Below, piece after piece: positions 1-64,000 of a DNA stretch of 64,000 nt. This stretch comes from Flavobacterium pectinovorum (GTDB lineage: Bacteria; Bacteroidota; Bacteroidia; Flavobacteriales; Flavobacteriaceae), in NCBI RefSeq assembly GCF_006438875.1, contig NZ_RCZH01000012.1, positions 1 to 64,000 of the forward strand, written 5' to 3'. The first letter of the stretch is position 1. Every line of letters starts with the position of its first letter. Below the pieces are notes generated by a model, which had not been told where the DNA came from, searched no databases, and was given only the letters and a program-made list of their open reading frames with translations. Both the position numbers and the translations under genes were made by a program.

Positions 1-15
1 AATAAAATCAACGCT

Positions 16-189
16 ATGAATAATTTTACATTTTTTTTAGGTTTTATTCTGATAATAACCTCAATGTTTATGGCATTTCCAGAAAGAGCAAGAAAAGCTA
101 CTAAATGTCTAATCCAATTAGTCGGAGCTTTGTTTATCAGTAAAGCATTTCAAGCAATAACAGCTTATTTCAACCGAAATAAACCGTAA
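16..189 (+). CDS. small membrane protein, 57 aa
   Basis: Reading from the ATG gives a 57-residue protein with a hydrophobic N-terminal segment (residues 4-21), a short basic linker (ERARKATK) and a second hydrophobic helix (about 31-50). It is therefore probably a two-helix inner-membrane peptide. No family is recognised. It lies just ahead of the first orphan Rhs tip and could be the immunity protein of an Rhs toxin whose gene lies left of the window. That is inference from position only. Confidence 0.5.
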   Translation: MNNFTFFLGFILIITSMFMAFPERARKATKCLIQLVGALFISKAFQAITAYFNRNKP

Positions 190-335
190 TGATTATTTTT
201 TATAAATGAAAAATATTACATTTGAATCGCTAGGATATAGAGAAAAGGACGTTCTTACTACATTATAGAAACTTTGCAGAACCTTATAAGTATAAGTATA
301 ATGGTAAGGAGCTCCAAGACGAGCTGGGACTTAAC

Positions 336-1124
336 ATGTATGACTATAGTGCCCGTAATTATGACCCTGCACTTGGTCGGTGGATGAACATTGACCCGCT
401 GGCGGAGAAAAGTCGTAGATGGTCTCCATATAATTATGCAATGGATAATCCAGTTTATTTTCTTGACCCAGACGGAATGCTTTCGAAATCATTTATGGAT
501 GATTTAATAAAAAAATCAAATGCTGACGGAGAAACAAAGTGGACAAACAATGATGACGGGACTTTTTCAGGAAGTAATGGTAAAACTGCTGATACTGGAG
601 AAAGTACTGAGGAAAGCGGTGGAGATAAGGAAGGTCAAGAAGGACCTGGTAAAGGAAAAATCGTTAATTTACCTAAAAAAGGCGACAAAGTTTTAGTTGA
701 TGTAACAGCCAAAACTCCCCTAGGGAAAATATGGTCATTTATCCAAGGAGATAGAGATTGGACTGATTCTACTACTGGTCTAACATATGTTGTAGGAGAT
801 GACGGTTCAATTTTAAGAATAAAACCATTAGGTGGTGCTGGAGGACTTGAATATATTAGCGGACTTGGTGAAGTAAAACTCGCAATTCAGTTTGGAAAAG
901 ACGCAAATCAAGTTTATCATGCTTTTCGACATGTAGAGGAAATGGGACTTGCACAGTCAGCTGTAAAAGCGGCAATAAAAGCTCACTTTCCTACTGTTGT
1001 CGCTAGATTAGAAGCTGGAAAACCATTAAATTCAATAATAGAAGTAGCAGGTCATAGAATACAATATACGGCATATAAACTAGCTGATGGAACAATAAAT
1101 ATTGGTAGAATTCATGGAATATAA
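336..1124 (+). CDS. orphan Rhs tip 1: core stump plus C-terminal toxin domain
   Basis: The first ~45 residues are the conserved Rhs-associated core ([35 protein letters not shown]). That core marks the point where Rhs proteins are cleaved to release their toxin. The in-frame core continues upstream to a stop at 231-233 with no ATG ([18 protein letters not shown]), so this is a displaced tip rather than a full Rhs gene. A Gly/Glu-rich linker follows, then a unique domain (about residues 165-262) with a FRHVEEMG motif, an AGHRIQY strand and a GRIHGI end. The His/Arg pattern recalls BECR-fold ribonucleases (barnase/EndoU/colicin group), but this is only a guess. The next gene overlaps its 3' end, as expected for a toxin/immunity pair. 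As it stands it would act only after recombining onto a full Rhs gene. Confidence 0.7.
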
Positions 1125-1455
1125 TAAAATGAGGAAACTTTTAAAAGATGAAGTAAGACTTCTAGAGTTATTAATAAAAAAATCATCAATTATAATATCT
1201 TATAATTTAGAAGAGGATTTAGAAGCAGAAATAATGAATGATGGTGGAATGGGAAGTTTAAAATTATTTCCAAAAGGCATTTCTTCTGATAATCGAGTAT
1301 TTGGAAAACAAATTGCTGAATGTATGTTTCTAGATTCAGATGGAATTGATGTTATAGCATCACTTAATATTGATGACAAGGGAGAATTATTTGAATTAGA
1401 CATTTGGAAGACAGATTTTAGTTCTTTGATTAGAATACCAGAAATAATTAGTTAA
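1114..1455 (+). CDS. DUF6984-like protein, candidate immunity protein of Rhs tip 1
   Basis: This 113-aa cytosolic protein contains [11 protein letters not shown] and [16 protein letters not shown]. From memory these match DUF6984, a family often found beside Rhs/polymorphic toxins. The ATG at 1114 was chosen because it overlaps the toxin's 3' end by 11 bases; an earlier TTG (1102) and a later ATG (1129) are possible. Overlap with the toxin gene is typical of translationally coupled immunity. Inference: it binds and neutralises the preceding C-terminal domain. Confidence 0.65.
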
Positions 1456-1508
1456 ATTCAAAAGAAATGATAATATAATTCTTGATGTTTTTAATTACTT
1501 AGAATTGA

Positions 1509-1536
1509 AACCATTCCCTAAAGGAATGGTTTTTTG
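1509..1536 (+). terminator. Rho-independent terminator after immunity gene 1
   Basis: A stem AACCATTCC/GGAATGGTT with a CTAAA loop is followed by a T-run, 54 bases after the immunity stop codon. It ends the tip 1 unit. The sequence between it and the IS1 element at 1680 shows no gene. Confidence 0.8.
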
Positions 1537-1761
1537 CTTTTATAACGCCATTTATAATCATTTAAACGTACCTAAAGTCTGAATTTTGTACCTATATTAG
1601 CCCGTATCCGCTGGGAAGCCCTAATTAAGAAGCAAATTAAGATTTAAGACTGTACCCTCCTGCCTGCATCGGCTATTCCGGTAGTGTTTCAAAGTTAGTG
1701 ATATAAGATTTTAGATTTCTAACCTTTTGAAATTGAACAAATTTTAGAAATAAATAATTTT

Positions 1762-1787
1762 AAGATGAGCAGTGATGCTCATCTTTT
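1762..1787 (+). terminator. hairpin inside the left end of IS1 copy 1
   Basis: A perfect 10-bp stem AAGATGAGCA/TGCTCATCTT with a GTGA loop is followed by TTTT, 31 bases before the transposase ATG. The same hairpin occurs in copy 2 at 4088-4113. A likely role is terminating transcription that enters from flanking genes, so that transposase expression stays low. Confidence 0.6.
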
Positions 1788-1817
1788 TTGTTTTATTATT
1801 GCCTTAAATGTGCTAAA

Positions 1818-2516
1818 ATGAATAAAAATTCGACATGGTGTTCCAAAGTTAGTGATGATGTAAATTGTCCAAAATGTAACGAGAAAAAGGTTATTAAAAA
1901 TGGGAAGACTAAAAATTATAAACAGCAGTACTACTGTAAAATGTGCTGTCACCGTTTTATAGAAAGTTATACAAATCAAGCTTACAAATTAAATATCAAT
2001 CAAAATATCATTCAATTAACCAAAGAGGGTTTGGGAATAAGAAGCACAGCAAGAATATTAAATATTTCTACTACAACATTATTGAAAAGAATTGTATCAA
2101 TTGCCGGAAATATTAGCAAACCAATTATCAGTAAAGGTAAAACTTATGAAGTAGATGAACTGTGCACTTATATCAGACACAAGAAAAATTATATATGGCT
2201 GGTTTATGCATTGGAAAAGAATTCTAAGACAGTTGTGAGTTTTAATGTTGGGAAACGTACCAATAAAACATTAAGCCGTGTTCTGGAAACTTTAAAATTA
2301 TCTGATGCTAAAAAGATATTTACGGACAGATTAAAAAACTACAGATATTTGATTGACGAGAAACTGCATTCGGTAAAACGTTTCGGGACAAACCATATTG
2401 AAAGGAAGAATCTGACACTCAGAACTCATCTGAAACGACTCAACCGCAGGACAATCTGCTTCAGTAAAAGTTTAGTGATTTTTACTGCTGTTTTGAAGAT
2501 TTATTTTTGGATTTGA
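1818..2516 (+). CDS. IS1-family transposase, copy 1
   Basis: Starting at the ATG at 1818 gives 232 aa, the length of the IS1 InsAB' fusion; an upstream TTG (1788) is less likely. The N-terminus has a zinc ribbon (CPKC ... CKMCC). It is followed by the DDE core: VDE (EVDELCTYI), TD (IFTDRLKNY) and IER (HIERKNLTL). The C-terminal RTHLKRLNRRTICFSKS is the IS1 signature. Unlike classical IS1, it is a single uninterrupted frame, so no programmed frameshift is needed. It differs from copy 2 almost only in the middle third of the gene. Confidence 0.9.
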   Translation: MNKNSTWCSKVSDDVNCPKCNEKKVIKNGKTKNYKQQYYCKMCCHRFIESYTNQAYKLNINQNIIQLTKEGLGIRSTARILNISTTTLLKRIVSIAGNISKPIISKGKTYEVDELCTYIRHKKNYIWLVYALEKNSKTVVSFNVGKRTNKTLSRVLETLKLSDAKKIFTDRLKNYRYLIDEKLHSVKRFGTNHIERKNLTLRTHLKRLNRRTICFSKSLVIFTAVLKIYFWI

Positions 2517-2706
2517 GCAATAAAACAGTAAGTTTATCTTCTAAAATCATGTTCTTAAAAATTTTGTATTTAACAGGTAAAACCTTGTAAAAATAGTCGA
2601 AAAACCTTATAAGTATAAGTACAACGGAAAAGAGCTGCAAGACGAGTTAAACCTGAATGTTTACGATTATGGAGCACGTAATTATGACCCTGCTCTTGGT
2701 CGTTGG

Positions 2707-3324
2707 ATGAACATTGACCCGTTGGCAGAACAAATGCGCCGTCACAGTCCTTATAATTATGCTTTTAATAATCCTATCTATTTTATTGATCCCGATGGAA
2801 TGAGTCCTGAAGAAGGGCCAGGACCAGGTCGTGGTGCTGCAATCATTGCTGCAGGCTTAGGTGGTGCAGGTGCAATAGCAATAGCTGGCGCAGGTCCACA
2901 AGGAATTGTTTTAGAGCCAGCAGCTGCTGTAGTTGCTGTTGGTTCTCTTGTAGTTGGTGGTTTAGTAATGATTTGGGATTCCGCAACAAGTCGTGATGAG
3001 TCTGCCAGTACACCTATCTACAATGCAACCGCTGGTAGCGTAAACAATAAAAGCACTTCAGAGCCTAGTAAAGCAGAAACCGATTCAAACGGAAAAGTGA
3101 AAGATGGCAATAATAAGCCTACAAAAAACGAAAGAGCACAAGCGAAAAAAAATAAAAGCAGTACTGATTCGGATTATGGAGTGGTTAATCCGCATACAAC
3201 ACAATCTAATGGTAATCGAAGACAAAAACATGAAAAAGGTGAGGCAACTAATCAAAGAAATCAAGGTGGTGAAAAAGCCGACAAAAATAGACAAAGAACT
3301 CAAGATTCGAAAAAAAGAAAATAA
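2707..3324 (+). CDS. orphan Rhs tip 2: core stump plus basic C-terminal domain
   Basis: The Rhs core is present ([23 protein letters not shown], ending FIDPDGM at about residue 32). The in-frame core extends upstream to about 2598 without an ATG ([16 protein letters not shown]), where it meets the IS1 end. The core is followed by a Gly/Ala-rich hydrophobic stretch (residues 38-90), perhaps a membrane-passing segment. A Lys/Asn-rich linker leads to a very basic tail with [21 protein letters not shown]. The tail resembles small basic nuclease-like toxins, but the class is not identified. The candidate immunity gene begins 12 bases downstream. Without a start region it is probably a silent tip. 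Confidence 0.65.
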
Positions 3325-3336
3325 TTAAATAAAAGT

Positions 3337-3855
3337 ATGCACTTTATGAAAGATTATGTCGATAAATTAGTAGAAATTAAAATTAGAGGGTACGAATATT
3401 TTATAGGTGTGTTTATAAATTATGGAAAGGAGTGGGTTATTATTAGGAATATTTCAGGGGATTATATAATTGACGGATTCAAAATAATAAATAGAAAGTT
3501 CATTGTTTCTATTAGTTTAATTAATTCAGAACCATTGAAAACTATAGTCAAATTAAAGCATTTAAATTTTGTTTATAAATTGGATTATGATTTGAATAAT
3601 ACTGTAAGTTTAATTAGAGATATAAAAAAAAATGGGGATTTGATTTTTGTATTATTAGCCAATGAAGATATGGCCTTTGTAGGATTTGTTGATGAAATTC
3701 ATCAAAAATCCTTAAATTTAAGAGATTTAACATCAAAAGGAGAGATGTCAGGATTTGTTAAAAATTATAAATTTGATAAAATAAGAATAATTGAAACTAA
3801 AACTGATTATTTAGATTCCTTGGAAATTTACTTAAAATATACTCAAAAAGGTTAA
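3337..3855 (+). CDS. candidate immunity protein of Rhs tip 2
   Basis: This 172-aa protein is predicted to be cytosolic (no signal peptide) and rich in short beta segments. No family is recognised. Evidence for an immunity role is positional: it follows the tip 2 toxin by 12 bases on the same strand, and its AT-rich base use resembles the other immunity genes here. The start may be the ATG at 3337 or the one at 3346. Confidence 0.55.
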   Translation: MHFMKDYVDKLVEIKIRGYEYFIGVFINYGKEWVIIRNISGDYIIDGFKIINRKFIVSISLINSEPLKTIVKLKHLNFVYKLDYDLNNTVSLIRDIKKNGDLIFVLLANEDMAFVGFVDEIHQKSLNLRDLTSKGEMSGFVKNYKFDKIRIIETKTDYLDSLEIYLKYTQKG

Positions 3856-4005
3856 TGCTAGATATTAGATATTTTTACAAAATAGTAATGTAACTAACTG
3901 AAAAAATTATCCCCGCTCCCGCACGAATCCTTTCGTGTGGCGCAAGAAATCGCTAGTGTTACAGATTAGGTGTTTTTATAATTTAACCACTTAACTAACT
4001 GAAAA

Positions 4006-4910
4006 GGTAGTGTTTCAAAGTTAGTGATATAAGATTTTAGATTTCTAACCTTTTGAAATTGAACAAATTTTAGAAATAAATAATTTTAAGATGAGCAGTG
4101 ATGCTCATCTTTTTTGTTTTATTATTTTCTTAAATGTGCTAAAATGAATAAAAATTCGACATGGTGTTCCAAAGTTAGTGATGATGTAAATTGTCCAAAA
4201 TGTAACGAGAAAAAGGTTATTAAAAATGGGAAGACTAAAAATTATAAACAGCAGTACTACTGTAAAATGTGCTGTCACCGTTTTATAGAAAGTTATACAA
4301 ATCAAGCTTACAAATTAAATATCAATCAAAATATCATTCAATTAACCAAAGAGGGTTTGGGAATAAGAAGCACAGCAAGAATATTAAATATTTCTACTAC
4401 AACATTATTGAAAAGGATTGTTTCTATTGCAAGAAGTATTTCCAAGCCAATTATCAGCAAAGGCAAAACTTATGAAGTCGATGAGCTGTGTACTTATATC
4501 AGACACAAGAAAAATTATATCTGGCTGGTTTATGCATTGGAAAAGAATTCTAAAAGAGTTGTGAGTTTTAATGTTGGAAAACGAACCAATAAAACTCTGA
4601 ACTGTGTTCTGGAAACTTTAAAATTATCTGACGCTAAAAAGATATTTACGGACAGATTAAAAAACTACAGGTATCTGATTGATGAGAAAATGCATTCTAT
4701 CAAACGTTTCGGAACAAATCATATTGAAAGAAAGAATCTGACACTCAGAACTCATCTGAAACGACTCAACCGCAGGACAATCTGCTTCAGTAAAAGTTTA
4801 GTGATTTTTACTGCTGTTTTGAAGATTTATTTTTGGATTTGAGCAATAAAACAGTAAGTTTATCTTCTAAAATCATGTTCTTAAAAATTTTGTATTTAAC
4901 AGGTAAAACC
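4006..4910 (+). mobile_element. IS1-family insertion sequence, copy 2
   Basis: This is a second copy of the element at 1680, exactly 2326 bases further on. The two are nearly identical over the left 410 bases and over the last ~500 bases before the Rhs core, but clearly diverged in about 2090-2405 (4416-4731 here). It also sits directly before an Rhs core at the same distance (transposase stop to the TATAAG core motif is 91 versus 92 bases). The IS and Rhs stump may therefore have been duplicated as one block. Confidence 0.75.
4144..4842 (+). CDS. IS1-family transposase, copy 2
   Basis: This is a 232-aa single-frame IS1 transposase with the same zinc ribbon and DDE residues as copy 1 (VDE, TD, IER) and the same RTICFSKS end. 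Amino-acid differences from copy 1 are few (for example SIARSIS versus SIAGNIS, and MHSIKRF versus LHSVKRF), although the central third has many silent changes. All catalytic residues are intact, so it is probably active. The hairpin at 4088-4113 lies upstream of the ATG. Confidence 0.9.
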   Translation: MNKNSTWCSKVSDDVNCPKCNEKKVIKNGKTKNYKQQYYCKMCCHRFIESYTNQAYKLNINQNIIQLTKEGLGIRSTARILNISTTTLLKRIVSIARSISKPIISKGKTYEVDELCTYIRHKKNYIWLVYALEKNSKRVVSFNVGKRTNKTLNCVLETLKLSDAKKIFTDRLKNYRYLIDEKMHSIKRFGTNHIERKNLTLRTHLKRLNRRTICFSKSLVIFTAVLKIYFWI

Positions 4911-4983
4911 TTGCGAAAATAGTCGCAAACCCTATAAGTATAAGTATAACGGAAAAGAGCTGCAAGACGAACTGGGGCTTGGG

Positions 4984-5748
4984 ATGTATGATTATGGAAG
5001 CAGACTTTACGACCCAGCAAGAGCGGGTTGGAGTAATATTGACCCGTTAGCAGAGAAAATGAGAAGATACAGTCCATATAACTATGCGTTTGATAATCCG
5101 ATGAGATTTACTGACCCTGATGGAATGGCTCCAAATGATGTTATAATTAAAGGACAAGGAGCAGATAAAACATTAGCGCAATTACAAAAGTCCACAAGTT
5201 TAAAATTGACAATGGATGATAAAGGAAAAGTAACTGCAACAGGCGAAGCAAAAACTAAAGCAGATAAAGAATTAAAAGCAGCTACAACAGATAAAAATGT
5301 AACAGTTAATTTAAATTCAACATTAGGACCTCAAATTATGGATGGTAGTGGCGATTATTTATCCAGTTCAGGTTCTTTTGATGGAAGTACTGTCAATGGA
5401 GACGGAACTGCTACTGCGAACCAAACTGTTAATCCAGATTATGCTAAAGCAGTTGATGAATTTGAAGGAACTCCTGAAGGAACAGGTGTTTTACACGAAA
5501 CTCTAGAAGGATATCAAGAAGGAAAAAGAGCTCAAGAAACGCAAACCCCTTCTGGACCAGCAATACCAGGAACAGATGGTTATAAAAATTATGATGCAGC
5601 TCATAACAAAGCAGATGCAATAGACCCTAGGCATGTTAGAACTGCTGATTCATTTACTGGTAAAAACCCTAGGACTGGTGAACAAGCAAGAGTGCTACAG
5701 AAACCTAATGGACAAACAATGGTATTATATAAACTTCCAAAAAAATAA
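4984..5748 (+). CDS. orphan Rhs tip 3: core stump plus putative zinc-peptidase toxin
   Basis: The Rhs core ([24 protein letters not shown], written here in two parts: [15 protein letters not shown] and WSNIDPLAE) ends at FTDPDGM (residue ~48). The in-frame core continues upstream to the IS1 copy 2 end without an ATG. The C-terminal region has [14 protein letters not shown] (about residues 167-180), then [16 protein letters not shown]. The HExxE arrangement and a later His suggest a zincin-type metallopeptidase toxin; this is inference from motif layout. The core has a local change (ARAGWSN instead of ALGRWMN). The next gene, 11 bases on, is exported and is the likely immunity partner. Confidence 0.65.
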
Positions 5749-5759
5749 TAAAAACGATT

Positions 5760-6155
5760 ATGAAAAATATATTTTTAATATTTCTTTTTACACTTTCTTT
5801 CTCTTCATATTGTCAAGATTTTAGTGGTGTTTATTCCGTTACTAAAATTATAACCTCAGATGACGGTGACAAAATATTGTTTATTAAGAATGATAAAATC
5901 AAAGGAATAATTGTAATGGATAACGATGATTTAAAAGTTAATTCGTCATTTACAAAAATCAAAAAAGGCAAAGATTATTATTTTAATCTTGAAGTTGATG
6001 CTAAAAAGTACCGAGGACAAAATGACGGTTATGCAATAATATCATCAAGCGGAAAAATAAAACGAATTTGGGACGTTAAAAAAGACGGAGCAATGCCATT
6101 TATATTTACGGCAAAAAACTTAAAAGGTTTGTATGTAAAGAATAAAAGAGAATAA
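5760..6155 (+). CDS. exported candidate immunity protein of Rhs tip 3
   Basis: This 131-aa protein has a clear N-terminal signal peptide (KNIFLIFLFTLSFSSYCQ), so the mature protein would be periplasmic. The rest is beta-rich (FSGVYSV, GYAIISSSG). No family is recognised. It is the only one of the three candidate immunity proteins with a signal peptide. If it is the antidote, the tip 3 toxin should act in the periplasm, which fits a peptidase better than a nuclease. The spacing of 11 bases supports co-expression. Confidence 0.6.
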   Translation: MKNIFLIFLFTLSFSSYCQDFSGVYSVTKIITSDDGDKILFIKNDKIKGIIVMDNDDLKVNSSFTKIKKGKDYYFNLEVDAKKYRGQNDGYAIISSSGKIKRIWDVKKDGAMPFIFTAKNLKGLYVKNKRE

Positions 6156-6235
6156 ACTTTCCATTTCTTTTAGAAGAATCTCAACATCTGAAACAAATCA
6201 AAAAAGAGTAGTTAGTTATTGAATTCGAAAAATAA

Positions 6236-6273
6236 AACCTAATACTAGACAACAATCGAGTATTAGGTTTTTT
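6236..6273 (+). terminator. terminator after Rhs tip 3 unit
   Basis: The stem AACCTAATACT/AGTATTAGGTT is followed by TTTTTT, 80 bases after the immunity stop. It closes the tip 3 transcription unit. Confidence 0.8.
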
Positions 6274-6370
6274 GTTTTAAAAAACTTTATAAGTAATGAA
6301 AATCAGTATAATTACGTAGTGATTTAAATGAGTTTGTCGCTATATTTGAGAAATAACAAATGAGTCATAA

Positions 6371-6790
6371 ATGAAACTATTCTTATTTTCAATATTTTCC
6401 ATTTTAATGTTGAATTGCTCAGACATTAAAAAAGATAATCAAAGTGAGAAATATTTAGATTTTTTTTATTTCAAAGGGAATAAACTTTTTCCTTTTAGAC
6501 TTAATTGTAAATCTATTCGAAGTGAAATGTTTAGAGATGATGTAAAATATAAAAAAATAGAAGATAGAGAGTACATCAAGAGATTCATAAAGGAATATGA
6601 AAAATTGAAAACTGAAAAAAAACAAAATGAGATAGATGTGCGTATGCAAATAATTTTTCATAATGGTAAAATCACAGATACCATTTGCATGGGAAGTCAT
6701 TTTGGTATTAAAATTAATGGAGTAAAGAAAAATGATTCTAAGTCTTTTTTAAATTTAATTCAAGAAAAAATGTATGAATCAGAAAAATAG
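6371..6790 (+). CDS. small lipoprotein, 139 aa
   Basis: The start MKLFLFSIFSILMLNCSD carries a lipoprotein signal with the lipid-modified Cys at residue 16. The mature part is charged and Lys-rich with no recognised domain. It has its own leader after the terminator at 6273. It could be another immunity-type lipoprotein or an unrelated surface protein; the sequence does not decide between these. Confidence 0.55.
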   Translation: MKLFLFSIFSILMLNCSDIKKDNQSEKYLDFFYFKGNKLFPFRLNCKSIRSEMFRDDVKYKKIEDREYIKRFIKEYEKLKTEKKQNEIDVRMQIIFHNGKITDTICMGSHFGIKINGVKKNDSKSFLNLIQEKMYESEK

Positions 6791-6859
6791 ATAAAGGATG
6801 ACGAGTATGAAAAAAATATAGATTTAGCTATATAAAGTACTTTAAAATTATTTTAAGAG

Positions 6860-7138
6860 TTATTTGTCACCGCATAAAGTTTTAAATTCTGCTCGAACAT
6901 CTTCAAAAGTTGGTGCGCCAATATTCGAAATTTTATGGTAGGAATCTATTCCATTATCTGATGCCATTGCACTCCAAAAATATTGTCTAACTTTTTCTGC
7001 GCTTACTTGGTTATTTAATCTAGTTCTGGTTAAGTTAATTTTCCTCTTGATTGTTATGTCTGCGTCTGGGTTGGTTTCTGTCGGAGTCAGTACATTCTCT
7101 TCTAAAAATCTTATTAATTCTTCTTTTGTTGCGTTCAT
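6860..7138 (-). CDS. hypothetical protein, 92 aa (last gene of cassette array)
   Basis: The ATG at 7138 was preferred to a TTG three codons upstream. It gives a small soluble protein (TKEELIRFLEENVLTPTE ... FEDVRAEFKTLC) that is largely helical. No family is recognised. It is the last gene, in transcription order, of the same-strand series whose members are separated by palindromic sites. No such site is seen on its downstream side. Confidence 0.55.
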   Translation of the reverse strand: MNATKEELIRFLEENVLTPTETNPDADITIKRKINLTRTRLNNQVSAEKVRQYFWSAMASDNGIDSYHKISNIGAPTFEDVRAEFKTLCGDK

Positions 7139-7167
7139 CTTATTCAATTTTTCTCGTTAAGATTTTG

Positions 7168-7204
7168 GTGTGACACTTGCTGCTAACGTTATAGTAGTTT
7201 GGTG
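7168..7204. repeat. palindromic cassette-junction site A
   Basis: A short imperfect inverted repeat, with AACGTTAT on one side and ATAACTGTT on the other, spans the gap between the DUF4240 gene and the 92-aa gene. It shares the CTAACGTT/CAACGTT edge with sites B, C and D. It is the smallest of the four. Confidence 0.5.
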
Positions 7205-7220
7205 ATAACTGTTTTCTCTG

Positions 7221-7820
7221 TTAAATGTTATCCGGATATTTAGCATAAAGTTTAGGAAACAAATTTTTCAAGTCATTTCCATCTTCTTCCCATTCATTTC
7301 CAGTCGTATTATGGTTTTCTTGAAACGGATAAGGCATTTCTTGTCCCGTTAATTCTTTAAAAATTGTTCTTGGAATATAGCCTAAACCTTCCCAATCACA
7401 GTCTTCAATTTTTTCAGTTTCAACTTCTACAAGAGTTTCAGGATTTTTAATTGTTTTATTATAGAAGTCTTTACCCTGTCCAATTACCCATTCTCTAAAA
7501 TCATTAAAACTATCATCTCCGCATCCACCGTGAATAATATAAATTGCCCCCCAAAGTTCCCAAGTGTTAGCTAAACCTCTATAACTTCTAAATCGGTTCC
7601 CAAATAAAATAATTTCCTCAGGAGTTAATTTGCGAAGTTCATTTGCTAATGCTACTTGCTGTAATTCAAAATTATCTTTTGAATTGTCTTTTGTTATTTT
7701 AATTATTGACCAAAATTTTTCTTCTTCCATTAATTCATCTGAGGATACAAAATTTGTAATTTTAGGCTTTTCAACTTTTACATTTTTTTTTCCTCCAAAG
7801 AGTTTGTCAAATATTCCCAT
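7221..7820 (-). CDS. DUF4240 domain protein
   Basis: The ATG at 7820 gives MGIFDKLFGGKK, a typical N-terminus; an alternative TTG start at 7862 would run into the junction repeat. The core has EEKFWSIIK, WELWGAIYIIHGGCGDDSF and DFREWVIGQGKDFY, which match DUF4240. Members of this family are often found singly near polymorphic-toxin or defence genes. The biochemical role is unknown. It occupies one unit of the cassette-like series, with site A downstream and site B upstream. Confidence 0.75.
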   Translation of the reverse strand: MGIFDKLFGGKKNVKVEKPKITNFVSSDELMEEEKFWSIIKITKDNSKDNFELQQVALANELRKLTPEEIILFGNRFRSYRGLANTWELWGAIYIIHGGCGDDSFNDFREWVIGQGKDFYNKTIKNPETLVEVETEKIEDCDWEGLGYIPRTIFKELTGQEMPYPFQENHNTTGNEWEEDGNDLKNLFPKLYAKYPDNI

Positions 7821-7857
7821 AGATATTTTTTTAGTGTAATTTCTGTTTATAATGACC

Positions 7858-7993
7858 GTCAACGTTATGCGGCTTCACGCAGTAGCGGCTAGTTAATGGA
7901 TTAGTTGTAAATATATGTAAATTTCCGGTTGAGTAATTCCGACTTAGAAAGATAAAACCAGCTATTGCGCGAACCCGCTATTGTGAGTAGTGT
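7858..7993. repeat. palindromic cassette-junction site B
   Basis: An imperfect inverted repeat about 136 bases long. The left arm is CAACGTTATGCGGCTTCACG followed by CAGTAGC; the right arm is GCTATTGCGCGAACCCGC followed by TATTGTGAG. The arms match at most positions (GCGGnTTCnCGCAnTAGC) around an AT-rich centre. It lies exactly between two minus-strand genes. Confidence 0.65.
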
Positions 7994-8929
7994 TCATTTT
8001 TTTGACTTTTCAATCGATGGTTTTAGTTTTTTAAAAACCTCATTTAAACCAAGGAAAAATTTAGAGTAGAATTCATCACTTTTATCTATGTTCCACAATT
8101 CATGGTGATTTAATGGATAAAGATAAATAGCCGATTTATGATAAGTCCAATACATTCTAAAACAGTAGACGACTTCAAAATCACCTTTATTTCTTTTTGT
8201 ATTCAAAACATTAAATATCTCTTCGCAACGTTTTTCATCAAAGTTTAAATAAATAAGAGATCTTCGTCCCTCAATAACCAAATCTACCTTATCCAAAAAA
8301 TTTTCGCATTTGGGGTACCAATCCTCTCCAGATTGAAATGGGACAAATTTTTTATTTTTTGAATACTTATTATACAAATTACATTTTTCTAATATTAAGT
8401 CATAATTAGTTTTTGCAATCTGAATTTCGAATCCTTTTTCTTTTGTTTTTTGACCTTCTTTTTCTACATCAGAACCATTAATTATACTTTTCATTTCAAG
8501 TATAGCATCTTGAAAAAAACTGTCGTCATCTTGCCCAGTTTTATAATCACTCAAACCATTTCTTTCTTCGTCTGTGCGACGAAAAAGAACTCCCATTTCG
8601 CGATTATTACGCTGAGAATAATCATAAAGATTTAAACTGGTAATAATAAGGTAAATTTCGTTGAAATAACATTTACTGTGTAGATTCGGATGAGATAAGA
8701 GATTTAGATTTTTAAACTTAATGAGTTTCTTTCTCTCAAAATCGCTTAGTTTACCTTCTTTGTAAACAATCGTAATAACCACTCCACGATTGTCAGCTTT
8801 TTCTAATTCCTCAAGCAATAAAGTATTTGTTTGTATGTAAGGGCTTATCAAAACTACTTCATCTTGAGCTGTTTCAATTATTTTGATAAGTTGTTCTCTT
8901 AATTTGTCAGTATTTAAGAATTCTGCCAT
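7994..8929 (-). CDS. phospholipase D-like (HKD family) protein
   Basis: This 311-aa protein has one clear HKD-type site: NLHSKCYF (His84, Lys86) followed by SLNLYDYSQRNNREMG (Ser98, Asn100, Glu111). The first 110 residues (VVLISPYIQTN ... GVVITIVYKE) fit the PLD nuclease fold. The C-terminal 150 residues are unrecognised. With a single HKD it would work as a dimer, probably cutting nucleic acid or phosphodiester bonds. Stand-alone PLD nucleases occur in defence islands, but nothing here shows the target. Confidence 0.75.
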   Translation of the reverse strand: MAEFLNTDKLREQLIKIIETAQDEVVLISPYIQTNTLLLEELEKADNRGVVITIVYKEGKLSDFERKKLIKFKNLNLLSHPNLHSKCYFNEIYLIITSLNLYDYSQRNNREMGVLFRRTDEERNGLSDYKTGQDDDSFFQDAILEMKSIINGSDVEKEGQKTKEKGFEIQIAKTNYDLILEKCNLYNKYSKNKKFVPFQSGEDWYPKCENFLDKVDLVIEGRRSLIYLNFDEKRCEEIFNVLNTKRNKGDFEVVYCFRMYWTYHKSAIYLYPLNHHELWNIDKSDEFYSKFFLGLNEVFKKLKPSIEKSKK

Positions 8930-8963
8930 TTATTATGATAATTTTTCGTTTTAGGATTTTAGC

Positions 8964-9106
8964 ATTGCTCACAACGTTTCGCCGCTTTGCCCAGTCGCGG
9001 AAGAAAGCGAGCTGAATTCCTTCCGCCAAGATAATTATTTTTCGTGAAGAAAATCATGAAGGAACCAGAAAACCGCGATTAGGAGAAACGGCTGTTGGCA
9101 GCTGTG
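8964..9106. repeat. palindromic cassette-junction site C
   Basis: Left arm GCTCACAACGTTTCGCCGC then CCAGTCGCGG; right arm CCGCGATTAGGAGAAACGGC then TGTTGGCAGC. The ends are complementary (GCTnnCAAC ... and TCGCGG), with a second hairpin, GGAAGAAAGC ... CCTTCCGCC, inside. It lies between the PLD-like and RES-like genes. Confidence 0.65.
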
Positions 9107-9109
9107 TAT

Positions 9110-9966
9110 TTATTTTGACCAAAGAATTATGTTATCATTTCCTTGATGAAATTCAGATTCTATAAACTCAGTTTCAACATATTTTTTATTGCCAGCATAT
9201 TCCATTTTTCGTCTGTTTGCAACTAAAAATTTTAATTTTTTGTTTGCTACTTCGGGTTTCAAAGCAAAGTTAAAACCTTTGTGAGTTACAACTGTACTTG
9301 GATAAAGTATACCATCAGCATTTTTAACGGAATCAAAAATATAATTTGTAAAAGCAGATGTGATTTTATAATGGTTTGAATTCCCTGCCATAGCCTGTGA
9401 AAACTCTCTTGATAAAAATTGCATTAATTGACTTACAGCTTGTGCACTTTCATCAGCTTGTGTTTTTACGATATATTCAAAATCTTTACTTAAGTCGTCA
9501 ATTGCTTTGTGATTACCTCTTATATTGTCATTAGTTAGAACACTAGCAACTAAGATTTCTTCTGTGGAAATCCATAAACTAGTGGTAATATATTCTAGCG
9601 GTTGATTATCATTTTGCTTTGGAAGTTTGCTTGTTTCAAAAAGACTTAATGAATCATCATCTGAACAATAGAAAACTGACTGTCCTGGCTCGTTTGCTCT
9701 TCCAAAATTTTTTATATTTTGAACATCAGTTCTATAAGAAGATCAGTTATTTTATTGAAAAAAGGATTGAGTTCATCATTAACTCTGCATCGAACAAACT
9801 TTGAGCCTTTCGGATAAATTACACATGGAATAGCAAATTCTATTGTGTTAAGAATGTTTTTTATATAAATGTAGCTTTCAATCGAAACTTCATCTTTGGC
9901 ATTTTTTAGAAGTCCTAAAAAATAACTTATTTCTTTTGTGTCGAAATTCTTATTCTGATTAGACAA
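9110..9966 (-). pseudogene. RES-domain-like gene, frameshifted
   Basis: Two frames join into one ~285-residue protein. Frame one (from about 9966, TTG start) runs through KFVRCRVNDELNPFFNKITD and stops at 9712. The other frame picks up at about 9742 with SYRTDVQNIKNFGRANEPG and QSVFYCSDDDSLSLFETS, ending at 9110. The joined order RxR, GRAN, FYCS, LFE matches the RES fold (Arg-Glu-Ser; NAD-degrading toxin family). One missing T in GATCTTCTT (minus strand, near 9738-9745) would restore the frame. It is either a real decay mutation or a sequence error. No Xre antitoxin is adjacent. Confidence 0.65.
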
Positions 9967-10004
9967 AATTACAATCTTTAGATGTTAGATAATGATTTGG
10001 TTGG

Positions 10005-10154
10005 CGTTTGCATTGCTGCCAACGTTCTGGCGCTTGGCGAGGTTTGGACTAAATTAAGATTTATTTTTCGGTTAAACACAAAATTTCGAAATACAAGATC
10101 AACTTTAAATTAAGTCTAAAACCCAAATCTTGCGAAACCGCTGTTTGGCGGTAG
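10005..10154. repeat. palindromic cassette-junction site D
   Basis: The clearest of the four sites. The left arm begins CTGCCAACGTTCTGGCGCTT and continues GGCGAGGTTTGGACTAAATT. The right arm ends AAATCTTGCGAAACCGCTGT then TTGGCGGTAG. The arms pair over GCCAA, GC(A/G)AG(A/G)TTTGG and the inner ACTAAATTAAG/AAATTAAGTCT. It separates the nucleotidyltransferase operon from the RES-like gene. Confidence 0.7.
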
Positions 10155-10490
10155 TTATTTTATGTTCAATTTGTTGATTAGTAATATTTTGGGTGATTTT
10201 AGAGTCAATTTTATAAAACTTAAATCTTCACTAAATTCTTCTTCAGATAATAATTGGATTGATAATTCTAATTCAAAATTAGTGTAAAACTTTTGTTTTA
10301 GAACTTCATTCTCCATCCTCATTAATTTCCATAAGTCAGAGTTTGTTTGAAGCTTTGTAACTAACAATAAATCACAATCATTTGGGTTTTCAACATTTCT
10401 TACTACTGAACCAAAAACAAAGGCTAAAAGAAAATTTTCGCTATTTATATTATCAGAGATCCATTTAGTATAAATTTCAAAGTTCTTCAT
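10155..10490 (-). CDS. MNT-type nucleotidyltransferase domain protein
   Basis: This 111-aa minimal nucleotidyltransferase has GSVVRNVENPNDCDLLLV, with the GSxxR...DxD catalytic pattern at about residues 28-45. Such proteins transfer AMP or other nucleotides. In MNT/HEPN pairs they act as antitoxins, but no HEPN protein is adjacent. It overlaps the 3' end of the 106-aa gene by 14 bases, so the two are translationally coupled. Together with the membrane protein upstream it forms a three-gene operon. Confidence 0.75.
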   Translation of the reverse strand: MKNFEIYTKWISDNINSENFLLAFVFGSVVRNVENPNDCDLLLVTKLQTNSDLWKLMRMENEVLKQKFYTNFELELSIQLLSEEEFSEDLSFIKLTLKSPKILLINKLNIK

Positions 10491-10797
10491 TCTTCATAAT
10501 TTTTCTTATGAAAGTTTTCAAAGGATAAACGCTAATTTTTTGACCATTTTCAGCAGTTTTGTATCCTTCACCAGTTATTTGACACCAAGGTTCGCAAATC
10601 ACCAAATTAGCACCTTTTTCAATAGCTTTTGTTACGACATCCGAACTAACAAGATATTCGCTACTCATTGGTGTGTAAATAGTATATTTTTTTGATGATG
10701 ATTTTAGAGAAAAGCTAAGCATAAACTCACTTATTATCTCTACTTCTGAAATATTTTGTTTATCTGCTAATACTTCTTTTATATATTTTGCTGGCAT
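10477..10797 (-). CDS. hypothetical protein, 106 aa, coupled to nucleotidyltransferase
   Basis: A soluble alpha/beta protein containing GANLVICEPWCQITGEGY and ISVYPLKTFIRKIM. The ATG at 10797 lies 2 bases after the stop of the membrane protein gene, and the 3' end overlaps the nucleotidyltransferase gene. No family is recognised. Tight coupling on both sides implies a fixed stoichiometry with its neighbours; a role as substrate or regulator of the nucleotidyltransferase is possible but unproven. Confidence 0.6.
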   Translation of the reverse strand: MPAKYIKEVLADKQNISEVEIISEFMLSFSLKSSSKKYTIYTPMSSEYLVSSDVVTKAIEKGANLVICEPWCQITGEGYKTAENGQKISVYPLKTFIRKIMKNEEL

Positions 10798-10799
10798 CG

Positions 10800-11540
10800 T
10801 TAACTTTTTAGTTCGTTCAAAATAGTCTTTACATTATTTTCAATAGATTCAATTTCAGATATTATTTCTGCACGTCTTGTTGAAGTTGATTCCAATATTG
10901 TAGCTGGATAAGGAAATTCGGAATGTCTTTCACTTGGGTTTTTTATAAAATGTTCATATGAAGTTGAGTGTTTTATAAAGTTTAAATAAATATTTAAATC
11001 ATCGTTGGATGAAATTAAATGAGAATGGCTCTTAATTATTTCATCAATCTTGGAATTGTTTTGTACAATTATTGATTCTCTCATTCCAAGCCATAGATTT
11101 GCCGCAACTTCTTTTTTAATATCCTCACTAGGAAAAGATTTTGGTCCAAATGAATTGAAAATACTTTCGTTAATTGATAAATATGCAATGATTGGGTCGT
11201 AATATTTTTCTAATTGCTCCTTCTTGTTTTTTATTAAGGTAATGATTAGTTCTTTTCTAATAGATTCTTTTGTTTCTTTTCTAATCTTACCTAATGTAAC
11301 CAAGTTTGTAATGAAAAGAACAAATAACGGAATGAAAATAACTGCAAATGTTTTCCATTCTTCTAAAGTAAAACCTGCATATTTTTCAATTGGTTTAATT
11401 ATTTCGGCTATTTTTGACTGCTCTATTTTTATTACAATTGTGTCATTTTTCGCTTCTTTCTTAATAACAATTGTACTGTCCTTTCCAGATGAGAAAGAAA
11501 AAAAAAGAAGTAGAAATAATATAAATGTCTTTTTTAGCAC
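10800..11540 (-). CDS. membrane-anchored protein with cytoplasmic helical domain
   Basis: This 246-aa protein starts at a GTG. It has an N-terminal hydrophobic segment (FILFLLLFFSFSS), a short external stretch with a repeated TIVIK motif, a transmembrane helix (AVIFIPLFVLFITNLVTL, about residues 67-84) and then a helical, coiled-coil-like domain (KETKESIRKELI ...) to the end. No family is recognised. It is the first gene of the operon with the 106-aa protein and the nucleotidyltransferase, an arrangement expected of a membrane effector with two cytosolic partners. That role is inference. Confidence 0.6.
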   Translation of the reverse strand: MLKKTFILFLLLFFSFSSGKDSTIVIKKEAKNDTIVIKIEQSKIAEIIKPIEKYAGFTLEEWKTFAVIFIPLFVLFITNLVTLGKIRKETKESIRKELIITLIKNKKEQLEKYYDPIIAYLSINESIFNSFGPKSFPSEDIKKEVAANLWLGMRESIIVQNNSKIDEIIKSHSHLISSNDDLNIYLNFIKHSTSYEHFIKNPSERHSEFPYPATILESTSTRRAEIISEIESIENNVKTILNELKS

Positions 11541-11769
11541 GATTTCTTAATAATTACTGCCAACTTGTTTATATAAATGATAAAACTAGATAAAATTATC
11601 GGAAATGAGTTAGATATGTATGACTTTTAATTTAATTCACAAAAGTCTAAACATCAAGAACAGAGATGCATTTATAAAAGATTCTATAGCTGATTCCAAA
11701 AAGCCTGCTTTTATTAACTAAATAGATAATATATCAAGTGATTGTAATGATTTCTGATATAGTTCATAA
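11541..11769. other. intergenic, remnant of a junction site
   Basis: No gene is seen. ACTGCCAACTTG at about 11556-11567 resembles one edge of sites B-D (CTGCCAAC) and may mark the upstream limit of the cassette-like series. The rest is plain AT-rich sequence between two minus-strand transcription units. Confidence 0.35.
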
Positions 11770-14700
11770 TCAATTTAAAGAAATATTTTTATATTTATTA
11801 ATATACTTACCATGTAATAAGATTAGAAATATCCCCCAGTTTTCGGTACATATTTTTAATCTTTCAACCCATTTAGATATTAGCTCTAAATTGATCAAAA
11901 CCTGATAATCCTCTTCATCTGCTTTTGGTTCTGGAAATATATTATCTTTTATATTTATCATAGCTTTAAAATACTCTTGCTCTTCTTCATTATCAATGTA
12001 AGTCGTTTCATCGAATGGGAACATATTCATCCACATTACTAATGAATCCAGTACATTTTGAAAAGATTGTTGTAATTCTAAACTAACTTTTTCAAAGTGT
12101 TGCTGTACTCTCTTTTGATCTAACTCTTTCAATTTAATTTTATCAAGTAATCTTAAATCGTTAAGATGGTCAACTAAAAGAACCAATCTACTATAATTTT
12201 CTGAAGCCTTGCTGATCTCATTAAACTCAGGATACATCTTGGACCAGCTATCAATTTTAAGATTTTCGAGAATTTTATAATCTATCAATTGGGAGCCAAA
12301 GCCAATGATGTTTAAATTTTCATACGGATTATCCATAATGGTATAAAGCCTTACTTCATTCCAGTTCTTTTCGATAATTTTATTATCTGTAGTCTGAATA
12401 AAATAAATTCTGGAAAACCATAATTTCAGCATTAAGTATTTTAGGCTTGTATATTCTGGCTTGTTGATTACTTCATGGATAATATCATAAGCTGTTTTCA
12501 TACCAAGTAGTGACCAAAAAGGACTTATGCCATCAGTGACTACTATCGGTTTTTCTTCATTTAGATTATTGTTAATATATTTAATAGTAAAGGAGTTAGA
12601 TTTAGAGATAAGCTTAAATTCTTTAACAATTTTACTCTCAAAATCTTCTTTAAGTTTTAGTATTCGTTTATATGAATGGTCTGCTTTAGTACTGTTATTC
12701 AAAAAATCTTTCCAATAGGCTGCCGTAGTCAATAAAGTATTAAAGTCTATTTGGCTAGTATGATTTATATCTATATTGCCTAAGGTGTTTTTATATTGTG
12801 AATTATATTCCCTGAGTCTTTGAATCGCATCGTACAAATTAATTTGGGACACACGTTCTATATTTTCATCGTGTATATGCCCTTCATCAGTTGTTAATTG
12901 AATCCTTGATGTCAATGTTTGGGCAGATTGATTTATAAAACTCTCGATACTGGTTTTAAAGTCAGAAAAGCTTTTAAAGAATTTCTCATACTTTGACTCT
13001 AATCTCTTTTTTAATTGCTCTCTTTCATTTTCAGCATTTGAATCATTTTTCTTTCCTCCATATATACCTAAAGGATCCGTGATTGATTTTGGTTCTTTAA
13101 TTTTATCAAATTTCTTAAATGATACATTCTGCATAACAGGAATCATAGGAGCATATGTTTTACTTCCTTTGAATAACTGATTAAACGAATCATTAATCTT
13201 ATTAACTCTTTCTTTGATTAGAATCTCCCACTCATTTAATGCTTCGCAGTAATCATTCCAATCCGTCGGCCTATAGTTATATTCATAGAGTTTTACAATA
13301 CTTGCGTTTATGCTTACCCATTCTTCTAGAGGCATATTTTCTAGGGGCATAGTTTTATGGGTGGAATCATGATCGATAGAAATTGTTTGTAATCTGTGAC
13401 CATAACCTTGAGAATTGAATTGTTTTTTATCTGGAAGAGCAGATCTTATTATATTCAAAATGTTGACAATAAAATCATTGGTTGATCTTTTACTGTCAAT
13501 CGTTAGAATATTTATAATGTAATGTAAATCCACTTCATCACCATTTACAGATAAATGAATAACATCAAAATCAGTTTTTATCCGGTCAACAAAATAATTG
13601 ATGTTTTTTTTTCTTATCACATCTAATTCCGGTGAATATGTATACATTCCTAACATTAGTTTTGATAAATTTTTACTATCCAGTAATTTAAACGCTGATT
13701 CAAATTCACCGTCTGCAAATAATGGTATCTTTTCCTTCTTATTATCAATATTCTTTAACCAAAATAAGCTCTCCCCAAAAGATTTCCATTCAATTTCTGT
13801 AACAGGTATTTCTTTAGGAAAAGGAAGTTTATTTATGACATTGGATACTAAGTTGAAGACATACTGCTTATGTACTAATCTGTTATTAATATCATCAATT
13901 TTTTTTCTACGTTCTTCATCTATTTTAAGCAAGTCAAGTAACCCGCTTCTGTCATAATTACTGCCAAATAAAAAATCTGTAAACATTGTCCATGCTTCAC
14001 CAAAAATCAATTTGCAGTCATCTATTACCTCCCGATTTTTTTCAACATATTCACGAGTGCCAGCCCATATAAAAGCTTTTAATATAGATATATATATTGA
14101 CCAGTTACTAACAGAAATTTTATTATCTATATCTAAAATAAATTGGTCAGGCTTAAAGATTTCGAGATGAATCAACTGTAATAGAAATAAATACAAATCT
14201 TGTTCAGCTAATAAAGAAATGCATTTGTACCCATATTCTTCTTTGCTTTTGGTGAATTCATCAAAAAGTATCTCAACCAATTTTTGTGAACGAACGATAT
14301 GCAATCCTTGTATATATTTTCTGTCGGGTGATTTTTTAACCAGATATTCGTTTGAAAGTTTTTCAATTATAAACTGATAATCAATACCGGAATCCAGTTT
14401 CGAAACATCTATTTTAGCTCCTAAAGAATCTGCAAGAGTAACGATTCTTAAAAATTCAATCTGTTGATTATTGCTTAATCCGTTTTCATTTAAAATTTGC
14501 CTGACTTGTTGCTTCAATTTATTATGTAAGGAATCTCCTTGAGTAAGAGAGTATACAAATTCTAATAATGGGGTATTACTGCCTAGTTGAATCCAAGCTT
14601 CTTCAAAATCTGTAAAATGACTGATCTTATTTCTTTCATGCAATCTGGAATAAATAATTTCCGCTTCTTCTTTTGAAAGAATTAAATCAATCTCCTTGTG

Positions 14701-15819
14701 TTCAAATTCAATTCCGATTGCAGAAGCTCTATACCAGTCTTCGTTTCTGATTGCTACCAAAAACTTTATGTGATTAATGTGTGCTGATTCTTTAATTACT
14801 TGTAACCAATCTGTTGTGTTTGGATTTACATTAATTATAAAGACTGTTGGAATGTCTAATTTTTTACTTATTGATGCAATAGACTGAATCGATTTTTGAG
14901 TACTGATTGGATCTTGTTGAATATTTAGCTCAAAGCAAAGCGAATTATTGATATATTTATATATGTAACTATATAGTAAGGCTGTCTTTCCTTGTCCAGA
15001 TGCTCCTTTTATTATAACAGTATTATTTTTACTTATTTCTTCATTAATTATACCCAGTAGTTTATCTCTATTTATATCAAGTCCTAGTAAAATATGTTCA
15101 TATCTTGTCAAAGTAGCATTGTAAAATTCTTTTTCTAATAATTCATGATTTAAATTCTCGATTGAAACTTTATGCAATGGTTTCAATACTAATCCATATT
15201 GCTCGCTTATTGCAATTCTTTCTGTTATATATTTTGCAAAATCTTCAACCTTATTGAAAAAATCATTTGAGGTGATAGGTTGTTGTTTCTCAGCAATGAA
15301 CTGTAGCCAATTTAATAGAAAACCAATTGTTGGTAATGGGTCAATAAGTAGGAAATTATCCTTCATCATTTTTTCGACATCCTCGGCAATTTTCTCTTCA
15401 TTAATTTCCTGAAATTGAGTTTTACTCTTAACTAACTTCCAATTTTCAATGGTTAACTTATACTTTTTTAAAAGATTTTTTTCTTTTCCATCAATACTAT
15501 TATTTTGCTCTGCCCACTTTTTAAGATCACTACTTATTTCACCATAGGAAACAAGTATAGGAATTGCATCAGTATAATTATCCAAGAATCTTTTTATAAA
15601 TGATGTTTTTTTATCAGATAAAATATCTGATAGTGTAATTCTTCTTCCTAGATTTTTTAATTGAATGGCATATAAAAGTTGTCCATTAGTATTTAAAATA
15701 TCTAAATCTTCTTCTCCTTCTAAGCGAAATATAAGATTGTCCGTCATATTTGACAGAATGAAATGTAATGAATATAAAAACTGAGTTCTATAACCTTTTA
15801 AAGCTGCAATTGCTGACAT
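11770..15819 (-). CDS. large nuclease-STAND NTPase defence protein, 1349 aa
   Basis: Residues 1-60 carry a DUF4297/Cap4-like nuclease signature: GYRTQFLYSLHFIL, then FRLEGEEDLD (E37, D38, D40) and YAIQLKN (Q53, K55), the PD-(D/E)XK layout. Residues 272-279 are a Walker A loop (GASGQGKT). A Walker B-like strand follows at 325-332 (TVFIINVN), then KFLVAIRNEDWYR. The remaining ~950 residues are helical with no named repeat and are a likely sensor region. The architecture (nuclease, STAND NTPase, long C-terminal sensor) matches Avs-type antiphage proteins that recognise a phage protein and degrade DNA. It is last in a run of minus-strand genes rich in nuclease domains. Assignment to a specific Avs type is not possible by eye. 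Confidence 0.75.
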   Translation of the reverse strand: MSAIAALKGYRTQFLYSLHFILSNMTDNLIFRLEGEEDLDILNTNGQLLYAIQLKNLGRRITLSDILSDKKTSFIKRFLDNYTDAIPILVSYGEISSDLKKWAEQNNSIDGKEKNLLKKYKLTIENWKLVKSKTQFQEINEEKIAEDVEKMMKDNFLLIDPLPTIGFLLNWLQFIAEKQQPITSNDFFNKVEDFAKYITERIAISEQYGLVLKPLHKVSIENLNHELLEKEFYNATLTRYEHILLGLDINRDKLLGIINEEISKNNTVIIKGASGQGKTALLYSYIYKYINNSLCFELNIQQDPISTQKSIQSIASISKKLDIPTVFIINVNPNTTDWLQVIKESAHINHIKFLVAIRNEDWYRASAIGIEFEHKEIDLILSKEEAEIIYSRLHERNKISHFTDFEEAWIQLGSNTPLLEFVYSLTQGDSLHNKLKQQVRQILNENGLSNNQQIEFLRIVTLADSLGAKIDVSKLDSGIDYQFIIEKLSNEYLVKKSPDRKYIQGLHIVRSQKLVEILFDEFTKSKEEYGYKCISLLAEQDLYLFLLQLIHLEIFKPDQFILDIDNKISVSNWSIYISILKAFIWAGTREYVEKNREVIDDCKLIFGEAWTMFTDFLFGSNYDRSGLLDLLKIDEERRKKIDDINNRLVHKQYVFNLVSNVINKLPFPKEIPVTEIEWKSFGESLFWLKNIDNKKEKIPLFADGEFESAFKLLDSKNLSKLMLGMYTYSPELDVIRKKNINYFVDRIKTDFDVIHLSVNGDEVDLHYIINILTIDSKRSTNDFIVNILNIIRSALPDKKQFNSQGYGHRLQTISIDHDSTHKTMPLENMPLEEWVSINASIVKLYEYNYRPTDWNDYCEALNEWEILIKERVNKINDSFNQLFKGSKTYAPMIPVMQNVSFKKFDKIKEPKSITDPLGIYGGKKNDSNAENEREQLKKRLESKYEKFFKSFSDFKTSIESFINQSAQTLTSRIQLTTDEGHIHDENIERVSQINLYDAIQRLREYNSQYKNTLGNIDINHTSQIDFNTLLTTAAYWKDFLNNSTKADHSYKRILKLKEDFESKIVKEFKLISKSNSFTIKYINNNLNEEKPIVVTDGISPFWSLLGMKTAYDIIHEVINKPEYTSLKYLMLKLWFSRIYFIQTTDNKIIEKNWNEVRLYTIMDNPYENLNIIGFGSQLIDYKILENLKIDSWSKMYPEFNEISKASENYSRLVLLVDHLNDLRLLDKIKLKELDQKRVQQHFEKVSLELQQSFQNVLDSLVMWMNMFPFDETTYIDNEEEQEYFKAMINIKDNIFPEPKADEEDYQVLINLELISKWVERLKICTENWGIFLILLHGKYINKYKNISLN

Positions 15820-15892
15820 ATTAAAAATCGATATTATTATTGTTTTAAGTCTTTACCTTATTTTGAGAAATAACCAATTATGATTGATAGTT

Positions 15893-16477
15893 TTAGATAT
15901 TTTTATCTCTAATAAGACTTTGTAAATCTTCCAAAATTATAATTTTAATCTGTCCTGTCAATTCATTCTTGTTGTAATAAATCAAATACATCTTATCAAG
16001 TTTGAAAAGAACTTTAAAGCCATAATCGGAGTCTAATTTAATAACTTCATGATATATCCGATTCCAGGATCTTAAATAATAGATTGCTTTAAGAAAATTA
16101 ATTTCGTCTTTATCTAATTCTTTCCATAACTGATATTTAAAACTCAATCTCATCCATACATTTTTGGTTTGAGAGTCATCAAGGTTCTCACAAAATTTCT
16201 CCGCTCTCTTCCTGCATGCAAAACAAAAAAAATAGTAATGGAAATTTTCGAAAACTTGTTTTGCTCTTGTTCTATTTTCTACACAAGTATAGTTCATTCC
16301 GCTACATGCATTACAAACACCAAAATCAATATGGGAATTACTGTTAGAAACAATTGTAGTTATTTCATTTGAACTTAATTCAAATCTCTTTCTAATTTCA
16401 TCTATACTTGAAGTAAATTTGCCAGTATGCTTCCAAAATTGAATGTGAAAGAACTGAAGTATAAGTTTCTTTATCAA
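15893..16477 (-). CDS. hypothetical protein with two CxxC pairs, 194 aa
   Basis: The frame opens after an in-frame TGA and has only a TTG start (16477), so the start is uncertain. The sequence shows CNACSGMNY (residues ~56-64) and FFCFACRKRAEKFC (~84-97), suggesting a zinc-binding fold. A helical region (WKELDKDEINFLKAIYYL) and a beta-rich end follow. No family is recognised. It lies 45 bases after the GIY-YIG-like gene and 73 bases before the large STAND gene, and may be an accessory factor of that cluster. Confidence 0.5.
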   Translation of the reverse strand: MIKKLILQFFHIQFWKHTGKFTSSIDEIRKRFELSSNEITTIVSNSNSHIDFGVCNACSGMNYTCVENRTRAKQVFENFHYYFFCFACRKRAEKFCENLDDSQTKNVWMRLSFKYQLWKELDKDEINFLKAIYYLRSWNRIYHEVIKLDSDYGFKVLFKLDKMYLIYYNKNELTGQIKIIILEDLQSLIRDKNI

Positions 16478-16522
16478 AATAGATCTTGGGTTGTTTCATC
16501 TCTCTAGATTGATGATATATAA

Positions 16523-17077
16523 TTAATTATGTTTTCCCAAAATTGGTTTCAATTCTTTTGCGAGCTTATGCTCTAAAACTCCCATATAGTCAGCCATTTC
16601 GTGCTCAAATTCAAATATATTCATTCTCAAAGAAACATTTGTTCCTTTCGTCCAATAGAAAAGTTGGAGTCCTTGTGTTCCATGAACTTTATAATAGCCT
16701 AAGTGTTGAACTAGTCTTCCCCAAATTCCTTTCTTGACTTTACCAACATAGAGAACTCTACTATGTGGGAAATTCTTTTTGATAGCAGGTACGGCTTTTG
16801 AATTTTGGGTCAATTTGTATTTTGTGACTCTATTTACTATTTCTTCGGCAGAATGACCTGATACAATTTCAAAATAATAAAGACATGGCCCAGATATTTT
16901 TGTAACTATATCAAAAACATGTGAAAAATCACTTTCTTTTAAAACATTTACAAAATTGTAATCTTTCATTTCGAAACAGTCGATATCAAATTGATATATT
17001 TGCTTTGCCCCTTTTTCTGAAACATTTAGTAATGGCGCTATAGCACTTGTACTGAATTCTTTAATCCTATCGTTCAT
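16523..17077 (-). CDS. GIY-YIG-like nuclease protein
   Basis: The core reads CLYYFEI (position of GIY, residues ~65-71), then RVLYVGKVKKGIWGRLVQHL (residues 107-126; LYVG in place of YIG, with Arg121 as the expected catalytic Arg). A conserved-looking end contains LEHKLAKELKPILGKHN, where a Glu and the final Asn fit the family. The first 60 residues are extra. An AAGGAGC ribosome-binding site precedes the ATG, unusual in this phylum, where such sites are weak. It starts 18 bases after the PD-(D/E)XK gene, so both are probably on one transcript. Confidence 0.65.
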   Translation of the reverse strand: MNDRIKEFSTSAIAPLLNVSEKGAKQIYQFDIDCFEMKDYNFVNVLKESDFSHVFDIVTKISGPCLYYFEIVSGHSAEEIVNRVTKYKLTQNSKAVPAIKKNFPHSRVLYVGKVKKGIWGRLVQHLGYYKVHGTQGLQLFYWTKGTNVSLRMNIFEFEHEMADYMGVLEHKLAKELKPILGKHN

Positions 17078-17095
17078 TTTTTATAGCTCCTTTTA

Positions 17096-18106
17096 TTAAA
17101 TAATATTTTTTAAAAAGTGTAAATATCCTTCTAATCTTTCCAGTGTTTTTTCTTTTTCAATAATCATATCATCTGCACCTAACCAGTCTTTTTTATTCAC
17201 TAATGCTACAGTCATATATTTACCATTGCCGAATTTCGATGGTCGTTGAATTTTTAAAATGCCATATTCTTTCGCTTTATTGATTATTAAATTATGAAAC
17301 GTATTTCGTATTTCTGCCCTAGTGACATTGTCTGGCATTTCAACTTCGTCAGGATCTGTTGAAATTTTAAAGCATAATTTCCCTTCTTCAATTTGAAGAT
17401 ATGCTGGATAAATCCCCCAATAATCCCAGTTTAGTACTGCATTCCAAAAGCCACCGTTAGGATTGTTTACATAATTCCAATTTACTAATTTCATGTTTTT
17501 TTCTAAATGCTGAAAATATCCCTGCCAATCATTTCCATCCCATTTTCCAAGGACCTTTGTTTCAAATTGGTTATTAACGTTTTCTAAACGTGTTAGCCTT
17601 TCAAAAAAATCGATGAAAATATCATTGGTTATATTCGAATAATTAGATAATAATTTAATGAGATCTTGTCTATTATATATGGCAAACCCTTGTGTAATAA
17701 TATGTTTAAGACTAGTCAGCGACTCATTTCCTGTTTTCAGATAGATGCAGATAGGAGTTTGATAACCATTTTCATTGCACCATTTAATTGATAAAGTTTT
17801 GTAGCGTGTCAATTGATTAGAATGATGAGATGTATTCGTTTTGTCTTCTATAACCAATAAATATTTATCATTGATTTCTGCCCATACATCTATGTTTTGC
17901 CATTGTCTGCCAGCTTTTACTTTTACAATATCTTCATTGAAATTTGGTAATTGTTTATGGATTAATTGTTTGACAAAATCAGTTGCACAATTATGTATAT
18001 TTACGTCATGCTTTTTATTTTCAGGATCCGCATATTGCAATAACCAAGTGATGAAAGAATCTTGGTTTAATTCTTTAGTAGCGATTTCAAAAATGTTTGG
18101 TTTCAT
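17096..18106 (-). CDS. PD-(D/E)XK nuclease superfamily protein (PDDEXK_4 type)
   Basis: The 336-aa protein has DSFITWLLQYAD near the N-terminus, NIDVWAEI (D73) and LLVIEDKTNTSHHSNQLTRY, with the E87-D-K89 catalytic pair and QLTRY at 98-102. This is the classic PDDEXK_4 (Pfam PF14281) layout. The second half (residues 190-336) contains many Trp/Tyr residues and may bind DNA or a partner. Family members sit singly or in defence islands, and a direct role in cutting foreign DNA is likely. It follows the PIN-like gene by 24 bases. Confidence 0.8.
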   Translation of the reverse strand: MKPNIFEIATKELNQDSFITWLLQYADPENKKHDVNIHNCATDFVKQLIHKQLPNFNEDIVKVKAGRQWQNIDVWAEINDKYLLVIEDKTNTSHHSNQLTRYKTLSIKWCNENGYQTPICIYLKTGNESLTSLKHIITQGFAIYNRQDLIKLLSNYSNITNDIFIDFFERLTRLENVNNQFETKVLGKWDGNDWQGYFQHLEKNMKLVNWNYVNNPNGGFWNAVLNWDYWGIYPAYLQIEEGKLCFKISTDPDEVEMPDNVTRAEIRNTFHNLIINKAKEYGILKIQRPSKFGNGKYMTVALVNKKDWLGADDMIIEKEKTLERLEGYLHFLKNII

Positions 18107-18130
18107 GTATAAATTGTTCGTGAATTTGTT

Positions 18131-19324
18131 CTATGTATGTTTGAGTCCATTTTCAACTTGTCGTTTTAGTTCGTTTAAATTTTTTGCTGTCTCTCTGAAT
18201 AATCTAGCATCTTTTTTTAATTGCTTGAACCAATAGTCAACTGAGGCATTTAAACGCTGGTCGCGTGATAGAAGTATTTCATTATACAGAGCAGCAATAC
18301 AATGGCTAGAATCTAACACAATGCCACCAGAAGGAATTTTGCCAGCTGTGAATCCTTTTTCAAGGTCTTTAATAATTATGTAGTTACTCACACGTGTAAA
18401 AGTTGTTTGAGTATAAAATCTGTCTATTAAAGATTTCAAAATAGCTTTACAATCAGATATTGTTTGATTTTTTTGTGCAAACTTTTCTGCAAGTTCCTTG
18501 TCTAATGGTTTAACAGATAAACTTTTGTCACGCTCTACATAACTTTTAGTTGACCATTCTTTGACTATTTTGGGAAAGTCAATTATAGTTGCAGCCAAAT
18601 CTTCCCAGTATACAAATACTTGGTCGGCTGAGAAAGAAAGTTCTTCAAGGGAATACCCTTCAATAAGCATCTCTTTGTTTTTTTGAAGTGTAGTTATAGC
18701 ATTTTGGGGAACTTTATAACTTTTTTCTTCATATTCTATTTGTTGCTGTTTTAATTCCTCAATAGTTAATTCTGTCAAACTCTCAAAATAATCAATATGA
18801 GTATATTTTTTGGTTTTAATTGCATCTATTCTTTTTTCAATTTCTTCCTTTGGATTTTCCAATATTTGAGAATGAATTATTTGAGTTGCAAGTTTAGGTG
18901 CAATCACACCAATAAAACCTTTACTGCAATCATAGTCTTTGAGTGCAGCCAATTGTCCTAGTAAAGCAATGTATATTCTTGAAGAATTCGCTTTTAGAAA
19001 ATCCAACCTTTCCGTTTTAATTGTTCCACTCCAAGTATGTTCAATTAAAGCTAAAAAATCGTCTATAATGTAATACTCTTTTGAAGCCATCATTCGCTGT
19101 CCTCGGATAAGAGTATTTAATGCCCTAGCCATATTGTTTCTTTGATCAAGGTCTTTGTTAAGGGCTATTTCAATTACTCCGGCTGGGCTTGAAAAAACTT
19201 CAATTTCTCCACTCAAAGATTTCTCTAGTAAATATTTTCCAAGGTCTGTGTCAATCCAATTTGTCTCTTTTGGAGCAATATCGTTTAATGAGCAATTATC
19301 AATGTATATTTTTAGCGGTTTCAT
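18131..19324 (-). CDS. PIN-like ribonuclease domain protein with long insert
   Basis: The N-terminus IYIDNCSLNDI (Asp9), SSPAGVIEIAL (Glu52) and the distant C-terminal elements GIVLDSSHCIAAL (Asp338, His341) and ILLSRDQRL (Asp355) fit the split acidic site of PIN-like domains. Between them is a ~280-residue mainly helical insert (KEEIEKRIDAIKTKKYTH ...). PIN proteins usually cut RNA. It is the first gene of a compact set (PIN-like, PD-(D/E)XK, GIY-YIG-like) with gaps of 24 and 18 bases. A toxin-like or effector role is inferred. Confidence 0.6.
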   Translation of the reverse strand: MKPLKIYIDNCSLNDIAPKETNWIDTDLGKYLLEKSLSGEIEVFSSPAGVIEIALNKDLDQRNNMARALNTLIRGQRMMASKEYYIIDDFLALIEHTWSGTIKTERLDFLKANSSRIYIALLGQLAALKDYDCSKGFIGVIAPKLATQIIHSQILENPKEEIEKRIDAIKTKKYTHIDYFESLTELTIEELKQQQIEYEEKSYKVPQNAITTLQKNKEMLIEGYSLEELSFSADQVFVYWEDLAATIIDFPKIVKEWSTKSYVERDKSLSVKPLDKELAEKFAQKNQTISDCKAILKSLIDRFYTQTTFTRVSNYIIIKDLEKGFTAGKIPSGGIVLDSSHCIAALYNEILLSRDQRLNASVDYWFKQLKKDARLFRETAKNLNELKRQVENGLKHT

Positions 19325-19384
19325 TGGAGATTATTTTGTTTCGTTAGATATATCTTTTGGCGCAAACTCATCTGTGTTAGTTTT

Positions 19385-20356
19385 TTATAAATCGTATTTA
19401 GAATAATTCTGCATCATTAAGCTCTTAAGTTTTATTGCTTCATCATAAATTTCTCCTATATAATTATTTATTTGTGGAATTTGCTCTTGATACAAATCTA
19501 AATAATCAGTAAAAAACTTTGGATTGTCAAAATATATTGCGGATATCTCAAATGCTTCTTTTAACAGATCGACTATTTTAAAATCTATGTGATTAGCTTT
19601 TGCTATTTCATGATAATGTTCAAGAATATAGGAAATTTTAACAATATGGTGTGGATGGGTTCCTTCATTTAGATAAAAGGGCTCGATTTCAGTATCTGTT
19701 TTGAATTCTTTTTTATAGAATAATAAAATTGTTATTAGAATACCAGATAATCCAACAGCTAAAAGTTTAAAAACATCATCATTTGAATTTATGCTTTTTA
19801 ATTCACATAAATCAATAATCTTTAGACAAACAAATTGACAACCGTTTAAATCAGAATCATATTCAGAAATATGATTATACGAAATGAGGTTGCTAATATT
19901 TGAAATTTGATTATCAAATTGACCTTCTCTTTTCTGAACTAAATGGGCAAATTCATGGTAGTAAGTAAAAATTATTGAAGTTTGAAACATTAAATATTCA
20001 AGGTCAATACATTGTGATAAACTAAAATATCTTTTTAATCTATAATTTGTAAAAAATTTATTTTCATTTAATTTCTCGTTTAATTTAATAATTTGTTCTT
20101 TAGAAACATACATAATATAACTTCCATTATTGTAAGTTCCTCCAGAATTTACATCTTCTTTATCCCAATAAAAAAAATATGAATTTTCTAAACCGAATTT
20201 TGATGAATTCAATTCTAAATCATTTGTACAAAATTCAAAATAAGTTAAAAAAATGTCCTCAATAGGATTTCCTATTATGTTAAAAATATCCGATTTAGAT
20301 ATGGCAGTATTACGCAAAATGTTTTCTGAATTTTCGTTATAAAGACTTCTATTCAT
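19385..20356 (-). CDS. HExxH zinc metallopeptidase-like protein
   Basis: The 323-aa protein contains YYHEFAHLVQ (HEFAH, residues 134-138) and downstream HISEYDSDLNGCQF (Glu165/Asp169), a typical zincin triad arrangement. A hydrophobic helix (AVGLSGILITILLFY) lies at about 206-220. There is no signal peptide, so it acts in the cytosol or at the membrane. Similar stand-alone HExxH proteins appear in defence islands as effectors activated by partners. It is 61 bases upstream of the PIN-like gene on the same strand. Confidence 0.65.
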   Translation of the reverse strand: MNRSLYNENSENILRNTAISKSDIFNIIGNPIEDIFLTYFEFCTNDLELNSSKFGLENSYFFYWDKEDVNSGGTYNNGSYIMYVSKEQIIKLNEKLNENKFFTNYRLKRYFSLSQCIDLEYLMFQTSIIFTYYHEFAHLVQKREGQFDNQISNISNLISYNHISEYDSDLNGCQFVCLKIIDLCELKSINSNDDVFKLLAVGLSGILITILLFYKKEFKTDTEIEPFYLNEGTHPHHIVKISYILEHYHEIAKANHIDFKIVDLLKEAFEISAIYFDNPKFFTDYLDLYQEQIPQINNYIGEIYDEAIKLKSLMMQNYSKYDL

Positions 20357-20524
20357 ATTTTATTGATATTTTGTTAGGTATTTTAAAGTGACGTATAATT
20401 TGTTTATAAACAGTCGTTATAAATCCTTGCCATATGATTTTGTGCCAAAATGTAGCTTTATATTGCACTATATCAAACATACAAAATAGTTATAATTATG
20501 TATTACGGTTTTCCGTATAATAAA

Positions 20525-20551
20525 ATAAGATGCTTTTAAGCATCTTATTTT
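20525..20551. terminator. bidirectional hairpin downstream of XRE gene
   Basis: The perfect palindrome AATAAGATGC-TTTTAA-GCATCTTATT is followed by T-rich sequence. It lies 29 bases after the stop of the XRE gene (minus strand) and ends that transcript. Confidence 0.7.
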
Positions 20552-20579
20552 TATGGAATATTTAAATAATCTGATGGAA

Positions 20580-20828
20580 TTATTCCTTGTCTAAATGAAA
20601 CTCAAAGTTGAATAATTCTGAGGGATGGATATTTAAACCTTTTGAAAGTTGTAACACTGATGAAAGTTGAATATTGGTTTCTCCTTTTTCAATTTTACTA
20701 ATATCACTATGATCGAGGTCGCATCTTTGTGCTAATTGCCTATAGCTTAAATTTTTTGCTGTTCGAAATTTCTCCAATTGCTTTCCAAATAATATTTGAA
20801 AATCTTTCTTGTCAAGACTGTTACTCAT
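20580..20828 (-). CDS. XRE-family helix-turn-helix regulator, 82 aa
   Basis: Reading from the ATG at 20828 (a TTG lies 7 codons upstream) gives a single HTH domain: FRTAKNLSYRQLAQRCDLD, HSDISKIEKGETNIQLSSV and LQLSKGLNIHPSELFNF. This is the canonical Cro/CI-type fold. It is first on the minus strand ahead of the HExxH protein and the nuclease cluster, so it may repress them. A 6-bp inverted repeat (GTGGGT/ACCCAC) 47 bases upstream is a candidate operator. Confidence 0.85.
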   Translation of the reverse strand: MSNSLDKKDFQILFGKQLEKFRTAKNLSYRQLAQRCDLDHSDISKIEKGETNIQLSSVLQLSKGLNIHPSELFNFEFHLDKE

Positions 20829-20874
20829 TGTTGTTAGTTGAATAAGCAATTTCAGTAGTTTTATAAAAAATAGT

Positions 20875-20892
20875 GTGGGTTTTACGACCCAC
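20875..20892. promoter_or_regulatory. candidate operator of the XRE regulator
   Basis: GTGGGT-TTTACG-ACCCAC forms an exact 6-bp inverted repeat upstream of the XRE gene (minus strand) and just before the promoter of the structured RNA on the plus strand. Its size and position suit binding by an XRE dimer; there is no direct evidence. Confidence 0.4.
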
Positions 20893-20926
20893 GTGTATAT
20901 TTTTTAATATATTTGTTTATAATTAC

Positions 20927-20934
20927 TAAATTTG
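20927..20934 (+). promoter_or_regulatory. -7 promoter element for the structured RNA
   Basis: TAAATTTG is an exact match to the Bacteroidota TAnnTTTG -7 box. It lies about 7 bases before the proposed RNA start at about 20941. A well-placed -33 TTG is not obvious. Confidence 0.5.
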
Positions 20935-20940
20935 CGATTC

Positions 20941-21113
20941 TTCAAATAAAATATTGAAGCATTCGCTTTGAATCCCGACCTAAAAACTGGTAATTTTTGT
21001 ACACGGGATGATAAGTAAGATGCTCACGTCTATTGGCGTGGGCTCACTTATTCGTGTACAGGTATACCAGTACCTTAGGTCGATATAAGCTGAGTTCCAT
21101 GCCATTTTTTTTT
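20941..21113 (+). ncRNA. long-hairpin structured RNA, candidate 6S-Flavo RNA
   Basis: Nested complementary blocks form one long interrupted hairpin: GACCTA (20977)/TAGGTC (21076), ACTGGTA (20986)/TACCAGT (21065), GTACACG (20999)/CGTGTAC (21053), ATAAGT (21011)/ACTTAT (21046) and CACG (21025)/CGTG (21037). An outer GCAT/ATGC pairing and a 9-T run at 21105 complete a ~170-nt transcript. An internal loop carries GGTAATTTTTG, close to the TAnnTTTG -7 box. That fits an RNA that mimics an open promoter, as 6S RNA does; Rfam has a 6S-Flavo family in this phylum. The identity is inferred from shape, size and that loop. Confidence 0.5.
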
Positions 21114-21440
21114 GGTTCTTATTAAAATTTTCTTCAGCTTTTATTCTTAGCGTATTTCACTATTTCAGAGTCTCGTAATTAGTTATTATCTAACCAATAA
21201 ACCTACGTGCTTATGAACTAAAAAAGATTAAAGCCATATTTAATGCCTGCGCTGTCCTATTTTTCATTTTGAGTTAGTCATTGTACAGTTGCAGGCTATA
21301 AAACTGGTAAATTTTGTAGTGATGTCTACTGCTTCCAAATGGATATCGCACAAAAAAAGGCCCTCTATCTCACGTCGTCAAACAAGTAATAGAGGACCAA
21401 AGCTAATAAAACTAACGTCTCATTAAACTAACCCAATATT
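21114..21440 (+). other. leader region of the SusC-SusD-S9 operon
   Basis: This stretch has no gene. At 21301-21318 it contains AAACTGGTAAATTTTGTA, an 18-base near-copy (one mismatch) of the internal-loop strand of the upstream RNA and a plausible -7 box for the operon. At 21353-21400 it has a stem GGCCCTCTAT/ATAGAGGACC that would lie in the 5' leader. A TTG at 21289-21291 is a possible -33 element. Confidence 0.4.
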
Positions 21441-24400
21441 ATGAAAACTTTTTCATTAAATAAAGGGTTGGCGGCACTTTGGTATCCGTTTATTTTCGGG
21501 TTTTACCTTTTTTGCACGCCAGCCTTAGCACGGAATCCCTTGCGGTTTTCCGCTTTACAACAACAATTTCAAGTCACGGGTACCATTACCGATGGTACAA
21601 ATCCTCTTCCCGGAGTCAGCATTACAGTCAAAGGCCAGCAAAAAACGGTCTTTTCGGATTTTGATGGCAAATTTGCCATAAATGTATCTCATAACGACAC
21701 CCTGATTTTTACTTACCTTGGTTTTAAGACAGTCACAATTTCTGTTGGGGATCTCAAAATAATTAATGTGCAAATGCGGGAAGATGCGACCTCCTTATTG
21801 GAAGTCAAGATCAATGCCGGTTACTATTCTGTAAAGAACAGTGAACGCACCGGAAGCATTTCGAAAATCAGTTCAAAAGATATCGAAAAACAACCTGTCA
21901 CCAATGTGCTTGCAACTATGCAGGGACGAATGGCAGGTGTTAATATTACTCAAAACACAGGTGTGGCTGGAGGCGGTTTCGATATACAAATAAGGGGACA
22001 GAACAGTTTGCGCTCTGATGGGAACAGACCGTTATATATCGTTGATGGTGTTCCTTATTCCTCAGATGCCGTAGGTTCTGATCTGACAGGGATTGTTCTG
22101 CCCGGTGCAACAAGTCCTCTAAGCAGTATCAATCCAACAGAGATAGAAAGTATTGAAGTCCTTAAAGATGCAGATGCAACGGCGATTTATGGTTCAAGGG
22201 GAGCCAATGGAGTGGTACTTATCACCACTAAAAAAGGCAAAGAGGGCAAAACAAGATTTACTGCAAATGTATCGGGTGGATTTGGCTCAGTGACACGCCT
22301 TATGGAACTTATGAATACACAGCAGTATCTGCAAATGCGCAGAGAAGCGTTCATCAATGATGGCATTTCTTATGGTCCAACCGATTATGATGTCAATGGA
22401 ACATGGGATCAAAACCGTTATACAGATTGGCAAGAAGTACTCATTGGAGGAACTTCAGAGATCAATGATGTGCAGGCATCGGTATCAGGAGGCTCATCCG
22501 GGACACAATTCCTTATCAACGGCAATTTTCATAAGGAAACCACGGTTTTTCCCGGCAACTACAATTACCGTAAAGGAAATCTCCATGCGAATCTGAACCA
22601 TGAATCCGAAAATAAAAAATTCCACATCAATTTTTCTATGGGCTACACTGCTCAGGAAAATAACCAGCCAGGAATTGATATAACCCAACAAGTTATTCTT
22701 CTACCACCCAATGCTCCGGCATTATATGATGAAAATGGCAATTTAAACTGGGAAAACAGCACTTGGAATAATCCCATGAGTAATCTGGAAGGAAAATACA
22801 CTTCAAGATCTAATGACCTTTTTGCCAATAGTCTATTATCCTATAATATCCTGCCGAGTTTAATTGCTAAAGCGAGTTTTGGTTTTACCGATACGCGTTT
22901 TGATGATAGTCGGACTCAGCCATCCACCATGTATGATCCAGCTTATGGATTAGGTAGTGAATACTCCTCCATTTATGTCAATAACACTACAAGAAAATCA
23001 TGGATTATGGAACCCCAAATATCATGGTCGAAAAAATTTGGCAGAGGAAAAACCGAAATCCTCATTGGAAGTACATTTCAACAGCAGACAGCAAACCAAT
23101 TGGTACAGGAAGCGGACGGATTTAGTAGCAACAGCCTGATCTATAACCTTTCCTCAGCATTTCATGTATTTGACTTGGTAGATAGTGAATCGATCTATAA
23201 ATATCAGGCTTTTTTCGGGAGGGTTAATTTTTCGTGGAATGAGAAGTACATTGTAAACCTTACCGGACGCAGGGATGGTTCAAGCAGATTTGGTCCCGGA
23301 AGGCAGTTCGCAACTTTTGGAGCGATTGGAAGCGCATGGCTGTTTTCAAATGAAACATTCGTAAAAGAGAATCTTGGTTTCTTAAGTTTTGGAAAATTAA
23401 GAGCCAGTTATGGTACCACCGGAAATGACCAGATTGGTGACTACCAGTTTTTAGATACCTATGGTTCTTCGGGAAACAACTATGGTGGTATAAATGGTTT
23501 GGAACCGACACGTTTGTTTAATCCCAATTTTGGTTGGGAAATCAATAAAAAATTGGAGTTGGCACTGGAAACAGGTTTTTTAAAAGACCGTATTTTTATA
23601 ACGGCGGGCTGGTACAGCAACCGTTCTTCCAACCAATTGGTAGGAATTCCTCTTCCTGCTACAACTGGATTTAATTCGATACAGGCAAATTTAGATGCCA
23701 CAGTACAAAACAGAGGGATCGAGCTTACCCTTAGAACGGTAAATTTTCAAAAAGAATCCTTTAACTGGACAAGCAGTTTTAATTTGACAATCGCCCGAAA
23801 TAAACTATTGTCTTTTCCTGATCTGAAAGGATCAACTTATGAGAACCAATATGTAATAGGCCAGCCTTTAAACATTAAGAAATTATACCACTATACGGGA
23901 ATAGATCCCACAACAGGAATTTACCAGTTTGAGGATTTCAATGCAGACGGTTTAATTACATCGCCACAGGATAAGCAGGCTATCCGTGATTTGAATCCAA
24001 AATATTTCGGAGGATTTCAAAATACCATTACCTATAAAAACTGGCAATTGGATTTTCTTTTTCAGTTTGTCAATCAGCTGAACTATAACGGATCATATAG
24101 TACTGGACTACCCGGCGCTATGGCCAATCAGCCTGTGCAGGTCATGAACCACTGGCAAAACCCTGGAGATAAGGCCACCTATCAACAGTACACCACAGGG
24201 GTAAATAGTGAAGCTATGGATGCATTTTACAAGTTTTATGCCAGTGATGCCATGATAACGGATGCCTCTTACATACGGCTTAAAAATTTGTCATTGTCAT
24301 ATACTATCCCTGAGCAGTGGCTTAAAGGAGTAAAATGCCGACTGGTATTTCAGGGACAGAATCTTTTCACGATCACTTCCTATAAGGGTGCTGACCCCGA

Positions 24401-24467
24401 ATCCAGATTCACAACAAGCCTTCCACCTTTAAAGGTATTTACAACCGGGCTTCAGCTTACTTTTTAA
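21441..24467 (+). CDS. SusC/RagA-family TonB-linked outer-membrane transporter
   Basis: The 1008-aa protein has a signal peptide, then a carboxypeptidase-like beta domain (VTGTITDGTNPLPGVSITVK, FSDFDGKFAIN). Next come the SusC plug (GRMAGVNITQ, IQIRGQNSLRSDGNRPLYIV, DADATAIYGSRGANGVVLIT) and a C-terminal barrel ending in TGLQLTF. It imports large ligands across the outer membrane using TonB energy, together with the SusD lipoprotein 18 bases downstream. The substrate is unknown. The neighbouring peptidase and small-peptide genes suggest a peptide rather than a glycan. It is shorter than SusC 2 in this window and has no STN domain. Confidence 0.9.
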   Translation: MKTFSLNKGLAALWYPFIFGFYLFCTPALARNPLRFSALQQQFQVTGTITDGTNPLPGVSITVKGQQKTVFSDFDGKFAINVSHNDTLIFTYLGFKTVTISVGDLKIINVQMREDATSLLEVKINAGYYSVKNSERTGSISKISSKDIEKQPVTNVLATMQGRMAGVNITQNTGVAGGGFDIQIRGQNSLRSDGNRPLYIVDGVPYSSDAVGSDLTGIVLPGATSPLSSINPTEIESIEVLKDADATAIYGSRGANGVVLITTKKGKEGKTRFTANVSGGFGSVTRLMELMNTQQYLQMRREAFINDGISYGPTDYDVNGTWDQNRYTDWQEVLIGGTSEINDVQASVSGGSSGTQFLINGNFHKETTVFPGNYNYRKGNLHANLNHESENKKFHINFSMGYTAQENNQPGIDITQQVILLPPNAPALYDENGNLNWENSTWNNPMSNLEGKYTSRSNDLFANSLLSYNILPSLIAKASFGFTDTRFDDSRTQPSTMYDPAYGLGSEYSSIYVNNTTRKSWIMEPQISWSKKFGRGKTEILIGSTFQQQTANQLVQEADGFSSNSLIYNLSSAFHVFDLVDSESIYKYQAFFGRVNFSWNEKYIVNLTGRRDGSSRFGPGRQFATFGAIGSAWLFSNETFVKENLGFLSFGKLRASYGTTGNDQIGDYQFLDTYGSSGNNYGGINGLEPTRLFNPNFGWEINKKLELALETGFLKDRIFITAGWYSNRSSNQLVGIPLPATTGFNSIQANLDATVQNRGIELTLRTVNFQKESFNWTSSFNLTIARNKLLSFPDLKGSTYENQYVIGQPLNIKKLYHYTGIDPTTGIYQFEDFNADGLITSPQDKQAIRDLNPKYFGGFQNTITYKNWQLDFLFQFVNQLNYNGSYSTGLPGAMANQPVQVMNHWQNPGDKATYQQYTTGVNSEAMDAFYKFYASDAMITDASYIRLKNLSLSYTIPEQWLKGVKCRLVFQGQNLFTITSYKGADPESRFTTSLPPLKVFTTGLQLTF

Positions 24468-24485
24468 CTTCTTAATTTAAACATT

Positions 24486-25916
24486 ATGAAAAAGAAATCA
24501 TTTTTACGTTTTATCCAAAACTATAAAATAAAAATAGTAAACCACAGACTTCTAATAGGATTACTTGTGTCCTGTATGATACTTCTAGGTGGCTGTGATA
24601 ATTTTGTTGAGGTTGACCTTCCGTCCTCACAACTAACAGCAAGCGCCGTTTTTCAGGACAGAGCTACTGCCAATGCAGCGATGGTAAGCATTTATGCTAA
24701 AATGCGCGACGAGGGTATTTTAAGCGGGAGTGTCGCAGGAATCTCCAATCAAATGGGAAACTATGCAGATGAGCTTGTGTATTACGGCGATATTTCCGGC
24801 ACAACCCGAAACTTTTACAACAATACGCTACTTGCTTCCAATTCGGAGGTCTTTAACTGGTGGAGCAGCAGTTACAACCAAATTTATGCTGCAAATGCCA
24901 TTATTGAAGGAGTGAATGCTTCTACGGCGCTCAATACTGTAGATAAAAACCAGCTTACAGGAGAGGCTTTGTTTGTACGATCACTGTTGCATTTTTATCT
25001 TCTTAATCTCTATGGGGATGTGCCTTATATCACCACAACAGACTATCAGCAAAATAAAGTGGCGCACAGAATGCCTTCTGCTGAGCTGTATTCCCATATC
25101 ATAAGTGATCTGGAACTGGCCGTTTCATTATTACCGGAAGATTATATTTCCAGTGACCGTGTGCGTCCAAATAAATCCGTAGCGATGGCATTATTGGCAA
25201 GGGTTTATCTTTATAAAGGCATGTGGGCGGAAGCATCAAATGCGGCTTCATATACCCTAAACAATACAGGAATGTACACTTGGGAGGCCAATCTGGACGC
25301 CATATTTCTCAAAGAAAGTACCACAACGATTTGGCAGTTTATGCCTAGAGCGGATGGGCAGAATACACAGGAAGGCGAAACATTCATCTTTACGGCACCA
25401 CCGCCATCACTTGTTGCTTTAAGTACTGAACTTATAAGTGAATTTGAACCGGGTGACCAGCGAAAGGATCATTGGACTCATGCCATTACAAACGGAACAG
25501 ACACTTGGTATCATGCCAATAAGTACAAACAGAAATCAAATACTTCTAGTTCATTAGAGTATTCTATAGTATTTCGTTTGGCCGAGCAATACCTGATTCG
25601 CTCTGAAGCCCGCGCACAGCAAGGTGATCTTATAGGCGCGAAAGAAGATTTGGATAAAATCAGAAACACAGCCGGACTTGCTGGAACCACTGCCGTGAGC
25701 CAGCAAGATATACTTAGTGCCATATTACATGAGAGAAGAGTGGAATTTTTCACAGAATTGGGACACCGCTTTTTCGACCTGAAAAGAACGAATCATTTGG
25801 ATGATGCATTATCATCTGTAAAAGTAGGATGGAATACTACAGACAGATTGTTACCACTGCCTGAATCAGAACTTACGCTGAATCCGAATCTTAATCCTCA
25901 AAATCCGGGCTACTAA
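24486..25916 (+). CDS. SusD/RagB-family surface lipoprotein
   Basis: The 476-aa protein has a lipobox (VSCMILLGGCDNF, Cys at residue ~37) after an unusually long basic N-terminus, which suggests the real start could be internal. The body shows the SusD features: an N-terminal helical half (NAAMVSIYAKM, ALFVRSLLHFYLLNLYGDVPYIT) and the C-terminal EQYLIRSEARAQQGD, LHERRVEFFTELGHRFFDLK. It caps the SusC barrel and binds the ligand. It is followed directly by the S9 peptidase gene (1-base gap). Confidence 0.9.
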   Translation: MKKKSFLRFIQNYKIKIVNHRLLIGLLVSCMILLGGCDNFVEVDLPSSQLTASAVFQDRATANAAMVSIYAKMRDEGILSGSVAGISNQMGNYADELVYYGDISGTTRNFYNNTLLASNSEVFNWWSSSYNQIYAANAIIEGVNASTALNTVDKNQLTGEALFVRSLLHFYLLNLYGDVPYITTTDYQQNKVAHRMPSAELYSHIISDLELAVSLLPEDYISSDRVRPNKSVAMALLARVYLYKGMWAEASNAASYTLNNTGMYTWEANLDAIFLKESTTTIWQFMPRADGQNTQEGETFIFTAPPPSLVALSTELISEFEPGDQRKDHWTHAITNGTDTWYHANKYKQKSNTSSSLEYSIVFRLAEQYLIRSEARAQQGDLIGAKEDLDKIRNTAGLAGTTAVSQQDILSAILHERRVEFFTELGHRFFDLKRTNHLDDALSSVKVGWNTTDRLLPLPESELTLNPNLNPQNPGY

Positions 25917-25917
25917 A

Positions 25918-28566
25918 ATGAGACCTAATAATATAAAATATAACAGGAAAACTGATACTCTCAGAAAGAGGGTGCCAGTTTTTTATATAGTGCTCATCGT
26001 TTTGCTGATCTCATTTTTTGGTTTTGCGCAAAACAATAATAAAAAACAGCTTACGGCTGTCGATTACCAGTTATGGAGTTATCTCAAAGCCGAGAAACTA
26101 TCAGAAGAGGCAAAGTGGGTAAGTTTTTCTGTTTCGTATGAAAATGGCAGCGACACTTTATTTGTTAAAAACACTAAAGCAACAAGAACCTTTAGTTTTC
26201 CCGGAGCAGGCAAAGGAGAATTTATCGGTGACAATTGGTTTTGTATGATGAGTTCAAAGCAAGAATTGAAAATTGTCAACTTGCATACTTCCAAACAAGA
26301 AACTTTACAAGAGGTAATCAAGTATGATTTAAGTACGGAGGCTCACGAAATAATCATCTTGAAAAAAAGTGATGCCGGGAAAAAACAGTTACTAATAAAA
26401 GTTTTAGGAACTGATAAATCTATCATTTTAAGTGATATTGGTAACTACTGGTACAATCAAAAGACCAGTGCAATAGTATATACTACAATGTCCGGGAATG
26501 CAACAACAATTGCCATCATGAATCTACGCGATAAGACAACAAGTGTAATAGCCAGTTGTATAAATGCGGTTGAATATTCCGATATCGTTTGGCAGGAAAA
26601 TGGAAATTCCATTGCTTTTTTAGAACAGCCTCTGGACAATAAAACAGCTCGTACCTACGTCGGTTATTACAAAATTTCGGAACATGAATTATCCATTTTC
26701 AATCCTGCTTTACAAGAAGATTTTCCAATAAACATGCAAATTATTTCCTCGTCTTTTGCCAATCTACAGATTGCTAAGGATGGACAAAGAATATTTTTCG
26801 GATTACAGAAGACTATTATACCACCCGATATTACTCAGGTTCAAATTTGGAGCACGGCAGATAAATTTATTTATCCATCAAAAGTCCAGATTGACGGCTG
26901 GGATAAAATAGCCAAAGTAGCGGTATGGTGGCCCCGGCAGAATAGGTTTAGCTGTATTACTAACAATGAACTCCCGCACCTGATGTTAAGCGGAGACCAA
27001 AAACAAGCCTTGCTTTACAATCCACAACAATATGAACCGCAGGCAAATTATGATGGCAATTTGGATTTTTATATTTCGGAACTGGAAACGGGAAATCGGA
27101 AATTAGTGCTTCAAAATCAGTCAGGAAATTCCCAGTGGACTTCTGTGTCTCCCGGCGGAAAGTATGTGGTTTATTTTAAAAGCAACCATTGGTGGGTTTA
27201 TGATATACTGACGGGGCTGAACAGGAATCTCACCAAAGAACTTGGAGTGTTTTTTTCAGATAATGAGTCAGACTGTCCTGAAGAAGCAAACCCTTTTGGC
27301 AATCCAGGATGGATGGAAGGAGATAAAACACTTTTTGTTTATGACAAGTATGATATTTGGAGCCTTGCCAGTGACGGTTCAACTTCTTTACGATTGACTA
27401 GGGGACGCGAAAATAAAAATACCTTTAGGATTGTTTCCCAATCTAAGGAAGGGTCCGATAAAATGAATTATGATGGTACTTGTAAAGGACTAATTGGATC
27501 TAATGACAGATTACTGATTAAAACCGAAGCACTGGAACATACAGGATATTGTTTTTGGGATAAGGAAAATGGTTTACAGCCTTTATTGGACAAGAAAATG
27601 CACACCAGCCAGTTTATAACCTCTGCAAAGAGTGAGGCTTACGTTTATGTTGAGGAAAACTTTAATTTACCACCGAGATTACTCGTAAAAGAAAGCTTAA
27701 CTTCAAAAGAAAAAGTACTGTTTCAAAGCAACCCACAGCATTTTAAATACAATTGGGGAAGCTCCAAGCTGATAACCTATACCAACTCCAATGGCACGGT
27801 TTTAAATGGCGTTTTATTCTATCCGGCAAATTATCATGCTACTACAAAATATCCTATGGTGGTGCATGTGTACGAAAAGCAATCAAAAGAATTGTATAAT
27901 TATGTAACCCCATCACAGAGAAACCCAACAGGATTTAATATTGCCAATTTTACCTCAAAAGGATATTTCGTGTTTTTACCTGATATTGCTTATGAAATTG
28001 GAAATCCGGGATCTTCGGCAGTAGATTGTGTTGTTTCCGCTACCAGAAAAGTCATTGCCAGTGAATCATCCATTGACAGTACTCGAGTAGGTCTTACTGG
28101 TCATTCTTATGGCGGGTATGAAACGGATTACATAATCACGCAGACTAACATGTTTAAAGCCGCAGTGGCAGGCGCAGCCATTACAGATTATGTAAGCGGT
28201 TATCTGTATATATCGGATATGCAAAAGCCTAATTTTTGGCACTATGAATTCGGTCAATTAAGAATAGGTAAATCACTGTATGAAAATTATGCAGGATACC
28301 TGCATAATTCTCCCATATATCATGCCGACAAAGTAAGCACACCTCTGTTGTCATGGGCTGGAGAACAGGACTACCATGTGCATTATTATCAGAGTATTGA
28401 GTTTTATCTGGCTTTAAGGCGCCTTGGTAAAACCAATACGATGTTGCTTTATCCAGGAGAAGGTCATGTGCTCTCAGATCCTATTCAGCAACAGCATCTT
28501 ACCCAAAGGATTGAACAGTGGTTTGACTATTATTTAAAAGGAGAAAAAAAGCCACAATGGTTTTAA
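25918..28566 (+). CDS. S9-family (prolyl oligopeptidase-like) serine peptidase
   Basis: The 882-aa protein has an N-terminal membrane anchor or signal (VPVFYIVLIVLLISFFGFAQ), then a long beta-propeller-like region (residues ~60-600), then an alpha/beta-hydrolase domain. The catalytic Ser is in TGHSYGGYETD, and the active-site His is in PGEGHVLSD near the C-terminus. It is probably a periplasmic or inner-membrane dipeptidyl/oligopeptidase that trims peptides brought in or released by the SusC/SusD pair. Its start overlaps the SusD stop region, so the three genes form one operon. Confidence 0.85.
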   Translation: MRPNNIKYNRKTDTLRKRVPVFYIVLIVLLISFFGFAQNNNKKQLTAVDYQLWSYLKAEKLSEEAKWVSFSVSYENGSDTLFVKNTKATRTFSFPGAGKGEFIGDNWFCMMSSKQELKIVNLHTSKQETLQEVIKYDLSTEAHEIIILKKSDAGKKQLLIKVLGTDKSIILSDIGNYWYNQKTSAIVYTTMSGNATTIAIMNLRDKTTSVIASCINAVEYSDIVWQENGNSIAFLEQPLDNKTARTYVGYYKISEHELSIFNPALQEDFPINMQIISSSFANLQIAKDGQRIFFGLQKTIIPPDITQVQIWSTADKFIYPSKVQIDGWDKIAKVAVWWPRQNRFSCITNNELPHLMLSGDQKQALLYNPQQYEPQANYDGNLDFYISELETGNRKLVLQNQSGNSQWTSVSPGGKYVVYFKSNHWWVYDILTGLNRNLTKELGVFFSDNESDCPEEANPFGNPGWMEGDKTLFVYDKYDIWSLASDGSTSLRLTRGRENKNTFRIVSQSKEGSDKMNYDGTCKGLIGSNDRLLIKTEALEHTGYCFWDKENGLQPLLDKKMHTSQFITSAKSEAYVYVEENFNLPPRLLVKESLTSKEKVLFQSNPQHFKYNWGSSKLITYTNSNGTVLNGVLFYPANYHATTKYPMVVHVYEKQSKELYNYVTPSQRNPTGFNIANFTSKGYFVFLPDIAYEIGNPGSSAVDCVVSATRKVIASESSIDSTRVGLTGHSYGGYETDYIITQTNMFKAAVAGAAITDYVSGYLYISDMQKPNFWHYEFGQLRIGKSLYENYAGYLHNSPIYHADKVSTPLLSWAGEQDYHVHYYQSIEFYLALRRLGKTNTMLLYPGEGHVLSDPIQQQHLTQRIEQWFDYYLKGEKKPQWF

Positions 28567-28594
28567 AAAAAGAAGACAGCCAATCATAAAAAAA

Positions 28595-28623
28595 CAATGC
28601 AGTTCCCATAAGGAACTGCATTG
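28595..28623. terminator. bidirectional terminator between S9 peptidase and DUF6520 gene
   Basis: The stem CAATGCAGTTCC/GGAACTGCATTG with a CATAA loop has a T-run on the minus-strand side and sits between convergent genes. It can end both transcripts. Confidence 0.8.
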
Positions 28624-28644
28624 CCATTTCTACGAGCAATGGAA

Positions 28645-28926
28645 TCAAGGTTTGTAAACCGGAACCTTACATTCGTTAGCCGAATTTTTACCAAATAATT
28701 GCGCACCAGTTGGCAGCAAACCAACTCTACAGATGGTTCCATTATTTGTTGTTGAACACATATCATGCTCCTCACAAGAGGTTGCTTCAGCGTTCAATTT
28801 GATGTACCCACGAATTGGCGCTGCTGCTTTAGAACGCACATTCATGGCATGGGTTGTATAAGCGCTTGCTATCGCAAGAGCAAATACTGCAACAGGTAAA
28901 ACCTGTTTTGCAAAATTTGTTTTCAT
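28645..28926 (-). CDS. DUF6520 small exported cysteine-containing protein
   Basis: This 93-aa protein has an N-terminal signal (QVLPVAVFALAIASAYTTHA) and a mature part with four cysteines (SCEEHDMC, TICRVG, NECKVP). The pattern fits DUF6520, a Bacteroidota family of small exported proteins. The spacing of the Cys residues suggests disulfides, which fits the MauE/DoxX-like protein encoded 96 bases upstream. It faces the SusC-SusD-S9 operon and may be its cargo or substrate; that is inference. Confidence 0.75.
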   Translation of the reverse strand: MKTNFAKQVLPVAVFALAIASAYTTHAMNVRSKAAAPIRGYIKLNAEATSCEEHDMCSTTNNGTICRVGLLPTGAQLFGKNSANECKVPVYKP

Positions 28927-29021
28927 GATTTATAATTTTAATGTTAGTGATCTACTCTTTCGCAGGTTTTCGATCTTTTCCCTGACACAGCGCTGTATAT
29001 TTTCATATAGTGATTTCAGTT

Positions 29022-30533
29022 TTATTTTTGATACGAGTTTGTGAGTTTCCTGCTTAATTTATAATGAACCAAATACGGTCCTATAAATCCATAAAAATTA
29101 TCATTGAGAATAAAGAAATTTTTTAGCTTTTCATTTTTAATATGGTAGATGTAAAAGCTGCCCTGATAGGAATTGGTATTGAGATCGTATATATCAATTA
29201 CACTGGCATCCTTCCACATTTCAGTAGGTTCATATTTTCCTAACAGTGCTGAATTGACAAATAATAAATTTTTATAAACGGCGCTTGTTTTATTGACAAT
29301 TACGGGAGGTGCTGAAAATTTCATTTCCTGCTGGCTTGCCACGGTAGTCACTTTAATTTGAGCTTTACTAATGGTGTCGATGGTCTTGCCACGATAGATT
29401 AAATTAAGCGTACTGTCTGCTACGATAAACTCATTACGGTAGAGATAAATGTATACGAGCTTCTGAATGTCTTGGTCATAATGCAAGGTTCCATCAACGT
29501 CAAAAATTCCATCAATCTGTTTCTGTAACAGGCTTGTATTGAAACGTGTTTTTGGTTTGCTGCCAAAATGAAGAGACCCCAATACACTTTCCCCATTTAT
29601 ATTACTGTTGGAGCGGAATGCCAATGTGAGCGAATCCATGAGCTGATAATGGGAAAAAGTTGTAGACCCGTTCCATTTTACAAAGCCCTTCCAGTTGTTT
29701 ATATTTCCTTTAAAAATAACAGGAACATATCCGTCAATAAGATAAAAATTCGGAGGTGAAACTCGGATTTGGACAGACTGAAATAAAAAATCTGTCCTAT
29801 TGGGATGAATCTTAAATTCATTTTTGTTCTGTAAGGCTGTATCTAACATTGTAACAAGTAAAGGCGCAGTATGACTGCCCAGGTATATCTTGTCTTTTGA
29901 AGCTCCGGCAAAATAATAGGAACTAAACTTTAGATCGATGTCATTCACTTTTACAGCATTTCCGGGAAAACGACGAACAAAATTATTTCGGTGATGAATG
30001 ATGTCTTCTGACAACATAAATAGCAAGGCAACAATACCAATACTAAAAAGAACAGTTAACAAAAAGGCACTGGCGAGTGCAGCAGGCTTTGAAATTAGGT
30101 GCACTTTTGGCACCCCTACGGCCAATAGCAGGATACCTGCTGCTGCCAGCATTATGAAAACTAAATTAAAAAAAAGATGTTCTGTCCATCCTAACTTTTC
30201 AAGAATTCCTCCACAGGAACAAGGGACAAAGGAGCTGTAATTTAAAATAATGAAAATGTATGCGGTAAACATAATCATTAGACCCAGAGCGCCAAAAAGA
30301 CCAATAATCTTCCATCTTTTTGAAACGATGAGCAATGCGATAAATAATTCAAGCGCAGGTACAATCCATGCAATTACCCCTGCAAAAGCACTTAATAAAG
30401 GGGACTGCCCCAATTGTACGCGGAAGTTCTCAAAGTCAAGCAATTTACTTACCGCCGCATATACAAATAGCACTACATATAGGAAGGAGATTACTTCTAT
30501 AAAAATATACTTATATCGTAGGTTAAATTTCAT
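29022..30533 (-). CDS. MauE/DoxX-like membrane protein with C-terminal periplasmic domain
   Basis: The 503-aa protein begins with a four-helix MauE/DoxX-like bundle (SFLYVVLFVYAAVSKLLDFENF, given here in two parts: SFLYVVLFVYAAVSK and LLDFENF). It includes a conserved FVPCSCGG Cys motif at about residue 104 and an extra helix around 155-172. Residues ~190-503 form a periplasmic beta-rich domain. MauE proteins are linked to disulfide formation in exported proteins. Here the likely client is the Cys-containing DUF6520 protein transcribed just downstream. A truncated second copy lies at 30621-30738. Confidence 0.75.
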   Translation of the reverse strand: MKFNLRYKYIFIEVISFLYVVLFVYAAVSKLLDFENFRVQLGQSPLLSAFAGVIAWIVPALELFIALLIVSKRWKIIGLFGALGLMIMFTAYIFIILNYSSFVPCSCGGILEKLGWTEHLFFNLVFIMLAAAGILLLAVGVPKVHLISKPAALASAFLLTVLFSIGIVALLFMLSEDIIHHRNNFVRRFPGNAVKVNDIDLKFSSYYFAGASKDKIYLGSHTAPLLVTMLDTALQNKNEFKIHPNRTDFLFQSVQIRVSPPNFYLIDGYVPVIFKGNINNWKGFVKWNGSTTFSHYQLMDSLTLAFRSNSNINGESVLGSLHFGSKPKTRFNTSLLQKQIDGIFDVDGTLHYDQDIQKLVYIYLYRNEFIVADSTLNLIYRGKTIDTISKAQIKVTTVASQQEMKFSAPPVIVNKTSAVYKNLLFVNSALLGKYEPTEMWKDASVIDIYDLNTNSYQGSFYIYHIKNEKLKNFFILNDNFYGFIGPYLVHYKLSRKLTNSYQK

Positions 30534-30620
30534 TGTAATGTAATTGAAAATTTGTGATGTAAAATTGTATAAAATAAATAATTAACTCTTGTCAATTCGG
30601 GATAATCGTATGCCAAAAAC

Positions 30621-30738
30621 GGACAGTAACTGCCATCTTTGACTTTAGTTGAATAACAAAATTTTCAAAATCTAATATTTCGCTTATGGCTGCATATACA
30701 ATAGCAAAATATAAAGCCGTCAGATTATATTGATTATA
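30621..30738 (-). pseudogene. remnant of a second MauE/DoxX-like gene
   Basis: On the minus strand, one frame reads TALYFAIVYAAISEILDF followed by ENFVIQL. This aligns with LYVVLFVYAAVSKLLDF and ENFRVQL at the N-terminus of the intact MauE-like protein. No start codon or further homology remains. It is a fragment of a related gene, showing that this cassette once had another copy. Confidence 0.6.
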
Positions 30739-31165
30739 GTGTTTAAAAAAAACACTCCTGTTTTCGTGTCTCTCTTTTTAACCTCTCAATAGATAATAAT
30801 TACTAATTACGATACTTGTATACAACCTAGATGGTTTAAGCGTTGTTTAACAGTCAGATTGTAGTGTTTTGTAAGTGCTAAATTAGTTCAACCCTTTTGA
30901 AGTCCAGTTGCTAAAATCCCGCCAACTTATATCATTTTCAGACATTTTTATCATTTTCGCCTATCAAAATATCTTGATTTATGTAATCTATGAATAACTA
31001 ATTATCACATTGTAAATATTTTATAGCGCTAAATTAAGTCAATATCTTTGAAGGATTGTTACGAAAAACGATCCAAAATTTGTAAAAAACGATCCATTTT
31101 ACACCATTTTAAATGGTCACACAATTCATTAAAAAACGACTTTGGAGTTTTTTTTAGCTCCCTGC
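30739..31165. other. intergenic AT-rich stretch
   Basis: No supported gene. It contains a near-direct repeat, GTGCTAAATTAGTTCAA (about 30876) and GCGCTAAATTAAGTCAA (about 31026), the second followed by CTTTGAAGG. It may be an edge of the mobilizable element that follows. Confidence 0.3.
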
Positions 31166-31168
31166 AGG

Positions 31169-31240
31169 GGCAAGTGGTTTTGAGCTGCGGAAAGTATTTC
31201 AAGCAGCTCAGAACACAACTTGCCGTGTTCTGGTGAACAC
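31169..31240 (+). other. oriT-like double inverted repeat
   Basis: A long imperfect hairpin runs from GGCAAGTGGTTTTGAGCTGC (31169) to GCAGCTCAGAAC then ACAACTTGCC (ending 31224). A smaller palindrome GTGTTC-TGGT-GAACAC follows at 31225-31240. Hairpins of this form, upstream of mob genes, resemble transfer origins of Bacteroidota mobilizable elements. This is from memory; no nick site is proven. Confidence 0.45.
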
Positions 31241-31262
31241 ATTATTAAGTATGTTTTAATTG

Positions 31263-31285
31263 AAAGGGCTTGAAGCCCTTTTTTT
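31263..31285 (+). terminator. hairpin with T-run after the oriT-like repeat
   Basis: AAGGGCT-TGA-AGCCCTT is followed by TTTTT. It is a compact terminator-like structure 22 bases after the small palindrome. Confidence 0.7.
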
Positions 31286-31399
31286 GTTGTAATATTTTAA
31301 AATTTATTTTATAAATGCAAGCAATGACGGACTATACTGTACAGCCTGAGAACATCGAAGGTTTTAAAATAAAGCTGAAGATATGCCGATAACTAACTT

Positions 31400-31810
31400 A
31401 TGTATTATTGTTTATGTATGCAGGCAGACATGTCTTCAGGCATTCAAGCATTCAGGCATTCCGGCATTGAAGTATGCATGTTTTCATATAACTATGTAGG
31501 CAGGTGTGCATGTAGGCAGGTGTGCATTCCTGCCTGCAAGCCGGCAGGCAGTCATACAGTCAAGCCTGCAGGAATACGCGCAGGTCATAAGGTGCTCCAG
31601 CAGTCCAGCATTACCAAGAAGAAAAAAAATATTTTTCGAAAAGAAAACAGAAAAAGGGAAAAAAAGAAAAAGAAAGCAATCTAAAAGGACGGGATGCAGT
31701 CAGGCCAAAAGGAATCGGAATAAGTCCCGAAGGGTGTCTTGTGAGGAACGAGCAAGGCATTATGCCGAAGTCTTTTTGCCAGACTGGAACAGCCCGTCAT
31801 ACCTTCGGTT
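31400..31810 (+). repeat. G+C-richer patchy repeats, probably conjugative-element remnant
   Basis: Imperfect short repeats are dense here: ATTCAAGCATTCAGGCATTC, GGCAGGTGTGCATG (twice, at about 31500-31530) and CCTGCCTGCAAGCCGGCAGG. The segment around 31690-31790 (GGGATGCAGTCAGGCC, AGTCCCGAAGGGTGTCTTGT) resembles, from memory, sequence near mob genes of CTnDOT-like elements. Open frames crossing it look non-coding. Confidence 0.4.
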
Positions 31811-32117
31811 TCTTTTTATTATTTCTTTTGATAAAAATATAAATACAATCGGTAGATAAATGATCGCTTGTAAAGTTAAATGACTATTTGGAAATTTTGT
31901 AATTACAATCTTAGCAGATATTCGGATATTGCAGACAGCTTTCTAAAACAAATGTTTTAAGCTTGTAATATATTATTTAGATAATCGTTTAAAAGCAAAC
32001 GCCATAGTGCGGATAGTAAACATAAAATTGGAAGATTATGTTTATGGATATGCCCTTCACACTGTAATGAAGTGATTAGCATTATGTGTCGGAGTGCTTA
32101 ATTTATTAAAGGCAGAA
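31811..32117. other. intergenic, nothing recognised
   Basis: AT-rich sequence without a convincing gene, hairpin or promoter, downstream of the toxin-antitoxin pair. Confidence 0.4.
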
Positions 32118-32429
32118 TTAAATCCAATGATAGGGTTTGTCCTTGCGGTTGAGGTAGCAGTACATTTCTTCCTTTTTGAGTTCGGGAAAGAATTTAAGGG
32201 CATCTTCAATGGCATAGTTGGGCAGAAAGTAAATCTCTTCACGAACTGCCTTAATTACTTTTTCACGACCATAAAAACGCACGATTTCGTCAATTTGATC
32301 CTGACCTCCACGCTCAACAATACGCGCAATAACCATTTTATATCCTCCATGCCAGTCAATACTGTCGAATCTAAAATCCCAAAAGAATTTAGGATGAAGA
32401 TTGGGTATGTTTTTAGTTAACTTCTTCAT
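32118..32429 (-). CDS. DUF6922-like protein, candidate antitoxin
   Basis: The 103-aa protein has PKFFWDFRFDSIDWHGGYKMV, given here as PKFFWDFRFDSI and DWHGGYKMV, then VIARIVERGGQDQIDEIVRF and KVIKAVREEIYFLP. These match the DUF6922 pattern, a winged-helix-like protein that accompanies AbiEii toxins in this phylum. It follows the AbiEii-type gene by 48 bases. As the presumed DNA-binding partner it probably represses the pair. Confidence 0.7.
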   Translation of the reverse strand: MKKLTKNIPNLHPKFFWDFRFDSIDWHGGYKMVIARIVERGGQDQIDEIVRFYGREKVIKAVREEIYFLPNYAIEDALKFFPELKKEEMYCYLNRKDKPYHWI

Positions 32430-32477
32430 TGTTTTTTATATAATGGTTAGTATCAAATATAAGCAATTTCTGCTGAA

Positions 32478-33167
32478 TTACCTGCAAAAAACTCTCTTTT
32501 TATTGGGGTTAATTGGTAAATCCTGGCTTTCTGATTTAAATTTATATAAAGGATTTTTTACTGCCAGTTCCAGACGGTTTTTGATGTTTTTCCAGTTCTG
32601 CTCTTTTTCTTTGAGCATGTCTACACCTTCAAATGTGGTAATCTTGTCATAAGTATTAAGGCCTCCGCAAGCCCAGTACGGATCTTTGTCATATTTTCTC
32701 TGATAGGCTTGCAGATAAAACTTTAGAGGTTCTTGCTCAAGCATAAAGTACATGTCGACAAAATCCTTGTATCTGGTACCGCTCTGATGGATTGCATGGA
32801 GTTTCATTGCCCCAATATCTTCATTGGAAATCATGCGGACTCCTTCCGTTGTTTCCACAGAATTCAGAATAGGATAATTGTGTGTAACAATATCGACTTT
32901 TATATTATCGATGAAGGTAAGAACTGTGTTATTGAAGAGTCTGCTTATCTCTTTATTTGCGTTGTAAGTGACATGTAAATATTTGAGCATCGCCTGCGGA
33001 TCAAAATCTTTTGTTGTAAAAAGATCTATGTCTACCGATAAGCGGTGTACTAATCTTAAGACCAGCGCCGTACCACCAACTAATATGTGGTCTTTCAAAT
33101 TTTCATCTTTCATAAGCCTTTGGAGAAGTTCCCACATCTCCGAAGTAACAGTTTCTTTGCAGAGCAT
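32478..33167 (-). CDS. AbiEii/AbiGii-family nucleotidyltransferase toxin
   Basis: The 229-aa protein has the family motifs ILVGGTALVLRLVHRLSVDI and DLFTTKDF (GG...HR.S.DIDLF) near residues 30-55, then KVDIVTHNYPIL and the ISNEDIGAMKLHAIHQSGTR helix. AbiEii enzymes transfer nucleotides to RNA (tRNA) and stop growth, giving phage protection or plasmid stability. Here the toxin gene comes first and the DUF6922 partner second. It is cargo of the mobilizable element and could stabilise it. Confidence 0.85.
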   Translation of the reverse strand: MLCKETVTSEMWELLQRLMKDENLKDHILVGGTALVLRLVHRLSVDIDLFTTKDFDPQAMLKYLHVTYNANKEISRLFNNTVLTFIDNIKVDIVTHNYPILNSVETTEGVRMISNEDIGAMKLHAIHQSGTRYKDFVDMYFMLEQEPLKFYLQAYQRKYDKDPYWACGGLNTYDKITTFEGVDMLKEKEQNWKNIKNRLELAVKNPLYKFKSESQDLPINPNKKRVFCR

Positions 33168-33298
33168 AATTTATATTTTCAGAAAAATTAATTCTGAAAA
33201 GGCCCTGCCCTTTTGAAGTGGCCTCTGATGGCTTTGTTTGACAGCGAATGTCAAATTCTAAAGGTCTAAGACTAGGTTAGGAACACATAAGACAATTT

Positions 33299-33328
33299 CT
33301 TCCAAGTACTTCCAAAAACTTCCACATT
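33299..33328 (+). repeat. three 10-base direct repeats upstream of mobA
   Basis: CTTCCAAGTA, CTTCCAAAAA and CTTCCACATT lie head to tail, 60 bases before the MobA-like gene. Iterons of this size often bind the relaxosome accessory protein and regulate or mark the transfer origin. Confidence 0.5.
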
Positions 33329-33387
33329 GGATTGTAACTGCTGAGTATAAATTATATTGGTTTTAAGTAATACTATTAATTGAAATC

Positions 33388-33825
33388 ATGGAAAATGAAG
33401 AAAAAAAGAACCCGCATAAAGGAGGCAGGCCTTCCAAAATAGATCCCGCCGTCCATCGCTATTCCATCAGTCTTACTGCAGAAGAAAATGCACGTTTCCT
33501 GACTCTTTTTGAAACATCAGGAATGCATGTAATGGCTCACTTTATTACAGCGTGTGTTTTTCAAAAAGGGATCAAAACAGTTAAGATCGATAAAGCTACA
33601 ATGGATTACTATATGCGACTGACTTCCTTTTACAGCCAGTTTCGGGCTGTTGGGGTTAATTACAATCAAGTTGTGAAGATTTTATATCAAAAATTTTCCG
33701 AAAAGAAAGCTTCGGCATATCTGTACAAACTCGAAAAGCAGACAATTGAATTAGCTGTTATATCCAAAAAGATAATACAGCTCACAGAGGAATTTGAAGA
33801 AAAGCATATGAAAAAAGAGTCTTGA
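33388..33825 (+). CDS. mobA: MobA-like relaxosome accessory protein
   Basis: This 145-aa protein begins with a basic GGRPSKIDPAVHRYSISLTA segment (ribbon-helix-helix-like), then helices (NARFLTLFETSGMHVMAHFI, RLTSFYSQFRAVGVNYNQVV). This is the pattern of MobA/MobC accessory proteins of Bacteroidota mobilizable elements, which bind the transfer origin and load the relaxase. The relaxase gene that should follow is gone: only a start with five codons remains. The iteron-like repeats upstream are its probable binding site. Confidence 0.8.
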   Translation: MENEEKKNPHKGGRPSKIDPAVHRYSISLTAEENARFLTLFETSGMHVMAHFITACVFQKGIKTVKIDKATMDYYMRLTSFYSQFRAVGVNYNQVVKILYQKFSEKKASAYLYKLEKQTIELAVISKKIIQLTEEFEEKHMKKES

Positions 33826-33826
33826 T

Positions 33827-33844
33827 ATGACAGCGAAATTTTAA
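33827..33844 (+). pseudogene. scar of a MobB relaxase gene (start codons only)
   Basis: One base after the MobA stop, ATG-ACA-GCG-AAA-TTT-TAA encodes MTAKF. MobB relaxases in this phylum commonly begin with MIAKI or similar at exactly this place. The rest of the gene is missing, which suggests a deletion removed the relaxase. Confidence 0.4.
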
Positions 33845-34221
33845 GAATAGTAAATTTATACTAGTGTCGATTCATGTACAATGTATGAAACATGATTTTT
33901 TAGTGTACCCTATATAAAGAATTGATAAGATACATTCGTAAGATTTTATTAATTGCTGTTTATCAAACGAATGGCTATAACTGCCACAGCTTTAATTTAT
34001 ACCATCATAAAGTGTCAGTCTGCATTTTTTGTTTTGAAGATTGCGATGCTAAAAGATAAAGATTACAAGCGAAACTATTATTGAAATGACTTTAAGCATG
34101 CATTTTTATATTCATTAAAATAAGTAATGATGTGTAAGTAGTAAAGATCGTGAAAATGGTCTTTGCCTTTTATGGCAGGAGGTGAAAGATAGCAAATAAA
34201 TAAATTATTAAAAGAAGAATC
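33845..34221. other. intergenic, nothing recognised
   Basis: A 377-base AT-rich stretch after the relaxase scar with no supported gene; it is probably the junction left by the deletion. Confidence 0.4.
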
Positions 34222-34437
34222 ATGGCAGGTAGAAATTTGGTAAAGCCACAGGCTAAAAGTCGGGATATAAGACTCGAACAAAAAGAAAGCAATTTTTGCG
34301 ATCAGAAACAAAAAGCTGAAAAATTAACTATTGAAGAATTAAGAAGCTGTAAAGGTTTTGAAACAGTATCAGAATCGGAGGGACAAGATATAATTGAAAG
34401 CCTGTTTCGGTTAGCAGTAATAGTTTATAATTTTTAA
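34222..34437 (+). CDS. small hypothetical protein of Bacteroidota mobile elements, 71 aa
   Basis: A basic N-terminal half is followed by KLTIEELRSCKGFETVSESE and IIESLFRLAVIVYNF. The second part recalls short proteins seen beside mob genes and integrases in this phylum (EELRxxKGFE...II..L...), from memory. The function is unknown. Confidence 0.5.
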   Translation: MAGRNLVKPQAKSRDIRLEQKESNFCDQKQKAEKLTIEELRSCKGFETVSESEGQDIIESLFRLAVIVYNF

Positions 34438-34538
34438 ACTAAAATTATGAGTATTGAATGCTTTTATTAAGTGGCTCGAAAGATTCACAAGAAAAAATTT
34501 TGTAAAATTATTGGAAGAATGTAAATCAGAATCTCAAT

Positions 34539-34817
34539 TTACTTAGTATTGCTTACACCGTCCATCAGTTTTTGGATATCGTCATAGCGGTAATACATAA
34601 GCCCGCCAATTTTATTGTAGGGAAGAGTGCCGTTTACTCTAAGATTCTGAAGCGTTCCAGCCGAAATATTTAGAAGTTTACGCACCTCATAACTTTTAAG
34701 CCATACGCGGGTTTCTTCGCCTTTCTTGCGAGGGTATTGTTGATATCGCTTGATTTCTTCCAGTAATTCTTTTTTAAACTTTTCAAGGTCATCTCTTGTA
34801 ATAAGATCTACATTCAT
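34539..34817 (-). CDS. HTH_17/excisionase-like DNA-binding protein
   Basis: The 92-aa protein carries a MerR-like helix-turn-helix at its C-terminus: VWLKSYEVRKLLNISAGTLQ, NLRVNGTLPYNKIGGLMYYR, YDDIQKLM. A charged helix (DDLEKFKKELLEEIKRY) precedes it. Such proteins are encoded next to integrases in Bacteroidota elements and serve as excision factors or regulators. The integrase gene lies upstream on the same strand. Confidence 0.8.
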   Translation of the reverse strand: MNVDLITRDDLEKFKKELLEEIKRYQQYPRKKGEETRVWLKSYEVRKLLNISAGTLQNLRVNGTLPYNKIGGLMYYRYDDIQKLMDGVSNTK

Positions 34818-34990
34818 AATACTCAGTTTTACATTATTATGTCATCACCATAATAGTATTGGCTTCAGATCGAAACAAAATAAAAGTATAGTAGCATTAG
34901 AAAGCACAAATGTGTTCTGTTTGGCAGGCATTTGCTCTTTTTTTCTGCTAAAAAAAATCATGACCAAATCAAATTAGATTAAACCAATAA

Positions 34991-35023
34991 AAAAGGCAGT
35001 CATTAATTTTAGACTGCCTTTGT
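34991..35023. terminator. terminator downstream of the integrase
   Basis: AAAGGCAGTC and GACTGCCTTT form a 10-bp stem around ATTAATTTTA, with A-runs on the integrase side. It ends the integrase transcript (minus strand). Confidence 0.75.
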
Positions 35024-35039
35024 CAAAATATCCATGCTT

Positions 35040-36284
35040 TCAATCGTCTAATAAATGAGTAAACATCCGCTGTTCAAGTTTGTGCATATCCTCGCTGAGT
35101 TTTTGTTCAACCACCTTAGCATAGATTTGAGTGGTGCGAATGCTTGTATGTCCCAACATTTTGGATACACTCTCAATTGGTACGCCGTTACTCAGAGTAA
35201 CGGTCGTTGCAAAAGTATGGCGAGCGATATGAAAGGTTAGTGTTTTAGTTATACCACTAATGTCAGCGATCTCTTTAAGGTATCCGTTCATTCGCTGGTT
35301 TGAAATTACGGGGAATACTGTTCCGTTATTGAGAGCCCTTGGATCATCACGGTATATTTCCATTAAATCCGTCGCCTGAGGCAGTAGAGGCACGCGTACC
35401 CCTGTGTCTGTCTTTGCCCTGCTTGTAGATATCCATAGACCACCGTCTATGCCTGTAACAATCTTGTTTGGAGTTAGTTCAGCGAGCTCAATATACGAAA
35501 GACCCGTATAACAGCTGAACAGAAACATATCCCTAACATGTCTAAGACGTTCAATAGGAAACTCTTTGTTTGTCAATGCTGTAAGCTCTTTACCGTTCAA
35601 TGAATGCCGTTCCACTTTGTCAAAATGTTTTTTGAAGCTGGCAAAAGGATCTTTAGCAAGCCAATCCAGCTTGACAGCCATATTTATCATTTTTCGCAGC
35701 CTTTCGATATGCTTCATGATGCCGTTGTTATTAAGTGGCTTCTGGTGATCCTTGGGAACATAATTAAATAGATAGCGTTCAAAATCCAGAATAAATTTGT
35801 ACTTAAGCTGCGAAAGGGCAATATCATTTCTGTAGAGTTTCTCCCTCAGGAATATTTTTAAATACCGTTGCGTGGTATGGTAATTCTTCATGGTTCCCTG
35901 AGCAAGTTTATGTCTCTGCTGTTCATTATGATATTCCATCAGAGCCATTAGAGTTGGAGTTGTGTTGTCCGTGCCCATTACACGGTCGCGTATCGCAGGG
36001 CCGTCTATAGCAGCATCATTCAGTAGCATCTGCTGATAGGTATTTATGATTTTTGCCTTGAACTGGTTAAGAAAAATGTTGAGTTCAGTAATTTCTTTGC
36101 GGTTTCCCTTAGCCATGCCTTTTCTTTCATCCCATTCAGCTGCCTTAACGGAACGCTTGACTGAAATCTCAGTCCGTTTTCCATTTACCGTTACTCGGGC
36201 ACAGATAGGAGCCGAACCTTGGATCGTGGTTTTTTGGGTCTTTAGGTAAAAGAGGACCCCGAATGTAATTCCTGCTGTTTTCAT
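35040..36284 (-). CDS. tyrosine recombinase/integrase of the CTnDOT type
   Basis: The 414-aa protein has an Arm-type N-terminal domain (RVTVNGKRTEISVKR), an SAM-like core-binding domain (residues ~100-210) and a catalytic domain. The catalytic domain contains HIARHTFAT (H-x-x-R) and LGHTSIRTTQIYAKV (His and nucleophile Tyr). The position normally holding Arg I reads CYTGLSYIEL, with Ser in place of Arg. The same change is known in IntDOT of CTnDOT. Its gene lies beside a tRNA-Pro gene, a usual integration target. The neighbouring HTH_17 gene is the expected excision factor. Confidence 0.9.
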   Translation of the reverse strand: MKTAGITFGVLFYLKTQKTTIQGSAPICARVTVNGKRTEISVKRSVKAAEWDERKGMAKGNRKEITELNIFLNQFKAKIINTYQQMLLNDAAIDGPAIRDRVMGTDNTTPTLMALMEYHNEQQRHKLAQGTMKNYHTTQRYLKIFLREKLYRNDIALSQLKYKFILDFERYLFNYVPKDHQKPLNNNGIMKHIERLRKMINMAVKLDWLAKDPFASFKKHFDKVERHSLNGKELTALTNKEFPIERLRHVRDMFLFSCYTGLSYIELAELTPNKIVTGIDGGLWISTSRAKTDTGVRVPLLPQATDLMEIYRDDPRALNNGTVFPVISNQRMNGYLKEIADISGITKTLTFHIARHTFATTVTLSNGVPIESVSKMLGHTSIRTTQIYAKVVEQKLSEDMHKLEQRMFTHLLDD

Positions 36285-36435
36285 ATCTCAAAAATTTAAT
36301 GTTTCAGATCAATTGCACATCAAAATGGGTCTCAAGAAAGCTGGATTTTCTTTTGAAAAACTGCATAATTTGAGAAGCACCAAATGTTAAGATTTTAGTA
36401 CAACTGACTGATTTTTAAAATATTAAAATGAATTT

Positions 36436-36482
36436 TGGGACCTAAAGGTAAAAAAAGAAAAAGGGTAGCCGAATAGGTCCCA
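36436..36482. repeat. inverted repeat between integrase and tRNA-Pro
   Basis: TGGGACCTA and TAGGTCCCA flank 29 purine-rich bases. The position between the integrase and its likely tRNA target suits an integrase core or arm site; this is not proven. Confidence 0.4.
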
Positions 36483-36528
36483 TTTTCTTTGATATAACTT
36501 GAATATTTTGGAGTTGAATAAAAAGAAA

Positions 36529-36558
36529 AACCCCTTAAATCATACGATTTAAGGGGTT
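36529..36558. terminator. terminator of tRNA-Pro
   Basis: The 13-bp palindrome AACCCCTTAAATC/GATTTAAGGGGTT around ATAC is followed on the minus strand by TTTTTC. It lies 26 bases after the 3' end of the tRNA gene. Confidence 0.8.
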
Positions 36559-36584
36559 TTGACTGCCTTTGAAAGGCTCTTTAG

Positions 36585-36659
36585 TCGGGGTGGCAGGATT
36601 CGAACCTGCGGCCTCCTGCTCCCAAAGCAGGCGCGATAACCGGGCTACGCTACACCCCG
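36585..36659 (-). tRNA. tRNA-Pro (anticodon TGG)
   Basis: On the minus strand, the acceptor stem is CGGGGTG/CACCCCG with discriminator A, the anticodon arm is CTGCT-TTGGGAG-CAG with anticodon TGG, and the T arm contains GGTTCGAATCC. CCA is not encoded. The gene is complete, so if the nearby element integrated here it restored the 3' end. Confidence 0.95.
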
Positions 36660-36826
36660 TAAGCGGGTGCAAATATAGAACTATTTTTTGCTTATCCAAA
36701 ACAATTTAAGAATTAAAAAAAAAATATTTCAAAACGACCTTACACCCCAAGGGAGGCCAATATATCTATAGTATGTTTATCAAGAAAATCTGAGTCAATC
36801 TTAAACGCTATCTGCGTTCGATATTT

Positions 36827-37387
36827 TTATTCAAAATTCTGGATGATTTTTTCCAACATTTCAATTGTTTTGTTTTTGGTAAGAGGAATACTCTTTCCAA
36901 TTATAGAATAACCTTCAGCATAAGGCGTCAAAAGACTAACAATTTCTTCTGGAGAGTTCTTAATTACTGCGACTATATTGATGAGCTTATTATTGTAATC
37001 TTCATAGTACTTTTGTAGTGATGACTTAAGTTGTTCATCCCTCATGGAGAGTGCCCAAATTTCTCTGAATACAAAACTTTCTAAACTTGTATCATCGTAT
37101 TTCAATAATATTTCCAGTAATTTTTTGATAAATTGTTTTTCTTCGGTTTTATTTTTTGGAGTTAGTGCTTTCAATTCTTCTTCAATATTTTCTTCACATT
37201 TCTTGCAGAAATATTGGGCAACTGTTTGCAATAATATCGATTTATCAGGATAATGATACTGAAGATTACTCAACGTAATGCTGCATCTCGCAGCTATTTT
37301 GCGCATTGTTATGCCACTACTGCCTTCTTCCTTAAGTAAATTAATAGTCTCTTTTACAATAGTTTCCTTGGTATTTAGCTTGTTCAT
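36827..37387 (-). CDS. TetR-family transcriptional regulator
   Basis: The HTH is SSGITMRKIAARCSITLSNL followed by QYHYPDKSILL, the standard TetR N-terminal domain; the rest is a helical ligand-binding domain. The ATG at 37387 was chosen because the ATG at 37414 would lie only two bases from the operator. It is divergent from the NAD(P)H oxidoreductase gene, with a paired palindromic operator between. It most likely represses that gene and itself and is relieved by a quinone-like or other reactive ligand (inference). Confidence 0.85.
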   Translation of the reverse strand: MNKLNTKETIVKETINLLKEEGSSGITMRKIAARCSITLSNLQYHYPDKSILLQTVAQYFCKKCEENIEEELKALTPKNKTEEKQFIKKLLEILLKYDDTSLESFVFREIWALSMRDEQLKSSLQKYYEDYNNKLINIVAVIKNSPEEIVSLLTPYAEGYSIIGKSIPLTKNKTIEMLEKIIQNFE

Positions 37388-37408
37388 TTCAGATAATGTG
37401 TTTGATAT

Positions 37409-37457
37409 TTGCATATTTAGGTCAAATGACCTAATTTTGTTCGGTCATTTGACCTAA
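37409..37457 (+). promoter_or_regulatory. interlaced operator and promoter for the oxidoreductase gene
   Basis: Two copies of the palindrome GGTCAAATGACC/GGTCATTTGACC (37420-37431 and 37443-37454) flank TAATTTTG (37432-37439), an exact TAnnTTTG -7 box. A TTG at 37409-37411 is 20 bases upstream of it, within normal spacing. TetR binding to the palindromes would directly block the polymerase. Confidence 0.8.
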
Positions 37458-37478
37458 AATGTAAAATTAAAAAAAAAT

Positions 37479-38066
37479 ATGGACACACAAAATGTATTAG
37501 TAATTAACGGGCATCCTGATAAAATTAGCTTTAATGAAGAAATTGCCCAAACCTACATTCAAACAATGAAAAATGCGGGAATAGAAGTGAACTATCTTCC
37601 TCTAAGAGATTTGAATTTTGATCTAAATTTAAAAAATGGTTTCAGAATACCGCAAGAGTTAGAGCCGGATTTGGTTAAATCCGTTGAATTATTAAGGAAA
37701 AGTACACATACGGTTTGGATACATCCTTTGTGGTGGTATGGTTTACCGGCATTATTGAAGGGATTTATAGACAGAACATTTCTTTCTGGAATTGCTTATA
37801 AATTTACTGATAATGGAATGGAAAAGCTATTCGCGGGGCGTTCGGCAAGAATCATTTATACTGCTGACACTCCAGAAGCCGAATATGAAAAAAACTTTTC
37901 TAAATCGGGGCTTAAGCAACTGAAAACAGGAGTACTGGAGTTTTCGGGGTTTTCTCCTGTTACTCATAATCATTTATCAACCTTCTTTGATGCTGATAGA
38001 GCCAGAAAAGATAGTTTCCTAAAGCAAGTACAAGAAATAGCAATGGAAGATATTACAAGTAAATAA
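37479..38066 (+). CDS. NAD(P)H-dependent flavodoxin-fold oxidoreductase
   Basis: The 195-aa protein has the flavodoxin-fold pattern of the MdaB/KefF/NQO group: VLVINGHPDKISFNEEIAQT, THTVWIHPLWWYGLPALLKG, FIDRTFLSGIAY and LFAGRSARIIYTADTP. It probably binds FMN or FAD and reduces quinones or similar electrophiles. Divergent transcription from the TetR gene through a shared operator implies induction by such compounds. Confidence 0.85.
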   Translation: MDTQNVLVINGHPDKISFNEEIAQTYIQTMKNAGIEVNYLPLRDLNFDLNLKNGFRIPQELEPDLVKSVELLRKSTHTVWIHPLWWYGLPALLKGFIDRTFLSGIAYKFTDNGMEKLFAGRSARIIYTADTPEAEYEKNFSKSGLKQLKTGVLEFSGFSPVTHNHLSTFFDADRARKDSFLKQVQEIAMEDITSK

Positions 38067-38296
38067 GAGGAAAGGTTAATATTAATTTATATTGCTGTAT
38101 GACAGATTCTAATAAAATACGATGCATAAATATGCTACGCGTTAGCAAAAGTGAATAGAATTTAAAGTTCCTGCTTAATTAATGTACTCTGTTCATTATT
38201 CTCTATTTTAGAATAGTAAAAACTGATTAATTGAGTTCTTTTTTCCAACAATAAAAACTTACTTTTGCACCATCAATTATTAATATAATCATTATT

Positions 38297-39244
38297 ATGT
38301 CAGATACAATCGAAAAAATTAAATGCCTAATTATAGGTTCTGGTCCTGCAGGTTATACTGCTGCTATTTATGCTGCCAGAGCAAATATGAACCCTATATT
38401 ATATCAAGGAATGCAGCCTGGAGGTCAATTGACTACAACAAATGAGGTGGAAAATTTCCCTGGTTATGTTGATGGTGTTACAGGACCGGAAATGATGATT
38501 CAGTTACAAGAACAAGCAAAACGTTTTGGTGCTGATATTCGTGATGGTTGGGCTACTAAAGTTGATTTTTCAGGAGATATTCATAAAGTTTGGATTAACG
38601 ATACAATCGAATTGCACTGCGAAACTGTTATTATTTCTACAGGAGCAACAGCAAAATATTTAGGATTACCATCAGAACAACATTATTTGCAAATGGGTGG
38701 CGGAGTTTCTGCTTGTGCTGTTTGCGACGGATTTTTCTACCGTAATCAAGAAGTTGTAATTGTAGGAGCAGGAGATTCAGCTTGCGAAGAAGCACATTAC
38801 TTATCTAAGCTTTGTAAAAAAGTAACGATGTTGGTAAGAAGCGAAAAATTCAGAGCTTCTAAAATTATGGAAGATCGCGTTCGTAAAACTGAGAATATCG
38901 AGATTTTAATGAACCACGATACAATTGAAGTTTTGGGAGATCAAAATGTTGTTCACGCAATTAAAGCAATGAACAAAACTACAGGTGAAGTTTTTGAGAT
39001 TCCTGCAACAGGATTTTTCGTTGCAATTGGTCACAAACCAAACACAGATATCTTTAAAGATTACATCACACTTGATGAAACAGGTTACATCATCAATACT
39101 CCGGGAACTTCTAATACAAATGTAGCAGGTGTTTTTGTAGCTGGTGACGCTGCAGATCATGTATACCGTCAGGCAATTACGGCTGCCGGAACAGGATGTA
39201 TGGCTGCACTTGATGCTGAGAGATATTTGGCATCTAAGGAGTGA
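38297..39244 (+). CDS. trxB: thioredoxin reductase
   Basis: The 315-aa protein has an N-terminal FAD-binding GSGPAG (residues 14-19), QPGGQLTTTNEVENFPG, the redox pair CAVC (140-143), an NADPH site VIVGAGDSACEEA and the C-terminal GVFVAGDAADH. This is a complete low-molecular-weight TrxB. It reduces thioredoxin with NADPH in the cytosol. A -7 box, TACTTTTG (38260-38267), lies upstream. Confidence 0.95.
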   Translation: MSDTIEKIKCLIIGSGPAGYTAAIYAARANMNPILYQGMQPGGQLTTTNEVENFPGYVDGVTGPEMMIQLQEQAKRFGADIRDGWATKVDFSGDIHKVWINDTIELHCETVIISTGATAKYLGLPSEQHYLQMGGGVSACAVCDGFFYRNQEVVIVGAGDSACEEAHYLSKLCKKVTMLVRSEKFRASKIMEDRVRKTENIEILMNHDTIEVLGDQNVVHAIKAMNKTTGEVFEIPATGFFVAIGHKPNTDIFKDYITLDETGYIINTPGTSNTNVAGVFVAGDAADHVYRQAITAAGTGCMAALDAERYLASKE

Positions 39245-39249
39245 TTTTT

Positions 39250-39408
39250 TAGTCGCAGTTTTCAGTTTTCAGTCGCAGTTTTCAGTACTGATAATCTTGA
39301 GAAGTTTTATATAAAAAAAGTCCCAATCATTATGATTGGGACTTTTTTTATATTCACATTTCAGCAGAAAACTGCGACTGAAAACTGCGACTGAAAACTG
39401 AAAACTAC
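39250..39408. repeat. terminator inside nested inverted repeats
   Basis: A strong hairpin AGTCCCAATCAT/ATGATTGGGACT with T-runs (39313-39350) ends trxB and the convergent GIN gene. It is flanked by inverted copies of a unit reading AGTCGCAGTTTTCAGT, present twice on each side. This is an intergenic repeat family typical of Flavobacterium. Confidence 0.75.
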
Positions 39409-40238
39409 TTTATCTTCTTAAATAATTTTGCTTCTTCAGAGAAACGGGTTAATTGAATTGCCGGATTTCCAAAAAGAGAAAGTTCCGCTTTATCTCCAAC
39501 CGCTAACGAAATTGTAGTTTCAGCCAAAATACTTCCAACAGAGTAACTTTCGGCAGTAACATTTGCATCTTTTAAGGTGAATTTTGTTCCTGTAAATATT
39601 GAATTGTTATCTAAACGTATTGTCGCTTTTTCGGCAATTCCCTCAATAGTAGCATTAGATTTTTGATACAAATCACATTTGAATTTTATTGCTGATACTA
39701 ATGATTTAACAACAGCATATTTGCTCAATTGTAAACTTGCATCTTCAGATTTTAAATTCAATTCCGTTTTTGATTTATCATCAGCAATTAAAGTGAATTT
39801 TTTTGAATTTATATTTAGGAATAATTTAGAAAAATCAAAACTATTAAACGTGATATCATCCAGTTGAACTTCCTGAATAGCATAAATGACAGCATCATTT
39901 TTAGCAATTACGTTCTTTAATGAACTCGTGTATGTAATACGTATGCTAAGTTTTTTAAAGATGGTACTTTCTTTTGAAGTATATAAGCGAAGTGTTTTAT
40001 CTCTTAAATCCATTCCAATGATATCGTGTAGATTGTCATCGGCTTCAATTTTAATTTCGTTTTTCTCTCCTTTTTCCAAATAAACTTCCAGATTGTCATC
40101 GGCTTCAATACCATCAAATTCTCCTACTTCTTTCATTGAAGTAGTAACAATTTTAGAGCCTTTTATTTTTTCTCTTTTTTGAGCGAAAGTTAATGTTGTA
40201 ACCAGTAATAGTAGAAGTAGAGCTGCTTGTTTTTTCAT
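39405..40238 (-). CDS. exported GIN-domain (DUF2807) protein
   Basis: The ATG at 40238 gives a signal peptide (KKQAALLLLLLVTTLTFAQ) and a 277-aa protein. The mature part has the DUF2807 signature (FDGIEADDNLEVYLEKGEKN, EADDNLHDIIGMDLRDKTLR). GIN domains are beta-helical heads of envelope proteins. It is the last gene of the PadR-PspC-GIN cluster and follows its paralogue by 86 bases. Its role is probably envelope or adhesion related. Confidence 0.8.
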   Translation of the reverse strand: MKKQAALLLLLLVTTLTFAQKREKIKGSKIVTTSMKEVGEFDGIEADDNLEVYLEKGEKNEIKIEADDNLHDIIGMDLRDKTLRLYTSKESTIFKKLSIRITYTSSLKNVIAKNDAVIYAIQEVQLDDITFNSFDFSKLFLNINSKKFTLIADDKSKTELNLKSEDASLQLSKYAVVKSLVSAIKFKCDLYQKSNATIEGIAEKATIRLDNNSIFTGTKFTLKDANVTAESYSVGSILAETTISLAVGDKAELSLFGNPAIQLTRFSEEAKLFKKIK

Positions 40239-40324
40239 TAATTCTAGATTTGATTTTGACAAATATAAAAAAATCATCCACTGTTAATGAATGATTTCTT
40301 TTATATTTAACACATAAATAAAGT

Positions 40325-41059
40325 TTAGCCCTGACTGATGCTTCCTCCTGAACTAGAAGTTTTTTCGATTGTTTTAGGAGCATTGTTGTAATTAATGCTT
40401 CCGCCACTTGATGCACCGGCTTTCAAACTCACAATTGGGTGAACTTCCATATTTCCTCCGCTTGAAACATCTGCTTCAATTGCGTTTGCCATTAATTTTC
40501 CGGCATTAACACTAGAACCGCTTGACGCTTTTGCTACAGTTTTCAATGCTTTTCCTTGAATCGTAATAGAACTTCCGCTGCTTGTAATGCAGGAAATATT
40601 ATCTGATTCTACATTTACATCCATCGTTGCGGCACTTGATGTTTCTAATTCAATATCTTGTCCCTGAATAACATTTTTACTCGATACAGATGCAGCGCTC
40701 GAAGCGTCTATTTTATTGATAACAGGCATTTTAACCGTTACCCTTTTTTGTGATATATTGCGGAAAGAATTGAATTTACATCTAATTACCAAAGTTCCAT
40801 TTTCAACCTTTGTTTCAATTTCTTTTTGCAAATTGTCATCCGCTTCTACTATAATTTCAGTCGAGTCAGATTGTACAATAACTAAATCGATCGCATTGCT
40901 CACTCTGATATTTTTAAAATCTCCCTGAACAATTCTTTTTTCGGTTGTTACCTTTCCGCTGCCTTCAATCGTATTCATGTTAAAATTACAAGAGGCAAAT
41001 AATAATGCAGTAATCGTGATAACAATTAATTTCGTAATATGAATGATTATTTTTATCAT
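40325..41059 (-). CDS. GIN-domain (DUF2807) lipoprotein
   Basis: The lipobox ITALLFASCNF places the lipid-bearing Cys at residue ~24. The mature part carries EGSGKVTTEKRIVQGDFKNI, RVSNAIDLVIVQSDSTEII and EADDNLQKEIE, then Ser/Gly-rich repeats (SSAASVSS, SSGSSIT, SSGGSI) as in GIN beta helices. It starts 3 bases after the PspC stop, so it is in the same operon. Confidence 0.85.
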   Translation of the reverse strand: MIKIIIHITKLIVITITALLFASCNFNMNTIEGSGKVTTEKRIVQGDFKNIRVSNAIDLVIVQSDSTEIIVEADDNLQKEIETKVENGTLVIRCKFNSFRNISQKRVTVKMPVINKIDASSAASVSSKNVIQGQDIELETSSAATMDVNVESDNISCITSSGSSITIQGKALKTVAKASSGSSVNAGKLMANAIEADVSSGGNMEVHPIVSLKAGASSGGSINYNNAPKTIEKTSSSGGSISQG

Positions 41060-41062
41060 GGC

Positions 41063-42790
41063 TTAGTTAATTTTGATTATAACTCCGTTTTTATCAGTGG
41101 TTAATTTTCCTGATGTTTTTTTTCCGTTAAGGACTTCTTTTCCATTTATTTTAATCGATACTTCTTTTACAGTATCGTTGTCCATTGTATTGTCTTCGCT
41201 GTTATAGTCCATATCATCATGGTCATTTTCATCTGCAGGACAATTCAGGCATTTAATTTTTGATCCTTCAACTTTGTAGTTATAGTTTCCACTAAAGTGT
41301 AAGTTGAAAAAATCATCATCAGAATCATCATAATCCTGAACAGAAGAATCTGGTTTAAACAATTGTCCTTCTGGCAAGTACAAATATACATCAACTTCCT
41401 GTCCTCTAAATTTGTTTTTTACATCTGTCAAAAAGTAATTATCAAGAACCAAATGATTCCCTGTAATCTCATATTTGTAATTGATTTTTTCGGCTCTTTG
41501 TCTCGCATTTACAAATGAATTTCCTCTCGCGCTTTTCTCTATTTGCAAGTAAGCAGTAGCATTATCAGTGTGTAAAACATGTAAACGAACATCAGTAGAA
41601 TAAATCAATTGATTGTTGGCAGAATCCTGAACAAATTCAAAATCACTGTGTTGATTCAGGCTTTTAGCGTAATAATCATTGTATCTGAATTTTACATAAA
41701 GCGTATCTGTTGCACGAGCGCTAATATCTTTTTTCTCAATTGTTTTGTTGTCATAAGAAAGCTCAGTCGCTTGTTTGATTCCAACACTAATTGCAATTGC
41801 AATAGCAATAATCCAGATTGCCAACAAAGTATATTTTGTTATGTTTCCAATTGATTTTAAGTTTGGAGATAACAATTTGAAACCTAAAAGGGTCAAAAAG
41901 AAAAACGGAATTCCAACAGCAAAGAACATCAATAAACCAAATGACCAAATAGGATAATCTGTAAAGTTTCCGGCTTCGATAAAGTTTTGCCAAGGAAAAT
42001 CAATAAAGATATTAGTTCCCAAAGTAAAAACTCCAATCAATAATCCGATCAAAACACTAATCCCTGATATGATTAAGATTACTCCTAAAAATTTTGCAAA
42101 GATTTTAAAAACCGTCATTACAAAGTCTCCAAACGAGCTACTTATTCTCTCAGCTCCCGACTTTACCTGGTTTCCCATTGCATCATAATCTGCATTTTTA
42201 AATTTATTAGATAATGATTCAATTTCTTCACGAACTTTTTTCTCAATGTTCGAAATCGTAACCGGTTCTCCGGTCATTTCAAGTTTCTCAGAAGTTGTAA
42301 TCGCTTCCGGAGTTACAATCCAAAGAACAAAATATGCTAAAATACCAGTTCCAAAACCTGCAAAAACAAATATTAAGAAATTGATTTTTATCCAAACAGG
42401 GTCAATTCCAAAATAATGACCTAAACCTGTTGCAACACCACCAATCATACCTTTTTCTTTATCGCGGTATAATTTTTTATGTTTTCTGGTTGCATTATTA
42501 AAAGACTGATTAGATCTTTCTTCGTCTTCAAGAATATAATCTTCAGGTTGCCCCATCACTACAATCACTTCATCAACATCTTTCAATCCCACAACATGTT
42601 TGTCGCTTTTTTGTTTCTCTGTTAATAATTCAGAAACACGCATTTCGATATCTTTAATAATTTCATCCTGACCAGATGAGTTGTTTAGTGATCGTTTTAT
42701 AGCGTCAAAATAGCGTGTCAATTTTAAATATGCGTCTTCATCGATGTGAAAAACCATACCGCCTAAGTTAATATTTACTGTTTTGTTCAT
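41063..42790 (-). CDS. PspC-domain membrane protein
   Basis: The 575-aa protein starts with a helical domain (INLGGMVFHIDEDAYLKLTR). It is followed by the PspC domain at about residues 105-165 (LYRDKEKGMIGGVATGLGHY, WIKINFLIFVFAGFGTGILA), further membrane helices (about 235-345) and a long soluble C-terminus ending in a Lys/Gly motif. PspC senses or contributes to envelope stress responses. It is coupled to the PadR gene (3-base gap), a standard Bacteroidota arrangement. Confidence 0.9.
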   Translation of the reverse strand: MNKTVNINLGGMVFHIDEDAYLKLTRYFDAIKRSLNNSSGQDEIIKDIEMRVSELLTEKQKSDKHVVGLKDVDEVIVVMGQPEDYILEDEERSNQSFNNATRKHKKLYRDKEKGMIGGVATGLGHYFGIDPVWIKINFLIFVFAGFGTGILAYFVLWIVTPEAITTSEKLEMTGEPVTISNIEKKVREEIESLSNKFKNADYDAMGNQVKSGAERISSSFGDFVMTVFKIFAKFLGVILIISGISVLIGLLIGVFTLGTNIFIDFPWQNFIEAGNFTDYPIWSFGLLMFFAVGIPFFFLTLLGFKLLSPNLKSIGNITKYTLLAIWIIAIAIAISVGIKQATELSYDNKTIEKKDISARATDTLYVKFRYNDYYAKSLNQHSDFEFVQDSANNQLIYSTDVRLHVLHTDNATAYLQIEKSARGNSFVNARQRAEKINYKYEITGNHLVLDNYFLTDVKNKFRGQEVDVYLYLPEGQLFKPDSSVQDYDDSDDDFFNLHFSGNYNYKVEGSKIKCLNCPADENDHDDMDYNSEDNTMDNDTVKEVSIKINGKEVLNGKKTSGKLTTDKNGVIIKIN

Positions 42791-42793
42791 GAC

Positions 42794-43126
42794 TTATTGA
42801 TTTTGATTGGTGATTAGATTTACGGCGTCAGACAATTCTGTCCAGGTTCCGCTAAGTTCGTTTAAAAATGTTTGTCCTATTTCGGTTAATCCATAATATT
42901 TTCGTGGTGGCCCAGAGGTCGATTCTTCCCAACGATAATTTAGCAAACCGTCGTTTTTCAGCCTAGTCAAAAGCGGGTAAACTGTTCCCTCAACAACTAG
43001 TAATTTTGCGTTTTTCAAAGTGTCTAATATTTCTGATGTGTAAGCGTCTTTTTCTTTCAATACAGATAAGATGCAAAACTCAAGAACACCTTTGCGCATC
43101 TGTGCTTTTGTGTTTTCAATGTTCAT
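42794..43126 (-). CDS. PadR-family transcriptional regulator
   Basis: The 110-aa winged-helix protein shows the PadR pattern: KGVLEFCILSVLKEKDAYTS, EILDTLKNAKLLVVEGTVYP, LLTRLKNDGLL and GPPRKYYGLTEIGQTFL. It is the first gene of the operon with PspC and the two GIN genes and probably autoregulates it. Confidence 0.9.
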   Translation of the reverse strand: MNIENTKAQMRKGVLEFCILSVLKEKDAYTSEILDTLKNAKLLVVEGTVYPLLTRLKNDGLLNYRWEESTSGPPRKYYGLTEIGQTFLNELSGTWTELSDAVNLITNQNQ

Positions 43127-43202
43127 AATTTCATTTTGTTTTTTTTAGATTGAACAATTCGTTTTTTGATTGATGATGATTGATTGATGATTGTTTTTTT
43201 TG

Positions 43203-43290
43203 AAGCTATTTCCTGCTATCCGTTTCAATCTTTTATGCCGAACACCGGCACAAAAGGATTTCCACTACTATCAGGGCTAGAACTCCTCTT
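43203..43290 (-). ncRNA. probable Flavo-1 RNA motif
   Basis: The segment has the conserved blocks AGCTATTTCCTGCTATCCG, CAATCTTTT, a GCCG..CCGGC hairpin, AAAAGGATTTCC and CTATCAGGGCTAG. From memory these match the Flavo-1 RNA motif (Rfam), a frequent small structured element in Flavobacteria. Its function is unknown and the strand is uncertain. It lies between DUF4870 and PadR. Confidence 0.6.
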
Positions 43291-43352
43291 TATCTATAAC
43301 TTTTAATTTTTTATGTCACACTGAGCGAAGTCGAAGTGCTTCATAATATTGA

Positions 43353-43832
43353 TTACTTTATAAAAGGAATCGTAAGCGGATATTTATACAATTCTCCGTT
43401 TGAAGCTTTTATCGAAGCATAAATCACTAAAAAGAATTCAACAAATTTCATTACTCCAAAAAGCACTACCGCTGTCGCTCCAATACTTAATAATCCAATA
43501 TTTCCTTGAAAATTAATATTTCTGATATAGAAATCGTCGTTGTTAAAAACAGCTTCCATTGGAAGATTTTGAAAAATAACAGCAATAAAAATCGGAATTG
43601 CGATCAAAGCCAAAATCAAAGAGTAAAGCAATATGCTTAACTGAAAATTCAGCGTTTGTTTTCCGTGGTGATTTACAAATTCTGATTTGTCTTTGTAACT
43701 CGTCCAGATCAATATTGGGAAAATATAATTCCCAAACGGAATGATATATTGACTTAAAGTACTTAAATGTGTGAACGTTGCAGTGTTCTTTTCTGATGTT
43801 GTTTCCATGATGAGTGGTGTTGTTGTTTCCAT
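43353..43832 (-). CDS. DUF4870 membrane protein
   Basis: The 159-aa protein has three to four membrane helices and DUF4870-type sequence (YIIPFGNYIFPILIWTSYKD, SEFVNHHGKQTLNFQLSILL, KASNGELYKYPLTIPFIK). The start may be the ATG at 43832 or the one at 43808. The function is unknown; it is a common core gene of this phylum. Confidence 0.85.
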   Translation of the reverse strand: METTTPLIMETTSEKNTATFTHLSTLSQYIIPFGNYIFPILIWTSYKDKSEFVNHHGKQTLNFQLSILLYSLILALIAIPIFIAVIFQNLPMEAVFNNDDFYIRNINFQGNIGLLSIGATAVVLFGVMKFVEFFLVIYASIKASNGELYKYPLTIPFIK

Positions 43833-44063
43833 GATTAAAAGTATATAGTATTTTCTTATGCAAATATATGGCTAAAAGACAGTATCTTGTTTTGCATAGT
43901 ACTAATTATTAACAAAATTTTAACAAGTTTGAAATTTAAAAGTAAACTATAATGAACTGAAAATCATCGTTAAGCTTTGATTTTATTGGATGTTTAGGAA
44001 AGTAATTGTAATTTATTGTGCGCGCATAGTTTTTTTGTATTTTTACATAAAAAAATAAATATC

Positions 44064-44516
44064 ATGGCAATATCAGTTTCTAAACTCAACAAATTTGTAT
44101 TATTCAAAATACCATCGGCATACATTTGTGGTGTACGTGTAAAGGCAATCGACGAAGATAGATGCGTGGTAAGCGTAAAACACAGATGGATTAATCAGAA
44201 TCCTTTTAATTCGATGTACTTTGCAGTTCAGGCAATGGCTGCCGAATTAACAACAGGAGCTTTAGTGATTTCTCAAATTCAGCAAAGCGGAAAAAAGATC
44301 TCAATGCTGGTTGCTAATAATAAAGGTAACTTCACAAAAAAAGCAACCGGAAGAATAACATTTGTTTGTAACGACGGACATTTAATTGCCGAAGCTATTC
44401 AAAGAACAATCGCAACAGGTGAGGGGCAAACCTTCTGGATGAAATCTATTGGAACAAATGAAGAAGGTGTTCAGGTTTCTGAAATGGATTTTGAGTGGAG
44501 TGTAAGATTGAAATAG
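44064..44516 (+). CDS. DUF4442 hotdog-fold protein (thioesterase-like)
   Basis: The ATG at 44064 was preferred to a TTG 48 bases upstream. The 150-aa protein has FKIPSAYICGVRVKAIDEDR, VSVKHRWINQNPFNSMYFAV and QAMAAELTTGALV, typical of DUF4442, a hotdog-fold family related to acyl-CoA thioesterases. The substrate is unknown. A terminator follows at 44639. Confidence 0.85.
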   Translation: MAISVSKLNKFVLFKIPSAYICGVRVKAIDEDRCVVSVKHRWINQNPFNSMYFAVQAMAAELTTGALVISQIQQSGKKISMLVANNKGNFTKKATGRITFVCNDGHLIAEAIQRTIATGEGQTFWMKSIGTNEEGVQVSEMDFEWSVRLK

Positions 44517-44527
44517 TTTTTAAAAGG

Positions 44528-44632
44528 TTTTTTGCCACGAATTCCACGAATTTTCACTAATTAGAAATGCTTAATGCAGTTTGTAAATAAAAAATAATTC
44601 GTGCTAATTCGTGGAATTCGTGGCGAAAAAAT
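44528..44632. repeat. long imperfect inverted repeat
   Basis: GCCACGAATTCCACGAATTT and AATTCGTGCTAATTCGTGGA followed by ATTCGTGGC form arms around ~45 bases. This is a common Flavobacterium intergenic repeat (GCCACGAATT family) and probably non-coding. Confidence 0.75.
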
Positions 44633-44638
44633 ATAAAA

Positions 44639-44664
44639 AAAGGTCTCAAATATTTGAGACCTTT
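44639..44664. terminator. bidirectional terminator
   Basis: The perfect palindrome AAAGGTCTCAAAT/ATTTGAGACCTTT lies between convergent genes (DUF4442 and the Cys-rich peptide). Confidence 0.85.
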
Positions 44665-44685
44665 TACATTTAATAAATGTTGAGA

Positions 44686-44844
44686 TTATTTTTTAGCGCA
44701 ACATTTTTTGTCTTTTTTGTCAGCTGTTTTTTTGCAGCAAGATTCCTTTTTGGCAGGTTCTTTTTTAGGAGCTGGTTTTGTGTCTTGTGCTTGTACACCA
44801 ATTGTAAATAATGCGATTGCTAAAACGGCAAATAATTTTTTCAT
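44686..44844 (-). CDS. small exported Lys/Cys-rich protein, 52 aa
   Basis: On the minus strand the frame reads MKKLFAVLAIALFTIGVQAQ (signal peptide), then a short Lys/Pro stretch with two CC pairs (ESCCKKTADK, KKCCAKK). The mature part is only ~32 residues. The double Cys pairs suggest metal binding; copper genes lie within 2 kb but on separate units. It is shorter than usual gene-calling limits but has a good start, stop and terminator. Confidence 0.75.
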   Translation of the reverse strand: MKKLFAVLAIALFTIGVQAQDTKPAPKKEPAKKESCCKKTADKKDKKCCAKK

Positions 44845-44966
44845 TTTTGTTATAATTTAATTGTTAGGTATTCTTCATTTTTTGATTGACGATCGTGTTT
44901 CAAATATAATACGATTTAGTGTTGGAAATTGTCAACAATAAGTTAATGATTTATAAATGACCTATA

Positions 44967-46130
44967 TTACACAATCCAGCCATCTTCTATTTTATCAATA
45001 ACCCATTTATCTTTTACTTTTTTAATATAGATTAGATAGCCGTATCCGCACATATCACCACATTCAATTCCTACAGTAAGTACACCATATTTTTTTTTAT
45101 CATCAAATTGAATTCTGCTCAGGATTATTATACCTCGTATAGAATAGCAACATTCATTATAAAATCTTCTGTCGTTTCCGCGAGGTATTCTAGGAACATA
45201 TTTAAGGTGAAAGGCAGTATAGGCATCTAATTTTTTTCTGTTTAGTTTATATTCGAGTGTATCTGTATTATTGTTTTTTGATATTACAGCATCTTTAAAA
45301 TGCTCCTGAAGTTCTTTAGAATTGTCTCTTACAACCACTTTATCAAAAAAAATAAGATCAACAGGAAATTTCTTTTGTTTAAATTCTGCTAGTTCTTTAT
45401 TAAATCGCTTGTTTGATTCATTTCGCCGATTCAATTTATATTCGGACGGATCTATTCCTGGCGGTGCAGGCGGAACATAAGTTAGCACAGCATTTACCCA
45501 AATAGAATCAATAAGAGCTGGATAAACCTCATACATTACATCTTTTTCAAATTGTAAATCTTTCTCTTTTTTATTGCAGCTAGTAATCAAAGTGATAAAC
45601 AATAATAATATAGCTGTTCTAAAAAGGTTTTTTAAGAAAAGAAAATTCCATCTTGATTTCTTAGTTTTAGTCACTTTCTCATAAGCATAATTATAAATTC
45701 CAGTTCCATCATCGTATAATTTCGGATTACAATTAAAAGATTCTAGAAATACAATAAGTCCGGTTATTCCTCCATATGGATAAGAATATGCATCATATAT
45801 AAGTGTACCTCGATTATTGGTGGTCTTTTTTAAATCGATATATTCTATTTCATAATTTATAGATAATAACTCAATAAGTGAATAGAAATGCCAACTTAGA
45901 TTAGTTTCTTTAGCTGTTTCAAAATTTGGTTTTAAATCAGATTTAGAGAAAATGAACTTTTCTAAACTACATTTAGGGAATGTTTCAATCCAAAATTTAT
46001 CATCTCTTTCAATAGAATTATTTTTAGAATCTTTTATAATTTTGAATGTATCTTTTAGATCTTCAAAATTTGTTTCATTTGTAAAATCGAATTCTATATA
46101 ACAATATTGATTTTCCATAATTAAGCTCAT
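44967..46130 (-). CDS. two-part protein: cytosolic domain joined to a lipoprotein, probable slip fusion
   Basis: Residues 1-~155 look like a soluble protein (YCYIEFDFTNETNFEDLKDT, YDAYSYPYGGITGLIVFLES). Residues ~165-387 look like a separate lipoprotein whose signal (LFRTAILLLFITLITSCNKK) is buried mid-protein. In the other frame an ATG at 45651 reads MEFSFLK and would join the lipoprotein signal exactly if the six-base homopolymer at 45628-45633 had one base fewer. So two genes may have been merged by a one-base slip, through phase variation, recent mutation or sequence error. Neither half is assigned to a family. The start may be 46130 or 46118. Confidence 0.6.
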   Translation of the reverse strand: MSLIMENQYCYIEFDFTNETNFEDLKDTFKIIKDSKNNSIERDDKFWIETFPKCSLEKFIFSKSDLKPNFETAKETNLSWHFYSLIELLSINYEIEYIDLKKTTNNRGTLIYDAYSYPYGGITGLIVFLESFNCNPKLYDDGTGIYNYAYEKVTKTKKSRWNFLFLKNLFRTAILLLFITLITSCNKKEKDLQFEKDVMYEVYPALIDSIWVNAVLTYVPPAPPGIDPSEYKLNRRNESNKRFNKELAEFKQKKFPVDLIFFDKVVVRDNSKELQEHFKDAVISKNNNTDTLEYKLNRKKLDAYTAFHLKYVPRIPRGNDRRFYNECCYSIRGIIILSRIQFDDKKKYGVLTVGIECGDMCGYGYLIYIKKVKDKWVIDKIEDGWIV

Positions 46131-46268
46131 TAAAAAGTTTTAATTGTTCTTTTAAAGGATGAATTAAACTTTTTTTAGCTAATATATAATTTATTCCCTG
46201 CTAAAATCCGTTTTTTTTAGACACACTTTTGATATGAACTTAAATTACTTACATGGTTTAAAAACTTT

Positions 46269-48521
46269 TTAATAATTCAAATTCACTCCAAAACCAACTC
46301 CCATATCACTATCATAATGTGTCGTGATCCCAAAGTTTCTGGCTACGATATATTTTAGACCAGCCATATATTCTTTATCGGTATTCCACATTAAATTCAT
46401 TCGCAAACGTCTGGAAAGCGGAATATCTTTTCTTTCAAATTGTACTCTCACATTACCATCGGTATAAACCTCAACTTGTGCTTTTACAAGCATTGGCAGC
46501 GTATATTCCATACCGGCACTAAAAACCGAACGATTGTCTTTCGTATTCTTTTGTCCAAACATATTTTGTTCCTGTTCGTCCATTCCCATTTTTCTGTAAC
46601 GCCAGTCAAAACCTATAAAAGGCATAAACCATTGCATTTTGCCAATATAACGGCCAATATGCGTTTCGGTTTCATAACCGTGTTCATTGTTATAACCCAA
46701 TCTCCATTCAGTTCCAATGCTCCAACGGGTGTTACCTAACATTGCTTCACCATCGTTTCCGTTTGTGGCAAAATCATTTTCAACCATAAAATGAAACATA
46801 CGATCGTCCATTTTTAGCATTTTATACGCCATTTTAGGATCATGAATCAACGGATTCGGTGCTGAATTTTCATAACTAAAAATACGTCCCATTCCAGCCA
46901 TCATGTGATATAAAATATGACAATGAAAAAACCAGTCACCATCAGCATTTGCCTGAAATTCGATTGTATCGGTTTCCATTGGCATAATATCAATTACATT
47001 TTTTAGCGGAGAATACTCGCCATGTTCATTTATGATTCTGAAGTCATGCCCGTGTAAATGCATTGGGTGACGCATCATCGATCCGTTGTACAAAACAATC
47101 CTGACGTTTTCCCCTTTTTTGATTAAGATTTTATCCGTTTCAGAAATCACTTTATTGTCTAAACTCCAAACATAACGGTTCATGTTTCCGGACAATTCAA
47201 AACGTAATTCTTTTACAGGAGCGTCTTTTGGTAACGTTGTTTTTGTTGGCGATTTTAGCATACCATAATTCAGAGTTGTTATTTGGGCAACTTCTGTAGT
47301 ATCGCTTGACATTTTCATATCGTCCATTTTCATGCCATCCATGTTATGATTAGAATGATCTTCGGCTTTTACAGATTCATCTTCTCCTGAAATTTCAGGA
47401 TACATCACAGCATTCATGTCCATTTTGTTAAGAGACATTTTCATACCCATATCATTCATTTCGCCGTTCATCTTCATCATATCATTCATCATTTTCATAC
47501 CTTCAAAATATTTCAATTTTGGAAGATGAGAAACGGGTTGCTTAGTTCCTTCGCCTAAAAACAAAGAAGCTGATCCGGTTCTGTCCTCGGCTGTAGCCAA
47601 AAAAGCGAAGGATTTATGATCTTCTGGAATCGTAACTACAATATCATACGTTTCAGAAACAGCAATAATCAATCGGTCGACTTCTACAGGTTCAACATCG
47701 TTACCGTCGCTGGCAACAACCATAATTTTTCCGCCGCCATAATTTAGCCAGAAATAACTTGAAGCACCTCCGTTTGCAATTCGCAATCGGACTTTATCAC
47801 CAGCTTTAAATTGCGAAAGCTGATCTTCGTTTTTCCCATTAATCAAGAATTTTTCATAATAAACATCACTTACGTCCATAGCATTCATACGTTTCCATTC
47901 GTTGGTGACTTTTGTCGAAAATTGACCATGTTTAATGGCCTCGGCATAACTTTGCGTTGTTCCTTTTTTTATGGCAAACCAATCGTTGGCATTGTGCAGC
48001 ATTCGCTGAACATTCTCCGGTTTTAGATCTGTCCATTCGCTTAAAATGACTGGAATCGTCGGTAAATCGTCAATTCCTTTTCTAAAAGTCGTATCGTCTT
48101 TCTTTTTGTTGATAATGAAAAGTCCGTACAAACCAATTTGTTCCTGCAAGCCCGAATGGCTGTGATACCAATAAGTACCATTCTGAATAATCGGGAAAGT
48201 ATATTTGTGCGTTGTTCCGGGTTTTATTGGCATTTGAGTCAAATAAGGAACTCCGTCTTCTTTATTGGGTAAAAATAATCCGTGCCAATGCAGTGCCGTA
48301 TCCTCGTTTTTTAAATCATTATGCACATAAATTTCCGCAATATCCCCTTCCGTAAAAGTCAATGTTGGCATCGGAATTTGTCCGTTAACGCTGATTGCGC
48401 GTTTTTCTTTTCCGGAAAAATTGACAATAGTATCGCGAACGTGTAAATCATAACGAACTACTTTTTGAGCCTTTGCAGTAAAGACAATCAAAAAGGAAAT
48501 AAGAATAGTATATAGTCTCAT
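46269..48521 (-). CDS. multicopper oxidase, copper-resistance type
   Basis: The 750-aa protein has a signal peptide (LYTILISFLIVFTAKA) and the copper ligand motifs in order: HWHGLF, YWYHSHSG, HPMHLHGHDF, FHCHILYHMMAGMG. A Met/Asp-rich segment (about residues 345-400; MMNDMMKMNGEMNDMGMKMS) is typical of CopA-type periplasmic oxidases and binds Cu(I). The C-terminal ~200 residues are beta-barrel-like (RWSIGTEWRLGYNNEHGYET), as in CopB, so the two may be fused. It oxidises Cu(I) in the periplasm. The Cu-exporting ATPase gene is 10 bases upstream. Confidence 0.85.
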   Translation of the reverse strand: MRLYTILISFLIVFTAKAQKVVRYDLHVRDTIVNFSGKEKRAISVNGQIPMPTLTFTEGDIAEIYVHNDLKNEDTALHWHGLFLPNKEDGVPYLTQMPIKPGTTHKYTFPIIQNGTYWYHSHSGLQEQIGLYGLFIINKKKDDTTFRKGIDDLPTIPVILSEWTDLKPENVQRMLHNANDWFAIKKGTTQSYAEAIKHGQFSTKVTNEWKRMNAMDVSDVYYEKFLINGKNEDQLSQFKAGDKVRLRIANGGASSYFWLNYGGGKIMVVASDGNDVEPVEVDRLIIAVSETYDIVVTIPEDHKSFAFLATAEDRTGSASLFLGEGTKQPVSHLPKLKYFEGMKMMNDMMKMNGEMNDMGMKMSLNKMDMNAVMYPEISGEDESVKAEDHSNHNMDGMKMDDMKMSSDTTEVAQITTLNYGMLKSPTKTTLPKDAPVKELRFELSGNMNRYVWSLDNKVISETDKILIKKGENVRIVLYNGSMMRHPMHLHGHDFRIINEHGEYSPLKNVIDIMPMETDTIEFQANADGDWFFHCHILYHMMAGMGRIFSYENSAPNPLIHDPKMAYKMLKMDDRMFHFMVENDFATNGNDGEAMLGNTRWSIGTEWRLGYNNEHGYETETHIGRYIGKMQWFMPFIGFDWRYRKMGMDEQEQNMFGQKNTKDNRSVFSAGMEYTLPMLVKAQVEVYTDGNVRVQFERKDIPLSRRLRMNLMWNTDKEYMAGLKYIVARNFGITTHYDSDMGVGFGVNLNY

Positions 48522-48530
48522 AATGATTTT

Positions 48531-51068
48531 TTAAAGGTTTAGATTTCTCAATCGCAAAGCATTTACAATTACCGAAACCGAACTTAAACTCATCGCCAGC
48601 GCCGCCAACATCGGCGAAAGCAAAATCCCGAATACCGGATATAAAATCCCTGCTGCAATTGGAACGCCTAATATATTGTATATAAAAGCAAAAAATAGAT
48701 TCTGTTTGATATTTTTCATAACCGAAAAACTTAGTTTTTTAGCTTTTACGATTCCGTTTAAGTCGCCTTTTACAAGCGTAATTTTAGCACTTTCGATGGC
48801 AACATCAGTTCCGGTTCCCATTGCGATTCCTATATTCGCTTGTGCTAAAGCAGGGGCGTCGTTGATTCCATCACCCGCCATCGCTACGATTTTACCTTCG
48901 GCTTGCAAACGCTGAATTTCTTTTAGTTTATCTTCTGGCAAACAATCTGCTTTAAACGAACTTAGATGCAAATGATCTGCAACCGCTTTGGCAGTATTGC
49001 CATTATCGCCTGTCATCATAATTACTTCAACTCCCTGATCGATTAACTCCTTTATGGCTTTTGCACTGTTTTCTTTTATTGCATCTGTAATCGCAACATA
49101 ACCTAAAATAAATTTATCGACTGAGATATAAGAAACCGTTTTACCTAGATTTTGTTCGGCAACAATCTTGTTTTCAATATCCTCAGAAATCGAAGCACCA
49201 ATCTGAATCATTAGTTTTTTATTTCCTAATGCCACTTTTGAGTGGTTTACAGTTCCTATAACTCCTTTTCCGGCGATGGCTTCAAAGTCAGGAACTTCAA
49301 GTAACGTTTGATTTTTAGCTTTAGCGAAATTAACTACGGCTTGCGCCAAAGGATGTTCGCTATGTTGATTAAGTGAAGCGATGTTTTGCAATAAAATATC
49401 TTCGTTATTATTAACCGAATAGATTTTTTCTACAGATGGTTTTCCTTCGGTAATAGTTCCGGTTTTATCAGTGATTAAAACATCGATTTTACTCATGTTT
49501 TCCAGCGCTTCGGCGTTTTTTATTAGTATTCCGAATTGCGCTCCTTTACCCACACCAACCATAACCGACATTGGAGTTGCTAATCCTAAAGCACAAGGAC
49601 AAGCAATAATCAATACCGCAATGGCATTAATTAATCCGTAAATGTAAGCGGGTTCCGGACCAAATTTTGCCCAGACAAAAAAGGTGATTATTGAGATAAT
49701 AACAACCGTTGGCACAAAATATTTTGCTACTCGGTCCGCTAATTTCTGGATTGGAGCTCTTGAACGGCTTGCATCATTTACCATTTGAATAATTTGCGAA
49801 AGCAAGGTTTCTGAACCTACTTTTTCGGCAATCATCACAAACGATTTTGTTCCGTTTATAGTTCCTGCAATTACGTTATCGCCTGTTTTTTTATCAACCG
49901 GAATTGGTTCTCCCGTTATCATGGCTTCATCTATACTGCTTTCTCCAGTGGTGATTTTCCCGTCAACCGGAATTTTTTCTCCTGGTTTTACACGTAATAA
50001 ATCTCCCTTTTTAATATTGTGAATAGAGATTACTTTATCATTTCCGTTTTCTACCAAAGTTGCTTCGGTTGGAGCCAATTTCAATAATGCTTTTATGGCT
50101 CCGTTGGTTTGTCCGTGCGCTTTGGCTTCTAATAATTGTCCTAATAAAACCAATGTTATGATAACCGTTGCAGCTTCAAAATAAAGATGAATGGTTCCGT
50201 GATGTGATTTGAATTCAGAGGGGAAAATATTAGGAAAAAACATTCCCGCAATACTAAATAAGAAAGCAACTCCGGTTCCAATGCCAATTAGCGTAAACAT
50301 ATTCAGATTCCAGGTGATAATTGATTTATAGGCACGAACAAAAAACATCCAGCCAGCATAAAAAAGTACCGGAATCGAAAATAAGAACTGAACCCAATTC
50401 CAACTTTCAATAGACATTATAGTATATAGAGGATTATTCGGAATCATTTCTGACATCGAAATAATAAAGATTGGAAGCGTAAACAGAATCGCAATCTTCA
50501 TTTTCTTTAATAAGTCAGTATAGGTTTTGTTTTCTTCCGATTCAGAAGCTTGCATCGGAACCAAATCCATGCCGCAAATTGGACAGTCGCCAGGTTCGTT
50601 CGACACGATTTCCGGATGCATCGGACAGGTAAATTGTGTAGCGTTTATAGCAACTTCGGGAACTAAGTCCATTCCGCAAACTGGACAATCCCCAGGTTTA
50701 CTGTATGTTTTGTCGCCTTCGCAATGCATCGGGCAATAAAAAACTCCGGTTGTATTATGATTATGAGTTACAACTTTTTTTTTATGTTCATGACCATCAT
50801 GACTGTCTTTCTTCTGACTTGAACAACATGATTTAACAGCAGGTTCTTCGGTCTTTTTAGAAGAAGTCATCTCAATAGTATATTTTCCGGCTTCGGTTAA
50901 GGCTTCCTGAAATTTTTCAGTCGGAACATGTTTTTCCATTGTTATAGTTGCCAATGGAGGATTTAAAGTTACTTCTGCCTGAATTCCTTCAATCGTATTC
51001 AAAGTTTTTTCGACTTTTTTACGGCAGCCATCGCACGACATTCCTGAAATTATATATTGATGAGTCAT
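48531..51068 (-). CDS. copper-translocating P-type ATPase
   Basis: The ATG at 51068 gives 845 aa. The order is an N-terminal HMA domain ([14 protein letters not shown]12/C15), a His/Lys-rich linker and two copies of a heavy-metal-binding motif ([10 protein letters not shown]..., [20 protein letters not shown]). The P-type core follows: CPC in [22 protein letters not shown], and [19 protein letters not shown]. It pumps Cu(I) out of the cytosol in an operon with the multicopper oxidase. Proposed name: copA-type; copB-type is possible. Confidence 0.9.
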
Positions 51069-51199
51069 TGTTTTTGTTTTTAAAGTATTACAATGCAAAT
51101 TTCCGAAGTAATGATTGCTTCGAGTTGTATAATTTTGAGAATGATTTGTAAGATTTATAAAAATGTTTAATTACAGCGGTCTTTTACAAAGTTTTTTAA

Positions 51200-51340
51200 T
51201 AATCTCGCAAAGGCGCTAAGTCGCAAAGTTTAATGCCACAGATTAAAGGATTTAAAAGATTAAAAAAATCTGCTCGATCTGCTAAATCTGCGTGAGAAAA
51301 AAACTTTGCGCTTTGCGACTCTTTGCGCGAAATTTACTTT
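51200..51340. repeat. interspersed intergenic repeats (TTTGCG family), copy 1
   Basis: Units such as CGCAAAGGCGCTAAGTCGCA and CTTTGCGCTTTGCGACTC flank AAATCTGCG-type sequence. A related copy lies at 52018-52130. Such repeats are common between genes in Flavobacterium and are non-coding. Confidence 0.7.
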
Positions 51341-51450
51341 TTACAAATTCTCATTTTAATACGTATAAATTTAACCATATTTTAGTTCCGATTTGCATCG
51401 TAAGAAAGCAGCATGATTTTTGTATCTTTGTAGTGATAAAATTTAAGATT

Positions 51451-51681
51451 ATGACAACTATAACCATAAACGAGCGAACAAAAGCGGGCAAAACATTGCT
51501 TGAACTTGCAAAGTTGTTAGCTGCTACAAATAAAGGTGTCAAAATAGAGGAAGATGAAAGTCCGTACAATTCTGAATTTGTTGAAAAAATAAAAAAGATA
51601 GAGGCAGATTATAATAGTGGAAAATCTAAGAGTATAACACTCGATCCAAAAGATATATGGGGAAGTTTAGGATTGAAGTAA
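51451..51681 (+). CDS. DUF2683-like antitoxin
   Basis: The ATG at 51451 gives 76 aa (TTITINERTKAGKTLLELAK ... SKSITLDPKDIWGSLGLK). An upstream in-frame extension lacks coding character. It is a Phd/RelB-like short antitoxin of the DUF2683 type. The -7 box TATCTTTG (51423-51430) is properly placed. It overlaps the toxin gene by 25 bases. Confidence 0.8.
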   Translation: MTTITINERTKAGKTLLELAKLLAATNKGVKIEEDESPYNSEFVEKIKKIEADYNSGKSKSITLDPKDIWGSLGLK

Positions 51682-51938
51682 CGGCAGAAGCTCAAATACA
51701 TATTTCTAAGCATTTAAAATCAGGTAATCAATCCAGTATAAAAAAGATTGCAAAGATATTAGAGGAATTAGCTGAAAATCCATTTGAAGGAGTTGGAAAA
51801 CCTGAGGCATTAAAACATGATCTTTTAGGATTATGGTCAAGGGAAATAAATAAAAAAGATAGACTTTTATATAGAGTTAAAGAAGAAATTGTAACTGTTG
51901 TTGTAATCTCAGCAATGGGACATTATTCAGATAAATAA
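51657..51938 (+). CDS. YoeB/Txe-family mRNA interferase toxin
   Basis: The 93-aa protein has RIEVTAEAQIHISKHLKSGN, GKPEALKHDLLGLWSREINK, KDRLLYRV and a C-terminal SAMGHYSDK. The GKPE...LWSREI..KDRL.YRV pattern is YoeB-like, with His and Tyr near the end as catalytic residues. It cuts mRNA at ribosomes when not bound by its antitoxin. Confidence 0.85.
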   Translation: MGKFRIEVTAEAQIHISKHLKSGNQSSIKKIAKILEELAENPFEGVGKPEALKHDLLGLWSREINKKDRLLYRVKEEIVTVVVISAMGHYSDK

Positions 51939-51972
51939 AAAACGTGCTAAATCATTAGCACGTTTTTTTATA
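51938..51972 (+). terminator. terminator of the toxin-antitoxin operon
   Basis: AAAAACGTGCTAA-ATCA-TTAGCACGTTTTTTT directly after the toxin stop codon. Confidence 0.85.
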
Positions 51973-52017
51973 AAATCAATTCTAAATTATCTGAAAAAAA
52001 GTCTCAAGGTTACATCG

Positions 52018-52130
52018 ACGTTAATGTTTCAGATTAAACTATAAAAATCTGCTTAAATCTGTAGAATCTGCGTGAAACAAAAAAACTTTGCGAGCCCTGC
52101 GTAAATCCTTGCGACCTTGCGGTTAAAAAA
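52018..52130. repeat. interspersed intergenic repeats (TTTGCG family), copy 2
   Basis: CTTTGCGAGCCCTGCG and CTTGCGACCTTGCGGTT follow AAATCTGTAGAATCTGCGTG, matching copy 1 near 51200-51340. Confidence 0.7.
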
Positions 52131-52133
52131 AAA

Positions 52134-52694
52134 CTACAGATTCTCAATTTGAATCCGTTTTTTATCTTTCAATTGTTTGAAGTAAGTAGGAGTAAAGCCT
52201 GTAACTTTTTTAAACTGATTGCTTAAGTGCGCTACATTACTGTAGTTTAAAATATCAGCAATTTCGCTTAACGAAAGTTCATTGTAGATCAATAACTCTT
52301 TTACTTTCTCTATTTTTTGGCTGATAAAATATTTTTCGATGGTCGTGTTTTCAATTTCAGAGAATAGATTACTTAACGTGCTGTAATCCTGATTTAGATT
52401 TTCGACTAAATAATCAGACAAATTAACTTTGAGATCATTGTTTTTATGATGAACCAAATCAACAATAAGAGTTTTGATTTTCTCGATTGCTTTACTTTTT
52501 TTATCATCAATAAAATCGAAACCTAGCGCTTGTAGATTTTTAAGTAAAACTTCTTTTTGAATATCAGCAATTGGATTTTGTAGTTCGACTTCGCCTAATT
52601 CAACAGAAATAGTTTGAAGTCCGAGTTTTTCAAACTCAGACTTCACAACCATTTTACAGCGACTACACACCATGTTTTTGATGTAGAGCGTCAT
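52134..52694 (-). CDS. HMA-domain/AraC-type fused regulator, likely copper sensor
   Basis: The ATG at 52694 gives 186 aa. The first ~70 residues are an HMA-like metal-binding domain (KNMVCSRCKMVVKSEF, C10/C13). The C-terminal ~60 residues are an AraC-type HTH (LSLSEIADILNYSNVAHLSN, QFKKVTGFTPTYFKQLK). A single protein that binds a metal and DNA can directly regulate the copper genes around it. It is encoded next to the DUF3347 gene (start codons 2 bases apart in the same operon). Confidence 0.8.
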   Translation of the reverse strand: MTLYIKNMVCSRCKMVVKSEFEKLGLQTISVELGEVELQNPIADIQKEVLLKNLQALGFDFIDDKKSKAIEKIKTLIVDLVHHKNNDLKVNLSDYLVENLNQDYSTLSNLFSEIENTTIEKYFISQKIEKVKELLIYNELSLSEIADILNYSNVAHLSNQFKKVTGFTPTYFKQLKDKKRIQIENL

Positions 52695-52696
52695 AT

Positions 52697-53227
52697 TTAT
52701 TTGATAGTTTCTACGACATTTCCGCAAGTAAGCATCGATGAACCATAATACGGATTTTTAACTGCTTTTTCTTTGCTTAACCAATCAGCATCAGCCATTG
52801 GGCAATATTGTTTGTAGACAACGGCATCAGATTTTGAAACTTTAATTAATTCGTAAGTACTTTTTGAAAGTGATTTAAAAGTTTCGCGTTGTTTTTTGAT
52901 ATCAGTGCTAGCCGAAATACTTTTTGCGTCGGCAGTTATTTTTTTCATGACTTTCATCCATGCAGTATGTTCGTCACTTTTTAATTTATCCATTTTTACT
53001 GCGGTAATTGCCGTCAATAAATCTTTGGCTTTCGCCGAAGTTAATTTTGCATCGCTTTTAATCAATGCATCTTTTACATTAAAATAAGCATCGTAAACAG
53101 TTTGCAACTGACTTGAATCAGCAATCTCAATTGGAGTTGTTTCAGTTTTTATTGTATTTGCCTGAACGAAATTTGCAGAGAATAATACTGTAATTACTGC
53201 TGCTATAGTTGAAATTGAATTTTTCAT
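52697..53227 (-). CDS. DUF3347 periplasmic copper-related protein
   Basis: The 176-aa protein has a signal peptide (TIAAVITVLFSANFVQA) and a four-helix domain (LQTVYDAYFNVKDALIKSDA, AKAKDLLTAITAVK). A C-terminal metal-binding motif (YKQYCPMADADW ... MLTCGN) follows. DUF3347 is found with Cu efflux proteins. It is cotranscribed with the HMA-AraC regulator. Confidence 0.85.
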   Translation of the reverse strand: MKNSISTIAAVITVLFSANFVQANTIKTETTPIEIADSSQLQTVYDAYFNVKDALIKSDAKLTSAKAKDLLTAITAVKMDKLKSDEHTAWMKVMKKITADAKSISASTDIKKQRETFKSLSKSTYELIKVSKSDAVVYKQYCPMADADWLSKEKAVKNPYYGSSMLTCGNVVETIK

Positions 53228-53398
53228 TTTATGTGATTTTATAGAGAATGTATTTTTTCTCTAAGTTAAATAATTTTAATCTTTATCGGAAGTTATTGTC
53301 TCGCAATCCCGATAGCTATCGGAAGCAAAGCATATTATTTTTTCTTTGTGACTTAGTGCCTTTGTGGCAAAACCCAACTATGGCTGTCAGAAATACGG

Positions 53399-53785
53399 TT
53401 ATTTTATTTTAGGCGGTAACCAAATCGAAGTAAAACCAGCAGAAACACTGGCGGTTTTATGGTCTAAAGTTGTTTTCTCAGTAGAGAAATTGAACAAGTT
53501 ATTATCAAAATCAAATTCATTTACTGCCATCAAACTAAACGAAAGCCCGGAAGTTGTACAGCCGGAATGATCACATTTTCCGCTGCAGCCGTGTTGGTCT
53601 TTTTTAGAATCGTGATTTTTCGTGCAGCAATCTTTCTGACAAGAATCTGCTGTTTCTTTTTCTGAAACTGTTTTCTTTTCACACGAAGTTTTTTCTTCAG
53701 CTTTTCCACAAGCATAACCCGAATTGGACATCAAAAAGAAGCCAAGAGTTACAAAAAGGAATAGTATGTGGAATTTTTTTGACAA
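53399..53785 (-). CDS. exported Cys-rich protein, putative metal binder
   Basis: The frame starts at a TTG (no ATG gives the full signal) and reads a signal peptide (FHILFLFVTLGFFLMSNSGYA). A Cys/Lys/His segment follows with about ten cysteines (EKTSCEKK, DSCQKDCCTKNHD, HGCSGKCDHSGCTT), then a short beta-rich tail. The Cys/His spacing suggests metal binding, consistent with the copper neighbours. It is a separate transcript from the DUF3347 gene. Confidence 0.7.
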   Translation of the reverse strand: MSKKFHILFLFVTLGFFLMSNSGYACGKAEEKTSCEKKTVSEKETADSCQKDCCTKNHDSKKDQHGCSGKCDHSGCTTSGLSFSLMAVNEFDFDNNLFNFSTEKTTLDHKTASVSAGFTSIWLPPKIK

Positions 53786-53856
53786 TGAAATTAATTTTAG
53801 AAATACAAATTTAGATATTTTTTTTAAGAGCTGCTACATATTTAAGATTTCCAATT

Positions 53857-54690
53857 TTAAGTTTTCTTAAAATCTGTTGGCTTCATGTTTTTTCTCTTTT
53901 TAAAATAGTTTGACAAATGGCTTTCATCGGTAAAACCAAATTCATAAGCAATTTGCTTAATCGGTAACTGATTGTTGTGAATTCGTTTTTCGATTAAAGT
54001 CGTTCTCAGATTATGAATATAATCACGATAATTAATGGTAAAAGTTCTTTTGAAGTAAGCGCTAAAATAAGTTTCAGCTATATTAAAATGACTCGCAATA
54101 ACTTTAATCTGAACTAATTTAGGATTGTATATATTCTGATGAATATATGAAGTGATTTGCTCGTTGTCGATAGAATTTCCTTTAATGACAAGATTCTGAC
54201 CGCGCATGGTTTCTTTGATTAATCCAAAAATAGAAAGAATTTGGTAAAATACAATTGGTGAAGTCGAAACATCGGTTTTGCAATTATAAGCGGCAATATT
54301 TTCGATCGTATTTCTTAATATTGTTTTGCAGGGATCATCCAATTTAAGAACTGTTTCTTTGAGTGTTTTATCACGCATGAAACTTTCCGGAGTATGAATT
54401 AAAAATTCGTCACAAGTAAGATTCTGTTTTGAATTAAAATAGTTGTCGGTGAACTTAATATAAAAGAAACGCGTACTTTTTTTAATATCAAAATAATGTT
54501 CGTCTTCCGGTGAAATCACAAACAGATCTCCCGATTTATATGGTAATAGGTTGTTATTCAGATGATGAACTCCGATCCCTTTTTTGATATAAATAATTTC
54601 ATAATACGTATGCGTGTGTGGCGGAAGGTGAAATTTCTCATCTTCAAATTCATCAATAACCAATGTCTTGAATTGATTTAATATTGGCAT
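53857..54690 (-). CDS. AraC-family regulator with cupin domain
   Basis: The 277-aa protein starts with a cupin sensor (HLPPHTHTYYEIIYIKKGIG, LFVISPEDEHYFDI). It ends with the AraC double HTH (VIASHFNIAETYFSAYFKRT, KQIAYEFGFTDESHLSNYFK). It is divergent from the MFS transporter and probably controls it in response to a small molecule. Confidence 0.9.
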   Translation of the reverse strand: MPILNQFKTLVIDEFEDEKFHLPPHTHTYYEIIYIKKGIGVHHLNNNLLPYKSGDLFVISPEDEHYFDIKKSTRFFYIKFTDNYFNSKQNLTCDEFLIHTPESFMRDKTLKETVLKLDDPCKTILRNTIENIAAYNCKTDVSTSPIVFYQILSIFGLIKETMRGQNLVIKGNSIDNEQITSYIHQNIYNPKLVQIKVIASHFNIAETYFSAYFKRTFTINYRDYIHNLRTTLIEKRIHNNQLPIKQIAYEFGFTDESHLSNYFKKRKNMKPTDFKKT

Positions 54691-54748
54691 AGCATAAATT
54701 TACAAGTTTATATCGCAAATGTACAACTTTTTTCACGTTTAACAGCGT

Positions 54749-54756
54749 TAACTTTG
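54749..54756 (+). promoter_or_regulatory. -7 promoter box of the MFS gene
   Basis: TAACTTTG matches TAnnTTTG in the gap between the divergent AraC and MFS genes. It implies a start near 54763, 30 bases before the ATG at 54793. Confidence 0.6.
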
Positions 54757-54792
54757 CATCATAGAAAGGCTATTCCTTTCTTACCAAACAAA

Positions 54793-55959
54793 ATGAAAAA
54801 AAGTCTTATTGCACTCTCATTAGGAGGTTTAACAATTGGTATTACCGAGTTTGTTATGATGGGTTTGTTGCCGGATATTGCCTCAGATATGAAAGTTTCG
54901 ATTCCGGTTGCGGGATATTTAATTTCTGCTTACGCACTTGGCGTTGTAATTGGAGCACCTTTATTAGTAATCTTAGGGAGAAACTTAGCTCCTAAGAAAA
55001 TGCTTTTAATATTAGCTTTGATGTTAACTGTTTTTAATGCGCTTTCTATTATTGCACCTACGTATAATTTTCTGTTCGCATCGAGATTCCTTTCGGGATT
55101 ACCGCACGGCGCCTTTTTTGGAGTTGGAGCTGTAGTCGCAAGCCGATTGGCAGACAAAGGCAAAGAAGCTCAGGCAATTGCTATTATGTTTTCGGGTTTA
55201 ACGCTGGCTAATTTAATTGGTGTTCCAATTGGTACTTATATAGGGCATAATTTTATATGGCGTTACACCTTTATCTTAATTGCAATTGTAGGTATGCTTA
55301 CGTTTTTGTTTATTACTTTATGGATGCCAAATCTGGAGAAAAGCGGAAATGTAAATATGAAAACGCAACTGCTATTTTTTAAGAAAACAGAAGCCTGGCT
55401 GATTATCGGAATTACTGCGATTGGGTTTGCAGGATTATTTGCCTGGATTAGTTATATCGCGCCTTTATTAACGAATGTTTCTAAGTTCTCGGCTGAAGAT
55501 GTTTCTTATATTCTGATTCTGGCAGGACTTGGAATGGTTGTTGGAAATTTTGCCGGCGGTAAATTAGCCGATAAATTTTCTCCTGCACCAACCGTATTGG
55601 CTTTATTATTTGTAATGTCGATCGATTTAATTTTAGTTTATCTGTTCTCTTATAATCAATATATCTCTTTGTTTTTGACATTCTTAACCGGAGCAATTTC
55701 TTTTTCAGTTATCGCACCTATTCAGATGTTAATGATTAAAACGGCTAAGGGTGCTGAGATGATTGCTTCGGCAGCACTTCAGGGAAGTTTTAATATTGGG
55801 AATGCTTTGGGAGCTTTCTTAGGTGGATTACCATTGGCAGCTGGTTACAGTTATGCTTCTCCAAATCTTATTGGCGTAGGAATGGCGATTACCGGTATGA
55901 TTATCACTTTTGCTTTAATGCAGAAACATAAAAGCAATTTGCAGTTACAGAATGCTTAA
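54793..55959 (+). CDS. MFS transporter (DHA1-type exporter)
   Basis: The ATG at 54793 was preferred to a TTG 39 bases upstream. The 388-aa protein has 12 predicted helices and DHA1 signatures: FVMMGLLPDIASDM, APLLVILGRNLAPKKMLLIL, FASRFLSGLPHGAFFGVGAV. This group (AraJ/YdhP-like) exports sugars or drugs. Pairing with a divergent cupin-AraC regulator suggests an inducible efflux system; the substrate is unknown. Confidence 0.9.
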   Translation: MKKSLIALSLGGLTIGITEFVMMGLLPDIASDMKVSIPVAGYLISAYALGVVIGAPLLVILGRNLAPKKMLLILALMLTVFNALSIIAPTYNFLFASRFLSGLPHGAFFGVGAVVASRLADKGKEAQAIAIMFSGLTLANLIGVPIGTYIGHNFIWRYTFILIAIVGMLTFLFITLWMPNLEKSGNVNMKTQLLFFKKTEAWLIIGITAIGFAGLFAWISYIAPLLTNVSKFSAEDVSYILILAGLGMVVGNFAGGKLADKFSPAPTVLALLFVMSIDLILVYLFSYNQYISLFLTFLTGAISFSVIAPIQMLMIKTAKGAEMIASAALQGSFNIGNALGAFLGGLPLAAGYSYASPNLIGVGMAITGMIITFALMQKHKSNLQLQNA

Positions 55960-55990
55960 AAAATAATATTCTTTCATCGGGAACATTACA

Positions 55991-56620
55991 TCGGTAGAAA
56001 AAGAATGTTTCGCGATTTGATATCATCCCTTAGCGTAATGTTAAGTTAAGGGGAAATCTATAAAACTACTTAACAGTTTAATCAAGAAAGTAATTAGAAA
56101 AATCTGTTTTTATCAGCGTTTTATTTTGACGCGGATAAAACAGATTTACTTCGTAAAAACGCGGATAAAAACGGATTTGATCTGCAATAATTTTATTTTT
56201 TAACAGCTTAACTTAATGAAATTGCTCTTAGGGATGTTTGATGATTGTATGTGCATATATAATATTGGTTATGAAACAAACGTTCCTACGGAACGTAAAA
56301 AAAGCGCATTATGACTGGTTTTACCAATGAGATGTTCCGATGGAACAAAAACTGTTTACAATATTTCATCAGATTGTTTTTTTTATATTCTGATTATTAA
56401 AAAACAAAAAATCATATTTATTTTTGTTCCATCGGAACATCTCATCGGTAGAAAAAGAATGTTTCGCGATTTGATATCATCCCTTAGGGATGTTTGATGA
56501 ATTGTATGTGCATATAATATTGGTTATGAAACAAACGTTTCTAGGGAACGTAAAAAAAGCGCATTATTATTGGTTTTACCGATGAGATGTTCCGCTGGAA
56601 CAAAAATATTGTTTACATAC
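55991..56620. repeat. intergenic repeat block
   Basis: A 43-base direct repeat (CGGTAGAAAAAGAATGTTTC then GCGATTTGATATCATCCCTTA) occurs at 55992 and 56445. A second repeated unit (AACAAACGTTCCTACGGAAC and its variant) occurs at about 56275 and 56531. GTTCCGATGGAAC/GTTCCATCGGAAC palindromes lie between. No gene is seen; these are interspersed repeat units of Flavobacterium type. Confidence 0.75.
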
Positions 56621-56659
56621 AAAAGCCCTTAAACCTAATTTGGTTTAAGGGCTTTTTTG
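56621..56659. terminator. terminator-type hairpin
   Basis: AAAAGCCCTTAAACC-TAATT-TGGTTTAAGGGCTTTTTT, 15-bp stem with T-run. Confidence 0.8.
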
Positions 56660-56821
56660 TGTTTATTATTGATTGGTTAATCTTTTTTTTAGCGTGAATT
56701 TATCTCTTCTCAAATTTGAATAGGTAAAATCATTATTCATTTTCTTTCTTAAAATTATTTTCTTCTTTTTTGATTCGGCACACTTATTTATTCCTACTAT
56801 TAATTTTGCAATATTTATTTA

Positions 56822-57020
56822 TGTAATCGATTGTTTTATCTGAAAAAGTGAAGTAAATGTATATTCTATAATAATATATTTAATATTTATTAGTGTTATA
56901 AATTGCATATGTAATAGAAATAAGTGCTTTTATTTTTGATATATAATTTTATTTATGAAATTTTTAGGAAAATTAATTTTTTATATAAAAAAAATATCTA
57001 TGTTTGTGTAATCGATTACA
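56822..57020 (+). promoter_or_regulatory. two LacI-type palindromes upstream of SusC 2
   Basis: The exact palindrome TGTAATCGATTACA lies at 57007-57020, and a near-copy TGTAATCGATTG at 56822-56833, in the 530-base AT-rich leader of the SusC operon. CG-centred palindromes of this form are typical LacI-family operators. The regulator gene is not in the window. Confidence 0.55.
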
Positions 57021-57189
57021 ATATTGCAATTGTAAGAGATGTAGTAATCTCAAAATATCATTTGAGGGACGGAAGAAGTAGACTGCTACTACAAAATTGA
57101 GATTTTAAATCGGAAATAGGAGCTTTTATAAAAAGAGTAAAAAATATACAAACAACGATATAACCAATTAGTAATTAAAACAATTAACC

Positions 57190-60100
57190 ATGAATTTTAA
57201 AGATTTATTTAATAAAGGAGCAAATTGTTCTTTTGCAGTTGTTTTCTTATTGTGCCTGCTAACGTGCAATCGTATGAGCGCACAAAATTTAGCAGTTGAA
57301 GGTACTGTTAAGGATGCTGCAGGATTGACTTTGCCAGGTGTTAATATAATTGAAAAAGGAACTAAGAATAGTGCTTCTACTGATTTTGACGGGCATTATA
57401 AAATAAAGCTGACGAATGCGAAAGCGGTATTGGCTTTTTCATTTATAGGGTTTCAAACCAAAGAGATAGCTGTAGCAGGTAAAAGTAAACTTGATATTAA
57501 TTTAAGCGAAGATTCACATGCGTTAAACGAAGTAGTAGTTGTTGGATATGGATCCGTAAAAAAATCAGATTTAACCGGTGCTGTTTCTTCAATCTCCGGA
57601 AATGACCTGAAGAAAATTCCGGTTTCTAATATTGCCGAAGCTTTAACGGGAAGAATAGCCGGAGTTCAGGTTACTTCTAGTGAAGGTTCTCCTGACGCTG
57701 ATATTAAAATTAGAGTTCGTGGCGGTGGATCGTTAACGCAAGATGCCTCACCTTTAATTATAGTTGATGGTTTTCCGGTGAATAGTATGAGTGATATTGC
57801 TGCTTCAAATGTTGAATCGATGACCGTATTAAAAGATGCTTCTTCGACTGCAATCTATGGTTCCAGAGGAGCAAACGGGGTTATTATTATTACGACTAAA
57901 ACCGGTAAAGATGGAAAAATGGCAGTGAGTTTTAATATGTTTTATGGCATGAAAACAATGGCTAATGACATAGAGGTTCTTCCTGTTGATGATTTTGTAA
58001 AGTGGCAATATGAATATGCTTTACTTAGCCAAACAGATAAAACTATTTTGAGTAACCCAAATTCTTATACAAAGTATTTTGGAAACTGGCAGGATCGCGA
58101 TTTATATAACGGAGTAAAAGGAACAGACTGGCAAAAGCAAATTTATGGTCGTCGTGGCGAAGTAAATAGCCGTGATTTAGGGATTCGTGGCGGAAATGAA
58201 AATTTAAGCTACAACTTTAACTATGCTTACTATGATGAAAAAGCAATTATGGTTGGGTCAGATTTTAAAAGAAACAACTTGTCATTGGCGTTGAAAAATA
58301 AAGCAAGTGATAAAATTGATCTTGCTTTTACTGTACGTTATTCTGATACAGAAGTTAATGGTGGTGGTGCAAATGAACAAAACGAAGTTTCATCGCTTGA
58401 TAGCCGTTTGCGTCATAGTGTTGGTTACTCTCCAATTCCAATGCCGGGATTAACGACAGATAATGATGACCAAAGTGTTAACAGTTATTTGGTGAACCCT
58501 TTTTTAGCAATATCAGATAATGCGCGTCAGCAAGCCAAGAAAAATTACAATTTATTAGGAAGCTTTGGATGGAAACTTGCTCAAAATCTGAAGTTTCAAA
58601 GTGATTTAGGTTTAGATAATTATAATTATTCAGATTATCGTTTTTATGGTTCCTCTACTTATTTTTCAAGTACTGCAAAAGTTGGAGCAGGAAAACCTGC
58701 TATGGTAATGAGCGATCGTAAAGATGTACGTTTTAGAAATGCCAATACCTTCAATTATGATTTTAAAAATCTTCTGGGAGTAAATCATCATTTAACCGCT
58801 CTTTTAGGAGAAGAAATGATCACTACTACATCAAACAATAATACTACCACAATGTTGAATTATCCTGATTTCTTTGATTTGGATGATGCAAGGAAATTGA
58901 CCACTCAGGGAACACCATTTTCAGTGGATAATTTTTACAGTCCTGACGATAAATTATTATCATTTTTTGGACGTGCAAATTATGATTATAAAGATCGCTA
59001 TTTATTGACTGCTTCTTTTCGTGCCGATGGTTCAAGCAGATTTTTGGGTGATAATCGTTGGGGATATTTTCCAGCAGCAGCGGCAGCGTGGAAAATTTCT
59101 GAAGAAAGCTTTCTTAAAAATACTTCATGGCTCAATCTTCTTAAGTTGAGACTAAGTTATGGTGAAGCAGGTAATAATAATATTCCGGTAGGGCAAACAG
59201 TTCAAAGTTATATGTCGAGTACCAACTCTTTCATAGATGGTTTTGGCAGTTATTGGGCTCCATCGAGTGTTTTGGCAAATCCAAATTTGAAATGGGAAAC
59301 TACTGTTACACAAAATTTAGGTCTTGATTTTGGATTTTTTAAAAATCGTTTAAACGGAACTTTTGATGTATATAAAAATGTAACGCATGATTTGCTAATA
59401 GAATTTCCGGTAGGAGGTACAGGATATAAGACTCAATATAGAAATATGGGTGAAACTCAAAATACCGGTTTTGAAGCTACTGTGAATTTTATCGCATTTG
59501 AAAGAAAGAATTTTGGTTTGAATTTTTCTGTGAATGTTGGGATTAACAAAAACAAAATCAACTCTCTTGGCGTAATGGACAATTTTGGTGTAAATACCAA
59601 TTGGGCATCTACTGATATTGGGAATGATTATGCTGTAAATGCAGGTTCTTCAATGGGATTAATGTACGGTTTTCAAAGTGCAGGACGATATGAAGTTTCT
59701 GACTTTGATTATGTTGGAGGAAAATATACTTTAAAAACTGGTGTCGCTGATGCAACAAGTGTTTTGGGAAGTGCGGTACAACCAGGTATGATGAAATTAA
59801 AAAATACGGATGGTTCTGCAGATAATAAAGTTACGGCGTCAGATCAAACGGTTATTGGAAACGCTAATCCTAAAAGTACAGGAGGTTTAGTTATTAATGC
59901 CAATGCTTATGGCTTTGATCTTTCTGCTGCTTTCAACTGGACTATCGGGAATGATATCTACAACGCAAACAAAGCAGAATTTTCTACAGCAAACAGAAAC
60001 GGACAATATAAGAATTTAAGTACTGAAATGGCAGATGGCAAGAGATGGACGAATTTAGATCCTGCTTCAGGACAATTAGTGACAGATCCTACTGGTTTAG

Positions 60101-60423
60101 CCGCTTTAAATGCCAACACGACAATGTGGTCTCCGTATATGCAAAAATTTATGTTTACAGACTGGGCTGTAGAAGATGGTTCATTCTTTAGATTAAATAC
60201 GTTGACTTTAGGATATTCTACACCAGAAGCATTGACGTCTAAATTGGGAGTAAGCAAGTTAAGGTTCTATTTTACGGCAACTAATGTTTTTATAATTACA
60301 AATTATTCCGGTCCTGATCCTGAGGTGTCAACAAAAAGAAAAACACCGTTAACGCCTGGAGTCGATTATTCAGCATATCCACGCAGCAGACAATTGGTTT
60401 TTGGTTTAAACCTTAATTTCTAA
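57190..60423 (+). CDS. SusC/RagA-family TonB-linked outer-membrane transporter
   Basis: The 1077-aa protein has a signal peptide and a carboxypeptidase-like domain (VEGTVKDAAGLTLPGVNIIE, STDFDGHYKI). A TonB box-like region (LNEVVVVGYGSVKKSDLTGA), the SusC plug (GRIAGVQVTSSEGSPDADIK, DASSTAIYGSRGANGVIIIT) and a full barrel ending in LVFGLNLNF follow. It imports glycan fragments with the SusD partner 16 bases downstream. The DUF5123-like neighbour points to a pectin-type substrate. Confidence 0.92.
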   Translation: MNFKDLFNKGANCSFAVVFLLCLLTCNRMSAQNLAVEGTVKDAAGLTLPGVNIIEKGTKNSASTDFDGHYKIKLTNAKAVLAFSFIGFQTKEIAVAGKSKLDINLSEDSHALNEVVVVGYGSVKKSDLTGAVSSISGNDLKKIPVSNIAEALTGRIAGVQVTSSEGSPDADIKIRVRGGGSLTQDASPLIIVDGFPVNSMSDIAASNVESMTVLKDASSTAIYGSRGANGVIIITTKTGKDGKMAVSFNMFYGMKTMANDIEVLPVDDFVKWQYEYALLSQTDKTILSNPNSYTKYFGNWQDRDLYNGVKGTDWQKQIYGRRGEVNSRDLGIRGGNENLSYNFNYAYYDEKAIMVGSDFKRNNLSLALKNKASDKIDLAFTVRYSDTEVNGGGANEQNEVSSLDSRLRHSVGYSPIPMPGLTTDNDDQSVNSYLVNPFLAISDNARQQAKKNYNLLGSFGWKLAQNLKFQSDLGLDNYNYSDYRFYGSSTYFSSTAKVGAGKPAMVMSDRKDVRFRNANTFNYDFKNLLGVNHHLTALLGEEMITTTSNNNTTTMLNYPDFFDLDDARKLTTQGTPFSVDNFYSPDDKLLSFFGRANYDYKDRYLLTASFRADGSSRFLGDNRWGYFPAAAAAWKISEESFLKNTSWLNLLKLRLSYGEAGNNNIPVGQTVQSYMSSTNSFIDGFGSYWAPSSVLANPNLKWETTVTQNLGLDFGFFKNRLNGTFDVYKNVTHDLLIEFPVGGTGYKTQYRNMGETQNTGFEATVNFIAFERKNFGLNFSVNVGINKNKINSLGVMDNFGVNTNWASTDIGNDYAVNAGSSMGLMYGFQSAGRYEVSDFDYVGGKYTLKTGVADATSVLGSAVQPGMMKLKNTDGSADNKVTASDQTVIGNANPKSTGGLVINANAYGFDLSAAFNWTIGNDIYNANKAEFSTANRNGQYKNLSTEMADGKRWTNLDPASGQLVTDPTGLAALNANTTMWSPYMQKFMFTDWAVEDGSFFRLNTLTLGYSTPEALTSKLGVSKLRFYFTATNVFIITNYSGPDPEVSTKRKTPLTPGVDYSAYPRSRQLVFGLNLNF

Positions 60424-60439
60424 TTTAAAATTTATCAAA

Positions 60440-62233
60440 ATGAAATATAAAGTAATAATAGCAGGATTAATTATCTCAGGTTTATTGACTTCGTGTCAGG
60501 ATTTTGGTGAAGATTTCTTTGATACTCCTGCGCAATCAACATTAGGAGATGAGATTATATTTTCTAACGCTGAACTGGCAAAAGGTGCTGTTGATGGAAT
60601 AAAAGTTTCATTTGGAGAAGAGCAGTCCTATAGAGGAAGGCTTTTGGCTTATCAGGGATTGAATACGGATACTGAGTGGCTTTTAGCATCTTCCAGTGAA
60701 GGCGCAAAATCAGATTTAGTAGTCTATAATGCCAGACCTGATAATACAGAAATGAACTCGCCAAAAAATGCCTGGGCAATGATGTATGAAGGAATCGAAC
60801 GTGCCAATTTGTGTATTAGAGGTTTGCGTACTTATGGCAATGTACAATCGAATAAGCAACTAGCACAATTGTTAGGAGAAGCATTAACATTACGTGCCAT
60901 TTATTATGCTGATTTGTTAAGAAACTGGGGAGATGTTCCTGTTCGTTTTGTTCCAGTTGTTACCTCAACTATTTATATCCCTAAAACAAATCGCGACGAA
61001 ACTTACAAGCAATTGATCGCAGATTTAGCCGAAGCTTCAACTTTAGTTGGATGGCCAAATGAAACTTCGGCAACAAATAGTACAGAACGTATAAATAAGG
61101 CTTTCGTAAAAAGTTTTAGAGCTCGTCTGGCTATGATGGCAAGCGGATATCAACAATATCCTGACGGAGTGAGACGAAGCATAGATCCGGAACTTTCAGT
61201 AGCAAAGATGTATAGATTGGCATTAGACGAATGCCGCTCCGTTATTGGCAGTGGTTCTGCACATCTAGAACCAACTTTTGAAGGATTATGGAAAAAATAC
61301 AATCAGGAAATTGTAACAGCGGGAGGAGAGTCTCTTTGGGAAATTCCATTTGCAGATACACGAGGAAGAATGCTTTTTACCTTGGCAGTTAAACACGATA
61401 CTTCAGACCAGTTTCAACAAATGGGAGCTAGTAAAGGCGGAGTTAATGGAGCATTGCCATTTGTTTTTTATGATTATGATCAAGCAGATACCCGTCGAGA
61501 TGTGACCTGTGTTCCTTATAAATGGGGTACAGCAGTAAGCGGTAAAGCAAAGCAGGAACTTACAGATTTACAAACGTGGTATTTTGGAAAATACCGTTTT
61601 GAATGGATGAACCGTATTGTTACTGCTCCAAACGACGATGGTTTAAATAAAATTTATATGCGTTATGCCGAAGTACTTTTAATTGCTGCAGAAGCTGCTA
61701 ACGAATTAGAAGGTCCGGGAGCGGCTGCAGGTTATCTAAAAGAAATTCGACGTAGAGCTTTTGCTTCAGCAGATCAGGCGGTAAAAGTAGATGCGTATGT
61801 AGATGGATTGACAAGTAAGGCTGCAATGCTGAATGCTATTGTTGAAGAAAATAAGTATGAATTTACAGGCGAAATGGAACGTAAATATTCTCTTATCAGA
61901 TGGAATTTATTAAAAGCAAAATTAGACGAAGCTAAAGTTAAAATGGCCGATTTGAAAGCACGTACAGGTGATTATCAGGATGTGCCTTCGACTTTGTATT
62001 ACAAATATGAAGATGATGGAATCACATTAGATATTTATGGTTTAAACCGAGGTGAAAATCAGGCTCCAACAGGTTATACTTCTAAAGCTTGGGATAAATT
62101 GGAAGACAATAAAATAACTACTTTATATAAAGCCGGAGTAGATCCTGATAAAAGACAATTTTGGCCAATCTGGCAAACATTTATTGACAATAGTAATGGT
62201 CAATTAGTAAATAACTGGGTTATCGGAAACTAA
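60440..62233 (+). CDS. SusD/RagB-family glycan-binding lipoprotein
   Basis: The 597-aa protein has the lipobox ISGLLTSCQDF (Cys at residue 17). It then shows SusD features (EALTLRAIYYADLLRNWGDV, MRYAEVLLIAAEAANELEGP, YEFTGEMERKYSLIRW). It is longer than the 476-aa SusD 1, in keeping with a different ligand. It binds glycan at the cell surface and caps SusC. It is in the same operon as the SusC and DUF5123-like genes. Confidence 0.92.
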   Translation: MKYKVIIAGLIISGLLTSCQDFGEDFFDTPAQSTLGDEIIFSNAELAKGAVDGIKVSFGEEQSYRGRLLAYQGLNTDTEWLLASSSEGAKSDLVVYNARPDNTEMNSPKNAWAMMYEGIERANLCIRGLRTYGNVQSNKQLAQLLGEALTLRAIYYADLLRNWGDVPVRFVPVVTSTIYIPKTNRDETYKQLIADLAEASTLVGWPNETSATNSTERINKAFVKSFRARLAMMASGYQQYPDGVRRSIDPELSVAKMYRLALDECRSVIGSGSAHLEPTFEGLWKKYNQEIVTAGGESLWEIPFADTRGRMLFTLAVKHDTSDQFQQMGASKGGVNGALPFVFYDYDQADTRRDVTCVPYKWGTAVSGKAKQELTDLQTWYFGKYRFEWMNRIVTAPNDDGLNKIYMRYAEVLLIAAEAANELEGPGAAAGYLKEIRRRAFASADQAVKVDAYVDGLTSKAAMLNAIVEENKYEFTGEMERKYSLIRWNLLKAKLDEAKVKMADLKARTGDYQDVPSTLYYKYEDDGITLDIYGLNRGENQAPTGYTSKAWDKLEDNKITTLYKAGVDPDKRQFWPIWQTFIDNSNGQLVNNWVIGN

Positions 62234-62267
62234 TAAAAATCAACAAATAAATTATAGTTATATAATT

Positions 62268-63830
62268 ATGAAAGCAAAATACATATTTAAAGGGTTGCTG
62301 GCTATGTTTTTATTGATAGTTGCCGGTTGCGAAAGCTACAATGAAGCCGTATTGGATGATATAGGAGCCAATAGAGCATTTTCTCCAATAGAACTGAAAG
62401 CCATCGTTAGAAATCAAACATCAGTAGAATTAAACTGGACCGTAAAAGACGATGCAGATCATTATGTAGTAGAATTTAGTGCAGATGATGCTGCGTTTAA
62501 AACAATCTATAAAACAGTAAATGTATTGCCTGCAGAACTTCCCATAACAATTGCGTTAGAAGGAGAAACCGTTTATTCAATCAGAGTAAAAGGCGTCAGT
62601 GCAGCAGGATTAGCAGATTCTAAGTGGTCTGTTGTTACAGCAAAAACATTGACTGAGCAAATTTTATTTGACGTTGAAGATATCGATGTTGAGGCGACAC
62701 AAGCTACTTTAAGATGGACTCCAAATAGTGCCGTAACACAAATTACAGTTGCTCCGGGCGGAATTACACATACCATAACACCGGCAGAAAAAATAGCAGG
62801 AGTTGCAGTAGTAACGGGATTAACCGGCGAAACAGATTATACAGCGACTTTGCTTAACGGCACTAAAAAAAGAGGACTAAGAACATTTAAAACCGGAATT
62901 GATATAGGAACTGGAATTTTAGTAAAACCTACAGACGATCTAAATGCTGCTATTGCTACAGCTCCGGCAGGTTCGATATTAGTATTGATGCCTGGAGATT
63001 ATCAGGTATTCAAAGATGAAATCGTATTAAATAAAGCAATTACTATAAGAGGATTACGTGCTGGCGACAAACCATTATTGCATGTAAGGTTTACGCTTAC
63101 TGCAGGTACAGGTAATCTTTCGCTAATTGATTTGGATGTCGAAGGAAAGGATATTGGAGATACTAGTTTTATTACCGTTTCTGGTGCCAATAGCACTTAT
63201 GGAGATATTTTAATTAGTGGTTGCAATATTCACGATTATTTACGAGCCTTAGTGTATGCAAATGCTGCAGCTTCAAAAGTAAATTCATTTACTATAGAAA
63301 ATAGTGTTGTAAAAAATGTAAATACGAATGCACAAGCAGATTTTATAGATTTTAGGAATACTTATGTTGCAAATATTTTGGTCAAAAACAGTACGTTTAA
63401 TTCTTGTTCAATAGGACGTGATTTTGTTCGTGTTGATGCTGTAGTTTCTCCAAATGGTTTTTCGGGAACCGGATTAACAACAAATGTATTAATCGATAGC
63501 TGTACATTATATAATGTATCTAATAATTCGACACCAAAAAGAATTTTGTATGTTCGTTTTGCATCCAATAAATCAACAGTAAAAAACACTTTGATTACAT
63601 CTACAAGTGCAATATATACAAATCAGGCAAGTACGGATCAGCCGGTATTTAATAAAAATTATTATTATCAGGCACCAGGTTTTATGGATGCCTCAATTGC
63701 AAATAATAAAATTGATGCTTCGGGAACCGCTGCAAATCCTCAATTTGGAGATGCTGTAAATGGAAATTTTACAATTGGTAATCAAACATTAAAAGATAAT
63801 GCAATTGGAGATCCACAATGGATTAAATAG
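62268..63830 (+). CDS. lipoprotein with fibronectin-like and DUF5123/DUF4957 beta-helix domains
   Basis: The lipobox LIVAGCESY (Cys at residue ~21) is followed by two fibronectin-III-like segments (residues ~35-125 and ~130-210). From ~215 a parallel beta-helix of the DUF5123/DUF4957 type follows (LNKAITIRGLRAGDKPLLHV, ISGCNIHDYLRALVYANAAA, VLIDSCTLYNVSN). Such lipoproteins are encoded third in SusC/SusD operons for pectin and related glycans, where they bind or cut the polymer at the surface. No catalytic site was identified. Confidence 0.8.
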   Translation: MKAKYIFKGLLAMFLLIVAGCESYNEAVLDDIGANRAFSPIELKAIVRNQTSVELNWTVKDDADHYVVEFSADDAAFKTIYKTVNVLPAELPITIALEGETVYSIRVKGVSAAGLADSKWSVVTAKTLTEQILFDVEDIDVEATQATLRWTPNSAVTQITVAPGGITHTITPAEKIAGVAVVTGLTGETDYTATLLNGTKKRGLRTFKTGIDIGTGILVKPTDDLNAAIATAPAGSILVLMPGDYQVFKDEIVLNKAITIRGLRAGDKPLLHVRFTLTAGTGNLSLIDLDVEGKDIGDTSFITVSGANSTYGDILISGCNIHDYLRALVYANAAASKVNSFTIENSVVKNVNTNAQADFIDFRNTYVANILVKNSTFNSCSIGRDFVRVDAVVSPNGFSGTGLTTNVLIDSCTLYNVSNNSTPKRILYVRFASNKSTVKNTLITSTSAIYTNQASTDQPVFNKNYYYQAPGFMDASIANNKIDASGTAANPQFGDAVNGNFTIGNQTLKDNAIGDPQWIK

Positions 63831-63857
63831 ATTTTTCTACGGTTGGTTTTTATAGAG

Positions 63858-63889
63858 AGAGGGATGCAATTTTGTATCCCTCTTTTGTT
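63858..63889 (+). terminator. terminator after the SusC/SusD operon
   Basis: AGAGGGAT and ATCCCTCT form an 8-bp stem followed by TTTTG, 27 bases after the lipoprotein stop codon. The operon therefore appears to end here. Confidence 0.75.
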
Positions 63890-63899
63890 TTAGTTGGAG

Positions 63900-64000
63900 T
63901 TTAATAGCACGCGGATGACGCGGATTTAAACGGATTTTAATTTCTTTGAATAGCCTTGCGCGTCTAGTTTGTCATTTCGACCAAAGGGAGAAATCACACT
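63900..64000. repeat. interspersed intergenic repeats at window end
   Basis: TAGCACGCGGATGACGCGGA and TGTCATTTCGACCAAAGGGA match unit types that recur in Flavobacterium intergenic DNA (ACGCGGAT and GTCATTTCGAC families). Non-coding. Confidence 0.6.

Follow-up and report, generated by a model that had tools for sequence, protein, structure and literature searches.

The locus raises the question of what a SusC/SusD outer-membrane operon has to do with the genes for a small exported cysteine protein and a MauE-type membrane protein that converge on it. In the window, i.e. the whole analysed stretch of 64,000 nucleotides from Flavobacterium pectinovorum, the forward strand carries a gene for a SusC/RagA-type TonB-dependent outer-membrane transporter of 1008 aa (21441-24467; TIGR04056, 727 bits against a cut-off of 368), followed by those for a SusD-type lipoprotein of 476 aa (24486-25916; PF14322 and PF07980 above cut-off, lipobox LGGC) and for an S9 (prolyl-oligopeptidase family) peptidase of 882 aa with a signal peptide (25918-28566; PF00326, 104.7 bits, motif GHSYGG). 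Facing them on the reverse strand are the genes for a DUF6520 protein of 93 aa, small, predicted to be exported and containing four Cys (28645-28926; PF20130, 32.6 bits against a cut-off of 25.4), and for a MauE domain fused to a beta-propeller, 503 aa in all (29022-30533; PF07291, 105.9 bits, motif CSCGG). These profile matches confirm all five genes where the first-pass annotation had placed them; its MauE/DoxX-like membrane protein is right as to MauE, by PF07291 and the CSCGG motif, while the fused propeller had gone unnoticed. No glycoside hydrolase, methylamine dehydrogenase, redoxin, RiPP enzyme or metal gene was found among the five in a Pfam/NCBIfam scan.

Between the two converging units lies a hairpin (28593-28625) with strong predicted folding on either strand (z -5.8 and -6.1); a terminator scan picked it on the reverse strand only, where a T run follows. 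Described earlier as a bidirectional terminator, it is a clear terminator for DUF6520 and MauE and a possible one for S9. The end of the locus had been set at 30738, 205 bases past the end of MauE, and these extra bases include what remains of the 5' end of a second MauE gene (30646-30699, reverse strand; tblastn E 6e-6, 13 of 18 residues identical). Omitted from the earlier picture was a small HTH (XRE-type) regulator gene, divergent from SusC (20580-20849, reverse strand; PF01381 HTH_3, 44.1 bits), which belongs to the locus. On the other side, a gene for a MobC mobilisation protein adjoins the module (33388-33825, forward strand; PF19514, 222 bits) and, with a tyrosine recombinase gene (35040-36284, reverse strand; PF00589, PF13102, PF17293), probably represents the remains of a mobile element.

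Linkage of the five genes was evaluated within Flavobacterium by means of a profile built on the four MauE proteins of the window's own genome, which matched 50 of 121 genomes. The set examined comprises 84 loci, i.e. the own four (window, C23, C24 and C2) and 80 fetched matches, four of which are split genes; partial or broken loci were left out (G027:C7, G075:C94, G083:C4, G141:C12 and G099:C1 near 345 kb). In every one of the 84, DUF6520 lies downstream of the MauE-propeller gene and faces an S9 gene, full-length in 77 cases and truncated in 7; SusD is found in 77 loci, SusC in 76 and the complete set of five in 76. In the 77 with full-length S9, the median distance between the stop codons of DUF6520 and S9 is 66 bp, with outliers reaching 6.9 kb in L099, and the C2 locus contains two DUF6520 genes and an S9 reduced to a 3' piece. 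When 60 relatives were searched for DUF6520, MauE was located within 1 kb of 24 of the 25 matches, the single exception scoring below the cut-off, and among S9 matches of at least 500 bits (up to seven candidates scored per genome) 71 of 78 have MauE within 3 kb. The claim that these genes form one system is borne out by these figures; DUF6520 genes mostly devoid of partners, named beforehand as the pattern that would speak against it, are not what was found.

On the reverse-strand side, the N-terminus of DUF6520 reads as a typical Sec-like signal, with an Ala22 invariant in the alignment of 91 homologues. The four Cys are invariant in 91 of 91; exactly four are present in 82, and one or two extra in 9. 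All 91 match PF20130 at E <= 0.1, the window copy above the cut-off. Structure prediction gave no confident fold (pLDDT 71.6) and no fold match at E 0.001. NVEALA-type precursors, tried as relatives, were dropped, being absent both from a Pfam scan of the 91 proteins and from the full-text literature searched. In MauE, a CxC pair (C105, C107) is invariant in 80 of 80 aligned sequences. The domain takes up about residues 10-135 of 503 and the propeller follows; the two are encoded separately in some relatives. The AlphaFold2 model of the fusion has a mean pLDDT of 89.9, and its C-terminal part matches propellers in Foldseek (best E 5e-9), with TM-scores of only 0.3-0.4 of the query. Five long helices are predicted, with CSCGG between the third and the fourth and the propeller behind the fifth, and by the positive-inside rule both the CxC loop and the propeller would be periplasmic. 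Taken together, the invariant CxC and the four invariant Cys of DUF6520 match what MauE-made disulfides would require. The MauE/MauD pair of methylamine utilisation is comparable in its MauE domain with CxC, and a redoxin faces MauE in most of the distant loci examined. It differs in that the window protein, with its profile match and loop CxC, is propeller-fused and presumably serves a client of 93 aa, while neither methylamine dehydrogenase nor a MauD-like thioredoxin partner is found among the five genes.

On the forward-strand side, the catalytic Ser, Asp and His of S9 are kept in 70, 69 and 70 of 70 aligned homologues, so that the enzyme is probably active, and its signal peptide, read from the sequence, is not accompanied by a lipobox, so that it probably works in the periplasm, after uptake. 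SusC proteins are TonB-dependent receptors, a class which imports. The first-pass annotation had the small protein either moved across the outer membrane or taken up by the peptidase and SusC/SusD: uptake is the better half of that guess, and outward passage is unlikely, since SusC-type channels import and S9 seems to be periplasmic. No outer-membrane exit route for DUF6520 was found, and the protein may remain in the periplasm. The operon resembles Sus, PUL and RagAB loci in having SusC and SusD, presumed TonB-dependent uptake and a degrading enzyme. It departs from them in that the operon encodes an S9 peptidase instead of a glycan-degrading enzyme, glycoside hydrolases being absent from the set of five, in that the facing unit makes a Cys protein and a presumed oxidase, and in that the module often adjoins conjugation genes.

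The best 80 of 527 relatives are nearly all from Flavobacterium, the others including Flavivirga, Aequorivita, a Marixanthomonas MAG and a Chitinophagaceae MAG; a strain of F. johnsoniae also has a relative (L251). In a search of the phylum, at least 40 of 395 genomes matched at E 1e-25 (three candidates scored per genome); among the 64 matches listed, 32 are outside the genus, and 20 stretches were chosen, corresponding to 22 of these, mostly the best one of each genome. SusC and/or SusD face MauE or the propeller gene in 19 of the 20, the exception being L302; contig ends cut L291, L292 and L302. The DUF6520 profile built here matches a small protein in L283-L288 (in L288 weakly), and, of six further small proteins compared with the Pfam DUF6520 model, five match at E < 0.01, two of them above cut-off. 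The small protein of L290 did not match DUF6520, and no small protein was seen in L289.

The enzyme on the SusC/SusD side changes among these 20 loci: S9 in four (L283-L286, within the SusCD operon, the L286 copy being split across two frames), a Met-zincin (DUF4953) within the operon in one (L287), a redoxin or thioredoxin in eleven (L288, together with a subtilase; L289, below cut-offs; L290; L294-L301), and an enzyme not recognised or cut off in four, among which the candidate of L293 has no Pfam match. L285 has an additional aspartyl protease gene. Where identified, the enzyme keeps to two activities, protein cutting or disulfide reduction. This restriction to peptidases and thiol oxidoreductases is the principal argument that the operon with SusCD deals with a protein bearing disulfides, of which DUF6520 is the adjacent one.

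These observations are best accommodated by a mobile make-and-recapture circuit, which we put forward tentatively, at somewhat short of an even chance. Its reverse-strand half would make the protein: a Sec-type signal peptide would export DUF6520, and MauE, in the membrane, would oxidise its four Cys to two disulfides in the periplasm. The forward-strand half would take it back: SusD may capture the stapled protein, released by the same cell or by a neighbour with a matching copy, and SusC may import it, after which periplasmic S9 would cut it, a redoxin or another peptidase opening it in relatives. Each half usually having its own regulator, making and taking could be set separately. The earlier interpretation, in which DUF6520 is oxidised by MauE and then handled by the peptidase and SusC/SusD, is supported in part; it had missed the wider distribution, the S9 swaps, the conjugative context, the propeller and the regulators. 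Counting against the circuit, the closest solved structure to SusC is 8aa4 (E 5e-108), a glycan SusC, ahead of the peptide importer RagA (E 3e-61). Neither the five-gene set nor DUF6520 was found described in the full-text literature searched, from which subscription journals and preprints are largely missing; the only match joining MauE with SusD was the author surname 'Maue', and those checked among the listed matches joining MauE with 'conjugative' were surnames as well. The linkage provides DUF6520 with constant partners and with a role that can be tested, and the data suggest that some SusCD importers, usually presumed to feed on glycans, handle a protein from the same genome.

A doubtful but serious alternative is that DUF6520 is a fixed small subunit or an inhibitor of the SusCD-enzyme complex, which MauE merely folds, while SusCD imports a peptide or glycan from outside. 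Strict linkage would then be explained with no need of an outer-membrane exit route, and accessory proteins are known to join SusCD complexes. Covariation also agrees with a general association: pairwise identities among the parts are correlated over 70 loci (Spearman 0.48-0.89, host relatedness not removed), a point in favour of the circuit too, and DUF6520 identity follows that of the S9 N-part (0.48) no better than that of SusC (0.55), the partial correlation being about 0. DUF6520 is not specially coupled to S9, and its covariation with S9 is no more than shared descent predicts, which counts against the circuit. Genes for one complex, on the other hand, often share an operon, whereas here the two halves face each other in 84 of 84 loci, usually with a regulator each; and the enzyme switches family while DUF6520 and MauE stay constant.

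The regulators were collected from the 75 loci with SusC and MauE both in hand. In 60 of them the 1.3 kb upstream of SusC contain a divergent HTH-like ORF (the seeds came from the same loci), in 9 only other ORFs and in 6 none; among 66 ORFs selected from 130 candidates, HTH_26 is found in 44 and HTH_3 in 38. Upstream of MauE, an AraC-type regulator was characterised in 26 loci chosen for it (HTH_18 in 26 of 26, PAS_9 in 12, HAMP in 6). With separate regulators for each half, making and taking are probably controlled apart.

The halves may also be lost independently, a point against the circuit. Seven of the 84 loci retain DUF6520, MauE and a piece of S9 only, lacking full S9 and SusD. Conversely, SusCD-S9 persists without DUF6520 and MauE in L166, and perhaps in L167, where neither is present in the 3 kb left before the contig stops; this persistence speaks against the subunit reading. 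In L165 a DUF6520 remnant is left and MauE is absent. L164, considered as a further case, was dropped, as its contig stops 889 bases past S9. Loss of either half fits a shared-good or signalling system, and equally gene decay.

Antagonism would assign the two halves differently: DUF6520 would act like a bacteriocin, with the element as its producer, and SusCD with S9 or redoxin both its entry route and a detoxifying immunity. This is decidedly unlikely, although several features point to it. Sets are frequently multiple and diverged (four copies in the own genome, six in G017), and DUF6520 and the S9 N-part diverge fastest, with mean identities of 0.31 and 0.30 against 0.57 for SusC. Furthermore, the best NCBIfam model for S9 is the lasso-peptide isopeptidase NF033523, yet at 108.9 bits the match is far below the cut-off of 400, and ordinary S9 peptidases (E 2e-21) are closer among solved structures than AtxE2 (2e-10). 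The lasso isopeptidase AtxE2 does provide a parallel, being an S9-fold enzyme next to a TonB-dependent receptor and possibly opening a constrained peptide; in the window, besides the low score, there is no lasso precursor or cyclase, and the constraint would consist of Cys pairs rather than a lariat. As a form of immunity, import of one's own toxin would be odd; the five genes include neither a cyclase nor any known RiPP enzyme, and S9, DUF6520 and MauE have no match in PADLOC at E 0.001.

A shuttle for a scarce metal, resembling a small peptide metallophore and releasing its load by proteolysis or reduction after uptake, is very improbable: self-made ligand, TonB-dependent uptake and release enzyme are the usual anatomy of such systems, but no His is invariant in the 91 DUF6520 proteins, 40 of which have none beyond residue 30, the four Cys look paired, and no metal gene is present among the five. 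An ordinary SusC-SusD-S9 peptide-uptake operon with redox genes as chance neighbours has a negligible probability, since, common as SusCD pairs are, MauE lies within 10 kb of only the 3 SusD genes in these loci and of none of the other 31 of the 34 in the own genome, and the linkage holds in all 84 loci within the genus and in 19 of the 20 outside it.

The gene set is frequently found in a conjugative context. Many loci have genes for VirD4, MobB, MobC and a 96-aa protein upstream of MauE, and L168 and L169 have an intact TraG with more tra genes past SusC; at the window locus only MobC and the tyrosine recombinase are nearby. MobB relatives were found as 101 matches, some partial, in 45 of 121 genomes, and lie within 10 kb of MauE at 29 of 84 loci and within 50 kb at 41, where, assuming genomes of 4.6 Mb, about 0.8 and 3.8 respectively are expected at random; of the 64 closer MobB relatives, 28 are no more than 10 kb away from MauE. 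Among the 84 Flavobacterium stretches, 52 contain one or more of seven hallmark genes, as do 10 of the 20 from outside the genus, both being raw counts. The module is often mobile cargo of conjugative elements, as far as these hallmark-bearing stretches are concerned. Relatives of MobB, MobC, TraG, TraJ and RteC at many loci recall the CTnDOT-type conjugative transposons of Bacteroidota, from which the complete elements L168 and L169 differ by holding the DUF6520 module as cargo between mob and tra; the module is not known from CTnDOT.

Self-recognition or signalling on behalf of the element would be the likelier purpose of the circuit, compared with nutrition. That conjugative elements across Bacteroidota use their own stapled protein with their own SusCD and opener for recognising neighbours, and so control transfer or competition, is unlikely as a specific proposal; peptide signalling through an outer-membrane importer is not known from Bacteroidota. 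A parallel is PhrI-RapI-ImmR of ICEBs1, similarly an element-borne small exported peptide, with proposed re-import and an XRE-type regulator. Phylum and importer are different, and no Rap/TPR receptor was identified here; nor was a peptide receptor governing excision or transfer identified among the regulators found, which are of XRE and AraC type only. Conjugative elements of environmental Bacteroidota frequently have the module as cargo, and it may influence who receives them.

The truncated S9 genes have a recurrent breakpoint. In L020, L085, L091, L098, L103 and L132 they start within two codons of one point immediately before GHSFGG; the decayed S9 of L155 agrees with it, and the 5' piece in L154 ends there, while the S9 of L101 is cut at a different place. 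In S9 and MauE trees the six truncated loci are scattered, most of them next to intact genes (in the S9 tree the closest neighbours of L020 are L103 and L102, and the node of L091 is unsupported in the MauE tree), which indicates five or more separate origins of the break. Judged by eye, the partner sequence is TraG, broken at one and the same codon, in L020, L091, L132 and L101, TraG elsewhere in L098, a TraN-like gene in L103 and a chromosomal gene in L085. A site-specific nuclease or recombinase behind the breakpoint is a guess, none having been found. No recombination core shared by the S9 and TraG breakpoints was visible by eye, identity matrices of 70 intact loci gave no clear mosaic of the kind expected from module swapping at GHSFGG, and a search of a plasmid collection with the window MauE protein returned no copy at E 1e-10. 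An ICE attachment site inside S9 was also considered, and dropped since L168 and L169 have an S9 that is intact up to the limit of the stretch, with tra beyond SusC; given this layout, the truncated S9 forms look like deletions.

At seven loci (stretches L020 to L154, from Flavobacterium genomes) the S9 peptidase gene is broken, and every break falls no more than two codons from a single point, located before the GHSFGG motif, which reads GHSYGG in the window; the breakpoints lie at L020:8796, L091:10068, L132:9419, L098:9435, L103:10064, L085:9752 and L154:11001. The break at this common point is found in at least five separate lineages. In the conjugation gene TraG, one codon is a recurrent break site.

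Upstream of the MauE gene in the window, a remnant of another MauE 5' end (30646-30699) is the mark left by an earlier copy or by exchange. Five DUF6520 genes in tandem, at L089:8460-10884, follow a single MauE gene.

The module is adjoined by a minus-strand cluster (7994-20356) encoding a PLD-like protein, a 1349-aa protein, matching STAND-type NTPases with a score below the cut-off, and a PD-(D/E)XK protein, which may constitute a defence island. A type IV toxin-antitoxin system is the probable identity of the DUF6922 and AbiEii-like gene pair at 32118-33167.

At 336-6155, fragments that look Rhs-repeat-like on visual inspection are interleaved with two IS1-type transposase genes, near-identical to each other; the first fragment has no Pfam match. 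A fusion of about 800 aa, combining a PLP aminotransferase and an acetyltransferase-like domain, recurs at 16 of the Flavobacterium loci; such fusions are located at L137:14141-16570 and, identified by Pfam outside the genus, at L287:13738-16149.
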